Assembly: GCA_946811695.1 (NCBI GenBank)
Contig: OX328128.1
Coordinates: 78,795,606-78,859,605, forward strand
Reading direction: 5' to 3'
DNA from: Gonocerus acuteangulatus
Lineage: Eukaryota > Arthropoda > Insecta > Hemiptera > Coreidae
DNA: 64,000 nt
How positions within the stretch are numbered: the first letter of the stretch is position 1; every line of letters starts with the position of its first letter. The notes under the pieces were generated by a model. It ran no database searches. It worked only from the letters and a program-made list of their open reading frames with translations, and was not told the origin of the DNA. The translations under genes were made by a program, and so were the position numbers. Shown piece by piece: positions 1-64,000 of this stretch.

Positions 1-345
1 AATAGACTGATGTGATTCTACAAAAGGCATATCTGTCAGCAATAGACTGATGTGATTCTACAAAAGGCATATATGTCAGCAATAGACTGATGTGATTCTA
101 CAAAAGGCATATCTGTCAGCAATAGACTGATGTGATTCTACAAAAGGCATATCTGTCAGCAATAGACTGATGTGATTCTACAAAAGGCATATCTGTCAGC
201 AATAGACTGATGTGATTCTACAAAAGGCATATCTGTCAGCAATAGACTGATGTGATTCTACAAAAGGCATATCTGTCAGCAATAGACTGATGTGATTCTA
301 CAAAAGGCATATCTGTCAGCAATAGACTGATGTGATTCTACAAAA
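1..345. repeat. 40-bp tandem repeat array, cut by window edge
   Basis: About 8.6 near-identical copies of a 40-bp unit that begins aatagactgatgtgattcta. The array starts before the window and ends where the unit diverges after ctacaaaa. One copy carries atatgt in place of atctgt. No unique spacers separate the copies, so it is a minisatellite. Confidence 0.95.
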
Positions 346-460
346 CGTGTTTTGCTACAACAGGCTTACTATAGTACAAGTAACCGGTGGAATGTATGCT
401 GTTAACACACTGATTACCTACCTATTGTAGAAGAACTGGTTAGAACATATAGGGACGATA

Positions 461-690
461 TTATCGTCCCTACCATGTCAAACTATCGAATATGAAAAAT
501 CTCATTATTGTGGACGATACGGCTTGTCGCGAATTGTCACAACCCCTTTAGAATAACCTTTATTGCCTTAAAAAAAGTATCGAATAAGACAATTTTTCAA
601 TATATTATTTCGTTATTGCATGGAATATGTTAGTTTCCTAGTTTGCTCAGATTTTCAAATTCGATAGTTTGACATGGTAGGGACGATATG
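461..690. mobile_element. MITE-like inverted-repeat element
   Basis: The sequence around 462-491 (atcgtccctaccatgtcaaa and onward) returns in reverse complement at about 659-688. The arms are about 30 bp and the interior is AT-rich and non-coding. A diverged single arm of the same repeat occurs near 28347-28375. No target duplication was defined. The rest of 346-790 shows nothing else I recognise. Confidence 0.55.
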
Positions 691-790
691 TCGGTTTTTA
701 AAACATGTATTTTATAGTTTGACTGCTTTTGTATAGTAGAATAATCGCGTGGTAGATTTTAGTTATTTGGTTTATGTTTAGATAAGGTTG

Positions 791-1099
791 TTAACAATTA
801 TAGTAAATTGCGATATGAGGCAATATAGAAGCCATCGCATCATGGTCACTTTTGTAATCGAATGAAACAATAAAAATAGATAAGTAGTGAACAATTGGAG
901 CCATTAAAGATTGAATTTGCACGATCAAACCTTTAACCTTAGCTTTAATTTTTGCAATTTGATCAAAATCAACTCCCTCTTCACCATCCACAGTCAATTT
1001 TTTAAAAACATATTGCAAAACGCTGGCGTTCTTGTTTGATAAATTAAGTTTTGTCCACCAAACGTCAAACAGCTCTTTTCGTGGAATCACGCATGTGCC
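791..1099 (-). CDS. Possible exon of unrecognised gene
   Basis: A 100-codon open frame of ordinary soluble-protein composition (ELFDVWWTKLNL near its start) reads leftward. It has no ATG at the start: the frame opens just after a pyrimidine run and tttttag, which would be a reasonable 3' splice site. Together with the open frames at 1512-1684 and 1757-1958 on the same strand it may be one exon of a multi-exon gene. I recognise no domain. It could equally be a transposon-derived fragment. Confidence 0.25.
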   Translation of the reverse strand, partial: GTCVIPRKELFDVWWTKLNLSNKNASVLQYVFKKLTVDGEEGVDFDQIAKIKAKVKGLIVQIQSLMAPIVHYLSIFIVSFDYKSDHDAMASILPHIAIYYNC

Positions 1100-1511
1100 T
1101 AAAAATTTGTGTTGTTTAAAAAGTTACAAAATAATTATGCATCAACTCCCATTATTCCGGAGAACATGTTTTGTTTGAATTCGTACTTAATCTAGCCTAG
1201 TCTTGCAATTATGTACAGTTTTAAATTTGACGCGTGCAATGCATGTACTATTTTCTTATGTTTAAATTCTTAATTATTACTTAAACAGTAAAAATAATAC
1301 TAACCCGTACTATTTAAATCGATGCTCATGCTTGGAGATTACCTTGTAGCCCTTCAATATCCCACAAACAATTGTTTAGAAGCTTAATAATAAACTAGAC
1401 TTATTTGATGCGAAAAATGTGGACTCTGACCTGTTTGCTTGTCAACAGTGAGCGTCCTGTTTTTGAACCCCAAGACACTTGTGTTTACATTGCCAATAGT
1501 ATTCATCTCTA

Positions 1512-1684
1512 AGTGTGACATTTATTTTTTGACTTTTGCTCTCCTAAATCGGTCATTTGCCCCACAGCGCATCGTCGAGTCGTGATCTTGTTAACAGTCA
1601 AAGTGTTAATTGACTTATTCCAAATAAGATACCCATTCATTTCATTGCTGGACTTGGAAGGCTTTATGAGAATCGATATTGAAT
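1512..1684 (-). CDS. Possible exon of unrecognised gene
   Basis: A 57-codon open frame follows a candidate acceptor (tcgtgcag) on the minus strand and ends in TAG. Composition is polar (SSNEMNGYLIWNKS). It lies between two other open frames on the same strand and has no ATG near the putative exon start. No family is recognised. The link to its neighbours is inference from strand, spacing and splice-like borders only. Confidence 0.22.
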
Positions 1685-1756
1685 ACTGCACGATAATCTA
1701 GCTCCATTTCGATATCATCAATCAACCAATCCCTCCCTCCCCCTTCTGCAGATTCA

Positions 1757-1958
1757 CCGATAGCTTTTATCTGTAACGATTTGTTGCATCGATCCATCAC
1801 TCCGACCTGTCGGGTTCATCCGTTCCCAATAACAAGGTCGTTTTGGTGGCGATATTCCACGAGGTTTTCTCCTGCGAGCAGTTTCTGCATCCGAGAAATC
1901 TCTCAACCAAACGTCAGTTAACTGTAACTTTGCCAAAGTGTTTAATTCAATGGGTTCT
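1757..1958 (-). CDS. Possible exon of unrecognised gene
   Basis: The frame opens after aatattgtcag, a candidate acceptor, and runs about 66 codons through an Arg/Pro-rich stretch (RRRKPRGISPPKRP) to a TGA. A possible donor (CG|GTGAAT) sits at the end. No ATG lies between the upstream stop and the open frame, so it is not a complete gene. I do not recognise the product. Confidence 0.22.
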
Positions 1959-2270
1959 GACAATATTTAAGTTTTAAGCCCGGTGTATATAAGTGGCTTT
2001 AACGTTACAGCGATATCTTAAAAAGGCCAATCTTAAAAAGTAAACAACGGTTTGTCCTTACGACTCTCCCTAAAGATATTCTTCTGCTTAAAAAATATGT
2101 CCATGATGTTTTCCTCAGCCGTAATCCTAAAAACTTGTGCATATCTTACTTACCAATTCGTACTTATACTCCGAAAGAACTTATACTCTCGGTCGTACTT
2201 ATAAGACCGAAAGAATAGAACAACTTGTAGGTTTTGTAATTACTCTGACCGTAAAACACGTTCTTAAGAA

Positions 2271-2444
2271 CTGGATACAGCGGGGGTCTCCCGTAGTCTA
2301 GTGGCTAGCGCGCTGGATTCATAAGCGGGAGATGGTGGGTTCGATTCCCACCTCCGGCAGGGATTTTCTCATCTCAAGGCTCGCTGGGAAAATTCCTCGC
2401 TGCACCCTGGATGTCGGCGCTAATGACCAAGAAGTAGATGCGCC

Positions 2445-2513
<69 letters not shown>

Positions 2514-2522
2514 GGATACAGC
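2271..2522 (+). mobile_element. tRNA-derived SINE with 11-bp target duplication
   Basis: The head (about 2284-2360) is a tRNA-like domain with A box (tagtctagtgg), an anticodon-loop-like ttcataa and B box (ggttcgattcc). A unique tail contains gcgctaatgaccaagaagta and gatgcgccgt, followed by about 60 A residues. The duplication ctggatacagc at 2271-2281 and 2512-2522 marks a complete, fairly recent insertion. Tail-only copies of the same family appear near 34530, 55157, 60108 and 60540. Confidence 0.93.
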
Positions 2523-2963
2523 ACAATTACCGACATACGCGACTTACTGACAGAAGATAGCCCACACATACACACCACTCAGACATCTTAACAAGACATA
2601 GTTATACTCCAAAATGTACACAAGGTGTAATATGCCAATTATAATTATGTGAACTATACTTAGGTATATAATTTTGTTATTTCAAATTATAATACGAGTA
2701 ACAAAATGACACCGGGCCTCCTGAGATCACGGGCCCCTGACCAGTTGTCCACCGTGCCTCCCCCAGAATGCAGAGGCGATGAGTATTCAACTCATGCTAA
2801 AGTGTTTTTTCGACGTGCTCTGACTTAAAACGTTCCCTTGTGCAAATGGAAACCTTTAAAATAGCCCCTTGCAAATGGACTAAGTGCAGGTAAGCAGTAA
2901 CAAAAAAAACCCACACAGACATCAAACAGACGCAAAAAATGTCCGCTACACTGCATTCCTAAA

Positions 2964-3492
2964 CAGAGTAGGGCAAACTGTGATTAATTTCATGACTAAT
3001 GATTAAATGAGTATGCGCAATGTGATTAACGATTGATGATTGATCAATCATATTTCTCCATGACTAATGAGTGATGACTAACTGCTTTCTAGACTATGAA
3101 ATGACTAAAACATGCCTTGATTAATGATTGATGATTACTGACTAACATTACTCAGATTAATGGTTAAAGACTAAAAAAAGGATTTATGATTGATGATTAA
3201 CTGGTTCATGAAGGAATTCCAAAGCCCAATGTATAGATAGTATGTGTAAACAAGTTGGTATTAGCCTAATACTAAATGTATTTGCAACGTTAGTCGTTTT
3301 AATCATTAGTACAAGATTATCAATGATTGACGAGTAACGATTTATTGATGACTAACCTCGCATATGATTAATATGACCTACGATTAATGATTAACTCGAG
3401 TTGCAGTTAACTTATTTTATTCCATGATTGATTAGTCATAAGTAAAATTTAATCGATTTGTCAATCATTTAGTTGATGGGTGCCCTATTCTG
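2964..3492. mobile_element. hAT-like MITE with 8-bp target duplication
   Basis: The termini are CAGAGTAGGGCA and TGCCCTATTCTG (one mismatch as inverted repeats), flanked by the direct repeat ttcctaaa at 2956-2963 and 3493-3500. An 8-bp duplication and CAG ends fit the hAT superfamily. The interior is built of degenerate attaatgattgatgatta motifs and codes for nothing. The stretch 2523-2955 between it and the SINE holds no recognisable gene. Confidence 0.82.
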
Positions 3493-3609
3493 TTCCTAAA
3501 TAATGTGTTTAAAAAACCTATTTACCTGTTGTTTTTAATTCTTTTTTTGGGGGGGGATGGTTACGTATGAGACTTACTACTTAGTAAACGACGAGAAAAT
3601 TCACATTTT

Positions 3610-3679
<70 letters not shown>

Positions 3680-3682
3680 GGT
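3610..3682. repeat. (CA)n/(TA)n microsatellite
   Basis: A short acacac run passes into alternating TA up to about 3668 and then degrades. It is followed by the tail of a Helentron-like copy (ttttaatggacgtaattttcgg, related to the repeats at 41136 and 52885). Confidence 0.95.
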
Positions 3683-3803
3683 ATATAAATTTTAATGGAC
3701 GTAATTTTCGGTATCTACTAGGAAGGACCGATGAAAATTTGAAGAATTGCAACCCCCTTCTGAAAGTGCTAAAAGTGGGCAAAGACTACTATCTTGAGAT
3801 TTT

Positions 3804-4056
3804 ACATTTTAATTGTAAATATAAACTATTAGGCTATATATGTGTACATTTTAATAGTAAATATAAACTATTAGGCTATATATGTATACATTTTAATAGT
3901 AAATATAAACTATTAGGCTATATATGTATACATTTTAATAGTAAATATAAACTATTAGGCTATATATGTATACATTTTAATAGTAAATATAAACTATTGG
4001 GCTATATATGTATACATTTTAGTAGTAAATGTAAACTATTAGGCTATATATGTATA
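3804..4056. repeat. 42-bp satellite array, left part, interrupted by Polinton
   Basis: About six copies of a 42-bp unit (core aaactattaggctatatatg). Because 42 is divisible by 3, the array makes a spurious open frame. The same unit in the same orientation resumes at 19208, directly after the Polinton, so the two halves were one array before insertion. The last six bases (tgtata, 4051-4056) are the left copy of the target duplication. Confidence 0.95.
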
Positions 4057-4307
4057 AGTAGTATAGGTCATGCGGGTTGAGCAAGAGCTAGATCCTAGGG
4101 CTGGGCGGGGTGGGGAAATTAAGGCGGGCGGGGGGGGTGGTACAGGAAGGGGCAGGGTTTGCTTTTACCCGCACATCATCTCTGACTCATGGTGGTTACA
4201 CTTGTTCGACGAGATTTGATCTAATTAGTATATTCGGCTTCTGCTAGGGCAGGGGTGGGGGCGGGCGGGGGGCGAGGGCGGGGTTTAGCCCCGCATCTAT
4301 GACTCAT
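4057..4307 (+). repeat. Polinton left terminal inverted repeat
   Basis: 251 bp, matching the reverse complement of 18958-19207 except for one extra G in a G run (8 here, 7 at the right end). Homology stops after gactcat. The top strand is very G-rich, with two clusters of four or more G-runs (4098-4115 and 4247-4283). Confidence 0.97.
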
Positions 4308-4402
4308 TGTCGAGATCTAATTAATCTGACCTCGGAGAATCTTTATAATTGCTGCTGCACTTGTTAGGACGGTATATCCTCATTAGTCAGCTGCTTCTGA
4401 AT

Positions 4403-4437
4403 ATTTTATACCTAACAATTCTCCACTAATCAGTTTG
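4403..4437 (+). promoter_or_regulatory. Candidate promoter of the CARD gene
   Basis: A TATA-like ttttata (about 4404-4410) lies about 28 bp before an arthropod-type initiator, aatCAGTt (A at 4432). The first ATG of the CARD gene is about 96 bp downstream. Both motifs are visible; the transcription start is inferred. Confidence 0.5.
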
Positions 4438-4527
4438 TTTATTTACACTTGTTGGTGCGGTGTTGTAGGAGTCAGGTGCATCCTGTACTATTTTCTTTTT
4501 ATCATATAGAGCCAGTTGTTGTTTGTC

Positions 4528-4968
4528 ATGGAAGAAACGCACAGACAAGTTATTATTTCTCTTCAAGATGTGATTATAAAGTACCTGAGTGACGAATGTG
4601 TTTTTCAAAAGGTATTGTCTTACTGTGTTAAAAGTAGAGTTTTTAATGAATGGATGCTCAATAAAATATTGAATACTCCTGGAGGCTTTGAAGAGAAAAA
4701 GAGACGATTTGTTCAAATGTTGCCAAAACGTGGTCCTGCTGCTTATGAAATGTTTTTAAACGCATTAAGGCAGACGGGTCTTTATGCACTGGTTCATAAA
4801 ATAAGAAAGTGTACGCAAATTCAACATTTTTTATGTGAAATTAACAGACTTAAAGAAGCATGTGAGTGTTATGAAAATAGTAGATTAAGAAGAAATGAGT
4901 CATTGTCTCGTGAGTTGGAGATAGAAATTAATAAATTAATTGAAACCATTAACGCTATGAGCTTGTAA
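4528..4968 (+). CDS. CARD-domain protein with C-terminal coiled coil
   Basis: Start chosen at ATG 4528 (146 aa); an in-frame ATG at 4516 would add four residues. Residues about 2-93 form a six-helix CARD-like region. The clearest signature is LPKRGPAAYEMFLNALRQTG (residues 65-84), the helix 4-5 pattern of caspase-2/Dronc/Apaf-1 type CARDs. The remainder (about 101-143) is charged and heptad-like, consistent with a coiled coil. There is no caspase protease domain. CARDs pair with other CARDs to assemble apoptosomes or inflammatory complexes, so a CARD-only protein could act as a decoy blocking initiator-caspase recruitment. That role is inference. Likely captured from a host gene. It is the leftmost gene, just inside the TIR. 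Confidence 0.72.
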   Translation: MEETHRQVIISLQDVIIKYLSDECVFQKVLSYCVKSRVFNEWMLNKILNTPGGFEEKKRRFVQMLPKRGPAAYEMFLNALRQTGLYALVHKIRKCTQIQHFLCEINRLKEACECYENSRLRRNESLSRELEIEINKLIETINAMSL

Positions 4969-4970
4969 AC

Positions 4971-4980
4971 TAGTCAGTCT
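4971..4980 (+). promoter_or_regulatory. Candidate initiator for the 5005 gene
   Basis: aactagTCAGTctt matches the arthropod initiator and sits about 30 bp before ATG 5005, straight after the CARD stop codon. No convincing TATA box precedes it, so independent transcription is only suggested. Confidence 0.35.
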
Positions 4981-5004
4981 TGTTGGTCTAATCGAAACGT
5001 GAAG

Positions 5005-5568
5005 ATGCAACCTTACTCGATGGAGCTGGTTACAGACTACAACTTTAGTCGCAATAAGTTTGTCCGTGTCGGACTCATCGGTGAATTGCCTGTAGTCGCA
5101 CTCGTGGACAAGAAGGCAGTGTTAACCATGGATAGAGAAGAGTGGACTTCAATTGTGAGCCTGGCACCGAAAATCACCAGTTATTTTGAAAAAGCGAAGA
5201 AGAAAGATACGGTTGAGGAACAGGTAAATTTTAAAAATATCGTTTGCCTCTTTTCGAGCAGGGGAAGAAACAGAGTAATCAGATTTGAAAATCCCTATCC
5301 CTGGTACGCAATGCTTAATCACAGCCCATTACCACACATGACGCTGAGTTCACCTTCAGTAAGTTTTAACAAAAGTGAAAGTGCAAAACTGTGTTCTAAA
5401 ATGGACAAAATTACCGACACCCTTTTATTAATGGAAAAAGTGTCAAAAGTATATATGAAACATATGAATCCACATCAGGCTGAACCGTTGGACTTATCTT
5501 GTAATACTTTATTAAACATGTTATGTAATGATAAGTCAGTTATGCTTGATGATGTAAAAATAAAATAA
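5005..5568 (+). CDS. Hypothetical accessory protein, possible PC4-like N-terminus
   Basis: 187 aa from ATG 5005, since the frame upstream offers only GTG. Residues about 12-58 alternate beta-like strands (FVRVGLIGELPVVALVDKKA), then a threonine/methionine turn and an amphipathic helix beginning DREEWTSIVSL. That layout resembles the ssDNA-binding PC4/p15 fold, where strands are followed by a helix with a conserved Trp. The middle has a second beta-rich part (NRVIRFENPYPWYAML) and the C-terminus is helical. The resemblance is weak and unsupported by any search. The gene is 36 bp after the CARD gene on the same strand. An AATAAA overlaps the 3' end at about 5560. Treat as hypothetical. Confidence 0.5.
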   Translation: MQPYSMELVTDYNFSRNKFVRVGLIGELPVVALVDKKAVLTMDREEWTSIVSLAPKITSYFEKAKKKDTVEEQVNFKNIVCLFSSRGRNRVIRFENPYPWYAMLNHSPLPHMTLSSPSVSFNKSESAKLCSKMDKITDTLLLMEKVSKVYMKHMNPHQAEPLDLSCNTLLNMLCNDKSVMLDDVKIK

Positions 5569-5658
5569 TTTTTTGAAACTGTTGTGTTTTTCTTTTATAT
5601 ATAAACCAAATCATGCAAGGTAAAAAAAAAAAAAAAAATGGTAAGTTTTTAGAATTGT

Positions 5659-5664
5659 TTTATT
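5659..5664 (-). terminator. Poly(A) signal of the minus-strand accessory genes
   Basis: The minus strand reads AATAAA about 50 bp beyond the stop codon at 5712. Between the convergent gene ends at 5568 and 5712 lies an A-run (5623-5638) and no other feature. Confidence 0.55.
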
Positions 5665-5711
5665 GAAAATTAAACAAAAACAATACAAAAAGTAAGTATC
5701 GTAAATAATTA

Positions 5712-5954
5712 TCAGTAATCAGTAGTAGTAGTAGTAGTAATTTCATCGATGTAACAAAGTGTTCGCTTCTGTAAAAATTCTTCATCGTTCTTCCACTCTT
5801 CAGGCAAGTTATCCCAGATGTAATCCAATGCATAATTAAAAACATACAAAAGGAGTGATCGAGGTAAAAGTTTTAATTCTTCCGTAGACAAACTTTCGAT
5901 TCCTTCCTCTCCCAAACGTCGTATTACTGCTTCCATCATAGAATCCATTATCAT
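5712..5954 (-). CDS. Small acidic helical protein of unknown function
   Basis: 80 aa with a true ATG at 5954. It is acidic and mostly helical: an amphipathic start (MMEAVIRRLGEEG), a leucine-rich middle (LPRSLLLYVFNYALDYIW) and an LPEEW motif. The C-terminus ends in a run of six threonines encoded by an (ACT)n microsatellite. A TATTTAAA-like box (about 5986-5993) and TTGTCAGA directly before the ATG look like its own promoter with a very short leader. It lies 30 bp downstream of the BIR-like gene, so it may belong to the same cell-death module. I recognise no family. Confidence 0.55.
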   Translation of the reverse strand: MIMDSMMEAVIRRLGEEGIESLSTEELKLLPRSLLLYVFNYALDYIWDNLPEEWKNDEEFLQKRTLCYIDEITTTTTTDY

Positions 5955-5984
5955 TCTGACAAGTAGATTGTCTACTCCAGCATT

Positions 5985-6671
5985 TTAAATATTTTCTTTC
6001 ATAAACCAAAAGCAGCTCGGACTAAATGTCTTATGATGTTTCAAACAAGAAACAGATGAATCGATATCATACTTCAAATTGCAATATACACATTTGACAT
6101 TTCCATCAAGTCCTCGAATGAATCCTGCAAATGAGAGTAAATGGTGAGGAATATTCCCAAACGTTTTATTTCGTACTTCTTCTTTACTAAAATCCACGGC
6201 CTCCGGATTTTTTCTCACCCACGTCGCTAAACGATGTGCTTGATTTAGAGAGCAGACAAAAGACGTGCCCAAATGGAAATGACACACAATATTATCATTT
6301 TCCAATTTTTTTAAATTGGGACATCCAAACTCATGAAGATCATAGACGGGTTGATTTACAATTTCCTCCAAGAGTTTACACTTTTCCAAGCCTTTTCCCC
6401 ACAATACTTCATAGGCTTTAGTAACAGAGGATAGGCAAGTGTTGATTTCTCTATATTCCACGTCTCCATAGTACCAGTCTATTCCGTGTATATTTTTCTT
6501 TACCCAAAGATTCGCTTTTGATTGAAGAGCCGAATCAGAGTCGTGAGGAGGTTTAAATATCCAATGCCATGATGAACCGTGATTTATATCGATTATGGAA
6601 AGTTCTTTAACAATGAGTTTGTTAATAGATGTGCGATAAGCTTGAAAATCAATTACTGCTGCTCGTTTCAT
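5985..6671 (-). CDS. Exonuclease-like protein with C-terminal BIR-like domain
   Basis: Start set at ATG 6671 (228 aa); the frame runs further up to a GTG through a Lys/Arg repeat but has no earlier ATG. Residues about 5-150 match a region common in arthropod genomes that resembles a degenerate DEDD exonuclease fold (VIDFQAY, KELSI, NLWVKKNIHGIDW). Residues about 148-223 look like a BIR: LATWVRKNP, then AGF at 182-184, then C194-x2-C197-x15-H213-x6-C220, the zinc spacing of inhibitor-of-apoptosis repeats (x16 is more usual). The conserved Trp between the second Cys and His is missing, so it is divergent. BIRs bind caspases or IAP antagonists; its role here is inferred. Confidence 0.68.
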   Translation of the reverse strand: MKRAAVIDFQAYRTSINKLIVKELSIIDINHGSSWHWIFKPPHDSDSALQSKANLWVKKNIHGIDWYYGDVEYREINTCLSSVTKAYEVLWGKGLEKCKLLEEIVNQPVYDLHEFGCPNLKKLENDNIVCHFHLGTSFVCSLNQAHRLATWVRKNPEAVDFSKEEVRNKTFGNIPHHLLSFAGFIRGLDGNVKCVYCNLKYDIDSSVSCLKHHKTFSPSCFWFMKENI

Positions 6672-6748
6672 TTTTCTTCTCTTCTTCTTCTTCTTCTTTC
6701 TCACGAAGCACCAGTAATGAAATAACCAGTGTAATGGGATTGTATCTT

Positions 6749-6757
6749 CTATTTATA
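6749..6757 (-). promoter_or_regulatory. TATA box of the BIR-like gene
   Basis: TATAAATAG on the minus strand, 78 bp before ATG 6671 and just beyond the major-capsid stop codon (6767). A start site near 6725-6730 would be at normal distance. This separates the accessory gene from the late capsid block. Confidence 0.6.
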
Positions 6758-6766
6758 CGCAGTACA

Positions 6767-7990
6767 TTAGTACATTTTACGGACCAAACCGGTTCCAGCT
6801 TCGTATTCTACAATTCTATCGTGAAGGATGAGACAAAATGCCCTAGTATTAGTTGGAAAATTTCCTGTGGATTCCATAAGGAGACGGATATCTATAGTGG
6901 TACTTTTAACGGCCTCTGACTGTTTAGAACAGTCAATGATAAAAACGGGAGTCAATGTTTCAAAATCTTCCCTGGACAAAAGAGGATGAGAATGTTTTTC
7001 ACCATAATAACTTGTTTGAAACAAGTTGTACATTTCATAGAGAAGAGCTACCTTTCCTTGAGCAAAATCCAAATTCATATCGTCATAAGGATATTGTTCA
7101 CTATTCAAGTAAAGTTTTATGTTTTTTATATTACAGTTGTCAAACTGACTACCATCTTTATTAATGTTTCTATTACGATCTGTTTGAAACGCCAATATAA
7201 CATAACGTGGTTTTTCTAAGTTTGTTGAAGTCTTAACGGTCCAACTTTCCTGCTGGGAGGCAGGTAAATGAGGATATTCGTATAGGTCCCATGACCTGAA
7301 TGGAATCGAAACGAGTTGATTTTTATCTACCATTCTTAACAGTCTTAGACGATGCTGATCCGAAACACGGACATGAGGCATTTTCCAAATTACTTTATCC
7401 AATTGGATTTTGACATCATCATCATTATTAGCCGCCGTTACACAGTTTAAGTCCGTACTGGATCTGATTAAAACAAGTTCTTGCTTAAGATTAATTAAAA
7501 TCCGTTGATAATCCTCGCAGATTCCCAATAAAATGTTTAAGGGTAGGCATATGCTAAAAACACCGTTTTTATCTATGGAAAGAGTTTTTCCTTTTCCGGG
7601 AGTAATCCATCCGGCATTTTCAAGCCCCGTGACTCTGTTGGGAGAAAATGAAGCGAGACCTTTAAGTGTGGACGTAACTCCGGGATTTCTTACTCTGTCC
7701 ACCTCTATTCCATTTAATTCGTATCTGATTTCGTCAAACAGGAATGCGAAAGCGTTATTAGTCAATTTTGAAGTAGATCCATTGGTTCCATCTTTTTTCA
7801 AAATACGTCCTTCCAAATATATAAAACTTTGTGAAGGAATCGTATAAACATCTTGTTGATGAACAGGTATTCTGATTTCGTCCGATTGGTTGAATGTGTT
7901 TCCTGCATACGGTTGATGTGAATGAAATTGAATTTGAGCAAGAGAATTGTCGAATTCAATGTCTGACGTCACATTTAATATGTTATCCAT
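6767..7990 (-). CDS. Major capsid protein, double jelly roll
   Basis: 407 aa from ATG 7990, the usual size for Polinton hexon-like proteins. It opens with the familiar region in which a target sequence around YAGNTFNQSDEIRIPV leads into the first beta barrel, has an FDEIRYELNG segment near residue 88 typical of Polinton capsids, and a second barrel from about residue 220 (RSWDLYEYPHLP; RYVILAFQTDRN). No signal peptide or membrane segment. It would form the pseudo-hexameric capsomers of an icosahedral particle. It follows the small basic gene by 16 bp, as the last gene of a minus-strand late block. The frame is intact. Confidence 0.92.
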   Translation of the reverse strand: MDNILNVTSDIEFDNSLAQIQFHSHQPYAGNTFNQSDEIRIPVHQQDVYTIPSQSFIYLEGRILKKDGTNGSTSKLTNNAFAFLFDEIRYELNGIEVDRVRNPGVTSTLKGLASFSPNRVTGLENAGWITPGKGKTLSIDKNGVFSICLPLNILLGICEDYQRILINLKQELVLIRSSTDLNCVTAANNDDDVKIQLDKVIWKMPHVRVSDQHRLRLLRMVDKNQLVSIPFRSWDLYEYPHLPASQQESWTVKTSTNLEKPRYVILAFQTDRNRNINKDGSQFDNCNIKNIKLYLNSEQYPYDDMNLDFAQGKVALLYEMYNLFQTSYYGEKHSHPLLSREDFETLTPVFIIDCSKQSEAVKSTTIDIRLLMESTGNFPTNTRAFCLILHDRIVEYEAGTGLVRKMY

Positions 7991-8006
7991 TTTTTTTTCT
8001 TTTTTG

Positions 8007-8192
8007 TTATTTTCTTTTCAATTTAAACCCACACTGTCTTAAAAATTTTGCGTTTGCAGTTGTTAACCGTCTTGATGACTTTAGTTTACTAAACATTAAC
8101 GAACTTTGATATTGCCTTTTATAGTCGGTTCTACTTTTACTGCTGCTGCTGCTGCTGCCGACGCCTCCGCTACGAATAAAATCAATTCCCAT
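8007..8192 (-). CDS. Small basic virion-core-like protein
   Basis: 61 aa with a true ATG at 8192, overlapping the end of the minor capsid gene by 11 bp and ending 16 bp before the major capsid gene. It is strongly basic, with a serine run coded by a (TGC)n-type microsatellite and an Arg/Lys tail (LRQCGFKLKRK). Polintons and adintoviruses often have such short basic ORFs between penton and hexon genes, thought to act like adenovirus core proteins. The tight overlap and strand favour a real gene; function is inferred. Confidence 0.6.
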   Translation of the reverse strand: MGIDFIRSGGVGSSSSSSKSRTDYKRQYQSSLMFSKLKSSRRLTTANAKFLRQCGFKLKRK

Positions 8193-8889
8193 CTTTCTTC
8201 AAATGCAATCTCAAAGTAATAGTTTCTCCTCTGAAGACAATTAGTTCACCGCTTTGGTCTACGATTCGAACTGTAATATTGTCTATAGTCCTCACGTTGA
8301 TTGGCAAGTAAATGACTGGATTTGGTGTTTCTATTATTTTATATCCCGGTTCTACAGCGGGAAAAAATTGGTGAATACTATGATCGGCTTTTCCATTTAT
8401 AAATGAGCCAGATGCGATATTACATTGAACCGAAATTGTATTTACATTAAGTATTTGCACTATATCATTCGATTCCAGAAACTTTTCAGATGGTACAAGA
8501 AGAAAATTACGATGAGTAAAACCTAAAAGTGGTCCAATGGAATTTGGTTTTTCGGGGAAATTAAAATATATTACATGAGTTGATTTTATCTCCGACTTTA
8601 AGGTATTTGGATTTCCTCTTATCATTAGCACAACGCTTGGATCTTGGTGAGATATTTGTTCACGTAAAAATGATTCTATGGCATCAATATCATATGAACC
8701 TTCGGGTATTTGAATGGATAAATTACCTATATAAAACATGTCATTAACATTTTTCTGAAGGTTTGGAATGGTGTAAAAAGTATCAAACGACAATAGTCCA
8801 ATGGAGTAAGAGCCGTCCAATTCTAGCGGAGGTAAAAAGTTTGCTTGGAGCACACTGGAATTACCCGTTAACGTTACAGAGTAGCTCAT
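8182..8889 (-). CDS. Minor capsid (penton-like) protein, single jelly roll
   Basis: 235 aa from ATG 8889. Beta-rich throughout. The N-terminal MSYSVTLTGNSSVL followed by LDGSYSIGLLSFDTFYTIPN is the usual opening of Polinton/virophage penton-type proteins, and GSYDIDAIESFLREQ matches their conserved helix. It would occupy the five-fold vertices next to the major capsid protein. It starts 21 bp after the protease frame ends and overlaps the next ORF by 11 bp, as expected in a polycistronic late block. Unbroken. Confidence 0.85.
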   Translation of the reverse strand: MSYSVTLTGNSSVLQANFLPPLELDGSYSIGLLSFDTFYTIPNLQKNVNDMFYIGNLSIQIPEGSYDIDAIESFLREQISHQDPSVVLMIRGNPNTLKSEIKSTHVIYFNFPEKPNSIGPLLGFTHRNFLLVPSEKFLESNDIVQILNVNTISVQCNIASGSFINGKADHSIHQFFPAVEPGYKIIETPNPVIYLPINVRTIDNITVRIVDQSGELIVFRGETITLRLHLKKDGN

Positions 8890-8910
8890 GGTTGTAAATA
8901 AATAAAATGT

Positions 8911-9270
8911 TCACGAATGGTCGATTAAATACTGTAAACAAAGATGTCCGCAGATTGATGTATTCCACTCTTGATATCTTTCTCTATTATATGTAATATT
9001 TAACCCTTTAAAATATTTTAATAATTGAGGAGGTGGTTTTAAATTTCCAAAAGAATCGAAATAAGTAACTTCGTTATTATTTTTCAAATAGCAGACCCAG
9101 TGTGAACCCTTTTCAGAACTCGGTTCTAAATTTATGATAGCGGACTCGCTTTTTTTCCATGGAGACGGAGGTAGTGTATCAATCATAAATACACCTCGAA
9201 AGTGTGGAATACATAATACGTTTTGAGCCAAATGATTCAGTTCGACATCCGTTAAAGCCCTTTGAGGTAG
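8911..9270 (-). CDS. Adenain-like cysteine protease without its own AUG
   Basis: The open frame between TGA (9271-9273) and the stop at 8911 codes 119 residues. The catalytic pieces are visible: His in GSHWVCYLK, Asp in YFDSFG, a Gln-containing RERYQEW segment and the nucleophile Cys in ICGHLCLQYL. Related virus proteases mature capsid proteins inside the particle. Conserved-looking sequence (LTDVELNHL ... FRGVF) precedes the first in-frame ATG, which lies inside the fold (FMIDTLP), so that ATG cannot start a full enzyme. The frame is the same as that of the upstream PLA2/pX gene. Translation by readthrough of TGA CTA, a spliced leader, or a non-AUG start are the options. It is shorter than adenovirus proteases (about 200 aa). 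Confidence 0.85.
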   Translation of the reverse strand, partial: LPQRALTDVELNHLAQNVLCIPHFRGVFMIDTLPPSPWKKSESAIINLEPSSEKGSHWVCYLKNNNEVTYFDSFGNLKPPPQLLKYFKGLNITYNRERYQEWNTSICGHLCLQYLIDHS

Positions 9271-9276
9271 TCATAT
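9271..9276 (-). promoter_or_regulatory. Possible stop-codon readthrough site, TGA CTA
   Basis: The PLA2/pX gene ends in TGA followed at once by CTA in the same frame as the protease. UGA CUA is the best known leaky-stop context in metazoans and their viruses. The following base is C, whereas the strongest version has G. Visible: the in-frame arrangement. Inferred: functional readthrough. Confidence 0.4.
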
Positions 9277-10035
9277 TTGATAAGATTTTTTGCCTTTTTT
9301 TCTTTTAGATCCTATAAACAATCCATATCCTTTTCGATAAGGCTTTAGGTAAAGCCCATTACCAATTTTCTGAGCTTCCATCGCTAAATTGTGTCTTTTT
9401 TGCTCATCCAATTTTTGTTTAGCTTCTCTTGCTTCACTGACTGCTTTAGCAACACTTGCCGCTCCCCCTGCTAGTGAACCAATAGCTGAAAGACCCGCCA
9501 TTATCGGTACGAGAAAGGGTAAAAACCCTCCGGTTTTGTTTGGTATTGGAAGAACCCGAGGTGCCGTAGGTCTGTGTTTACCATTGAGATGTTTTTTAGC
9601 CTGTTTATAAGCCATTTTCGAAGCTTTAATAATCGAGGACAAATCGTTTACCTTTGCCGATTTAACAAGTTTTTTGAAACTAGTCTTTTTTTGAATACCC
9701 GAACCCATCTTTCCTTTAGCTTTCATCGCATTCGCCACTAACCAGGAAGCCGCCTTTTCCCCCAACGATGTATCCGACGCTGTAGCTCTTTGCCAAGCTT
9801 TTTCTTCAAGGACTCTATCGGCTCGTCGTCTACTCTCCAAATCTTTATGTTGATTATAAGCTATATCGTGCTCTTTGCAGGCTTGATCGAGTAGATTTAT
9901 TCCTCTGTCGCCTTTAGCCAATCGATTTTTTAGTTTAGTACCGGGGCCGCAATACTGATATCCTGGGAGGTGTAATTCAAAGGGCAGTTTGTTTATAAGA
10001 GTGTTCAATAGACCTCTTCCTCGTTTCCTTCTCAT
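9274..10035 (-). CDS. PLA2/pX-type minor capsid protein
   Basis: 254 aa from ATG 10035 (stop codon 9271-9273). Residues 28-57 carry the hallmarks of a parvovirus-type phospholipase A2: calcium loop YCGPGT (28-33), then D50, C53 and the catalytic HD pair (56-57). A long Lys/Ala-rich middle follows, then a glycine/alanine hydrophobic segment (about 169-199, GGFLPFLVPIMAGLSAIGSL) resembling adenovirus pX/pVI membrane-active regions, and a basic C-terminus. Homologues are minor virion proteins that disturb host membranes during entry. First gene of the minus-strand late block, divergent from the ATPase; its stop leads in frame into the protease. Confidence 0.85.
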
Positions 10036-10041
10036 ACTACT

Positions 10042-10082
10042 ACTAATGCAGCAACGTTCGCCAACTTCTTTATATATAAAAC
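10042..10082. promoter_or_regulatory. Shared bidirectional TATA region between late block and ATPase
   Basis: The near-palindromic tttatatataaa (10069-10080) works as a TATA box on both strands. On the minus strand a TTAGT initiator (A at 10044) is about 32 bp away, giving a very short leader for the PLA2/pX gene. On the plus strand TTGTCAGT lies immediately before the ATPase ATG at 10121, about 45 bp from the TATA, a little too far. Confidence 0.5.
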
Positions 10083-10120
10083 CAGATGATCATTTGCATA
10101 AACTAGTATTAGTTGTCAGT

Positions 10121-10819
10121 ATGAAGTTGATTGAGCAAAAAGAACGTTTTCAAGCAGTCGAGTTACCGCCACCGCCACCGGCGATAGAAAAAGAAACGGA
10201 TCGAAGACATGGACCACTGTTGCCGAACACAATAAGGGCTGCTGTTTGTGGCCCAAGCGGATGTGGAAAAACGAATATTATGCTTAGTCTTCTATTAGAT
10301 TCAAACGGTGTGAAATTTAAAAATGTTTATATTTTCGGAAAGACTTTACATCAGCCTAAATATCGATATTTAAAAACTATTTTAAGCCACGTTGCGGACA
10401 TTATAGGATTTTACACCTTCGAAGATGCAAAGGAATTGCCTCAAGACGTGGAGTCCGACTCTGTTTGCATATTTGATGACGTCACTATGGAAGATCAAAA
10501 TACTATTAAACGATATTTTAGTTATGGACGTCATAAAAACCTCGATTGCTTCTATTTGACTCAGAGTTATGTTTGCATTCCCAGACATCTCATCAGATGT
10601 AATTTTAATTTTTTGATCGTATTCTCTCAAGACGAACTGAATTTAAGACACATTTATGATGAACATGTTAGCAGTTCGGATTTGAGTTTTTCGACTTTTA
10701 AAAATATATGTTCCTTATGTTGGAAAGATTCTTTTGGTTATCTTGTCATTGACAAGAGTAGTGATTCGAACAATGGTCGATTTCGAAAAGGTCTTGATAC
10801 GTTCATTGTCGATATATAA
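10121..10819 (+). CDS. Genome-packaging ATPase (FtsK/HerA-like)
   Basis: Start set at ATG 10121 (232 aa): it follows TTGTCAGT directly, and the upstream part of the frame overlaps the divergent gene and its promoter. Walker A GPSGCGKT is at residues 44-51 and Walker B VCIFDD at 115-120. A later DCFYLTQSY is the usual sensor-like motif with Gln, followed by PRHLIRCN. This matches the A32-type packaging ATPases of Polintons, virophages and poxviruses, which pump DNA into preformed capsids. A proline-rich N-terminus precedes the domain. The stop codon overlaps the TATA box of the next gene. Confidence 0.93.
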   Translation: MKLIEQKERFQAVELPPPPPAIEKETDRRHGPLLPNTIRAAVCGPSGCGKTNIMLSLLLDSNGVKFKNVYIFGKTLHQPKYRYLKTILSHVADIIGFYTFEDAKELPQDVESDSVCIFDDVTMEDQNTIKRYFSYGRHKNLDCFYLTQSYVCIPRHLIRCNFNFLIVFSQDELNLRHIYDEHVSSSDLSFSTFKNICSLCWKDSFGYLVIDKSSDSNNGRFRKGLDTFIVDI

Positions 10820-10846
10820 GGATGTTTTAAAGTTGAATTTTATCAT
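10812..10846 (+). promoter_or_regulatory. Candidate promoter of the 10855 gene
   Basis: tatataag spans the ATPase stop codon (TATA box about 10813-10820), with tatCATTatt near 10842 at initiator distance and the ATG 12 bp beyond. Spacing fits; strength is unknown. Confidence 0.45.
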
Positions 10847-10854
10847 TATTCGTC

Positions 10855-12093
10855 ATGGATCCAAAAGTTACTCGTGAAATTATGCAAACGAGTGATTCGT
10901 TAAGAAAAAAATTTCATTCATTAAAGCGTCGATTGGAGGATACACAAGGAGAACGTCAAAGGTTTTTTTCTCCCTTACTTGAACCACTAGAAGATATAAA
11001 GAAACACGTACTCGATAGGAATATAGCCGCTCCTCCCCCTCCTTCTACCATTTATTCTTCTCCTCGAGGGTTTACACCTCACAAATTAATAAAAAAGCCT
11101 AGAAAACTAATCGAAACATTTGATGAGGAAAGTATGTGGGAAGATCCAAACGCCACAGTCCAAACACCACCTATTTATCGAAGATCGACTATGATTCCTT
11201 CAACTAGCGAGACCGCCTCACCACAGTCATCATATGTCGTAGTTCAGTCACCGCCGCCACCGCTACGTACCGAAGAATTATTATTACCAGAAAAAGAAGA
11301 AAGACAGATTAAAAAAGAAAAAACGGGTGAGGAGGAAGAATATGAGACGGAAAGTGCACTTGTTGAAAAAGTAAGAGAGTACGTTAAAACACCACAAGGA
11401 GAGGAGGAACTCGAAGAAAATTTAAGGACGGCCGGACCTTTGCAAAGACATTATTTAGCCAAGTTATTCAAAGGAGGAGGTAAGAAAACTCTAGACGACA
11501 GGTATGGTCTTCGAGTTATGCCTGATGGAGGACTTGCCATTGGTGATTCGACAGACGTTCAGCTTTTCGCAAACAGCGATGACATCAACATTAATGGAAA
11601 AGTATACGAAGGAACACCCGGTCTACTCCAGCTTCTTTATTTAAAAAACCCTGAGAGTTACACACAAGATGACCTGAAAAACTATAAAAACATTCTAGTA
11701 TTGACGAATGCACACAAGAAAGGCTTTAGCCAAGAGCGTGGCTTACAAGGATCTAGATCTATAAAATATAGAAATGTAATATCCAAGTTATTTTCAAACA
11801 AGTATTTTAGTCCTCACAAAATTAGTAGTAGTAGTAGTAGTCGTAGCCCCGTTGTGAGAAGAGTGTCTTCACTCCGGTCGTATAAAACAGCAGCAGCAGC
11901 AGCAACTGAAAGAAAAAAGGGAACTGGGCTTATGCATGCGTATAAACCTGTATTTGAATTTTGGAATGATCCGAACGAATTAGTGGATCGACTCAAATTA
12001 CTAGTTGCTTCGTCTCAAGCCGGACACAAAGGTCATGAAAATGAAATTGAATCGATAATTGAAGAGTTGCGCGAGGAAAATATAATATATTAA
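10855..12093 (+). CDS. Polinton-associated hypothetical protein (DUF8207-like)
   Basis: 412 aa from ATG 10855. N-terminus: a coiled-coil-like basic helix (LRKKFHSLKRRLEDTQ), then a long disordered Pro/Ser/Glu-rich linker. Residues about 213-295 form a compact domain (DDRYGLRV, IGDSTDVQLF, INGKVYEGTPGLLQLLYLKN, then YKNILVLTNAHKKG) that I recall as the recurrent domain of arthropod Polinton proteins catalogued as DUF8207; that name is from memory. The C-terminal part has serine and alanine runs coded by trinucleotide microsatellites. Function unknown; a structural or assembly role is plausible from its position beside the packaging ATPase. Confidence 0.72.
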   Translation: MDPKVTREIMQTSDSLRKKFHSLKRRLEDTQGERQRFFSPLLEPLEDIKKHVLDRNIAAPPPPSTIYSSPRGFTPHKLIKKPRKLIETFDEESMWEDPNATVQTPPIYRRSTMIPSTSETASPQSSYVVVQSPPPPLRTEELLLPEKEERQIKKEKTGEEEEYETESALVEKVREYVKTPQGEEELEENLRTAGPLQRHYLAKLFKGGGKKTLDDRYGLRVMPDGGLAIGDSTDVQLFANSDDININGKVYEGTPGLLQLLYLKNPESYTQDDLKNYKNILVLTNAHKKGFSQERGLQGSRSIKYRNVISKLFSNKYFSPHKISSSSSSRSPVVRRVSSLRSYKTAAAAATERKKGTGLMHAYKPVFEFWNDPNELVDRLKLLVASSQAGHKGHENEIESIIEELREENIIY

Positions 12094-12120
12094 CGTTTTA
12101 ACAATCATTTTTAACTCACA

Positions 12121-12144
12121 ATGTTTTTGCTAGTGTCACAATGA
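12121..12144 (+). CDS. Seven-codon upstream ORF overlapping the next start
   Basis: ATG at 12121 opens a seven-codon frame whose TGA (12142-12144) overlaps the ATG of the fibre-repeat gene (12141) in the arrangement ATGA. Such overlaps allow termination-reinitiation. It could also be chance. An AT-rich TATA-like stretch lies at about 12080-12091. Confidence 0.35.
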   Translation: MFLLVSQ

Positions 12145-12584
12145 CCATAAGCAAGTTTGGAACTCACGTAACAAAAAAGTATTCAAAGTATAAAAAACAT
12201 TATTTTCCATTCAGTTCATTAAAATCTGAACAGCATATCGATGCGAATAACCTACGAATAATAAAAGTTGCTAACCCGGTTGCTTCTACTGACGCGGTCA
12301 ACAAATTGTATGCAGATGCGTTAGCACTTTTTTACACAGATTTGAAAAATTGGCCTAATAATTATATAAATGGTAAAGGAAAAAGGCTTGTTAACTTTGC
12401 ACTACCCATAAACGGTTATGATGTTGTTACTAAAGATTATTTAGAAAAGCATGTGATAACTTTAATTGAAGATAAATATGATGCTCAGGGCAAAAGGATT
12501 ACAAATATTAAAGATCCTCTACATGAAAGAGATGTGGTAACTCTTGGTTATCTAAACAACATATTAAAGAAATCATCATTATAA
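12141..12584 (+). CDS. Small fibre-like repeat protein
   Basis: 147 aa from ATG 12141. After a basic N-terminus it contains three diverged repeats with the pattern Leu/Ile-x-asn-hydrophobic, two residues, Pro, then Asp-Val/Ala-Val and Tyr-Leu: around residues 38-60 (VANPVASTDAVNKLYAD), 82-105 (LPINGYDVVTKDYL) and 115-140 (DPLHERDVVTLGYL). The same pattern builds trimeric beta-structured shafts in phage tail fibres. It may be a virion fibre or spike, though this is inference from the pattern alone. Its TAA overlaps the integrase ATG (TAATG), so the two are translationally linked. Confidence 0.62.
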   Translation: MTISKFGTHVTKKYSKYKKHYFPFSSLKSEQHIDANNLRIIKVANPVASTDAVNKLYADALALFYTDLKNWPNNYINGKGKRLVNFALPINGYDVVTKDYLEKHVITLIEDKYDAQGKRITNIKDPLHERDVVTLGYLNNILKKSSL

Positions 12585-13546
12585 TGGACTCGAGGATAGA
12601 GAAGAAGAAGAAGACTGTGGTCGACGAGCTGCATAAACCAGCTCGACGGATATATCCTAGACGGAAAACAGTTTTGAAAGGGGTAAATGACTTGTGGCAA
12701 ATAGATTTAGTTGAAATGATACCTTATGCAAAATTCAACAAAGGGCACAGATATTTATTAACAATTATCGATTGCTTTTCTAAATTTGCATGGGCTGTGC
12801 CGATAAAAAGAAAAACAGGACAAGACACGAGCAAAGCTTTGGAAAAAGTGTTTCTCTCGAGCAAACGCGTTCCAAAAAATATACAGAGTGATGCCGGTAG
12901 GGAATTTTATAATTCTCAGTTCAAAATGCTGATGAAGAAATATAAAATTAATCATTATTCTACTTTTTCAAATATGAAAGCCTCGATTGTCGAAAGATTT
13001 AATAGAACTTTAAAGGCAAAAATGTGGAAAACTTTTAGTCTCAGAGGAAATTACAAATTCTTAGATATTCTACCTTCTCTCTTGTATGAATATAATGAAA
13101 CATATCACAAAACGATTGGTATGAAACCGATCGAGGTTACGTCCAAAGATATTGAAAAATATTTATTAGCAAATGTGTATTCGACAAAACCAAAGAAAAA
13201 AAAGAAAAGAAAAGAAAAGATGATTAATAAACAAACATTTGATGAAGGAGATTACGTTAGAATTTCCAAACATAAAACTACATTTTCAAAAGGTTATACT
13301 CCGAATTGGACAGCTGAAATATTTAAAATAATCAAAGTTCAGAATACGAAACCTTATACATACCTTTTGGAAGATGAGAATGGTCAATCAATTAAAGGCT
13401 CGTTTTATGAAGAAGAAATTCAAAAAGTCAAATATCCAGACGTATATCTTGTTGAAAAAGTTTTAAAAAGGAAAGGAAAAAACTTGTATGTGAAATGGAT
13501 GGGATTATCTCAGAAATCATGGATCAAAGAAAATGATATTGCATAA
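12584..13546 (+). CDS. Polinton integrase, retroviral DDE type with chromodomain
   Basis: 320 aa from ATG 12584. Catalytic triad: D41 in WQIDL, D103 in SDAGREF, E137 in SIVERFNRT; the D-to-E spacing of 33 is close to the classical 35. Residues about 283-320 form a chromodomain (YLVEKVLKRKGKNLYVKWMG), which targets modified histones. The N-terminal zinc-binding HHCC region of longer integrases is absent, so the protein is at the short end. It catalyses insertion with a 6-bp duplication, agreeing with tgtata at the ends. It overlaps the preceding stop by one base. Confidence 0.95.
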   Translation: MDSRIEKKKKTVVDELHKPARRIYPRRKTVLKGVNDLWQIDLVEMIPYAKFNKGHRYLLTIIDCFSKFAWAVPIKRKTGQDTSKALEKVFLSSKRVPKNIQSDAGREFYNSQFKMLMKKYKINHYSTFSNMKASIVERFNRTLKAKMWKTFSLRGNYKFLDILPSLLYEYNETYHKTIGMKPIEVTSKDIEKYLLANVYSTKPKKKKKRKEKMINKQTFDEGDYVRISKHKTTFSKGYTPNWTAEIFKIIKVQNTKPYTYLLEDENGQSIKGSFYEEEIQKVKYPDVYLVEKVLKRKGKNLYVKWMGLSQKSWIKENDIA

Positions 13547-13812
13547 CAATTACATATATGTATTTATTGTTTAAAATATAAGTATTTGACACAATTGTAT
13601 TGTTTTGTTTTGTATACCTTTATTCTAAAACTATTTTAAATACACAAAAGTTATAATTTATACATCTTACATTAAATTGATTATTACTTTCAATATATTC
13701 TCGACGTTACATATAAAAAAGCACATAGATAATAAAAAAAAAAAAAATAAAGAAAAGAAACTAACTACTTAAATTACACTTATTATAACAAATGGTGGTT
13801 ATGATTGTTTTA
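13547..13812. terminator. Convergent 3' region between integrase and polymerase
   Basis: AT-rich non-coding stretch with plus-strand AATAAA near 13731 and at 13746-13751 for the integrase. On the minus strand an AATAAA (13808-13813) overlaps the polymerase stop codon. Confidence 0.5.
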
Positions 13813-16800
13813 TTATTGATCCAGGTTGTAATGACCAAAAGGCAGTGTTTGCACACCATTTTCTAGAGTATATCTTTTGTCGTCGAAAGAGCATAGCGAT
13901 ATTTTGTTTATTAGTACGGTTTTAACATTATGTCGTTTTGATTGTATTGTATAAAATGAAGAAAACATTTTTTTACTGGTTTCAAGTGTATTTAAATAAT
14001 CTGTAAAATTAAAGTCCTTGACTGATGATTGTTTAACGCCCTTGGCTTTTTTAACACAAGTTTCATTATTTGTTAAAAATGAATACATTTTGGGCCTTAA
14101 GCCTACAAATTCTACAATAGGGTCCCCAAAGGTTTCATCCTTCAAAAGACCAACAATTTTTTTATTTTTCTCCGAATAACATAAATGAGATTTTGGAAAG
14201 TTGCTTGTGTCAAAAAATTGATGCAAGTCATTAGCTATATCAAAATAAATGTCATCTGTTTTAATGCTATACAAGAGGCTATCAGTGTCAGTATAACACA
14301 AGGACACGTTATTTAAACCATATTTTTGAAGAAAAACGTTGTAGTGATAATCATACATTAGAACTTTGCTTAGTTCTAATATCGAAAACCCCACGTAAAT
14401 AGGCTTGTTAAATACAACTTTTTCCTTTTCCAACTGTACTCCTACAACGTTGTCAGCAAATATAAACCTGTCTTTAAAATTTGGTTTGTTTACAAGGTTT
14501 CTCAATGATTTTGTATTAGTAACAATTTTTAAATCTATTCGGTTTCGAACGTTTTCCATAAATTTACCAAAACAGCTGTTGTTCATGAGTTTGTAAAAAT
14601 CTGACTCAAAGGTATTTTTTGATAAAGCTCGCATTTTGCTATTAACTTCGATATATCGAGACAGCCATTTGCTTTGTTTAAATTTTAATATTCTGTAAAT
14701 CTTAGTCACTTTTAGTCCGAGTTGTAAAGCTTGTTTTAGATTAATGTAATGTACAATATAACGTGATTTGGGTTTCAAAGTGGTTAATAGTTTTACGGTT
14801 TTTCCATTAGGCGGGATTGTGTTCTCGGGCAATAAAGGCAATTGAGAGTGTTTATCGTGAATTTCTTTGGGATAGGATATATCTACATCAAACACATAGC
14901 CAATCTCGGAGTCGTTGTCTACATCCAAAGGGTTTATAGTTTCGTCTGTCCACTCTAAACCCCCATATGGCAGTGGGCAATTCATGGCGTACCCGTATAA
15001 ATTGTTAACGTCAACATACAATAAATAATTGCTACTTTTAGACGAATCGTATTCTTTCAGATATTTATTATTTGCTTTTGCATGACGTTGAATAACTTGA
15101 CAAATTCCTCCTCTGATTCCTTTTTCAAAAAACTGAATCATATCAATATCTTTCACTATATCTAATTTTATATTTGTATATTTGAGCATCGCGTTCCAAG
15201 ATAGCTGTGGTAGGGTGTAGAACCAGGCCGGATCCAATTGATATATTTTTATGCAAAGTGAGCGAAAGGTTTCAAAGACTTCACAAAGCAATATGACATC
15301 TGTTTTAATATATAATTCCGTGTATTCTTTTAGTGTTTTAATATTAAAGGTTTTCCAAACTGTCCGAGCGTGAGTATAGTCTAAATCGCTAATATGCTTT
15401 TGTGTTAAATCGTTGTAGAATTTTTCTTTTGTCGGCAATTTAGTTTCCTTCAAACGGTCCAGCGAATCAAAGTAATTATAAGGAAACACTCCTTTTCTGG
15501 TAAGCAAATCAATTTTTTTTTCATCATTTATAATTTTGTACATATGGGGAAAAACCTCAATTAGCGGTTGAGTATTATTTTTTAAATTTGTAACCAATGT
15601 TTCTAAGCTAGAAGAAAGAAATTTGTAGCTATCGATAAATCTTATTTTAGTCATACACCCTACAAACGTTATGCTAAAACTGATATATTTTTCGGTATTG
15701 CTTGGAATTACTGTTACATTTTCACAAAGGCCTAGAAAGGGAATTATAAAATGCGAGTCATAGTTTTGTAAGTTGTGCATAAACACTGGTATAAAATCTG
15801 GTTTTCTTGCTCTTAAATTACAGGCATTATGTGCGGCTCCGATAAATTTCCCTGAATAATGACAATGGTGGTGAACGCGATCTTCCATCAGATTGTCTTT
15901 TTGACATAACACGCATATATTTGTAGAGGAAAATAATACTTTTTCCTCGTTGCTCAATTCGTTCATCGGAATAGGAAGTATTTCATCGACTTTGGCGACT
16001 AACGATCTCAATTTCTCTATAAATGCTTGCATACAATTTTCTCCCGTATATACGAACGGGTCTAAATCAAACATATCTGATTTAACGAGTAAAGAAACTG
16101 AAAACGGCACATGCTGATGTACTTGTTTCGTCCAAGAAATCGAAGGATTGGGAGAAGCTGTCGATATCGGAACCAAAAGTGATTCGATATCTGCATATGC
16201 TACTATTGGCACTGGCTGTGAGTATTCTACCTGCTTAAATTCAATATTATCTTCTTCTGGGAAAACAGATCGTACGGCTTTATGCTTTTGACAAAATAAT
16301 TGATGATCCACTAACCGTTCCTTGGCGTTTTGCCCCCTAATATTCACGACTCCTGTTGGAAATTGAGAAAGACACCTTCGACAGATTTCATATGAACGTT
16401 TACCAGAAGAGGATATCTGCGAACTTAGTAATCGTGATAAATTTGTAATTAGGCAGTAATGAGTGTTTTCCTCATTTTGAAGATATAAAAGATCAAAAGC
16501 TTTGTCATATTCATACTTCTTACTTATTCTTAACGGATATACTTGACACTTTTCATCTAGACCAAAAACATTAATGCTCACATTATTTACAATTTCGAAA
16601 GGTGCGATGTCTTTTATTAGAGTCGGGTAGGATATACAATCGAATGAATAGGAAGATTCGATATTTGAATATGCTTCGGGATCATTTAGCCTAATAATTT
16701 CACTGAGAATAGCAAAACGAAAACATTCGTCGGTCGACGTGTTTTTTACATTTATTACACAATGTTTATCTTTTATTTGTTTTGGTAATTCAATGAATTT

Positions 16801-17463
16801 GGCACCTCCTAAGGGTTTATATTTTGTCAAATGTAAACAAATATAATTAGCCGAAGTATACGTCCAGTTTGATCCCTTTGTCTCAAATGATTCTTGTTCG
16901 TTAACAACTTTATCGTATACGTTTTTGATAAATTCGTCCAAATCTGTACTTTCATCGATAATTTTGACTTTTGATTTAAAATTAATATCTGTTCTTTCGA
17001 CAACGGTATTCTCTACCCTTTTCGTATATGTGCATTCTAACATAAAATTTACTTTAATATTTTTCCACTCTTTAAGATAGGATTTTATTAAATTTAATAT
17101 CACATATTTTTTACTGTATAAAAATTCTTGAGATGTTCTACTCTTATCGTCGTTTGGAATATAAACATCTTCGACTTGGTTTCCTAAACAACTTTTGATA
17201 ATTCCATTTTCCTGAGCTACGGCCGATTCTCTCCACCGCTTATCGAAAATAGTGTACTTTTTCTTTTTCTTTTTCACCGGTTCCGGTGATCCGTTCATAT
17301 TAAATGTTTGATTGCGACTGAAGGCTGTGCAATTCGGAATATGGCGTTTGTAATTATATGCCTTGGTGAACTCTTTACTACAACCTTTACAATAATAAAA
17401 CAACCATTTACATTGGTGTCTATGAGTTGGCAAAAGCAACCCACACCGAGAACATAAAAACAT
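13813..17463 (-). CDS. polB: Protein-primed-type family B DNA polymerase
   Basis: 1216 aa from ATG 17463, a single unbroken frame. The N-terminus has paired zinc-finger-like Cys/His groups (MFLCSRCG, then a C2H2 pattern ending RHIPNC). Exonuclease motif I is YADIES at about 423; motif II is near YDSHFIIPF. Polymerase motifs: DVNNLYG at about 818 (motif A), NSCFGKF at about 960 (motif B) and YTDTDS at about 1057 (motif C, catalytic aspartates). A Cys/His group around residues 510-535 (CVLCQ ... HHHC) recalls an HNH-like insert common in Polinton polymerases. It replicates the element, probably primed by a terminal protein. Intact catalytic residues suggest a functional enzyme. Confidence 0.96.
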   Translation of the reverse strand: MFLCSRCGLLLPTHRHQCKWLFYYCKGCSKEFTKAYNYKRHIPNCTAFSRNQTFNMNGSPEPVKKKKKKYTIFDKRWRESAVAQENGIIKSCLGNQVEDVYIPNDDKSRTSQEFLYSKKYVILNLIKSYLKEWKNIKVNFMLECTYTKRVENTVVERTDINFKSKVKIIDESTDLDEFIKNVYDKVVNEQESFETKGSNWTYTSANYICLHLTKYKPLGGAKFIELPKQIKDKHCVINVKNTSTDECFRFAILSEIIRLNDPEAYSNIESSYSFDCISYPTLIKDIAPFEIVNNVSINVFGLDEKCQVYPLRISKKYEYDKAFDLLYLQNEENTHYCLITNLSRLLSSQISSSGKRSYEICRRCLSQFPTGVVNIRGQNAKERLVDHQLFCQKHKAVRSVFPEEDNIEFKQVEYSQPVPIVAYADIESLLVPISTASPNPSISWTKQVHQHVPFSVSLLVKSDMFDLDPFVYTGENCMQAFIEKLRSLVAKVDEILPIPMNELSNEEKVLFSSTNICVLCQKDNLMEDRVHHHCHYSGKFIGAAHNACNLRARKPDFIPVFMHNLQNYDSHFIIPFLGLCENVTVIPSNTEKYISFSITFVGCMTKIRFIDSYKFLSSSLETLVTNLKNNTQPLIEVFPHMYKIINDEKKIDLLTRKGVFPYNYFDSLDRLKETKLPTKEKFYNDLTQKHISDLDYTHARTVWKTFNIKTLKEYTELYIKTDVILLCEVFETFRSLCIKIYQLDPAWFYTLPQLSWNAMLKYTNIKLDIVKDIDMIQFFEKGIRGGICQVIQRHAKANNKYLKEYDSSKSSNYLLYVDVNNLYGYAMNCPLPYGGLEWTDETINPLDVDNDSEIGYVFDVDISYPKEIHDKHSQLPLLPENTIPPNGKTVKLLTTLKPKSRYIVHYINLKQALQLGLKVTKIYRILKFKQSKWLSRYIEVNSKMRALSKNTFESDFYKLMNNSCFGKFMENVRNRIDLKIVTNTKSLRNLVNKPNFKDRFIFADNVVGVQLEKEKVVFNKPIYVGFSILELSKVLMYDYHYNVFLQKYGLNNVSLCYTDTDSLLYSIKTDDIYFDIANDLHQFFDTSNFPKSHLCYSEKNKKIVGLLKDETFGDPIVEFVGLRPKMYSFLTNNETCVKKAKGVKQSSVKDFNFTDYLNTLETSKKMFSSFYTIQSKRHNVKTVLINKISLCSFDDKRYTLENGVQTLPFGHYNLDQ

Positions 17464-17782
17464 ATTATTTTTTATTAACTAATTTAGTCTTATGAAATAA
17501 TAGTATAAATTATAAAATTCTAATGTTAAATTATTTATAAATTAAATTTAATATGTGTTACGAAGAAAAATATATATATATATATATGTTTAGACAAATT
17601 AAGTTTATAATTTTTATATAATAACCTCCTTTTTTAAAAATTTTGCAGTCTTACAGTGAGTATGTCTTTTAGTTTATTTAAAAACCCTAATTTATCATAT
17701 AACTTTAAATCATTAACTTTATTTAAAAGCTTTAAATTGATTGAGTATTATATAAACATGTAAAGAAAATCAAAAAACAATC
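17464..17782. other. AT-rich spacer between polymerase and small spliced gene
   Basis: Very AT-rich, with a short TA run (17569-17587). No open frame of note. It should contain the polymerase promoter (minus-strand TATAAATTA-like sequences occur near 17530-17545) and the 3' end of the small spliced gene. Confidence 0.4.
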
Positions 17783-18161
17783 CTATACAAATGTAATTTG
17801 ATACGCGTTCTTTTTTTTCCCTTCATATATCATTTTTAGCGTTCCTGCAAAACGAATATATAATAAACATAAACATTTAACTAATTATGCTTTTATTAAA
17901 TAAACAGAAAAATTACATACCTTTATAATTTATTAGTTCTTCCGCTGAAAAACATTGTATATATCGTTTCGGTAAAAATGTTCGTATATCTTCTCCGCCT
18001 TCCTCAGCTTCTATAACAGCTTCAATAGCATCTCCATATTCTGTTTGCTTCTTTGTTAACGTTTTAATTTTGTAAATAGTTTTTACCTCCAACTCACTTA
18101 TACTTTTGTATGCAATATTATTGCCAATATTGTTCAACTTCCTTGCAAGCGACATCTGCAA
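17783..18161 (-). CDS. Small conserved Polinton protein, two exons
   Basis: Exon 1 is 18161-17921, from ATG 18161. Read straight on, it stops two codons later, but AAAG|GTATGT at that point is a near-perfect donor. Exon 2 is 17844-17783, after ttttgcag. The intron is 76 bp (17845-17920), phase 1. The predicted product is about 100 aa. Exon 1 contains YKIKTLTKKQTEYGDAI and FLPKRY, and exon 2 restores a C-terminal strand pattern (MIYEG ... YQITF). I recall this layout in a widespread small-protein family of invertebrate mobile elements, perhaps OB-fold-like; function unknown. Restored family pattern across the junction supports the splice. Confidence 0.7.
17845..17920 (-). other. 76-bp spliceosomal intron
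   Basis: Begins GTATGTAATT and ends TTTTGCAG on the minus strand. Size and borders are typical of insect introns. It implies nuclear transcription and splicing of the element. Confidence 0.65.
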
Positions 18162-18282
18162 TTATTACACACATCTGTATCTAGCTTCTAGCTCATCCAA
18201 CATTGAGAATATTTATTGTGAAAGTTACAAAAAGACGTACTCACTGTAAAGACTCCAATAGAGATCGAGACGAGAGAGTGAA

Positions 18283-18323
18283 ACTGAATGTGACTAAAAC
18301 AAATAGAAGTTCGCCCTTTTATA
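18283..18323 (-). promoter_or_regulatory. Promoter of the small spliced gene
   Basis: Minus-strand TATAAAAG (18316-18323) followed 28 bp on by TTTTAGTC (A at 18295) and 38 bp on by TTCAGTT (A at 18285). The ATG is about 125 bp further. One of the clearest promoters in the element. Confidence 0.6.
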
Positions 18324-18699
18324 TTTTGGGAGTGGGGGAAGTGATCTTAATGCTATAATTGTAAGTAATTAGCATTTGTACGTCATGTTCTCCTTTACAG
18401 CTAACTCCCAGAATTACGATGACTGTTTTAAATTAGTCGGGTAAAAAGGTCTGTTTCGACCCAGCTTCGTGAAGAAAATGGCGGTGCCCATGATTTTCAT
18501 TAGTATGTCCTATTCGGAGAATTTAGAGAGGACGATACGCAATTCTGTAGTACTCTGATAAAATGCTTGATGTATGTTCCTTTAATCACCAGTCAGGCCA
18601 CCCTGCCTTTAATAATTAGAAAAAACGACGTCCGCAACAGCTGACGTGAATAATCATTTTCATCTTAACAATAATAATTGCAACAATTCGCACTCCCAT

Positions 18700-18855
18700 A
18701 TGTAGCTTTAATGGAGAGCATGCGGGAGCTAATTTAGCTCGTCTTGTTTAGAATATTCGGAATACGCAGCTGACTGCATGTAGCATTAATGAAGAGCATG
18801 CGGGAGCTAATTTAGCTCGTCTTGTTTAGAATATTCGGAATACGCAGCTGACTGA
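18700..18855. repeat. 78-bp tandem duplication with internal palindrome
   Basis: Two copies, 18700-18777 and 18778-18855, differ at about two positions. Each contains gagctaatttagctc (7-bp arms, 1-bp centre) and ends with gcagctgactg. A related stretch (gtcagctgcttctgaatatt) occurs inverted at the left end near 4386-4405. The rest of 18330-18957 is non-coding. Confidence 0.85.
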
Positions 18856-18957
18856 TTCTCTTTTCAAAATACAATATTAAACAGATGCTCTAATTAATTA
18901 TACAACTCACTTACCTTATTAGTCTGTCTTCTCATTATTTCCTTGTCTTGAACATAG

Positions 18958-19207
18958 ATGAGTCATAGATGCGGGGCTAAACCCCGCCCTCGCCCCCCGC
19001 CCGCCCCCACCCCTGCCCTAGCAGAAGCCGAATATACTAATTAGATCAAATCTCGTCGAACAAGTGTAACCACCATGAGTCAGAGATGATGTGCGGGTAA
19101 AAGCAAACCCTGCCCCTTCCTGTACCACCCCCCCGCCCGCCTTAATTTCCCCACCCCGCCCAGCCCTAGGATCTAGCTCTTGCTCAACCCGCATGACCTA
19201 TACTACT
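18958..19207 (-). repeat. Polinton right terminal inverted repeat
   Basis: 250 bp, the reverse complement of 4057-4307 with one G/C-run length difference. It ends in cctatactact, followed by the right target duplication tgtata (19208-19213). Confidence 0.97.
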
Positions 19208-19390
19208 TGTATACATTTTAATAGTAAATGTAAACTATTGGGCTATATATGTATACATTTTAGTAGTAAATATAAACTATTGGGCTATATATGTATACAT
19301 TTTAATAGTAAATATAAACTATTGGGCTATATATGTATACATTTTAGTAGTAAATGTAAATTATTAGGCTATATATGTATACATTTTTAT
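19208..19390. repeat. 42-bp satellite array, right part
   Basis: About 4.3 copies of the same 42-bp unit and orientation as 3804-4056. Removing the Polinton and one tgtata joins the halves into a perfect unit. Confidence 0.95.
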
Positions 19391-20005
19391 AAAATTTCTT
19401 ACCTGGAATTGTAACTTGGCTTAAATGTCGGTGTGATAAAAGTGAACCGAGCCTTTTCTTCCTGATAACATCTGATTCATAGATAAGGACCTGTAACAAG
19501 GTATAATTAGGTAGTAATTCGTTAGAATAACAATAAGTAGAAATATCCTACATTTATACTTTGTACATATAAGCAATGATTTTATAGTATCAGTGATTGT
19601 TCTTTTAAGTATCGATTTTATGTTAGTTATTCTTATTATTAGATCCTATATATTTATCATAAAGACACTCTTATAAAGTATAATTTATTTTCTCTCATGT
19701 ATTTATGTATAAAGATAAAATAAAGCCGGTTTATTCTGACCATTTAAGAAGTTAAACTACCTTGTGTGGCCAAATCCAAGTCATTTTCTCCAATTTATGG
19801 ATATAAAATCAACAGATCAATATTTTTCAATTCTTTGTTCTTCCGAAACGGCTTTATGTAGAAAAAGTGTAAATTTATTTTGTTTCTTGTTGTTTTGAAA
19901 AATTCATATAAAGTTTACTAGTCGATTTGTTTATTTTATGTAAGTGTCAGTAATAAATCATAGTATTAAAGTATTATAAATACCAATGTTGCGACCCAGA
20001 AGATG

Positions 20006-20066
<61 letters not shown>

Positions 20067-20680
20067 CCTTAAATGATATTAGGCGTAGAAGCATTGAAAA
20101 TTACCCCTCTTAAAAAAAAAGAAAACAATAAATTCAGGTTTCAGAAAAACGCCGCGTTGTAATGGCCCGTGTTGGCAATGAAAAATCGTCCAGCTTTAGA
20201 CAGAGATATCTATTTATTTTAAGGGCTTCGAATCTATAACGATGAGCCCTAATACAGATTATAAAATATATTAATCATTTACTTAGTGTTAACATTTATT
20301 AATTTACATTTAAACATTAATAAAATATATATAAAACAAGATGCGTTTGGATATTAATAAACAAATATAAAACACAATTCATTTACAGTACAAAATATAA
20401 TAAAAAATCATTTTAAATTATTAAAAATAATGTACGTTAACGCAATACCATCAGATACATGGGCTATTAAAATAAACAATTAAAATTGACTATTTATTTA
20501 TTGCTGAGCATCCGATACGAAAGCGGCTCGCTCCATATAATATTTACATATAAATTCTATCATTACCGCAAATATGCTATTGAAATTGTAATATAAACAT
20601 ATTATAAATAAAAAATTACAAATAGTTATACACATATAAAAACATATTTATATACACTTATAAAATTATATGATCTTACA
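19391..20680. other. AT-rich non-coding stretch
   Basis: No gene recognised. It contains an A-run of about 56 bases (20010-20065), probably the tail of a degraded retroposed element, and otherwise AT-rich sequence with stops in all frames. Confidence 0.6.
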
Positions 20681-21046
20681 TATACGTCTAATACGAAGAC
20701 AGGTATAGTTGGGATTCGGCTAGGAGAAAAACGTCAGACTTTCAGGAAGAAATCTGTATTTGGACGTTTCGACTGCACAATGGCAGCCTTCTTCAGCACT
20801 AGAGAATGCCTAGGGGGGAGGGAGGAAGACCTCGAGGACAACTTAGGTAACCATGGTTGGAAGTCTTCCTCCCTCCCCCCTAGGCATTCTCTAGTGCTGA
20901 AGAAGGCTGCCATTGTGCAGTCGAAACGTCCAAATACAGATTTCTTTTTGAAAGTCCGACGTTTTTCTCCTAGCCGAATCCCAACTATACCTGTCTTCGT
21001 ATCTCTGCAGCGGCTAACTATCTCCATCTACACTATACGTCTAATA
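20681..21046. mobile_element. Fold-back insertion with hammerhead-like motif (PLE-type)
   Basis: Inverted arms of about 138 bp (20694-20830 and 20863-21001) surround a spacer of about 30 bp. The direct repeat tatacgtctaata at 20681-20693 and 21034-21046 is a 13-bp target duplication. Each arm contains, on one strand, CTGAAGA, a six-pair stem (GGCTGC/GCAGTC) and GAAAC, the conserved core of a hammerhead ribozyme, as found in Penelope-like element repeats. No PLE protein is present. Spurious open frames cross the arms. Confidence 0.72.
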
Positions 21047-21312
21047 GTAAACTAGAAATAGAATTCCCCTAAAGAAAAGAAGTATACAAAAACAAAACAA
21101 ATAATCTAAGTTTGTCTTATGGACTATTGACAATTTTGGAGTAATTGCAATAATAACACAGGTCCACAAAAAAAAAAAAATGGTTTGTGCTGGGTATCGG
21201 ACACATTTTTTCTGACGTATTTTTTGCCGCTGAACACGAATCTGAAGTCATAATTAGGGGTTAATCAGCAAAAAAACGGAGAAAATTCAAAAAATCTACA
21301 AAAATCAAAACC

Positions 21313-21645
21313 TTATTGTTTTATTTGGATGATGATTACATTATTATTGTTTCTGTCTTTTCCTGACTCTTTTCTCCTCAAATGACCCGTGTCATGGGTT
21401 TCTGCTACATTTTCAAATTTGTATATATATATATCCTTGTTTTGCTGCTTTCCCAATCGATAAACCACATTGTAGCATGATCCACAAACAAAATTGGGTA
21501 CACCATTTTTTGAATCAAGACAAACTTTCATATCGAAACACTCTTCATACAAAGTCACAAGTCGATCTGTGAGGTTCTTTGCCGGTAAATGTACCGATTC
21601 AATGTCCTGATGTTTTATTTTTTCTCGAAGACAAAATATCTCCTA
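21313..21645 (-). pseudogene. Exon-like coding fragment inside TIR element
   Basis: On the minus strand the frame opens after a pyrimidine-rich tttttatag acceptor-like site and reads about 110 codons. It includes DMKVCLDSKNGVPNFVCGSC, a Cys-x2-Cys pattern that faintly recalls ZAD-type zinc domains. There is no ATG at the start. It is probably a gene fragment captured by the element. Family not recognised. Confidence 0.35.
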
Positions 21646-21695
21646 TAAAAAACATAAATAAAATGCAATAAGCAACAAACAAATAATATTTGCAA

Positions 21696-21965
21696 ATCAA
21701 GAGAGTGTACAGTACCTGCAGAAACAAGCAGAAACTGCAAATCAAGAGAGTGGACAGTACCTGCAGAAACAAGCAGAAACTGCAAATCAACAGAGTGGAC
21801 AGTACCTGCAGAAACAAGCAGAAACTGCAAATCAAGAGAGTGGACAGTACCTGCAGAAACAAGCAGAAACTGCAAATCAACAGAGTGGACAGTACCTGCA
21901 GAAACAAGCAGAAACTGCAAATCAACAGAGTGGACAGTACCTGCAGAAACAAGCAGAAACTGCAA
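21696..21965. repeat. 45-bp tandem repeat
   Basis: Six copies of a 45-bp unit (core gtggacagtacctgcagaaa) in two alternating variants (aagagag and aacagag). The length is a multiple of 3 and gives open frames on both strands that are not genes. Confidence 0.95.
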
Positions 21966-22437
21966 ATTAATTATTACATAGTTAAAAAAACCATTAAATC
22001 GACCATTTTTTTCGATTTTTTCATTTTTCTCCGTTTTTTGCTGATTAACCCCCAATTATGACTTCAGATTCGTGTTCAGCGGTAAAAAATACGTCAGAAA
22101 AAATGTGTCCGATACCCACCACTTTTTTTTTTTTTTTGTGGACCTGTGTAATTAACCGCCACATTCACTACATCGGAAAATAAAAACGTTAGCCATTAAA
22201 AATGAAGGTTAAACAACGTTAAACAAGAAAGAAAAAAAAATTAAAAAAAAAAAAAAAATGTTTTTAGGATATTTGATTATTGCTTCAATACATTGCCTGT
22301 TATCAGTTAGAAGTTCGGTCAGGTCCAAACCTGGTAGGTCTTAAGTTTTTCATCGTCTGCAATCAATTAAAATTGAGAGCACAAGTAACTGAAGAAAGAT
22401 TAGACGAGATTTTTTCAAAGTATTTATTCGTTTATAG

Positions 22438-22620
22438 GAAGCCCGGTGGCCGTGAGAGGTAAGGCGTGAGCAATCCGTACCTAAGGTCGTGGGTTCAATT
22501 CTCACTAAAGATAATGGCTTTTCTTTTGAAAAAAGAAAAGGCATCAGCCCTATCCAAGCTACAAAAGGGTGGTAACCTATAGATAACCAGTACCAAAAAT
22601 CTATGTTATGTATAAAGTGG
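22438..22620 (+). mobile_element. tRNA-derived SINE, class 2
   Basis: The tRNA-like head (gcccggtggccgtgagaggt ... gtgggttcaattctc) is followed by a hairpin (ggcttttctttt ... aaaagaaaaggc) and the tail motif aaaagggtggtaacctatag. A second, better preserved copy lies at 32527-32710. Confidence 0.75.
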
Positions 22621-25600
22621 ACTTTAACATATAAATAAATTAATTATTATTTATAAATATACATACATATTTACATATTCTCCTGATAAATTATTGAAGT
22701 TAATAAATTTGTTATTAGGCACGAAGTTTGTCGTTTCAGCTATTTTAATATAGTTCTGTGTTAAAATGAATTCAAACGAAAGCAGAATTCCATATAAATA
22801 GGTTATTAATACCGTAGTAATAAAAACAAACGTTGAATTTTTTATCAACAAAAGAATGAAAAGCTAATAAATTCTAAATAAATTTGATTTACAAATTAGT
22901 TTCCGGATGTCATGTTTTTTTTTTTTAAAGAAGTTTTAATACTTCAGTTCTGAGATGAATTCGATCAATATGGAAAAATGGGTTTGAAAAATAAAAAAAA
23001 TCTCCTCTGCGGATAATAAGAGCATAAAAATCGTCAATCGCCAATTACTTATAGATACTTAATGGATGAATTGTATCAATGAAACCATTTTTAAAGCGAT
23101 ATCTGTAAACGTTAAGGGGAAAAATTGATAAAAGTACATTTCCAAACTAATTTTCAGTTTTGGTATTCAGAAACGATTAATTCAGTTGAAACTTATTCCG
23201 CGCATTGGATATTCATCTGAGTCGTTTAAATTTGGTGTCGTTTGAACTTATCATAACCAAACGATAATGGATAATTATACATTAAAAAGTCCGCGTCATC
23301 TTAGCGCGGTTCCGTTCATCTCTCTTGTGCTATAGTAAAGGAATAGAAGGAGTTATTTGGAAAGATTTGATCTTTCGTGAAAAATATAAAATAAAATGTC
23401 AAAGGGAAGGAAGTTTAAGGCAACATACATTTATAAAACAGGATAGGCCTGGAAGGAAAAAAAGAAGAGTCTTTATTGGGTGTTAACAAAATTTACGAAA
23501 AAGCATTTCTAGCAGGGAGGTTACGAAAAAAGTCAGGCGTGTTATAAGTTATTGTGAATCACACCCGAATAATCCAGGGTTTTGCTTACACTGATTCAAT
23601 AGACATCATAATAATTAGTGCCTTTATTAGGATGAATATTGAGAATTCGGGATAGATTTATTTGAACTAAATTAAAATACTTTTTTAATATTGAACTTTT
23701 TTGTATTGTATTGTTGTATAATGTATATTGTAATAATATTGTTTAAAGTGTTACTAATTTGTTTACTTATTTTAGAACAATAGAGTATTCCGTATATTTG
23801 TAAAATACATTTTTTTAATTATTTAGAATTTTTTATTTGATCATATTTCCAGATTCTCCTCCTGCTTTGAATGTATATTTACCGATCTTAGATGCAATGA
23901 TTCTGCGAAAAATCAGTGAATTATCTCTTTCCTTCTGATTGCTAGACGTCGTTAAATATGAGCCTACAGGTAGTAAGGTTACATGCCCCCCGAGGATACA
24001 TGATGAATAATGCTGCACCGCATACAGCGAAAGTATGGCCAAACAGCAGTCGCACTTAACGTGTTAAGGAAGTGATAGAAAATAAGTGTTTTCATAAACA
24101 TGAAAAGTTTTCGGATCTTGGTATATTTTATCAAATATCTCTAAAACAGATGGAAAATCATGGTAGTGGAAGGTGACTATTCGAAAGCTTACTAAATTCT
24201 CTACAGAAAAGATCCTCTTATTCTACAGAATTTAAACTTATTTAATGCACTTTATAAGGAAAAAACTGAGAACAAAGAAAGAAACACCATTAGAATCTAT
24301 GTCATACAAAGATGGCCGCTGTTTATTCCAGGGTTCAGAGGATTTCGATTCCCCTCCCTCTAGCCCCTACTATCTCTATGGTAGGGATGCATTTCCTCTG
24401 AAGGTGATAATGGATGATAAGAGATAAGCATTTTCTATCGCCAATTATCTCTTGAGGCAGATAGGATAAATCGTATGTGGTAACATGTATAAATATATGT
24501 GTATATATTTGTAAATATATGTGCGTGTGTGTGTAATGGTGCTCAGGCGAATTTCTCCGTTTTTTCCCCTTTTGTTTGTTCAAGTTCAGATAATGGTCCG
24601 GTAATAAACGAAGACAGCGATGAGGTTACATTATATAAGTAAATCCATTATCCATAGATCATAAATGACATAATTTCACGTTGTCGGTATAATATGTACA
24701 TACGTTATAAATACATTATTAACATGAAAATAAAATGTTTTTAAATAAAAAATTGTTTTACATACTCGACTCTATAGAAGTTATTATTCTGCCAAAATAT
24801 TCCATATACCTACAATTAAAAAGTTATCGATTATAAAAAAAAATAATTTAAAAACGGATGTCAGATTCGTTTTTAGCGCATTGAAAAACCCCTAAATTCA
24901 AATTTTGGGAATATTACAAAAATAAAAAAAAATATATTTTAAATTTTGGTAAGGGGGGACCCTGTATATTTTGTTAAAGATTACACAATCTGGCCATATT
25001 TCAAAGAATATTTACCCGATTCAAACCAAACTTGGAGTGTCGAAAAGGGCCCTAATGAGACACATTTCCTTCTAATCGGGGTGTTTCTACGAGTTCCGGG
25101 ATTGACATTATATGCAAACACGTTTACATTTTATTTTTACTTTGAGAACCATGTTTTGCAAGTACGTTTAGAGATAATACAACAATGATTTATATGGTTA
25201 GAAAAATGAGTCTTTCTTCTTTTGAAAGATTTCAATGTCGTAAAAATCGGATAATCTCAAGGGGAGATATTGAATTTCAAAACTTCACATTACTTTTTCG
25301 CTTACAAATTTTTAGAGTCTTCTAGACTGGGAAAAATCGTTATTTTTTGTTTTCAATGATATTCACCACATTAGGGTTTCTTGGGGTGCTGAGTTTAAAT
25401 CTGCTATTACTTTTGGTGTACAAAAAATTTTTTAAAACTAGTTTACTTGAAAACGTAAGCATATTTTTGAATTTATTTGACGATATATAAAGTATTGTTT
25501 AACAATTATATTTTCCCTTTAATCTACTCAGTAAAACGAATGAATTGGTGAAAGAATCATGTCGATATCATTTTCTAAACTCGATATAAAAAATTAAGCC

Positions 25601-25720
25601 CTTTCAACCTATTTTATTTTATGGCTCGACTATTTTTCGATGTAGAATCACCAGAAAAAAAATGGTCCAAATCGGTGACCCCATCGGGTTTGGCACCCGG
25701 GATTACTGTACAAATTAAAG
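22621..25720. other. AT-rich stretch with repeat relics
   Basis: No gene recognised. A 3' end of the Helentron-like family B in minus orientation (gcgtcatcttagcgcggttc) is at about 23290-23315. Short open frames (for example 24946-25188) have no recognisable features. Confidence 0.5.
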
Positions 25721-25726
25721 CCAATA

Positions 25727-26803
25727 CTTCCCAACACCTATTTCCTAGTCCTCAAATCTTACTTATCAAACAGATCCTTTCAAGTCAAACAAGGCACAAC
25801 TTTTTCCCCAACCTGCTTCATTAATTCTGGAGTCCCCCAAGGGAGTATTATTGGTCCTGTCCTTTTCCTTCTTTACACTGCGGACATTCCCACGCACCCC
25901 CAAACCCTACTGACAACCTACGCAGATGATACTGCCATCCTATCAATCTCTCCTGAACCTTCAGTTGCATCCCAACACCTGCAGGAACATCTCACCGCAA
26001 TAGAACATTGGAGCGAAAAGTGGAGGATAAAAGTCAATCCAGAAAAATGTAAACAGGTTACATTCACTCTCAGCCGGAGATCATGCCCTTCTGTCTATCT
26101 AAAAAACACTCCACTTCCAGTATCCAACGAGGTTCGATATCTAGGATTATACCTTGATAGCCGACTGACATGGAACCCTCACACGAGACTAAAAAGACAA
26201 GAACTGAACAAAAGATACGGATTACTTAGACGACCTCTTGGACCCTCGTCCAAGTTAACGACACAGAACAAACTTACAATATACAAAACAATCATTCGAC
26301 CTATAATGACATACGGACTTGAACTCTGAAAACAACAGAATACAGGTATTCCAGTCAAAAGTCCTCCGCAAAATTGTAAATGCCCCTTTCTATGTAGCCA
26401 ACAAAACCCTTCAAAATGACCTTAACATCCCGTTTGTCCTTGACCTTGCTAAAACCCGTTTCCAAATGTTCCACTCCAAATTGTCCAACCATCCTAATCC
26501 TGAAGGTCTATCCTTATCTTCCTAATCCCATCCAGACAATCCTCCCCAGCGGCTTAAAAGACAGTGGCCCCGAGATAAACTAACGTAGCTGATCACATAG
26601 TGATCATTAATTCATTTGTTTACCCACCTTAGGAAGTACCGACAATGGTTGTCTTCTTCCAAATACCTCATTATTTTTATTTTGTTTTAATTTTACCGTT
26701 TTAATCAACTTATGTAATATCTGTGTCAACAAACTTAACGATTGTACTAAATGATTTATGTACAGATTTCAAATAAACAAATAAAAAAAAAAAAAAAAAA
26801 AAC
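25727..26803 (+). pseudogene. Jockey-type LINE reverse-transcriptase remnant
   Basis: 5'-truncated. From about 25742 the frame reads the C-terminal half of a reverse transcriptase: SGVPQGSIIGPVLFLLYTAD, then TYADDTAI with the catalytic YADD, then the WRIKVNPEKC and YLGLYLDSRLTW thumb patterns, and IRPIMTYG. A TGA replaces the expected Trp codon near 26327, and the frame shifts there into the one read at 26331-26525 (VFQSKVLRKIVNAPFYVANK). The 3' end has AATAAA and an A-run (26783-26802). This is typical of insect jockey elements. Not functional. Confidence 0.88.
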
Positions 26804-26989
26804 TTTTTTGTGCCTCTAGATATTTTTATCTTTGTAAATGCTTTTTATAAATTTAGATAAATTCGTTTTTCGTTATAAACCTTTGTGTAATGTTATAAAT
26901 ATACCTAATCCTGCAAGAAATAGATAATTCAACTCAATAACATTAAATTCTTCATTGGACAGGTATGTAAGGAATAGGGGAAGCCACTA

Positions 26990-27078
26990 TCGAATAACTA
27001 TCGATAGTATCGATATTGTTTAACCGATAGTATCGGCCTATCGATAGTGCTGAACTATCGACTATCGCCCATCCCTAC
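26990..27078. mobile_element. Short MITE relic with GATGGGCGATAG end
   Basis: Dense tatcgatagt palindromes end in actatcgcccatccctac. A second copy of this end lies at about 62895-62920. The terminus resembles hAT-like ends; no target duplication was defined. Confidence 0.45.
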
Positions 27079-27491
27079 AGTAGCCTACTGTACGTAATCC
27101 GATAGCTCAGTCGCAGCTTGTAGAATACCAATAGAATTCGGTTTATACTTTTATATTTTGAGGTAGTCTATATTGCGTTACATGTAAGTACTAAAAAAAA
27201 AAAACAATTTTTAAGGGTTTTTGGAGTATGATTGGGCGAATAAGGCAATTTACATTTAAGATTATGTCTAAAAAAACAGAAAAAAATGGTATAATCGATT
27301 TTTCGTCCTGAAAATGATTTTTTAGGACACAAGACGTCCTAACGTATTGTGCTACTAATATGACCTCCTGAAGGCTAAATATTTGCATGACTGAGTATTT
27401 TTAGGTTACCTTTCAAGTGGCCAAACTCCGAAATCCATATCGCTGGGGGCACTTTTCACCACCTTATCTTTCTAGAGCCTTTATAAGTATA

Positions 27492-27845
27492 TGGGGGCGA
27501 GGTTAGCTCAGTGGTAGAGCACTGGACTAATAAGTTAGAGGGCCTGAGTTCAAATCCCGAACAAGCACTAAGGATTTTTTTCTTCTAGCGTCTTCGTTCA
27601 TGGGTTGAATTCGGCCTCCCTGAATGTCCCTAGGCCAACCCAGCCTTTAATTAATTTATTAATGGGTACCGTGGGTGGTAATGACCCTAGCAGTCGAAGC
27701 AGCAAGGGGAATATCAGGCGGTCGGAGCATAGTACTGACCACACTATCTCCCTAGTGAGCCGTATGGTCATGAATCAGATACCTATATAGTATCTGCCCC
27801 TCAGGGCCTTCTTGGCGTATTACGGGACTAATTTATTTATTTTTT
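27492..27845 (+). mobile_element. tRNA-derived SINE, class 3
   Basis: The head is a good tRNA-like domain with A box (ttagctcagtggtaga) and B box (gagttcaaatcc) and an aataa anticodon loop. The shared body contains gtccctaggccaacccagcc and gcagtcgaagcagcaagg, and the tail is T/A-rich. Other copies: 31870-32240 (plus) and 57025-57362 (minus). Confidence 0.85.
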
Positions 27846-28448
27846 ATAAGAAATGTATGTGTATGTGTGTGTTTATCGGTGTTGAGGCGAATTTCTCCTT
27901 TTCCCCTTGTGTTTCCCTCTATCCCAGAGTTTGCCTACAAGGGAGGAATGTACAAGGGGAGTAGGAACGACGAGACTAGGAATTCCTCAGGATTCCGAGC
28001 TTCTCTCTTCTACAAACCTTCCAGGAATATCTTACGGTTGTTTAGAATTATTTACAGCATTATATGGTACATTGTTCATATTATATTCTGTATCTTGTAA
28101 GATATCCATTTGTTGTACGTTGTATGGCTCTGTGTAATTCACAGTGCACTCAGAGGCGAATTTCAATTAGGGATCTCTTTTCCCAACGAATTCGGAGTTT
28201 GAAAATGCCTTCTCCCACAAAATACTTGTTTAGTTATTTCCAAGTTTCGGAAGGTTATCCATTTTTGGCATTCAACAGTGCTTCCAGATTCCAGAAGAGT
28301 TGGTTACTATAAAATTATCTCCTGGTGGACACAGTGCTTGAATTTGTTGAAACAATGATATATCGTTCCTACCATGTCCAACTATGGAATATTCAAATCG
28401 GAGCAAACAAGAGAACAAACCATTGACGAAGTACTATATTGAAAAATT

Positions 28449-30650
28449 CCTCCACGCAGGAGCTGCATAACTAAGCACTTTCCTCAGAATTTGGGTAGTG
28501 TAGACTGCTTTCCAGAACAATTTGCTTAAAATATCCTACATAAATAAAATAAAAACATGAATAGTTCTCTGTTAATTTTGTAATGAGTAACTGGTAAATT
28601 ATTAATTTGCTTCCAGAGTTATGTTTACACATGATACCTACTACACTACGTAATAAATACAAAAGTCCGACTCGCAGGAACTGCGTCATCTTAGCGCGGT
28701 TCCATTCATATCCCTAGTGTTATTTTGTAGACTTAGAATAGAAACAGTTATTACTTTGTTTGGATCATTCCTAATGTAAACAAATATGAAATATTTTCGG
28801 CTAGGGATGAAACTATCCTAAGCAGAAATTACTCTTCCTGCCGTCCCAAGTTTCGGTCTACGAAGACTCTTCTACGAATATATTTCAAATTTACTTAACT
28901 TGCAGTGCTAACATATCCATTTTACTTTTAAATGCAATTAAACAAAATAAAATTGTACATGAAAATGAGAAAGTAGTGTTATTTTTTATTGAACTACGGC
29001 CACATTCAACCACAAAATATAATTATATTTCTAGTATAGAATTTGGCTGCATGACTTCCTACAGGTAAAGGTAACTGTCAGCTGTCCTAGAATTCTTGAT
29101 GAGAACAATGAATCTTGATTTATGAAGTGCAATAAAAGCCTACCTGAACCGGCCTACTACCTCGACCCGGACTGACCCTACGTTTTCAGTTCTGTTACAG
29201 GTTCAAAGAATTTGTATTTATTCCCCTGTTTTATTGAGAAATACATCCTCCTACTAGAAGCAATAACAAAATAACAAGAAATAAAAACAGACAAAAAGAA
29301 CCGTATAAATAAACGAAATCAATTATCGTTTATCAAACTTCTAAGTTATATGTACTTATTTCTCCATTTGACATCGCCTAATCAAAACTTTCTTCAGAAC
29401 CTGTTTTCTAGAGCATTTAGTAAGCTTTCGAATGGTAACCATTCGTTTCCCAAGATTCTCAACCGTTTTCGAAATATCAAGGAAAGTATACGAAGTTTCC
29501 AAAGCTTTTCATCTCTATTAATAAATTATTTTAATTTAACCCTTCCTTAACTCCAAACGTAAGTAAATTTTCAGCATACTAGTTTTGATGAAATTAGAAC
29601 ATGCAGAAAATGTTTCAACTGAATCCCATAATTCGAAGTACCAAAATCAAAGACAAAAAGAACCGTTCGAATAAACAAAATCGATTACTTCAAAGTTTAA
29701 GCACTTATTTATCCGATTGACATCGCTTATTCAAAACTTTCTTTAGAACCTTTTTTGTAGACCATTTAGTAAGCTTTCGAATGGTAACCTTTCGCTTCCC
29801 AAGATTGTCAACGGTTTTCGAGATACTAACGAAAGTATAAAAGGTTACCAAAACTTTTCTTGTCTGTTAATAAAATATTTTATTCTAACCCTTCCTTTAC
29901 TCCAAACGTAACCAAAATTTAAACATATTAGTGTTGGTAAAATTCGAACTTGCAGAAAATGTTTCAACTGAATCCCATAATTGTAAGTACCTAAATCAAA
30001 GACAAAAAGAACAGTTCGAATAAGCGAAATCAATTACTTAAAAGTTTTAAGCACTTATTTCTCCGATTGACATAACCTAATCAAAAATAGTTTTAGAATC
30101 ATTTTTGTAGAGAATTTAGTAAGCTTTCAAATAGTTTCAATCCACTTACCACGATTTCCCAACCGTGTTCGAGATATTAATGAAAGTATACGAAGTTTCC
30201 AAAACTTTTCATGTCTGTTCATAAAATATTTTATTCTAACCCTTCCTTAACTCCAAACGTAACATAACTTTCAACATATTAGTTTTAATGAAAGTAGAAC
30301 ATGCAGATAATGTTTCAACTGAATCCCGTTATTGTAAGTACCCAAACCAAAAACGGTATTCAAAAACTATTTTTCCAATTTTCTCGACAACGGTTAAAGC
30401 TATCGCCTTGAAAATGGTTTCATTCGTTTTCCTAGCCCAAGAAGCCTATAAAACGAGTACTTACAAGCTTATGAACTCAAAAACGTAAGCGTTACGATTT
30501 TTTCTGCGCGAATTTCGCGATCCCAAACGCCATCTTCCAGTGGGCGGATTTTGCTGGTTAACGAACTTGACCTTTCAAATTGGACGACAGATTTTTGTAC
30601 CAAATTTCAACAAAATCGGACCATTCGTCTTCTACCTAGAGAGCGAACAG

Positions 30651-30703
<53 letters not shown>

Positions 30704-30722
30704 TATACATATATATATATAG

Positions 30723-30753
<31 letters not shown>

Positions 30754-30890
30754 GATTTATATAAATGTTAACGGGGGTCATTTTCGGTGTCTACTAGGAT
30801 CGATAAAGATTTGAAGAAATTATTCAAAAATTCCGTCATGAGTGCAACCTCAATAGCTACTTTCCTTCGGAGGAAAGTGCTAAAATGGTC
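28449..30890 (-). mobile_element. Nested Helentron-like elements, families A and B
   Basis: Reading on the minus strand, the 3' end of family A (28449-28660) and its 5' end (about 30766-30890) enclose a family B copy whose 3' end starts at 28665 (gtccgactcgcaggaactgc) and which reaches a (TA)n tract (30653-30752). The B copy contains three diverged repeats of about 250 bp (29340-30280) and the block gggcggattttgctggttaa. Its 5' terminal hairpin is missing, so the join in (TA)n looks recombinant. Confidence 0.55.
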
Positions 30891-30894
30891 TTAT

Positions 30895-31355
30895 TTGGTT
30901 TAGCTTCCAGAGTTATGTTAATACATGATACTGTACTACTTAATAAATACACAAAAACTTAATTTTCCGTCTTTTGATCTGACCCCCCCCCCTCCAAATT
31001 TAGTTTACTATTACAACGTATTTCTCTCTTTATATCAGCATAACGAATACCGAGTTTCGTTGAAATATAAAACAAACTACGGCTGGCATGGTCAAATTAG
31101 TGTTTTGGGTCCGGGGTAAACCCCCCCCCCCCTCCCGGTGGACCGATTTTGGTGGTTAACGAACTCGTTCAATCGTTTGCTAATTGAACGCAATGTACCA
31201 CGTTTCGTGAAGAAAAAACAAAAACGATTTTTAACGGGGGTCATTTTCGGTGTCTACTAGGTAGGATCGATAAAGATTTGAAGGAATTTTTCAAAAATTC
31301 CGTCATGAGTGCAACCTCAATAGCTACTTTCCTTCGGAGGAAAGTGCTAAAAAGA
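30895..31355 (-). mobile_element. Internally deleted Helentron-like family A copy
   Basis: The right end has the family A 5' hairpin in reverse (ctttccttcggaggaaagtg). The middle has one tandem block (gtccggggtaaac with a C run), and the left end keeps part of the 3' region (cttccagagttatg). About 460 bp compared with about 1.2 kb for full copies. Confidence 0.6.
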
Positions 31356-31869
31356 AAGGTAGATTTTCAGAATTCCCCTGTCTCTTACAAGATCCTGAAA
31401 TATGGTAAGAAAAAAAAGGAGGTGTTAGCGAAACTGATTTTGCTACGAGGAAAAATTCTGACCAAAAATCTAATAAATTATTCATGCTTGTGTAAGTAGT
31501 TTGAGAAATGGACGCTACACAAGGAGCAGCCATTGATAAGGGAGAAGCTTATCAGTGAATGGAATCGATAGGAGGAATCGACAGGGAGATATTCAACATA
31601 GAGGTCATCAATCTAGATACTCATGGTCCACTAGTGACGTCATCACTTACCAATTCTATCTCTCAGGAAAACATTTTCTGCGTTGTTATTTCGTTCTTAA
31701 GTTGCGCTTCATGGGACGTAGATATTGAAACAGTAGCGTAAAGAGCAAAGTACAGCATTATTCAAATAAATTTGTATTTATTATTTATTCATTCATCTAC
31801 TGATTTTTTTTATTCTATGAATAACAGGGTTGGCTCTTTATTCAATACATTTTTATTGAATTATATTAT

Positions 31870-32240
31870 TGGGGGCGAGGTTAGCTCAGTGGTAGAGCAC
31901 TCACTAATGAACTGGAGGACCAGGTTCAAAACCCGAGCGCGCACTAAAGATTTGTTCTTCTAGTGCTACCGTTCGAGGGTTGGATTTGGGGTCCCAGATC
32001 GTCCCTAGGCTCACCCAGCCTTTAATTATTTAATTAATAATGGTTACCTTGGGTGCTAATGACTCTAGCAGTCGAAGCAGCCAAGGGGAAAATCAGGCGG
32101 CCGGAGCATAGTATTGGCCACACTATCTCCCTTGTTTGCCGTATGGTCAAGAATCAGATACCTCTACAGTATCTGCCCCTCTGGGCCCTTGTGGCCTGTT
32201 ACGGGCCTGTTTTTTTTGTTTGTTTTTTTTTATTGAATAC
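31870..32240 (+). mobile_element. tRNA-derived SINE, class 3
   Basis: Same head and body as 27492-27845: gggggcgaggttagctcagt, then the cagtcgaagcagccaagg body, ending in a T-rich tail. The anticodon arm has lost several bases. Confidence 0.8.
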
Positions 32241-32526
32241 GAATTTATTCATAAATAATTTATTGCTGTTTAATTTATTTTTTATTTAATGCATAATTAA
32301 TTATTTGTTCATCTTCATTTATTATTTCTATTGATTTAAAGTAATTTGATTCATGGAAAAAAAGGAGGAAAATTTGTTTTCTTTTTTGACCAGTATTCAG
32401 GTCCTAAGTACATTCTACTCAAAACATGTTTTTTTTTTTTTTTTTTTAATATTTCCTTTACTTAAAATAAATAATAAATGTGAAAGTTTGTGCTCTAATA
32501 AAAATTAAGCATGACTTAATTCAATT

Positions 32527-32710
32527 CCCGGAGGCCCGTGGCCGTGTGCGTTAAGTCGTGAGCAATTAGCACTCCGTGCCAAAGGGTCGTGGGTTCGATT
32601 CCCACTAGGGGTGATGGCTTTTCTTTACAAAAAAGAAAATGCATCACCCCTATCCTGGCTAGAAAAGGGTGGTAACCTATAGAGAACCCGTCCTAAAATT
32701 CCTAGTTAAT
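32527..32710 (+). mobile_element. tRNA-derived SINE, class 2
   Basis: Head with gtgggttcgattcccact (B box), an internal hairpin around cttttctttacaaaaaagaa, and the tail aaaagggtggtaacctatag. Better preserved than the copy at 22438. Confidence 0.8.
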
Positions 32711-33209
32711 AATAAATGGACGTTATAATTTAATTTAATTTAATTAAACCTCCCGTCTCCTGAATTGAATTCATTATTATCCATTAAGAATTTCCGTAAT
32801 TATTTAAAAATTATTATCATACAGGACCTCAGAATAAGATTATACAGACCTAATATTATTATAACAGGCAAGTTTTTAAAATAAAGTAGTTGCATGTTTT
32901 TAATAATATCAGTAATGTTCTGTAAACAATATCACTCAATTAAATAATTTTCATTAAAATTAAGAGATATTTTAATGAACGTAATCATTTTTATTAGAAA
33001 CGATTGTTAGAATAAATCATTTGTATTTAATGAAAGATCTCAATCAAATAAATCAATTTTTTCCAATAAAAATTTTCATTAGAATAAATCATTAATATTC
33101 AATAATTTATTTATACATTTTTGAGGACGCGACTATGGCAATTCATCACAAAAAACTAATATATAAATACAATATTGTAAATTCCTGAGATTAATGGTAT
33201 ACACTACAA

Positions 33210-33763
33210 CATTGTTGGGCAAAACTAACGTTAGTAAACTAAACTAACGTTAGTTTTCTCTAACTAAAACTAAACTAATGTTGTATTTTTAGTTTTAGTT
33301 TAGTTTTAGATTTGTATAATTATTAATCATGTGGACTCCGTTTTTAGTATGGTAATTAGTTTAGTTTAGTAATAGAGACCTAAATTTGTGATTTTAGTTT
33401 TTAGTTTACTAATTTAGTTTATCAAAGAACATATGTTTGCAAATTACGAGAAAAAGCCACAATTTCTTATTCTTAAGCAAGTTCTATTAGTTTTAATAAT
33501 TTACTTAAGTATCGAAATAACATATGATTTACATTAATTCATGTTATTTTAGTAAAACTAAACTAAACTAAACAAAACTAAAGCTTTAATTTAGTTTTTA
33601 GTCAATTCCCAAAGATTTAGTTTTAGTTTAGTTAAAATCCATTAATTAGTAACATTTTAGTTTTATTTTTTTTAGGTTGCAATTTTTAGTTTAGTTTTAG
33701 TTTATTCCAAAAAGTGAATTTAGTTTTAATTTTAGTTTTAGTTTTTAGTTTTGCCCAACATTG
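33210..33763. mobile_element. hAT-like MITE with 8-bp target duplication
   Basis: Ends CATTGTTGGGCAAAAC and GTTTTGCCCAACATTG are inverted repeats with one mismatch, flanked by cactacaa at 33202-33209 and 33764-33771. The interior is almost entirely tttagttttagttt on one strand and its complement on the other, non-coding. Its ends resemble the element at 2964-3492 in the gggcaaa core. Confidence 0.88.
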
Positions 33764-33771
33764 CACTACAA

Positions 33772-34685
33772 AGAGGCATGACAATTTTCAGATAAGTGTC
33801 AGATTAAAAGAATATTCAATAAAAATGTTCATTCAAATAAATTATTTGTATTCAATAATGAATAAAAATAAAAAGTTACATTATTCATTGAATGGCAGAA
33901 TAATGAATGAAAAGTTATTCATTATTCAGAATGAAACATCAAATTTATTCATCGTTCATTGTTCTGAATGATTTTTGCCCAAAATTTATAGAGAGTAAAT
34001 AAATGCGCTCGGTCGCTAAAAACTCGTCCGATTTTGGAGGCTTTCACTAAACATACATTACCAAAGGCTGTAGCATAGTGTATTTCGAGAAACAAAAATT
34101 ACGGTCGCGAAGAACGACATTTAAATTTGTGATTTGATCTAATCATTCTTCCTGAAGGGATCAATTAGCTGGTTTTTATTCCCCCGTTGTGTATGCCACA
34201 GATTTTCACCTTCACCCCCTTAACAACCATAAACGTTTTTAACGTTTTTAGTCAATGGGCACGTGAAAATCGATCACCTGACTCCTCAGGACTACGTGGA
34301 GAGCCGTGTAACTCACTCTTCCATCTCTTAACTCACTCTTCCATCTCTTAACTCACTCTAATCAAAATTTCTTAGTGTTTTAAGGTACTTCCTTTCAAAT
34401 AGTTTTTAATAGTACGGATCGTCCCGACGTCCATAGCCACGTTAAATGAACCGGTTCCCGTTGATCACCGATCTTGAGCAACGTCGGGCGTGGCTTTATA
34501 AAAGGGTGGCAGCCTGTACATAGCCAGGTGTTAATCGCAAATTGTTGATACGCCGTTAAACAAAAAAGAAAATTATGGATTGTGTTTCGTCCTGGAAAAC
34601 GAATTATTGTTGCTGTAAGCATCATGGATACATGGGAACGAGTTTTCATACGACCTTGTTTTTGCCCGAAATGCTTATTTACGAA
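33772..34685. other. Non-coding stretch with SINE tail relic
   Basis: No gene recognised. A short 20-bp tandem (aactcactcttccatctctt, 34309-34360) and a SINE tail fragment (about 34500-34570, including gttgatacgccgttaaac) are visible. Confidence 0.5.
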
Positions 34686-35139
34686 TTACTAATTTATTTT
34701 TAATTATTCATTAAATGACCTTTAGCTCAAATATATACGACTCGCGAATAAGGCGGAAGGTCAATAAAATTACGCCACACACGTTTACACTTTTTATTTA
34801 TCTTCCCTACATGTTTCGCACCCTTATTGGTGCCTCTTCAGGGGAACACACTTAAACATTAAATTCAGCCTCAACTTGAGGAATGGAACCTTCCACCAGC
34901 AGGGCCTCGTCTAAACTGGTCATATTGGATTCGTTCGGTCAATGACCAGTTTAGACGAGGCCCTGCTGGTGGATGGTCTCACTCCTCAGGTTGAGGCTGA
35001 ATTTAATGTTTAACTGTGTCCCCCTGAAGAGGCACCAATAAGGGTGCGAAACATGTAGGGAAGATAAATAAAAAGTGTAAAAGTGTGTGGCGTAATTTTA
35101 TTGACCTTCCGCCTTATTCGCGAGTTACTAATTTATTTT
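34686..35139. mobile_element. Large fold-back insertion with hammerhead-like motif
   Basis: Inverted arms of about 185 bp (about 34738-34922 and 34940-35125) surround a spacer of about 17 bp. Each arm includes CTGAAGA, a stem (GCACC/GGTGC) and GCGAAAC: 34813-34842 on the minus strand and 35024-35052 on the plus strand. The direct repeat ttactaatttatttt at 34686-34700 and 35124-35139 may be the target duplication. A single, decayed arm of the same family is at 45700-45850. Confidence 0.7.
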
Positions 35140-35759
35140 GTTATCGAATTGTTCCATACCAAGTCTTCTCGCTTTAGTTCAAAATAGTCTTTTCGTTACG
35201 AAAATAAGAACTCTCTTTTAAAAGCACCGAGTGTCGAAACGCGTGCATCCTGATAGGTTAAAATCTATTAATTTCTTCAGCATCAGTCATAAACACTATA
35301 TATATAAATATTCCGTGGAGAAAATGTTTATTTTATTTCATTATGAATGTCGGATAACATACACTTAATGTAATAAATCAAGAGGAAGGTAGCCATCGTC
35401 TGCCAAAAGAGATTTGTTCCAGACCTGACATGATGGGTCCATACAAAGGCTAGGGGGTTTGTCCTCTACTCAGCAGACGCTAGGTATCAAGTTGAGTCGA
35501 TGGAGTGCTATTGACAGCTGAATGGACAGCCTAGTAATCACCGAGTGGTGTCCTGTGTTTAGGAAATCATTACTCACTAATCAGCTGTGTCCAGGAAACA
35601 ACGCAGGCAGGAGGTTCCAAGAACCTAAGCTGTTTCTACGTTTATCAGAACAATTTCAGAATAGGATTGCAATTGAAATGGTCAGGAGATCAATTCATCT
35701 AATATTCGACCAAGAAAGTAACTTGGCAAAGGTATACATACGAAGTTGGACGTACAACT
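35140..35759. other. Non-coding stretch before minisatellite
   Basis: No recognisable gene. Sequence related to the minisatellite unit (ggtatacatacgaagttgga) begins around 35729. Confidence 0.5.
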
Positions 35760-37190
35760 AAGGCAATGTATGCATAAATAGTCCAGGTTGTCTGCTGCGA
35801 GTCCATACTAGGCAATATACTATACTTGTAATGAGTCCATCTAAGGAAATGCATGCATAAAGAGTCCAGGTAGCCTGCAGCGAGTCCATACTAGGCACTA
35901 TACTTGTATGGAGTCCAGGTAGTCTTCAGCGAACTTGGTAAAGGTATACATACGAAGTTGGACGTACAACTAAGGTAATGTATGCATAAATAGTCCAGGT
36001 TGTCTGCCGCGAGTCCATACTAGGCTATTTATGCATAAATAGTCCAGGTTGTCTGCCGCGAGTCCATACTAGGCAATGTATGCATAAATAGTCCAGGTTG
36101 TCTGCCTCGAGTCCATACTAGGCAATGTATGCATAAATAGTCCAGGTTGTCTGCCGCGAGTCCATACTAGGCAATGTATGCATAAATAGTCCAGGTTGTC
36201 TGCCGCGAGTCCATACTAAGCAATGTATGCATAAATAGTCCAGGTTGTCTGCCGCGAGTCCATACTAGGCAATGTATGCATAAATAGTCCAGGTTGTCTG
36301 CCGCGAGTCCATACTAGGCAAGGTACTTATAATGAGTCTAGGTAGTCTGGCGAGTCCATACTAGGCAAGGTACTTTTAATGAGTCTAGATAGTCTGGCGA
36401 GTCCATACTAGGCAAGGTACTTTTAATGAGTCTAGATAGTCTGGCGAATCCATACTAGGCAAGGTACTTATAATGAGTATATAGATAGTCTAGCGAGTCC
36501 ATACTAGGCAAGGTACTTATAATGAGTATAGGTAGTCTGCCGCGAGTCCCTACTAGGTAAGGTACTTATAATGAGTCTAGATAGTCTGCGGCGAGTCCAT
36601 ACTAGGCAAGGTACTTATAATGAGTCTAGATAGTCTGCAGCGAGTCCATACTAGGCAAGGTACTTATAATGAATATAGGTAGTCTGCCGCGAGTCCATAC
36701 TAGGCAATGTACTTGTAAAGAGTCCAGGTAGTCTTCCGTGAGTCCTTACTGGGCAAGGTAGTTATAATGAGACTAGGTAGTCTTCCGCGAGTCCATACTG
36801 GGCAAGGTACTTATAATGAGACTAGATAGTCTTCCGCGAGTCCATACTGGGCAAGGTACTTATAATGAGACTAGATAGTCTTCCGCGAGTCCATACTGGG
36901 CAAGGTACTTATAATGAGACTAGATAGTCTTCCGCGAGTCCATACTGGGCAAGGTACTTATAATGAGACTAGGTAGTCTTCCGCGAGTCCATACTGGGCA
37001 AGGTACTTATAATGAGACTAGATAGTCTTCCGCGAGTCCATACTGGGCAAGGTACTTATAATGAGACTAGATAGTCTTCCGCGAGTCCATACTGGGCAAG
37101 GTACTTATAATGAGACTAGGTAGTCTTCCGCGAGTCCATACTGGGCAAGGTACTTATAATGAGACTAGATAGTCTGCCGCGAGTCCATTG
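35760..37190. repeat. 49-bp minisatellite with variant blocks
   Basis: About 29 units, mostly near 49 bp, all containing cgagtccatactaggcaa or close variants. Three blocks differ in their first half: atgcataaatagtccaggtt (about 35760-36310), acttataatgagtctagata (36310-36720) and acttataatgagactagata (36720-37180). Neighbouring units are most alike, as expected from local expansion. Confidence 0.95.
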
Positions 37191-37796
37191 TTGAGATATC
37201 CAGTTATTTCCTTAGAAAGCCGTATTCTCCGGCTACAGTGTGCTCTCTAACAATCACGATCGTACACTTCAGAAGTCATAAAGGAGCACTATTTGTGGTT
37301 TTACGCCTACAGTGGACACTATCTTCCTCATGCCACCCTCACATTCCGTCACGCACTCCATCTAAGTAAGACTCAGCATTCGTGAGTGCAGTGCGTTTAT
37401 CAATGAAACCAGGCTCCTATACTACCTTCCGGAGATAAAGGGAGACCCGCGTGGCGAGGGTCCGAATCCCGCAATCTACAGGATGGCGTGGAGATTACAA
37501 TACACAAGTCACAGCCAACCACAAAACTAATAGGAAAATGCAATTATTTCAAATTTTCTTTAAGGTTTGGACTAAAAGAGGGCTAGAGTTGAGAAATAGA
37601 TCTCCACGGCTAGGACTAGGCCACGGAAGAAAAACGGAAGAGATAAGCCCTTCAAGGAGATAGAAAGCAATTAAAGGCGCTTAGAACCATTATCCTCGCG
37701 ACTCTCCATTCAAAGCACCTCCAAGCATTTCTTACTTTCTTTACAAATAATATTTAACTCACTAAAGGACCAAAAATTACGGCAGTCATTACACTC
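37191..37796. other. Unassigned stretch
   Basis: Unlike its surroundings it has moderate GC in 37250-37680, but no open frame with a recognisable product. It may be decayed transposon coding sequence. Confidence 0.35.
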
Positions 37797-37799
37797 TTA

Positions 37800-38060
37800 T
37801 ATCGTCGATACAAATGCAAAGTATCGAATTTGAAAATCACCACTTTTCGGAGTGAAAAAAACTTTATTCATTAGTATGCTTTTGGACAGTCAAATAGTCC
37901 TCAGATTCGACCTTTTGACAGTGGTTACATTCCCCTTTCACTGAGTGAACTTAGATTCGAGAGTTTGCCGTCCATCAGTCCAACAACATTTGTTATAGAT
38001 TGAAAATAAAAATGCGTTTTTTTTTTTCACTTTCGATACTTTGCGTTTGTATCGACGATA
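37800..38060. mobile_element. Short TIR element with TTA duplication
   Basis: Ends tatcgtcgatacaaatgcaa and the matching inverted ttgcgtttgtatcgacgata are flanked by TTA at 37797-37799 and 38061-38063. It is 261 bp and non-coding. A 3-bp TTA target fits PIF/Harbinger-type MITEs. Confidence 0.75.
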
Positions 38061-38139
38061 TTATGCAGTTTTGGCTTATCAAGTGTGCAAATCAATACAA
38101 ATTTATTCAATTAACTTGGGGCATATATAGGATGTAATT

Positions 38140-38360
38140 TCGGGTGGGGGAGCTTTTTTTTGCTGGGAGCATTTGGTGGGTACGGAATACTAACAATCTA
38201 GAACATGGAATAGTTAGCCAACTAAAACGCTATTACAACCCCAAAAAAAATTCTTAAATGAGTGATCTTATTTAACTTATTTTTAAGGTTTTTATGACAC
38301 ATTTTTATCGATTAAATAAAAAAAAAGGTGGCTGCAGCCCCCTCAGCACGCCCATAACTT
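38140..38360 (+). mobile_element. Repeat family C copy
   Basis: Shares ggaatactaac, gccaactaaaacgctatta, a tttaaggtttttatgacaca stretch and the ctgcagccccctcagc end with copies at 44400-44590, 49480-49665 (minus) and 63795-64000. It has no coding capacity. Class unknown. Confidence 0.6.
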
Positions 38361-39425
38361 GGGTTTAAAGTGATAAATGTGTTCAGATGAGATGTCAAAA
38401 TGTTTCCGATTTTATAGCAGAATCCGATCCCCAAAAGATGCTTTTCTTGGCCGATATTTCCGCAAAAAACTTGTAGAGATCTTTAATTTTTGCGTTACTA
38501 GGCTTCCGGGTTAAATTTTATAAGTACCTAGACGTAGGGTAATCAAATGAAGCCATTTTCAATAGCATATCTAAAACTGTTTTTGAGAAATGTGGCAATA
38601 AACAAGGTTTTCCTTTTGATTTTCGGACAAATTCGGAAGAGTTTGATAGGGAAATTGATGTAGCTGTTCACTATCAATTTGAAAGCTTATTAAATTCAAA
38701 AGCGAATGCTAACCCATGTGCGATAGACCGACCTCATACGAAGAAATCATCCCGTTGTGGTGCCTAGGCTTTTGCTTCTCTTTGGGAATTCATTTTATAT
38801 TTTTACGTTTTGCATGAATGATTAAGACAAAACTTTAACTAATTCTATTCTAAGCTTTACAAATACACTAGGGATTATGACACAAACGTTGTCTCCGGTA
38901 GTAACTTCCAGTCCCGGCAGACTATTCCCAGTAAATTGGTGTTCCTCAGGGATGTCTACTTAGCACCAGCCTATTCTCTATTAGCAGCTAGGCAGACCTA
39001 CACAAACCCTCTCTCCGAGCAGAATCTCCATCTAAGCAAGTAAGCAAACCTGATTCATAAGTAATAATGGACCAAAATTTTAAACTTTTAACATAGGAGA
39101 ATATTATTTATGTTCATCAATGGTATGAATGATATTAAACAATAAATCGTCCCAGACAACCATTCGAAAATTCACATTCTTTCTTAATTGACCATAATGA
39201 GAGTAAATTCTCCTAAAGTGTGCGTTATAAAGAGACTGTAGGTCGGGAGAGGCTAAGGATAGGCCATAACTCATTCCGCCTCCTTACCTTCTGCTCAGTC
39301 ATTTTTCACTTTAAATGTATTAAAAGCCTGAGAGCAATTTCTCCATCCCTGCTCGAGTAGGCGTGGAAGAACAGTAATCCCGCCTCAGTGTAATATTTAT
39401 GCTAATTCACTATACTAACTGATTA
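38361..39425. other. Unassigned stretch
   Basis: No gene or clear repeat recognised. It includes scattered low-complexity runs only. Confidence 0.4.
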
Positions 39426-39431
39426 TAGCAT

Positions 39432-39674
<243 letters not shown>

Positions 39675-40777
39675 CTGTTGTTTGTTTAGAGCTGTTTGTC
39701 TTTATCTGTTTGTTCCTTATTAAAATCCACACTGTTTGACCGATTTTGATCAAACGGCACGCATGTAGGGGAGTGTCATAGGCTAGGTCAAAATCGTCTA
39801 AAATCGACAGTTTGGAGATCTCGGGCTCGAAACTTTGTGCGTGAACAGTCACAGAAGAGTGAATTGTCAGAAAACGGCACTTTTGAAAAATGAAATATTC
39901 ACCAAGACGGACCGTAATGGAACATGATTTCATCATATGTGGTCTATTGTCGGTTGTTTGACATGTGAAATCCAATGCTAAATATTCTATCCCCTCCACT
40001 GCTGCTCTCTCATGTATGGTTACCTATAATTGAAAGGTTCCAAGTTCAAGTAAGAACATTTTTTTCCTCTATTCTTTGACTTTATTTGCTTAATTAGATT
40101 TTAATATTACTTATTTGGTTTCTAATTAATTTGATTTCCACTAACTATGAGCACATTTATTATTTGACTTTTTAATGAAAGAGGTTTTGTATTCTGTGAA
40201 TATATATTATCTATGTAAATATAAAAACAGCATTCTGCTTAAGATCAATTTTCTTAATGTCTGTTGAAAAAGAAGGGACATAACGTAGGTATTGTATTGA
40301 TCGCCAAGTAACAGCTTATATAATACAAACCATAATTAACAACTGAACTATTTTTTTTTTTTTTTTGTTTGTATATTGTAACTAGTATTATAGGAATGCC
40401 GAATGCTTTAAACCAATTGGTGACTCCCCACTTGACCGGTTTATCTGAGTAAGTTCCGGTTTATCTTTGATTTTTTTTTTTTGTAATATTTATTTAGAAA
40501 CTTTTATTTATAGTGTATTTATATAGATGATAGTTTTATGGATACATTCTAGGAGGGCAAGGAGCAGAATTTCCCTGAAGGAGAAGCTGAAAGAGCACAA
40601 TGGAGGTAGGAAAATGGCGGGAATAGAGGAAGGGAAGAAAATAGAGGGGGGGGGGGGAGGGCGAGAGGGGGGTTGTTGAATGGATTGGAAAGAAGCAAAG
40701 GTTTGATGTTCCTAAATAGGGCCTACGCCGAATCAGCTTCCAGTTCTCGTTATGGGATTCTAAAGGCCTCTCTATCT

Positions 40778-40779
<2 letters not shown>

Positions 40780-40867
<88 letters not shown>

Positions 40868-40874
40868 ACACACA

Positions 40875-40927
<53 letters not shown>

Positions 40928-40932
40928 TCTCG

Positions 40933-40972
<40 letters not shown>

Positions 40973-40975
40973 CAT
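40780..40975. repeat. (CT)n tract with CA interruptions
   Basis: Almost pure CT dinucleotides with two short CACACA islands. The Ser/Leu open frame across it is an artefact. A short G-run precedes it (40647-40672). Confidence 0.98.
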
Positions 40976-41135
40976 CCAGTACCAACTAGAAGACTACGCA
41001 CTGAGTACATGCATGATCATCGTCTATGATGCATAGGGATATCGCTATATAAAGAGAGTCAGGAATTTAAATTGCAAAATCAGACGAGCATACAGGGCAA
41101 CGAAAAACTGAGAAAAAACATTTTTCTCTCTTTTT

Positions 41136-41254
41136 AGCACTTTCCTCCGAAGGAAAGTAGCTATTGAGGTTGCACTCATGACGGAATTTTTGAAAAATTT
41201 CTTCAAATCTTTATCGATCCTACCTAGTAGACACCGAAAATGACCCCCGTTAAA

Positions 41255-41314
<60 letters not shown>

Positions 41315-42342
41315 GATAGCGGCCAGAGTTTTTGTTTTTTCGTCACGAAACTTGTTATATAGCATTCAATTAGCAAACGATTGAACGAGTTCGTTAACCA
41401 CCAAAGTCGGTCCACCGGAAGGGGGGGTTTACCCCGAACCCAAAACACTAATTTGACTATGCCAGCCGTAATATTTGTTATATTTCAACGAAACTTAGTA
41501 TTCGTAGTGGTAATATAGAGAGAAAAATGAGATATAAAAATGAACTAAATCGGTTCATTAGAAGGGGGGGGGGGTTTACCCCGAACCCAAAACACTAATT
41601 TGACTATGCCAGCCGTAATATTTGTTATATTTCAACGAAACTTGGTATTCGTAGTGTTAATATAGAGAGAAAAGTGAGCAATAAAAATGAACTAAATCGG
41701 TTCATTAGATGGGGGGGGGGGGTTTACTCCGGACCCACAATAGCAATTCGCCACTACCAGCCGTGATTTTTGGTATATTTCGACGAAACTCGGTATTCGT
41801 AGTGGTAATCCACAGGTAAATATGTGGTGTAAAAATAAACTAAATCGGTTCATTAGAAGGGCGGGTTTCTAATTTAAGGGGCGGTCGTAATTTCTGCTGT
41901 ATTGTAACGAAACGCGGTATACGTCGTGGGTAACTCATAAGAAAGAAGTGTTGTAAAAATGAGCTGAATCGGTCAACCGGAAAGCGGGGGTTTAATTTGT
42001 AATATATTTCAATAGAAAAGCCCGCCAGACGTAGGTTCACAAAGCCGCCGCAAGGAGCGCTTTCTACCACTAGAGTGACTGTATCCTGTTCCTGCATTAG
42101 ATCAAAATACGATAATATGAGGTTTTTTGTATTTATTACGTAGTGTAATAGGTACCATGTGTAAACATAACTCTGGAAGCAAATTAATAATTGATCAGAT
42201 ACTCATTACAAATTTAAAATAGAACTATTCATGTTTTTATTTCATTTATGTAGGATATTTTAAGCAAATTGTTCTGGAAAGCAGTCTACACTACCCAAAT
42301 TCTGAGGAAAGTGCTTAGTTATGCAGCTCCAGCGTGACGGAC
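41136..42342 (+). mobile_element. Helentron-like family A element (copy A1)
   Basis: Begins TTTT|AGCACTTTCCTCC with an immediate hairpin (ctttcctccgaaggaaag). It ends with the inverted terminus GAGGAAAGTGCT (42304-42315), then a short 3' hairpin (gcagctccagcg) and a T-run. Between them are a (TA)n tract, then four tandem blocks of about 120 bp, each containing cgaaacttggtattcgtagt and a G-run. Short terminal repeats, a 3' hairpin, inner minisatellite and insertion in T-runs are the layout of Helentron-derived HINE elements. No Rep/Helicase gene. The N gap follows. Confidence 0.7.
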
Positions 42343-42360
42343 TTTTTTTTTTTTGCTTCT

Positions 42361-42560
42361 NNNNNNNNNNNNNNNNNNNNNNNNNNNNNNNNNNNNNNNN
42401 NNNNNNNNNNNNNNNNNNNNNNNNNNNNNNNNNNNNNNNNNNNNNNNNNNNNNNNNNNNNNNNNNNNNNNNNNNNNNNNNNNNNNNNNNNNNNNNNNNNN
42501 NNNNNNNNNNNNNNNNNNNNNNNNNNNNNNNNNNNNNNNNNNNNNNNNNNNNNNNNNNNN
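42361..42560. other. Assembly gap
   Basis: Exactly 200 N, a conventional placeholder for a gap of unknown size. Open frames across it are meaningless. Confidence 0.99.
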
Positions 42561-44300
42561 TTTTGTAGAAAATCGCAATACAAGTTTTCATTTTTGTACT
42601 TATTTATTTAAATGTTATCTATTTTATCGCCTACTTAATGTACGAGTACATTGCCGTAATGTTGCCCTGTTGCAGCGATGCAGTCATTACATCTAGCACT
42701 GACTTGATAAATTTCAGCTAAACATTCGTCTAGTCATATTTGGTGCACTTCATCTATGATTCGGTCTCTTAATTATTCCCTTGAGTTGATTGACACAGGT
42801 TAAACGTCCCGCTTCAATCAAATGCTTATATGCTATCTTGTTTTCTTGACAAGTTTGACTAATATTTCTTTCAACTTCTTGAGAAAAAGGTTTATATATT
42901 ATGGCGTTTTATAATTTTACGGACTATTGGATGATGAAATAAATATAAGGAAGTCCGTCCTTAGCGGGACACATTTCTTATGACTATAATCCTAATATTT
43001 GTTCATAAAATCTTTGGACGGAGAAGTAAAGGTTGGACGCGGATGAGGCAAGTAAAAACAAACAGCGAGGTATTATTGGTGGATTAGTGGACGTGCTAGG
43101 AAGGTTAAGGAAGGGATTACTAGTGGTTATATCGTCTCTCTGCAGGTTAGAAACATTGATGGGTGGTTATACACCACTCATAGTGGATATACAAAACCTT
43201 AATAGGCTCTTACCTCTTTAATATCACTTTCTTATCTTTATATGTTTAACCATAAAAATTGTTAAATTATCCGTTATTATGATGCAGTAGATGGGCAATT
43301 ACGGACTGCTTTGGAGTAATAGGTAGAGAAAAGTGATCCACTGAAGATTTTGGTGATGAAGCTTAGCTGTAACATGGCTGACAAGGTTTAGTGGGATTAC
43401 TATGAACGTTCACAGTGGTTAGGGAATGGATTCGTCAGCTAACACTTCTATTTACATCAATATTCTCATTCAACTTTCGGAATCGATACGTAGCAATCGT
43501 CATTTCGAAAATTGCTTCGTATTACAATCATTTGTCCTCGTCAGTGCAATAAGGATATCGGATAAAGGTGGGTTTATCGAGTTATCGATAGTTATGGCAC
43601 CTGCAAGGAAATCACAAGCAGATAGAAAAAGCCGGTGCTTTGACCCAAGATGGGTGGAATCAAAAATCTGCTGCAGACTCTTCTGCGGTAGTTCTTATCA
43701 ATGACATCCAGTTGGCCCTTAAAGACAGGTTGTTCTTCACGGTTAGACATCGTACGAGTGCAACGGTTTGTCGGGAAACTCCTGTAGAGTTCTACTAAGA
43801 TTCAGAAGGGTTCTACCCTCTACAATCACAAACACCAAGACCAAGGCAGTAGCCTCATCAGTTCACCAGAAGAGACGCTTCACGTGCACGTGTGTCGACC
43901 GTAGGACCTGGATAAAACTGTCGGAGGCCCAGGCACTCAACGGTGCTGCATTGCGGGAGCACAACATGTCATCTCTTAACAGGATCTAAACAAAATGTCT
44001 GGCTATTCGTCTTAGAACTACTTAGGTATGCAGTGTCTTATAATCACCAGGGATACGCACGTAGTTACACGATGTAGAACCTTCAACTAAGGAACGTCGA
44101 TTCAACTCTCGGGACAGGATGAGTTCGAAGGTGACCATCCTACGCAGCTGCCTAGTAAGTATTTCGCATACATAGTAGACTTGAATGAGTACCAAAAGGA
44201 CATACGCTTATATTAGATCTGCCAAGAACGTAAGGAACTGCAGGCAGTATCAAGGGCGCTGATTTCAGCATAACTGATGTCATCCAGTCCACCGTAGACT
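42561..44300. other. Unassigned stretch, partly transposon-like
   Basis: 43400-44300 has higher GC and several mid-sized open frames, none of which I can assign. It may be decayed coding sequence. A T-run (44321-44343) follows. Confidence 0.35.
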
Positions 44301-44399
44301 AAAGGATTCTAAAGGATCTTTTTTTTTTTTTTTTTTTTTTTTTTAATAAAAGGTTCTTAACAAAACGGCAAAATGAACTTATCCGCAACCATCCCTACA

Positions 44400-44590
44400 A
44401 TCAAAGTACCGTTCAAAGCTAACAACCTAGAACGTAGAATTCTTAGCCAACTTAAACGCTATTATGTAGACAAAAAAAATATTTTGTTCTATACTAAGTG
44501 ATATTATTTAATTTAATTTTTAAGTTATTTTGACCGATTAAATCATAATTCCGAGCCCCATCAGCCCCCCCCTTATATACGCCCATGTTA
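44400..44590 (+). mobile_element. Repeat family C copy
   Basis: Contains cttaaacgctattatgtaga, an AT-rich block and the end cagcccccccc ttatatacgccc, matching 38140-38360. Confidence 0.55.
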
Positions 44591-44992
44591 ACTGCCACAA
44601 ACCTCACGTTCCTCCTTGCATCCCGATCAAAGCTTCGGAATAGAGTTATATCAGAGAGTATGATCAATGTTTACGGTTCGATATCCTTGCAACGAGTTGG
44701 AATACCGCGTACTTGTAATTGGTTTATAGAGCCTTCACCGCAGGAATAGCGACCAGCCCGCAATACATGAAGGCAATTAAAGCTCGCCAAATAACCATCC
44801 TACCTTCGGTAATTGGTTAGCCAATGTAATAACCAAACCCTTCCTCAAACCTCCTTCCATTCATTCCATCCTCCTCCTTTGATTAACCATTACCCACGCT
44901 GTATGTAAACAACATAACAATGCGGTTCCTTTCATGGCAATTTCTGAACCACTAACATATTAATTAATTTCACCTAGGAAATTTACTATTAT

Positions 44993-45043
<51 letters not shown>

Positions 45044-45074
45044 TACATATAATAAAATTCTAACGGATCGCTGA

Positions 45075-45650
45075 CTGTACATGGAAGATATATGGGAAAA
45101 AATACAATTTGGGGGCCTTTATCGACGTAATAGTACCCAAAACAATGATTTTTAGAATTTTGTCTGTTTGTCTGTGCGTGCTAATCGCAGAAACGGCTTA
45201 TCCGATTTAGATGCGTTTTTCACTATTATTTTGTGGTAAGCTCTACATAACATTTATAGTTTTTTTCATGTCAATCGGTTCATAAATAAAAAATGTATGC
45301 CAATGTAAAGAATCACGTCGAACATTTCATGAATTATCGTTAACACGATAAATATCAGAATTTGTTCTTCACGAAACTTGGTATATAATATTCCCCTGGC
45401 AAATGATTGAACGAGTTCGTTAACCAGCAAAATTGGAGTTCGTTCAGCATATGGAAGGGGGGGGGGGGGTACTTCGGACCCAAAGTAGTTATTCGCCCAT
45501 ACTGGCCGCAATTACCGTTGTATTGCAACGAAACTCGGAATTCGTTGTGGACATATTAATAGAATAATATGTTGTCAAAATAAGCCAAATCGGTTTACTA
45601 TCCAAGCGTACGAAGTCACGGGCACTTCGTATATATATATATATCTTTCA
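45075..45650. mobile_element. Helentron-like relic, divergent family
   Basis: Shares gaacgagttcgttaaccagc, the cgaaactcggaattcgttgt block and a G-run with families A and B, but it ends in gaagtcacgggcacttcgta, a different hairpin. Preceded by a (TA)n tract (44996-45040). Confidence 0.45.
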
Positions 45651-46082
45651 AAATTGGCAGAAGGCTATATATTATAAAAACTTGAATTTCTTATTCATTT
45701 CTTTTTATTATGTGCTCTGTATGTTTCGCTCCACTTGACGCCTCTTCTGGAGCAACTTAAATAAGTACATTTCACTTCAGGCTCAGCTGACCTGAAGGAG
45801 GACCTTCCGCAGGCAGGTCCACGTCTAACCTAATAATCTAGGTTGGTCTTTGACAAAACGGCTGTTTGAATTCGATAGTGTCATGCTTTAAAAATCTATT
45901 TACAGAGAATGATTTAGTTATTAAAATTATTAAAATATAATAGAATAAAGAAACCCAACGGATATAATTATTTCCGTATATCGTTTATTGTATTGAAAAA
46001 TATGTTACTTAAATATTTTATTTGCGGTTTTTTTTTTCTTAACTGTTTTTTCCCCCTATTTTCGATAATTAGATAGATGCAC

Positions 46083-46825
46083 ACATTAGGGTGCAGCTAC
46101 ACTGGACCCGTTCCGATCCGATCCAGTAGCCACTGACTGTCGGAAGAAAAACATACACATGCATCTCAATGGAGGTGCCTACATTAGTCCCGCTCCGATC
46201 CAATCCGGTCCAATCCAACGGCCACCGATTCTTGGCCATTCAAACGTGTTTGTTTCTAGACCGATTTCGGACCGACAAAGCAATATGGCGCCAACCCACA
46301 TTTAGTGTTTCAAAAAGGTCTACAGGTTCTAAATCTTAACCGATTTCAATGCATTGTTTTTTATACCAAAGGAAATAACATTTAGAACAACATTGCCAAT
46401 TCACATTTTTGTTTTTTGTTTCCCTTGTTTATTAAATTGCGTGGAAAGATGTTTATAACCATCCAACGTCTATAACCTTCCAATATTTATAACCTTCTAA
46501 TGTTTATAACCTTCCAATGCTTGTAACCTTCTAGTTACCTTCCTTATAAATAATTTTAAAAAATATGAATACCAATACTTCTCTTTACTCCAACATTCAA
46601 CCTAATCGAAGGTTTCTATGCTTATTAGGTGGTATTTCTTAACTTAATCACTCATTTTCACTAGGAGGTCATTACTGACGAGCTGTGACTAAATCGGATC
46701 GGATCGGGTCGAGACCAATGTAGGCACTCACGTCTGCCGCTGTTGGCCGTTGTCGATCAAACGAAATCGGATCGGATCGGTTCGGGCGAAATACGGGTCC
46801 AATTTAGGTGCAGCCTTAGGGTGGG
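46083..46825. mobile_element. TIR MITE with GGATCGGATCGG-rich ends
   Basis: Left end tagggtgcagctacactgga and right end (reverse) taaggctgcacctaaattgg, both running into ggacccg, are imperfect inverted repeats. The subterminal parts are rich in gatccgatcc, and the middle is AT-rich. No target duplication was resolved. The ends resemble hAT-type MITEs. Confidence 0.55.
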
Positions 46826-47163
46826 CAGAAAAAACTCATTCTTCTATTTCCAAGTTGTAATAGTGCGGAAAACTTGTGAATTATATAGACAAGATGGTGA
46901 AGAAAATGATCGGAATCGGTAGACATCTTCCGTTCGCGCATTGACTTTGAAATTTGACAAAATATGCAAAAACTTCCATTTTACGATTATTATTGTTGAA
47001 TTAGATGATTTTATAATATGATAGCTTGTAACGTCTTCGAATAGAGCCTAAAAACATTGTGATCAGTTGATATCTTTCATTCGCGCATAGGGTCTAAAAT
47101 TTGCCAAAACATTGAACATTTCACATATTTATGAGTTGTTTTATGTATCTTTAATATCCTTTT

Positions 47164-48370
47164 AGCACTTTCCTCCGAAGGAAAGTAGCTATTGAGGTTG
47201 CACTCATGACGGAATTTTTGACAAATTTCTTCAAATCTTTATCGATCCTACCTAGTAGACACCGAAAATGACCCCCGTTAAAATTTATATATATCTCTAT
47301 ATATATATGTATATATATATATGTGTATGTATATAGCGGCCAGAGTTTTTATTTTTCGTCACGAAACTTGGTATATAGCATTCAATTAGCAAACGATTTA
47401 ACGAGTTCGTTAACAACCAAAATCGGTCCACCGGAAGGGGGGTTTACCCCGAACCCAAAACACTAATTTGACCATGTCAGCCGTAATATTTGTTATATTT
47501 CAACGAAACTTGGTATTCGTAGTGGTAATCTAGAGAAAAAAGTGAGATATAAAATGACTAAATAGGTTCATAAGGAGGGGGGGGGGGGGGTTTACTCCGG
47601 ACCCACAATACCAATTCGCCACTACCAGCCGTGATTTTTGGTATATTTCGACGAAACTCGGTATTCGTAGTGGTAATCTACAGGTAAATATGTGTTGTAC
47701 AAATAAACTGAATCGGTTCATTAGGAGGGGGGGTTTACTCCGGACCCACAATACCAATTCGCCACTACCAGCCGTGATTTTTGGTATATTTCGACGAAAC
47801 TCAGTATTCGTAGTGGTAATCTACAGGTAAATTTGTGTTTTAAAGATAAACTAAATCGGTTCATTAGGAGGGGGGTTTACTCCGGACCCAAATTACTAAT
47901 ATACTCATACCGGTCGTAATTTCTGCCGTATTGTAACGAAACGCGATATACGTCGTGGGTAACTCATGAGAATGAAGTGTTGTAAAACTGAGCTGTATCA
48001 GTCAATCGGAAAGGGGGGTTTACTTTGTAATATATTTCAATAGAAAAGCCCGCCAGACGTAGGTTCGCCAAGCCGCCGCAAGGAGCGCTTTCTACCACTA
48101 GAGTGACTGTATCCTGTTCCTGCGTTAGATCAAAATACGATAATATGAGGTTTTTTGTGTTTATTACGTAGTGTAGTAGGTACCATGTGTAAACATAACT
48201 CTGGAAGCAAATTAATAATTGATCAGTTACTCATTACAAAATTAAAAGAGAACTATTCATGTTTTTATTTTATTTATGTAGGATATTTTAAACAAATTGT
48301 TCTGGAAAGCAGTCTACACTACCCAAATTCTGAGGAAAGTGCTTAGTTATGCAGCTCCTGCGTGACGATC
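47164..48370 (+). mobile_element. Helentron-like family A element (copy A2)
   Basis: Same structure as A1: 5' hairpin after TTTT, inner tandem blocks (47440-48000), conserved 3' region (gcccgccagacgtaggttcg), terminal GAGGAAAGTGCT and a T-run. The least interrupted copy in the window. Confidence 0.72.
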
Positions 48371-49479
48371 TCTTTTTTTTTTTTTAATCGTAATAGTTAC
48401 AGTGTTTTTATTTTTGAACGTAAGAACATTATCTTTTAATATGGATTGAATAAATTTACAACTTGTGGCCGCAGAATGACTCCAATGCTAGAGAAAAACA
48501 GTACCTGAAAAAAGTTAGGCCTATGACATGATAGGTAATAACAGTAACAACGGGCATGGTACATTTCCACTTGCTCTATATTTAATGATGCTGCCTGCCA
48601 ACAACCACAGATGGTTAACAACCTAATTGGAGTTTTCCTACGTCAGATGTCTTAGCCTTAGACATGTCGAGATACCAAATTGAATATATACCTCGGTGTA
48701 TAGCTCTTCTTTGGCGTAAATCCTTATCTCTACCTAATTGCCGGGGGAATTCTCGTGTAATTTCTGTTGCGAATTAAAGCTAACATTGAAAGGAAGCTGT
48801 CGTCAACATTTTCAAGGGTTTGGGGGGAGAAGATTTACATTTCATTTCCACCCCCCTCCCCTCTACTTCTCCTCCCCCCCCTCCAACACCTCTCAACCCC
48901 CCCTTCTCCTGGAACCCCTGAGGTTTTGGAGGCTGACAGCTCACCTCTCTGCAACCTGATCAAAGCCTTTAATCTTGATCAACTTAAATTGCCATGAAAG
49001 CTAACCTTGCAAGAATCTGCTTTAAGGTAAATATCAACTTGGCTTCACACAAATCCAACCGGAATTGCAGACAAAATTTACCTCATCTTTTTGTTCATAA
49101 TTATAATAATAATCATAAGTATTTTGTAGTTGCTAGACGAAGTTGAGGTAAATATTAAAAAATAAATTGAAGAGCATAGTAGTTTGAAAGTTTTGCCATG
49201 GGCGTGTAGCGTTGACGCGCTCGTGTAGTCTTGCTTCATGTCAGCGGAAGCTCCTTGGGCATCGTTCGCAAGCGAGTCATTCGCTAGTTACAAATTCATA
49301 AGAAAATAGACTGAGGTTATTAAGATGGTTACAAGAGTTAAGATGGTTAGTCGGTAATGAGAGTTGGTTGCTATGTACATAAGTGTTCCTCCCATTTTGT
49401 AATGTTAAAAATCGTTATTTCTGTGAAAGACTTAATATACGCATAAATGAACTTTATTTGTGTATTTACTATATATTAT
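48371..49479. other. Unassigned stretch
   Basis: No gene recognised. A C-rich tract (48840-48920) explains the proline-rich open frames. Confidence 0.4.
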
Positions 49480-49665
49480 GTGCATAAATACGCAAAAAGC
49501 GTATATAAGGTCGGGCTGAGGGGGCTGCACCCCCCCCCCCCAAATTTTGATTTTATGGTAAAAATGTGTCATTAAAAATAAATTAAATAAGATCACTTAG
49601 TTCATAAAAAGTATTTTATTCTAGGTGTAATAGCGTTTCAGTTGCCTAAAACTATTCCAACTTTT
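49480..49665 (-). mobile_element. Repeat family C copy, inverted
   Basis: The ggctgagggggctgcacccc end comes first, then aaaatgtgtcattaaaaata and tagcgtttcagttgcctaaa, all reversed relative to 38140-38360. It directly abuts A3. Confidence 0.55.
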
Positions 49666-49797
49666 AGCACTTTCCTCCGAAGGAAAGTAGCTATTGAGGT
49701 TGGACTCATGACGGAATTTTTGAAAAATTTCTTCAAATCTTTATCGATCCTACCTAGTAGACACCGAAAATGACCCCCGTTAAAATTTATATATATC

Positions 49798-49854
<57 letters not shown>

Positions 49855-50726
49855 CTGTTAACACGATAGCGGCCAGAGTTTTTGTTTTTTCGTCACGAAA
49901 CTTGGTATATAGCATTCAATTAGCAAACGATTGAACGACCAAAGTCGGTCCACCGGAAGGGGGGGTTTACCCCGAACCCAAAACACTAATTTGACCATGT
50001 CAGCCGTAATATTTGTTATATTTCAACGAAACATGGTATTCGTAGAGGTAATATAGAGAGAAAAGTGAGATATAAAAATGAACTAAATCGGTTCATTAGG
50101 AGGGGGGTTTACTCCGGACCCACAATACCAATTCGCCACTACCAGCCGTGATTTTTGGTACATTTCGACGAAACTCGGTATTCGTAGTGGTAATCAACAG
50201 ATAAAAATGCGTTGTAAAAATAAACTAAATCGGGTTGTTTGGAGGGGGGGGGGGGTTACTCCGGACCTAAAGTACTAATATACTCATACCGGTCGTAATT
50301 TTTGCTGTATTGGTAACTCATGAGAAAGAAGTGTTGTAAAAATGAGCTGAATCGGTCAATCGGAAAGCGGGGGTTTACTTTGTAATATATTTCAATAGAA
50401 AAGCCCGCCAGACGTAGGTTCACAAAGCCGCCGCAAGGAGCTCTTTCTACCACTAGAGGGACTGTATCCTGTTCCTGCGTTAGATCAAAATACGATAATA
50501 TGAGGTTTTTTGTATTTATTACGTAGTGTAGTAGGTACCATGTGTAAACATAACTCTGGAAGCAAATTAATAATTGATCAGTTACTCATTACAAATTTAA
50601 AAGAGAACTATTCATGTTTTTATTTTATTTATGTAGGATATTTTAAGTAAATTGTTCTGGAAAGCAGTCTACACTACCCAAATTCTGAGGAAAGTGCTTA
50701 GTTATGAAGCTACAGCGTGACGGACT
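49666..50726 (+). mobile_element. Helentron-like family A element (copy A3)
   Basis: 5' hairpin, then (TA)n followed by (GT)n (49790-49852), two to three tandem blocks, 3' region and terminus as in A1. One block fewer than A1 and A2. Confidence 0.7.
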
Positions 50727-51150
50727 TTTTAGTATTCCGCAGACAGGTTTAGTTGGGCTAGGAAAAAAAAACGTCAGACTTTCAGGAAGAAATCTGTATT
50801 TGGACGTTTCGGCTGCACATTGGCAGCCTTCTTCAGCTAAAAAATACATAAAGATTATTAAAAAAAAAACAGGCAGAAGTGAGCGTATTATATACATCAT
50901 GACAATGATTAGAACCAATCTTATTATTAAAATATGAAAATGCGGTAGTTGGAAAGTAAACAGTATGTTGAAAGTAGTAAGTAAACAGTACAAAAACTAA
51001 CAATTTTATAAAGAACATTTTTATATTGTGAGAAACATAATCTATTCTATAGGTGAATACAATTTTTAATAATCAATATACAAATACGTACCACTAGAAA
51101 ATGCCTAGGGGGGAGGGAGGAAGACCTCGAGGACACTTAGGTAACCATGG
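50727..51150 (-). mobile_element. PLE-type fragment with hammerhead-like motif
   Basis: The sequences at 50741-50836 and 51091-51150 match the left arm and centre of the fold-back at 20694-21033. About 255 bp of unrelated AT-rich sequence lies between cttcagc and cactagaaaatgcc. The minus-strand core is CTGAAGA, stem GGCTGC/GCAGCC and GAAAC. Here the stem pairs perfectly, where the 20.9-kb copy has a G-T wobble. Confidence 0.6.
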
Positions 51151-51967
51151 TTGGATGTATGAGGGACAGCAACTACACAGGGGTTTTTTATAGTTATGAC
51201 TGGGGAGGGGGGAGGAGGCGGTAAGTCGGTGAAGATGAAAGGAGTGGATTGCTAGGTTGTAAAAGTGGGCTGTTAAAAGGTGTTAAAAATTTTGGGACAC
51301 ACAAGTAGAAAAATAGTCTGGAGCCTGGGAACAAAGGTGAAAGGAGGTCAGGACAATTTATGGAAGACGGCGGAGTAAGTAGGGGAGATGTTTTGTTTGT
51401 CCGTTTTGTAATTAATATTATTGGGGTTTGAATTAATGTGGACGCATTCGGAAATCTGTCGTTTTTTTAGTATTCCGTACCCTGGAAATAGTACCACCCA
51501 GAGCTTCTCAATAGCGACAACTTTTTGAAAATCACTACTCTTCTAAAATAAATCCCGCAGATATCCGAATCATAAAAAAGTTGTAAAATTTAATCAGCTT
51601 TCCAACAATATAAACAAAACTGAGATTATCTCTTAATTTCATAATGTAATTGGAATTCTAGAGTGAAAAAACATACTTTTTGGATTGATATTAAGGTCTG
51701 AATGAGATAATTGTGAACATTGAATGTGCATTAGCCTTAAAGCAAATTTAATGCTGATTTCAAAAATTTAATGAATTGTTGAAAACGAATATGCAGAAGT
51801 TAAGATAATTGGAGTTGTACTACAAAAAAAAACACGGACTTTTCTAAAGAACCTTTAGAACGACATATGCCTGTAACGGAGTGAGATAGAAATGTGTGGT
51901 TGGTGGTGTTGAACTACATTTTCTAGGGTTTCACCCCCTGAGGGATTGTCATTAACTTGCGATACAC

Positions 51968-51970
<3 letters not shown>

Positions 51971-52054
<84 letters not shown>
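51971..52054. repeat. (GT)n/(TA)n tract
   Basis: Forty bases of GT run into about 45 of TA and end in acagggtgtccc. The flanking caccctgt/acagggtg suggests the tract lies within a short inverted-repeat element. Confidence 0.95.
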
Positions 52055-52058
<4 letters not shown>

Positions 52059-52884
52059 GGTGTCCCACTTTGAGATGTCATAACTTTAGGGGTTTATTCT
52101 ACATCTCATTTGTAGTTCAGGGAAACAAAAATGAGCGTTCTATCTCAACATGCAGAGTAGCTACTCAATGTGTAGCTACTCAACGGATTTATGTGGGGTG
52201 AGAGGATGGCCGTATCATCTGCGTACGTTGCCAGGAAAAGAACACAAGAAAATGTGAAAAAGTTTGATATTTTTCAATGCATTCAACGTATGAAATAGGT
52301 ATCTCTAGAAGAGGATTCTGGGGTCTGGCGGACCTGACCAGGTAAAGTCATAAACCCCTTTGAACAAAGGCCGAAGCAAATATTATCTGTTTCTATTCTA
52401 AGCTTTTCAAATGACAAAAGGGATATTTTTATACAATTCCTACCGGAGAACTAACCTAAATGTGTGTGCACTGCAGTGTGCGGTTATAAACTTTGTCTTA
52501 AATTATTTTATGAGAAAAATTCATTAAGTTGATTCCAAAATGCATAATTTCCTAATCACTTTATATATTAGTTTCTTTTTCACTTTGTTTGTGATAGAAT
52601 GCACCTGTATAGTTAGTGTATTTTATATTACTGTATTCTTGGTAGTATATTTCTGTTCCTCTATATAGCAGACATGAAAGTAGAAATAGTCTGGACGAAA
52701 CTATCTCCGCCATATGGCAAACTCTATCAAAACTTTTCAGAGTTTTTCATTTCTCTAAAGAGATCCATTTGTCCTGCTTCTAAAACCACATAGAAAGATA
52801 TGTACAAAACAAGTCATTACTGATATTAAAGCCAAAGTATAATCGTTAAAACCTTCATCACAAAGAATTGTATACTATATTTTT

Positions 52885-53011
52885 AGCGCGGTTCCTCCCT
52901 AGGGAGGAACCCCGCTTATAAGGTTGATACAATGAAACAATCCGGAAGTGCGGACTAGAAAATTTTGCGTTTCAGAACACCTAGAGACCGAAAATAACGG
53001 TGGTTCAAATT

Positions 53012-53060
<49 letters not shown>

Positions 53061-54495
53061 CTTTTCGCTCTGTAGCTCCCTGACGAATGGTCCGATTTTG
53101 ATGAAATTTGGTACAAAAAACCTTTCGTCTAATTTGAAAGGTCAAGTTCGTTAACCAGCAAAATCCGCCCACTGGAAGATGGCGTTTGGGGCGAAATTCG
53201 CGCAAAAAAATCGTAACGCTTACATTTTTGAGATCATAAGCTTGTAAGTACTCGTTTTATATGCTTCTTGGGCTAGGAAAACGAATGAAACCATTTTCAA
53301 GGCGATAGCTTTAACCGTTTTCGAGAAAATGGGAAAAATAGTTTTTGAATACCGTTTTTGGTTTGGGTACTTAGAATCATGGGATTCAGTTGAAACAGTT
53401 TCTTCATGTTCTACTTTCATTAAAACTAATATGTTGAAATTTTTGTTACGTTTGGAGTTTAGGAAGGGTTAGAATAAAATATTTTATTAACAGACATAAA
53501 AAGTTTTGGTAACTTTGTATACTTTCCTTAATATCTCGAAAAAGGTTGAGAATCTTGGGAAACGGAAGACGACCATTAGAAAGCTCACTAAATGCTCTTC
53601 AAAAATGGTTCTGATAAAAGTTTTGATTAGGCGATGTCAATCGGAGAAATAAGTGCTTAAAACTTTAAAGTAATTGATTTCGCTTATTCGAATTGTTCTT
53701 TTTGTCTTTGATTTTGGAACTTAGAATTATGGGATTCAGTTGAAACATTTTCTGCGTGTTCGAATTTTATTAACACTAATATGTTGAAATTTTGGTTACG
53801 TTTTGAGTAAAGGAAGGGTTAGAATAAGATATTTTATTAACAGACAAGAAAAGTTTTGGTAACCTTTTATACTTTCGTTAGTATCTCGAAACCTTTGACA
53901 ATCTTGGGAAGCGAAAGGTTACCATTCGAAAGCTTACTAAATGGTCTACAAAAAAGGTTCTAAAGAAAGTTTTGAATAAGCGATGTCAATCGGATAAATA
54001 AGTGCTTAAGCTTTGAAGTAATTGATTTCGTTTATTCGAACGGTTCTTTTTGCCTGTTTTTATTCCTTGTTTTGTTTTTGTTTTAATTTCTTATAGTTGG
54101 ATAATGTATTTGACAATAAAACAGATTAAGTAAAATAAGAAAAACAATTCATTGTTAGAAATATAGCTTGCCAAGAGAAAGAGATTTTTTTTTATCTCTG
54201 TTTACCTTTGTTCTTAATTGTTTTTTTTCTCGGTTTGCCTTAGTTTTTAATATCTTGCTGTTATTTTGATTGCATTTTTTTTTTTCAATAAAACATGACA
54301 AGTAATTGAGAAGCGTGTTTGTATTTTGAATTGACTTTGAGAGTCTTGCTTTAGATTGAGGAATTTCCGCTTCTAACCTCTGGGTGTTAACAGTTTTCAT
54401 GAAATAATAAAAAAAAAAAAAAAGATTAGATCTATTTTAAACTTTCGAAATGACAATATGGATGAGAATGGATACGTCTTAAAATGACGCAGTTC
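52885..54495 (+). mobile_element. Helentron-like family B element
   Basis: Begins TTTT|AGCGCGGTTCCTCC with a perfect hairpin (ggttcctccctagggaggaacc), then ttcagaacacctagagaccg, a (TA)n tract and the block gttaaccagcaaaatccgcc. Diverged tandem repeats of about 250 bp follow (53380-54030). The 3' end is a decayed version of the family terminus (aaaatgacgcagttcctgca). Confidence 0.6.
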
Positions 54496-55235
54496 CTGCA
54501 GAAAGAGAATGTTTAGACTAGACATGCGTGCCGCGCCGGCGCCGCTACGCCACGCCGGGTTTTAGCGGCGCCGCCGCCGCTGAGCCTATTCAGTCGGCGC
54601 GCCGATTGAGGAGAGGAAATCAGCGATTGTACTGCATGGTGATCGGCCGGCACCATTTGAGCTTACATTCTGATCGAATAACGCTTGTGTGTTGTGGTCG
54701 TTGATTAGAAAAGGACAAAGCTTGTATCGGAAAAGCATAAAATAAAATAATTTAATTAATTAATTATGTAAACATACTCTTGGGTTTTCAAATCCACAAA
54801 ACTTAAAATTCAAGTACTTTCTCATTGACCTTCCAAGTGCCAAGTTCACAGAGGTTTCTCATTGGGGACATTGGCAAATTAGTTTCATCTTTGAAAAGTT
54901 TTGAACGAAATGAGAATAAACGTCGTTTGCAGAGAAGTTTCTATTTCATTTTCATCAATCCTCAACAATAGAACAAAACTAGCAAAATTCTAATTAACTG
55001 AAATTATTACCACGGCTGCAGCCTCCTCAACCCCCCCCCCCCCTTATATACACACATGGCTCACGGGGGCACAGAGGACAATTGGTTAGGGGCCTGTGGT
55101 CTCAGGGGGGGGTGTCATTTTTGTACTCGCAATATAATTTGGAATAACAATGTTTACACGGCGTTATTAGCCCTAATGTTGATACGCTGTTAAACACACC
55201 CCCCAAAAAAACAATGTTTACGAACATTAAAAAAA
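54496..55235. other. Unassigned stretch with GC-rich island
   Basis: 54530-54605 is a GC-rich run of gccgccgccg/ggcgcgcc words in otherwise AT-rich DNA; a similar patch is at 58085-58160. A SINE tail fragment (gttgatacgctgttaaaca) is at 55181-55199. Confidence 0.45.
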
Positions 55236-56268
55236 GTCCGACTCGCAGGAACTGCGTCATCTTAGCGCGGTTCCAGTTCATTTTTTTTTTTTTTTTGTCA
55301 GGTCCACAAGACTCTAGAATCCTCTTCTACCGATACTTCATTTCATACATTTCAATGAATTGGAAAATATCAAAAATGTTCACATATTCCTGTGTTCTTT
55401 TACTATAGTAATAATTCTACAGATAAAATAAATTAAAAAATAAAATAAAAAAACCAACAGCATAAAGGCAATTGAAAATATTCAAAAGACGTCATCGAAT
55501 CTTTTTCTCTTGGCAAGCTATATTTCTAACAATGAATTGTTTTTCTTATTGTGCCTAATCTGTTTTATTGTAAAATACATTATCCAACTATAAGCAATTA
55601 AAAAATAACAAGGAATAAAAACAGACAAAAAGAACAGTTCGAATAAGCAAAATCAATTACTTTAATGTTTTAAGCACTTATTTCTCCGATTGACATCACC
55701 TAATCAAAATTTTCATCAGAACCTTTTTTGTAGAGCATTTAGTAAGCTTTCTAATGGTAACCTTTCGCTTCCCAAGATTGTCAACGGTTTCGAGATACTA
55801 ACGAAAGTATAAAAGGTTACCAAAACTTTTCTTGTCTGTTAATAAAATATCTTATTATAACCCTTCCTTTACTCCAAACGTAACCAAAATTTCAACATAT
55901 TAGTGTTATTAAAATTCGAACATGCAGATAATGTTTCAACTGAATCCCGTGATTCTAAGTACCCAAACCAAAAACGGTATTCAAAAACTATTTTTCCAAT
56001 TTTCTCGAAAACGGTTAAAGCTATCGCCTTGAAAATGCTTTCATTCGTTTTCCTAGCCCAAGAAGCCTGTAGAAAGAGTACTTACAAGCTTATGAACTCA
56101 AAAGCGTAAGCGTTACGATTTTTTCTGCGCGAATTTCGCCCCAAACGCCATCTTCCAGTGGGCGGATTTTGCTGGTTAACGAACTTGACTTTTCAAATTG
56201 GACGACGGATTTTTGTACCAAATTTCATCAAAATCGGACCATCAGGGAAGCCAGAAATGAGCGAACAG

Positions 56269-56309
<41 letters not shown>

Positions 56310-56443
56310 AATTTGAACCACCGTTATTTTCGGTCTCTAGGGGTTCTGAAACGCGAAATTTTCTTGTCGGGACTTCCGGATTGTTTCATTGTATCAACCT
56401 TATAAGCGGGGTTCCTCCCTATGGGGGAGGGAGGAACCGCGCT
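55236..56443 (-). mobile_element. Helentron-like family B element, minus orientation
   Basis: The 3' end at left (gtccgactcgcaggaactgc, then gtcatcttagcgcggttcc) and the 5' hairpin at right (ggttcctccctatgggggag ... aaccgcgct|aaaa) give a nearly complete copy of 1208 bp. It contains the (TA)n tract (56271-56307) and the cgggcggattttgctgg-type block. Confidence 0.65.
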
Positions 56444-56679
56444 AAAATATAGATCCCCTTCCAACAAATATAGGCTGAACCCGCCTATATTTCTCAAATC
56501 AATTTGACACCTATAAAATGTTTTCCAATTAGCGAAGCTCCTGCGGTGCTCGGGGATAACAGTCCCTCCCCCCATGTGGCGGCCCTGACTTGAACTCTAC
56601 GAATAAATCCATCTTTTGTGGGAGATGTTTTGGAAACCTCGTATTGAAGAGAAAAACTAAAAAAAAAAAAAAAACTTCT

Positions 56680-56830
56680 GACTCGCAGGAACTGCGTCAT
56701 CTTAGAGCTGTTCCGTTCATATCACTAGTGCTAATAGTAAAGGAATAAATACAGTTATTGGTAGGATTTGATCATTCGTTAAAAATATAAAATAAAGTCT
56801 CAAACAGAAGGAAGTTTAAGGTGCCAAACA
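56680..56830 (-). mobile_element. Helentron-like family B 3'-end fragment
   Basis: Contains gactcgcaggaactgcgtca followed by the family B subterminal sequence (cgttcatatcactagtgcta). Confidence 0.5.
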
Positions 56831-57024
56831 GGAAACAGAGAGTATCCTACGACTCCCACACCAACACAACGTTCGCCCTGCGAAAACATTACGAGTATAT
56901 CATTAAGTTTCTCATTTTCTTGCCTTCTTTTACTAATAGACTAATTTTTCTGATAATAGAAATTTATCAAACAAGTGAGTTAAACAAACACACACAAAAA
57001 AACAAAACAAAAAAAAAACAAAAA

Positions 57025-57362
57025 TCAGTCCCGTAACAGGCCACGAGGTCCCTGAGGGGCAGATACTATAGAGGTATCTGAGTCATGACCATACGGCACA
57101 CTAGGGAGATAGTGTGGTCAGTACTATGCTCCGGCCGCCTGATATTCCCCTTGCTGCTTCGACTGCTAGGGTCATTACCACCCAAGGTACCCATTAATAA
57201 ATTAATTAAAGGCTGGGTTGGCCTAGGGACATTCAGGGAGGCCGAATTCAACCCATGAACGCAGACACTAGAAGAAAAAAATCCTTAGTGCTTGCGCGGG
57301 ATTTGAACTCAGGCCTCCAGCTTATTATTCCAGTGCTCTACCACTGAGCTAACCTCGCCCCC
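57025..57362 (-). mobile_element. tRNA-derived SINE, class 3, minus orientation
   Basis: Reverse complement of the 27492 family. It has a well preserved tRNA-like head (B box gagttcaaatcccgcgc) and body with the ctgctgcttcgactgc signature in reverse. Confidence 0.85.
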
Positions 57363-57996
57363 AAAACAAACACAAAACCCAGTTCAAAAGAACAAAGCAA
57401 ACGCTTTCGAAGTTTTAAGCCCTCATTTCTCCGATTAACCCCGCCCCATGGAAAATTATTTTATAACAATTTATGTAAAGACATTAGTAACCTTTCGGAT
57501 AGGAACCTTCCCCTTGCCACGACTTTCCAGCCCATTTAATGATATTTACTAAAAAATACGAAGATCCCTAAATTTTTCGTCTACTCAAAAAATATTTGTT
57601 TCGAATACTTTCTTCGCTCCAAATGTAATCAACATCTTAGTTTAGATAAGTTTCAAACACATAGAACACATTTAAATGGAATCCCACGATTTCATGTACC
57701 AAAACCGCAAAATGAGTTTGTTCCACTTATCTCAATACCTGTTACAGATATCGCCTTAAAAATGGTTTCATTTGTTATCGTTTGTTAAGGAACATATTAC
57801 GCGAGTATCTGCAAGCATATAAACCCGAAACGTAACCGTTGCGTTTTTTTTTTCGCGAAAATTTCGTGCTAAAACCCATGTTCCGGAGGGCGGATTCTGC
57901 TGGCTAACGAACTTGACGTTTCAAATTAGACGATTTTCGTGCCAAAGTTCATCAAAATCGGACCATTTTTGAGCCTGTGAAATAGCGGACAAATAT

Positions 57997-58044
<48 letters not shown>

Positions 58045-58194
58045 TGTTATAAAAATTTTAACAATCTCTCTCGGGGGTTGAAAAAATATCCCACGCCGCG
58101 CGCGCCGCCGCCGCCCATTTTAGTCCGGCGCGCCACCGCCTGAAAATTCAGCCTCGGCGCGCATGTATAGTTTAGACTCTGTGTAGGATCAGAC

Positions 58195-58746
58195 ATTTGC
58201 CCGGGTCGAGCTACTAGGCAGGCTTCAGGTAGGTTTTATTGCTCTTCATAAATCAAGATGCATCCTAGGAGAGATGACAGAAATTGTACCTGTAGGAAGT
58301 CATAAAGCCAAATGCTATAGTAGAAATATAATTATATTTTGTGGTTGTATGTGGCGTAATACATTAAAAAATAACATAATAATACTTTCCCATTTTCTTG
58401 TACAATTTTATTTTGTTTAATTGCATTTAACAGTAAAATGAGTAGTTTAGTGTTTTCAATTGCATTTAACACTAAAATGGATATGTTAGTAAAGCAAGTT
58501 AAGTCAATTAGAAACAAATTCGTAGTAGAGTCTTCGTAAAGAGAAACTTGGGGACGGCGGAAAGAGTAATTTTCGTTTAGAATAGTTTTTAGTGCCTTGC
58601 CGACAATCTTGTTTTTCTTTGGAATATGTGTTTACATTAAGAATGATCTAAACAAAGTAATAACTCTTTCTATTCTAAGTATACAAAATGACACTAGGGA
58701 TATGAATGGAACCGCGCTAAGATGATGCAGTTCCTGCGAGTCGGAC
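58195..58746 (+). mobile_element. Helentron-like family B copy, 3' half
   Basis: Closely matches the reverse complement of 28665-29160 over about 500 bp and ends in aaccgcgctaagatgatgca plus the 3' hairpin. Confidence 0.6.
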
Positions 58747-58921
58747 TTTATCTAAACAAAAGCCACCACCCCTGGTGGGAATCGATTCCTTTGATATGAA
58801 TCAAGTACTAGACACGTTCTGTCGGGGAATGATTACTTCTAGGCTAACTATGACGGGGAAAAACCTAGTAATTTTATAATAGATTTAAAATTTAAGAGAA
58901 ATTTTAGAGCCAGAAATAGAA

Positions 58922-59130
58922 ATGTCTTTTCTGAAATCGGGTGTCCCTCAAGAGTGTATGCTTAGTACGACCTTATTTTATATCACAATGGTACATTGTA
59001 TTGTCATTCATGCAATATTGCCTATTCGCACACCAGTAGTTAAAACCTGGTGTAGTGGAGTCCCTCAAGGCTGTCTAATGAGAACGACATTGTTTCTAAT
59101 CGCAATGGATAGTGTGTTTACTGCACACGT
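58922..59130 (+). pseudogene. Reverse-transcriptase fragment, duplicated motif
   Basis: The open frame contains two copies of a jockey-like RT motif: SGVPQECMLSTTLFYITM and, about 40 residues on, SGVPQGCLMRTTLFLIAMDS. The sequence between and after has no RT character, so this is a broken, internally duplicated remnant. A (CT)n/(TA)n tract (59329-59395) follows. Confidence 0.5.
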
Positions 59131-59324
59131 CTGTATTAACACGAAACAACATTTTTCGTTGTCCTCTTCCTACATCTACAACCTTCTTACCGGTCCTCCT
59201 ACGTCTATCCTCCCACCCATTAAATTCTTGACCTTCATGATAGCACTTTTTTCTTTCATAGACATTTTAAATTTATTTATTTATTTCGTAGTATTCAAAG
59301 TGTTTATAAGTCTGACATTTTTTG

Positions 59325-59400
<76 letters not shown>

Positions 59401-59699
59401 ATGTGTGTGTGTGTATTTTCACACAAGTTCATCTAGGCGATTATCGCCGGCCTATCTACAGGTAGCTCCTTAAACAAAGCGGGGATCGAACCCACGATCC
59501 CAGACATGGAGTGTTGAAGCCTGATAATTGTAAGCCTGGAGGATTGTTTCGCCTTGGAAACTTCACCAAGATGGATAAAGCCGTGCCTAACTACTCCCGA
59601 AGTTCCTTCCTAATCACAGACTGTCTTATCAGCTTTCGACAGAAACACTCGCTCGAGCATGTCTTCCTGGTAGTTAGTTATAACATGGAGTAACAATAC

Positions 59700-59746
<47 letters not shown>

Positions 59747-60059
59747 ATGCGTTTTTTTATTTATTATTTTTTATTTTGAAAAGAAGGTACTTTTCAGGAA
59801 AATGTGTTAGAATGTTCTTTCCATAATGGCGAACTCCACTAGATATCTAAAACATTTTTTCGTTTTGGTATGATTCTTTGTTTATTTATTAATTTATATT
59901 AATAAACAAACTATATAATAATTGACCAGAAATTAGTCTGAACTTGTGGAGTGTTGAGTTCGTCTTTCGTATCCGCCTTCCTATGGCAGTTTCCAGCCAG
60001 CTTGTTTTCATTCTCTGTGTGTTTTGTAAGGGAAAGAATGGCAAACTCAACATGAAAAA

Positions 60060-60180
60060 GTCCGACTCGCAGGAACTGCGTCATCTTAGCGCGGTTCCAG
60101 TTTTTTTTTTTTTTTTTTTTTTTTACGGCACATCTACAGCTAGGTCATTAACGCCTATGAAGGGAGGGAGGAACCCCGCT
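60060..60180 (-). mobile_element. Minimal Helentron-like element with SINE tail inside
   Basis: The family B 3' terminus (60060-60099) and 5' terminus (about 60166-60180, gaggaaccccgct|aaaaa) are only about 65 bp apart. The gap is filled by a T-run and an inverted SINE tail (ttacggcacatctacagcta ... cattaacgcc). Confidence 0.55.
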
Positions 60181-60653
60181 AAAAATATACCTGTAGATTT
60201 TCTGAAGCGTCTAGATTCGGATGGCGGGGGAAAAAGTCCGACTCGCTGGAACTGCGTAATCTTAGCGCGGTTACGTACATATCGAAGAGATGGAATAGAT
60301 TAGCATTACAAATCACAGGAAACTGACAGTAGCCAACTTACGCAGAAGCTGATAATTCTTAATCTGTATAAGTCAATACAATTATGTACTGAGAACGTAC
60401 TTACTCTTCCACTACTGCTGAGAAGGCTCTATTCTAAACAACCAACAAAAATTCGTTGTCATTTTAAGTATCTTGTTTTACTAGCAAATTCGTTTTACTG
60501 TTTTTTTATTTTTATTTTGGTTTTTTTTTGTTGTTTTTTTTACGGTGCATCAACAAATCTTGGCTATTAGCGCCCGTTTTACTGTTATAATCAACTGTAA
60601 ATATGTGCTTCATGGCGAATAAAGTTCCATTCTGTCGTGGGTTAAATCTTTCT

Positions 60654-61305
60654 ATCCCCAAAAAAACATAAATGTGAAATAGAGGCCAAGTTCCTGCCCC
60701 CACAAAGAAACACTCCCTTCCACAAAAATATCCCCTCCTAAAACCCCCCAAAAACGCCTTACCATTCTACACTCCAAAAAAGTAGTATGAGATGGTGTAT
60801 TAATTCAACCAAAAATATTTGCAAATACAAGAGATGATACAAGAAAGAAATGTCCAAGTTCATTACTTGGAAGACCTCATGGTTATTTACTAAGAACAGT
60901 AAAGACACTTCACTTGTTTAGTTTTTCTCTAAAGATAATTTCGGCACAAAAAAAACATTGCCAAGTTTAAGAATATACCTGGTTGAGGAAAGTGATATTT
61001 TAGTAACTGGATATAAGTATTTTTATTGTTGTTTTTAAAGGTCAGTTGAAGTGTCTTTACTGTTCTTAGTAAGTAACTATGAGGTCTTCCAAATACTGAA
61101 CTTGGACATTTATTTCTTGTATCATCTCTTGTATTGGCAAATATTTTTGGTTGAATTAATACACCAACTCATACTACTTTTTTGGAGTGTAGAATGGTAA
61201 GGCGTTTTTGGGGGGTTTTAGGAGGGGATATTTTTGAGGAAGGGAGTGTTTCTTTGTGGGGGCAGGAACTTGGCCTCTATTTCACATTTATGTTTTTTTG
61301 GGGAT
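60654..61305. repeat. Large inverted repeat (fold-back)
   Basis: Arms 60654-60912 and 61047-61305, about 259 bp each and about 95 percent alike by eye, with a 134-bp spacer. The arms contain gccttaccattctacactcc and aagagatgatacaagaaaga. No coding sequence. Confidence 0.85.
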
Positions 61306-61619
61306 CTCATTACTTTTTTCTAAGTATTAAATAGAATTTAGTTGGCGCATACCTACTGGCTTTTGTACTTCATATAAAACCAGGGTCTTTGGATTCTGCA
61401 TAAGGTTCTCCTTACTGCTTGATACACAGGAACCTTATACCGAGGATAAAGATCAAAATAGGGAAAGTTCAGAAGGCCTTCAAGAAAAATATAAGAACAA
61501 AGACGATACATTTTGGGTTTGTGATCCTAAACTTTGTAATTTAGATGGCTCGACTTTGAAAAACTTAGTATCTACTTTGAAGTATATTATGCAGTGAACC
61601 CCTACGACTTTATTTACTA

Positions 61620-62310
61620 CATTTAAGAAAGAAGTCACAACTGTTTTTGTTAAGATGCGTCGAAATGTTTTTTAAAACATCAAATATAGGTTCTCCTTAC
61701 CAAGACGATTCATTTGATACCCCACATGATGGGTTTCAGAAGGAATGATGGCATTTCGATGGAACAAAAAGTAGAAAACGTCATGGGTAATATGACACTC
61801 CCGTATCAAGACCTACCTGCGTGCCAAGTTTTGTCAAAATAGGCCAAACGGTGTGAATTTGTATAAGGAACAAACATACAGACAGACAGCTGAAAGACCT
61901 TTTTTACCTAGCCTAGTGCACTCCCCGGACCAAGGCCTACCTGTGTGAGCTGATAGACGATTTTGACTAGCCTATGACACTACCCGGATAAAGACCGACA
62001 TGTGTGTCAAAATCGGTCAAACGGTGTGTACTTGTATAAGGAACAAACAGACAGACAGACAGACAGCTGATAGACAATTTAACCTAGCCTATGATTTTCC
62101 CCGTATCAAGACCCATCTGTGTCTCAAGTTTGGTCAAAATCGGTCAAAGTGTACGGATTTGTAAGAGGAACAAACATACAGACAGACAGCTGGTATAAGA
62201 TTTTTACCGAGCCTATATGCGTCTAATTGTTTCTTAAAACATCAAATATAGGTTCTTCATACCGGGACGATTCATTTGATACCCCACATCATGGGTTTCG
62301 GACGGAATGA
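61620..62310. repeat. Tandem blocks of gacagacagctgatagac type
   Basis: About three diverged units of about 130 bp (61800-62210) containing caaacagacagacagac and cctagcctatgacact lie between two copies of a caaatataggttctt ... catgatgggtttc block (61678-61750 and 62238-62310). A (GAGT)n run is at 62478-62503. Confidence 0.6.
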
Positions 62311-63256
62311 TGGGTTTCTGAAGGAAGTACAAAACTGGCACGCCCCCACCCCGGAAGCGGAGTCAAACACAACTTTTCGCGATTTTACGATTCTTTCCTT
62401 TAATAACGTCTTCATATCTATCTTCATGCAAAATTTCAAGTCTCTAGCATCATGGGAAGTGCCTAATAATTTTGATGAGTCAGTGAGTGAGTGAGTGAGT
62501 GAGTCCTATAAATCCCGATTTTCGATCGTTTATATCTCAGAAACTATTCGATATAGAATTATGAAAATTTCCAGTTTTACTAACATCTAGTAGAATAATA
62601 CCTGTGTAAAATTTCATAACTTTATCTTTACCTGTTGGCTACTGTCAGTTTCCTGTGATTTGTGATGCTAATTTATTCCATTTCTTCAAGATGTACGTAA
62701 CCGCGCTAAGATGACGCAGTTCCTGCGAGTCGGAATTTTTCAGTATTTAATTCACCAGACTTGTCAGTATTTAATACCACAGCCTTCCAGACGCTGAGAA
62801 CTTCAATTCTAAAAAAAAAGTAATAACTCTATAGATAGTTCATGATTATCGATAACTCCTATCGGTTATCATGTACTTTCGATATATGGATAGTAACTAT
62901 CGACTATCGCCCATCCCTACTTACCAATCCTTAGTTAGTATTCCATACACCAGACATGGTCTCAGCCCCCCCCCCTCGAAATGTTCCCAGCCCCCTCCGA
63001 AATTATTTCCTATATACGCCCATGCCCTGACATCCTCGTAGAAACTACCTAATCCCATGAATTAAGAACTAACCAATCCTTGAAATATTCTTCTACTAAT
63101 TGCCCTGTTTTCGGAGCGAACGGAGTTGTTATTAAATCGTTCCCATGTAAGAGCTATTGATTTGCCTCTGGGCCGCGGTGTTTCGCTACAATATTAACTC
63201 TCTTCATTAACATAACACAGGCAAAGAGTTTAAAACACTCCCTCATTCCCTTCTAC

Positions 63257-63258
<2 letters not shown>

Positions 63259-63294
<36 letters not shown>
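63259..63294. repeat. (TA)n tract
   Basis: Plain alternating TA. The rest of 62738-63790 has no recognisable gene; a MITE end (actatcgcccatccctac) is at 62902-62919. Confidence 0.95.
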
Positions 63295-63295
<1 letters not shown>

Positions 63296-63794
63296 TGGAA
63301 GTCCCGTATGGAGCTGTCATAGCTGTACAACAATAAAAACTCGTATATGATTTTATTATGTTTACAATAATTGTAATTATTTCCAATATGTTTTTCTGCC
63401 ATTAAAAAATGTGTGTACCTAGTGTGGGGAGGATGAGATATCATCATTATTGTGTGAAATTAAAGAATGTATTCAGAATTCTCCTTCACGCTAAAGCACA
63501 TTTATTGGTTTTGACTTAGAAATCAGAAAAAAAATAGATTCAAATAATTTTTTTTTTTCTAAAAAAACAGGGTACCATTTTAAAGCATATTAACCCTGGA
63601 GCACTAACCTTAATTCATCCTACACTATTACTAACCTGTGTATCAATTTGACGTATACACAGGAAAATGACTCAGAACTTGATTATGAGGGATATTGGAG
63701 AAATCTGTTGTTAAAAAAAATGAATATTTGTCAATATTTAATACATAAAAATACAAATTAAAAACATAAAACATAGAGCAACAAAAAATATGGA

Positions 63795-64000
63795 CCATTT
63801 CCGGGGTATGGAATACTAACATTTGAAATTTGAACTTGAAATAGTTTTAACCAACTAAAACGCTTACACCAAAAATAAAATATTTTTTATGAACTAAGTA
63901 ATCTTATTTTATTTATTTTTGAAGGTTTAATGACACATCGTTTCCGATCACAAATATTTCGGGGGGAGGGGAGGGGGTGCTGCAGCCCCCTCACCCCCCC
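63795..64000 (+). mobile_element. Repeat family C copy, cut by window edge
   Basis: Contains ggtatggaatactaacattt, caactaaaacgcttacacca and the gtgctgcagccccctcaccc end, as in 38140-38360. Confidence 0.6.

What the first reader, a model, noticed from the sequence alone, without database searches (positions are those of the whole stretch)
4528..6671. CARD plus BIR-like genes: a putative cell-death-suppression cassette in a Polinton
The left end carries two genes outside the core Polinton set whose domains point to the same host pathway. One is a CARD without a caspase domain (LPKRGPAAYEMFLNALRQTG signature). The other ends in a C-x2-C-x15-H-x6-C BIR-like motif after an AGF. CARDs nucleate apoptosomes; BIRs inhibit caspases. 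Together they could block initiator-caspase activation at two points. Family-level roles are established; the joint role here is inference.
Basis: partly seen in the sequence, partly recalled or inferred. Interest (0 to 1): 0.93.

Follow-up and report, generated by a model that had tools for sequence, protein, structure and literature searches.

The report
Polinton CARD and Maelstrom-like BIR proteins
A virus-like jumping element carries a gene for a CARD, the domain that assembles cell-death machines, which would likely act as a decoy against host cell suicide, and a second gene whose product joins a BIR zinc domain, lacking the published residues that mark caspase-binding BIRs, to a predicted Maelstrom-like (RNA-silencing type) domain.

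Summary
Both domains are there. ORF 4528-4968(+) is a CARD-only protein (Pfam CARD 2.2e-10; predicted CARD fold, best structural match ICEBERG). ORF 5985-6671(-) ends in a divergent BIR: 8 of 8 family members scanned match Pfam BIR, and 29 of 32 PDB profile hits are IAP BIRs. The element is a Polinton at 4057-19207 with 251-bp terminal repeats (one indel) and a 6-bp duplication.

The BIR is only the last third of its protein; the first ~160 residues are predicted to fold like a DEDD/RNase H domain, with Maelstrom's ECHC zinc tetrad at matching spacing (14 of 17 sequences) and the second catalytic acid lost (D-x-Q). And the BIR lacks the published Type II (caspase-peptide-binding) markers in 10 of 10 sequences and has no RING, so direct caspase inhibition is unlikely. 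The genes are convergent, not one cassette. No CARD relative was found, so co-occurrence is not shown.

Best reading: a basic, caspase-like CARD decoy against the host apoptosome, plus a separate, probably nuclease-dead RNA-binding MAEL-like/BIR protein. Boldest: a transposon-borne Maelstrom mimic aimed at piRNA silencing.

The parts
4051..4056 (.). left target-site duplication TGTATA
   Evidence: same six bases follow the right end
4057..4307 (+). left terminal inverted repeat of the Polinton (251 bp)
   Evidence: aligned to the right repeat with one 1-base gap and no mismatch
4528..4968 (+). CARD-only protein gene (146 aa)
   Evidence: Pfam CARD 2.2e-10; AF2 model, CARD matches
4573..4800 (+). 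CARD (residues 16-91 as matched by Pfam; structural match about 5-97)
4819..4965 (+). C-terminal helical extension of the CARD protein (residues 98-146), no family assigned
   Evidence: secondary structure; weak DMPK coiled-coil match E 0.19
5005..5568 (+). 187-aa ORF downstream of the CARD gene, same strand; no match to Pfam, nothing useful in PDB
5712..5954 (-). 80-aa ORF downstream of MAEL-BIR; its homologue is joined to the C-terminus of MAEL-BIR in P0002 (47 of 60 identical)
5985..6671 (-). MAEL-like/BIR protein gene (228 aa)
6192..6671 (-). N-terminal MAEL-like (DEDD/RNase H fold) domain, residues 1-160; ECHC = E23, C130, H133, C140
   Evidence: motif definition PMC4408791
5997..6191 (-). 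C-terminal BIR, residues 161-225 (C194, C197, H213, C220)
6750..6757 (-). TATAAATA 86 bases before the MAEL-BIR ATG (the only other one in the element lies before the PolB-like ORF, 17532-17539)
   Evidence: promoter role inferred
6767..7990 (-). double jelly-roll major capsid protein
   Evidence: Pfam DJR-like_dom 4.6e-118
12584..13546 (+). rve integrase
   Evidence: Pfam rve 9.3e-16
13813..17463 (-). PolB-like ORF (1216 aa), motifs A (818), B (958), C (1057) in order
   Evidence: motif patterns recalled; no Pfam, PHROGs, NCBIfam or PDB polymerase match
18958..19207 (-). right terminal inverted repeat (250 bp)
19208..19213 (.). right target-site duplication TGTATA

Best explanation
This Polinton encodes a CARD-only protein that likely works as a decoy of an initiator-caspase CARD, and, on the opposite strand, a protein with a predicted nuclease-dead Maelstrom-like domain followed by a BIR that probably does not bind caspases. 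Inferred steps: (1) the CARD carries a basic fourth helix (EEKKRR) and a net excess of basic residues, like the caspase side of the known apoptosome interface, so it would dock on the acidic CARD of an Apaf-1/Dark/CED-4-type protein and, having no protease, keep the procaspase out, as CARD-only decoys do. (2) The MAEL-like domain keeps the zinc tetrad but has lost the second catalytic acid, so it would hold single-stranded RNA rather than cut it; the BIR would serve as a protein-docking module. The two proteins act on separate host pathways (cell death; RNA control) rather than at two points of one.
Confidence: 0.5

Rival explanations
1. One reading: CARD and BIR form a cell-death-suppression cassette that blocks initiator-caspase activation at two points, the BIR holding caspases directly.
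For: Both domain calls hold; both genes lie within 2.2 kb; viral BIR proteins of baculovirus type that block apoptosis are well known (recalled).
Against: Type II markers 0 of 10; no RING; convergent units with facing poly(A) signals near 5559(+) and 5659(-); CARD relatives not found where BIR-protein relatives were.
Confidence: 0.12
2. The CARD is a signalling activator or docking part (NF-kappaB/Imd- or inflammasome-like filament nucleator) rather than a decoy, and the Type I-like BIR acts in the same survival signalling through TRAF/TAB-type partners.
For: The two best profile hits of the BIR are cIAP1 and cIAP2 chains (that these are BIR1 domains is recalled); Type I BIRs bind TRAF/TAB1 (PMC8917759, passages; PMC9204419, passages); 6 of 10 BIRs have the Ser of 'Type I-like'; the CARD protein has a helical extension that could oligomerise.
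Against: No call tests filament formation or signalling; conserved Type I V/L absent in 10 of 10.
Confidence: 0.17
3. The MAEL-like/BIR protein is a replication or virion accessory (nucleic-acid handling during packaging or replication) with no immune role; the BIR is only a zinc-stabilised fold.
For: The gene directly follows the capsid gene on the same strand and has TATAAATA upstream as the PolB-like ORF has; the domain is a nucleic-acid-binding fold; structural relatives occur in a Drosophila adintovirus and in ichnoviruses.
Against: It is not among the core Polinton genes recalled for the group; MAEL-type loss of the catalytic acid argues against a nuclease in replication.
Confidence: 0.21

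Closest known systems
Ranavirus CARD-only proteins (grouper iridovirus GIV-CARD; frog virus 3 064R)
   Same: virus-encoded CARD without a protease; GIV-CARD, 91 aa, resembles ICEBERG and reduces apoptosis (PMC4457926, passages)
   Different: here 146 aa with an extra helical tail, closest sequence hits CED-3/Dronc/RAIDD, carried by a Polinton
Human CARD-only decoys ICEBERG, COP, INCA
   Different: those regulate caspase-1; 15% identity; host and target here unknown
Maelstrom MAEL domain (Bombyx 5af0/9nhs, Drosophila 4ybg)
   Same: DEDD/RNase H fold, ECHC tetrad with matching D-to-E and C-x2-H spacing, second catalytic acid replaced (N124 there, Q10 here)
   Different: no HMG box, about 45 residues shorter between E and the first C, a BIR follows; no sequence-level match
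IAP BIR domains (cIAP1/2, XIAP BIR2, DIAP1)
   Same: C-x2-C-x15-H-x6-C zinc site, AGF, fold match to XIAP BIR2
   Different: no Type II markers (0 of 10), no RING, single BIR at the C-terminus
Drosophila-associated adintovirus 2 protein A0A7D4ZHK6 and ichnovirus proteins S5DRE3, A2PZZ9
   Same: BFVD fold matches E 1.8e-6 to 7.3e-5 over 134-175 columns (3 of the 4 rows at E<=0.001; the best row, Q4FEW2, 7.6e-8, has no name)
   Different: 131-199 residues long, so mostly without room for the BIR; 19-26% identity

Membership tests
Polinton/Maverick (adintovirus-like) | terminal inverted repeats and 6-bp target-site duplication | tested here: met
   251/250-bp repeats with one gap, TGTATA on both sides
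Polinton/Maverick (adintovirus-like) | double jelly-roll capsid, packaging ATPase, rve integrase | tested here: met
   Pfam DJR-like_dom 4.6e-118 and Pox_A32 5.7e-7; rve 9.3e-16
Polinton/Maverick (adintovirus-like) | protein-primed PolB | tested here: inconclusive
   motifs A, B, C in order, but no polymerase profile match
Polinton/Maverick (adintovirus-like) | adenovirus-type protease | tested here: inconclusive
   Peptidase_C5 E 0.081, under cut-off
CARD-only decoy proteins | CARD domain | tested here: met
CARD-only decoy proteins | no protease or nucleotide-binding domain | tested here: met
   no other family than a weak coiled coil at E<=1; 146 aa
CARD-only decoy proteins | binds a partner CARD and lowers caspase activation | not testable with these tools
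   none
IAP (caspase-inhibiting type) | BIR with C-C-H-C zinc ligands | tested here: met
   10 of 17 family sequences, window included
IAP (caspase-inhibiting type) | Type II markers: E/Q before the zinc His, W/H three after | tested here: not met
   0 of 10 each; criteria from PMC8917759 section 7
IAP (caspase-inhibiting type) | RING (in many, not all, members) | tested here: not met
   no RING at E<=10 in 8 members
Maelstrom (MAEL domain) | DEDD/RNase H fold | tested here: met
   predicted only:
Maelstrom (MAEL domain) | ECHC zinc tetrad | tested here: met
   14 of 17; zinc binding itself not tested
Maelstrom (MAEL domain) | catalytic DEDD lost (metazoan MAEL) | tested here: met
   D kept in 17 of 17, second acid Q in 13, E in 3, C in 1 of 17; the later DEDD positions not mapped residue by residue
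Maelstrom (MAEL domain) | sequence-level membership | tested here: inconclusive
   no Pfam Maelstrom match at E<=10; no PDB row for the A2 profile
Maelstrom (MAEL domain) | HMG box before the MAEL domain | tested here: not met
   MAEL-like domain starts at residue 1; no HMG match. Not present in all MAEL proteins (PMC2628886, passages)

The most novel reading that the evidence does not exclude
A transposable virus carries its own Maelstrom mimic: a nuclease-dead, RNA-holding MAEL-like domain welded to a BIR, which blunts the host's piRNA silencing of the element in the germline, while the element's CARD decoy keeps the cell from dying. Homologous MAEL-like proteins in an insect adintovirus and in wasp ichnoviruses would make this a shared anti-silencing tool of insect DNA viruses.
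Probability: 0.2. Interest if true: 0.92.

Novelty: new variant of a known kind. Interest (0 to 1): 0.7.

Why it matters
Polintons sit between transposons and viruses, and how they survive host defence in animals is open. A CARD-only decoy and a MAEL-like/BIR fusion in one intact element give two concrete, cloneable candidates for counter-defence, one against cell death and one, more boldly, against small-RNA silencing. The MAEL-BIR fusion also shows that a caspase-inhibitor fold can be carried without its caspase-binding marks, a warning against naming such genes IAPs from the zinc motif alone.

Tried and rejected
Tried without result. Viral-contig scans for relatives of the capsid protein, the MAEL-BIR alignment A1, the PolB-like protein, the CARD and alignment A3, and a genome-contig scan with A3: patterns matched but no relative was confirmed in any of the six. 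CARD homologues in the protein database: 19 candidates, none at E<=0.001. Profile of 13 family members against PDB: no row. The whole-genome search was sent ten times and never answered, so copy number and host were not tested. tRNA scan: none; Rfam: one tRNA, which does not name the host.

Rejected. zf-BED as the name of the C-terminus: 2 of 8 members against 8 of 8 for BIR. 'IAP' as the name of the protein: Type II markers absent. 'Cassette' as one transcription unit: convergent strands. A real DEDD exonuclease: second acid is Q in 13 of 17, though 3 of 17 keep E.

Literature limits. Ten searches listed no paper that, by its title or abstract start, reports a CARD, BIR or Maelstrom-like gene in a Polinton or adintovirus; but the lists were capped, only the open part of PMC was searched, and the founding adintovirus paper (a DOI recalled by me) is not held, so novelty is not proven. 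In the passages seen, PMC11071296, PMC8363768 and PMC8097293 gave no such gene.

Full report
The element. The finding lies in a Polinton whose ends can be read to the base: 4057-19207 (15,151 bp), bounded by a 251-bp left and 250-bp right inverted repeat that align with one gap and no mismatch, and flanked by the same six bases, TGTATA. It sits inside a 42-bp minisatellite that runs on in the same orientation on both sides. The capsid (DJR-like_dom 4.6e-118), a phospholipase-like protein (6.5e-13) and an A32-type ATPase (5.7e-7) are matched by Pfam, as is the rve integrase (9.3e-16). The PolB-like ORF has motifs A, B and C in order (patterns recalled) but no profile match, and the protease match is under cut-off. 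All 14 ORFs examined have their only stop at the end, so nothing suggests decay.

The BIR gene. ORF 5985-6671(-) belongs to a family: 7 proteins at E<=0.001 among 155 candidates, and 16 at E<=1 among 2898 candidates with the profile; with the window, 17. Ten of the 17 carry the full C-x2-C...H-x6-C site. P0010 runs out at about the first Cys, and P0011-P0016 (28-35% identical in the first 160 residues) show no BIR. Pfam BIR matches 8 of 8 members scanned, and PDB profile hits are IAP/BIR in 29 of 32 rows, best cIAP1 and cIAP2. The database's own Pfam labels give BIR for only 4 of the 16 relatives, and the window's sequence is itself under the cut-off. So it is a divergent BIR, recognised safely only as a family. 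Foldseek on the AF2 model gives XIAP BIR2 at probability 1.00 (rmsd 3.1 for 4kju).

What the BIR can and cannot do. PMC8917759 section 7 (read whole) defines Type II, the caspase/IBM-binding class, by E or Q before the zinc His and W or H three after it. In the 10 BIR-bearing sequences these are met 0 and 0 times. The V/L of conserved Type I is also met 0 times, while the looser Type I-like mark, Ser at position 81, is met in 6 of 10, the window included. I also noted from recall that XIAP BIR3 uses an acid six before the His and a Trp in the loop; 0 of 10 have either. No RING or other domain was matched at E<=10. Direct caspase inhibition by this BIR is therefore unlikely; docking of another partner is the better guess.

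The missed domain. AF2 from the 8-sequence alignment (pLDDT 71.7; residues 44-66 mostly, and 175-180, under 50) shows three strands, a helix, a strand and helices before the BIR. Foldseek's first seven PDB rows are DnaQ/TREX/DEDD-type nucleases, E 7.5e-3 to 1.6e-2, none at E<=0.001. VIA gives DinG 9.9, Maelstrom 9.8 (9nhs_F, 138 aligned, rmsd 4.2), ISG20L2 9.7, DnaQ 9.4, with five Maelstrom rows in 50 and arenavirus exonucleases at 8.7 and below. The fold alone does not single out Maelstrom. The zinc tetrad narrows it: Bombyx MAEL has D122, N124, E137, C290, H293, C302 (PMC4408791, passages), this family D8, Q10, E23, C130, H133, C140. D to E is 15 residues in both, C-x2-H is the same, and H to C is 9 against 7. 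The VIA range ends (model 1..157 on chain 115..319) put D8 on 122 and C140 on 302, if the ends are ungapped. ECHC is complete in 14 of 17 sequences; the misses are P0014, P0015 and P0016. ECHC is described for Maelstrom and the arenaviral ExoN (PMC7968707, passages). D8 is kept in 17 of 17, and the second acid is Q in 13, E in 3 and C in 1. Bombyx MAEL, with the same kind of loss, cuts no RNA but binds ssRNA. Hence the inference of a nuclease-dead RNA-binding domain in the window's protein; relatives with D-x-E may differ.

Relatives of the missed domain. In BFVD, 4 rows have E<=0.001: Q4FEW2 (unnamed), a Drosophila-associated adintovirus 2 protein (1.8e-6) and two ichnovirus proteins. They are 131-199 residues long. 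The Drosophila adintovirus paper itself mentions a possibly very distant ichnovirus gene homologue in adintovirus 1 (PMC8363768, passages). MAEL-like proteins thus look recurrent in insect DNA viruses, with the BIR fusion seen only in the branch of the window.

Arrangement. The CARD gene and the 187-aa ORF read rightward from the left end; capsid, MAEL-BIR and an 80-aa ORF read leftward; poly(A) signals face each other at 5559(+) and 5659(-). In P0002 the 80-aa homologue (47 of 60 identical) is joined to MAEL-BIR, so that neighbourhood is conserved at least once. TATAAATA occurs twice in the element, before MAEL-BIR and before the PolB-like ORF; a role is inferred only.

What is not known. The host, copy number, and whether the database relatives lie in Polintons (they come from short unnamed contigs). 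Novelty is limited by the literature that could be searched.

Verdict. The new content is a MAEL-like/BIR fusion and a CARD decoy candidate in one intact element.

Noticed in passing
12141-12584 (+): 147-aa ORF with two stretches like the hinge of phage tail fibres (Pfam Phage_T7_tail 3.6e-15; several PHROGs tail families), odd in an animal Polinton.
   Followed up: partly
5712-5954 (-): 80-aa ORF whose homologue is fused to the MAEL-BIR protein in P0002 (47 of 60 identical); no Pfam match.
   Followed up: partly
5005-5568 (+): 187-aa ORF between CARD and the convergence point; no Pfam family and only chance-level PDB rows.
   Followed up: partly
9271-10035 (-): Phospholipase A2-like domain (6.5e-13) with an adenovirus core-protein-like stretch (0.0012, under cut-off) in one ORF.
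   Followed up: no
3780-4050 and 19208-19400: The Polinton is inserted in a 42-bp minisatellite that continues on both sides in the same orientation.
   Followed up: partly
6750-6757 and 17532-17539 (-): The only two TATAAATA in the element lie before MAEL-BIR and before the PolB-like ORF.
   Followed up: partly
21313-21558 (-): Short ORF with a weak zf-AD match (E 0.0066, under cut-off), a possible hint of an arthropod host.
   Followed up: no
P0013, P0014, P0016 (protein database): MAEL-like proteins without BIR on contigs of 10.7, 189 and 358 kb; P0013 and P0016 keep D-x-E, so some relatives may be active nucleases.
   Followed up: partly
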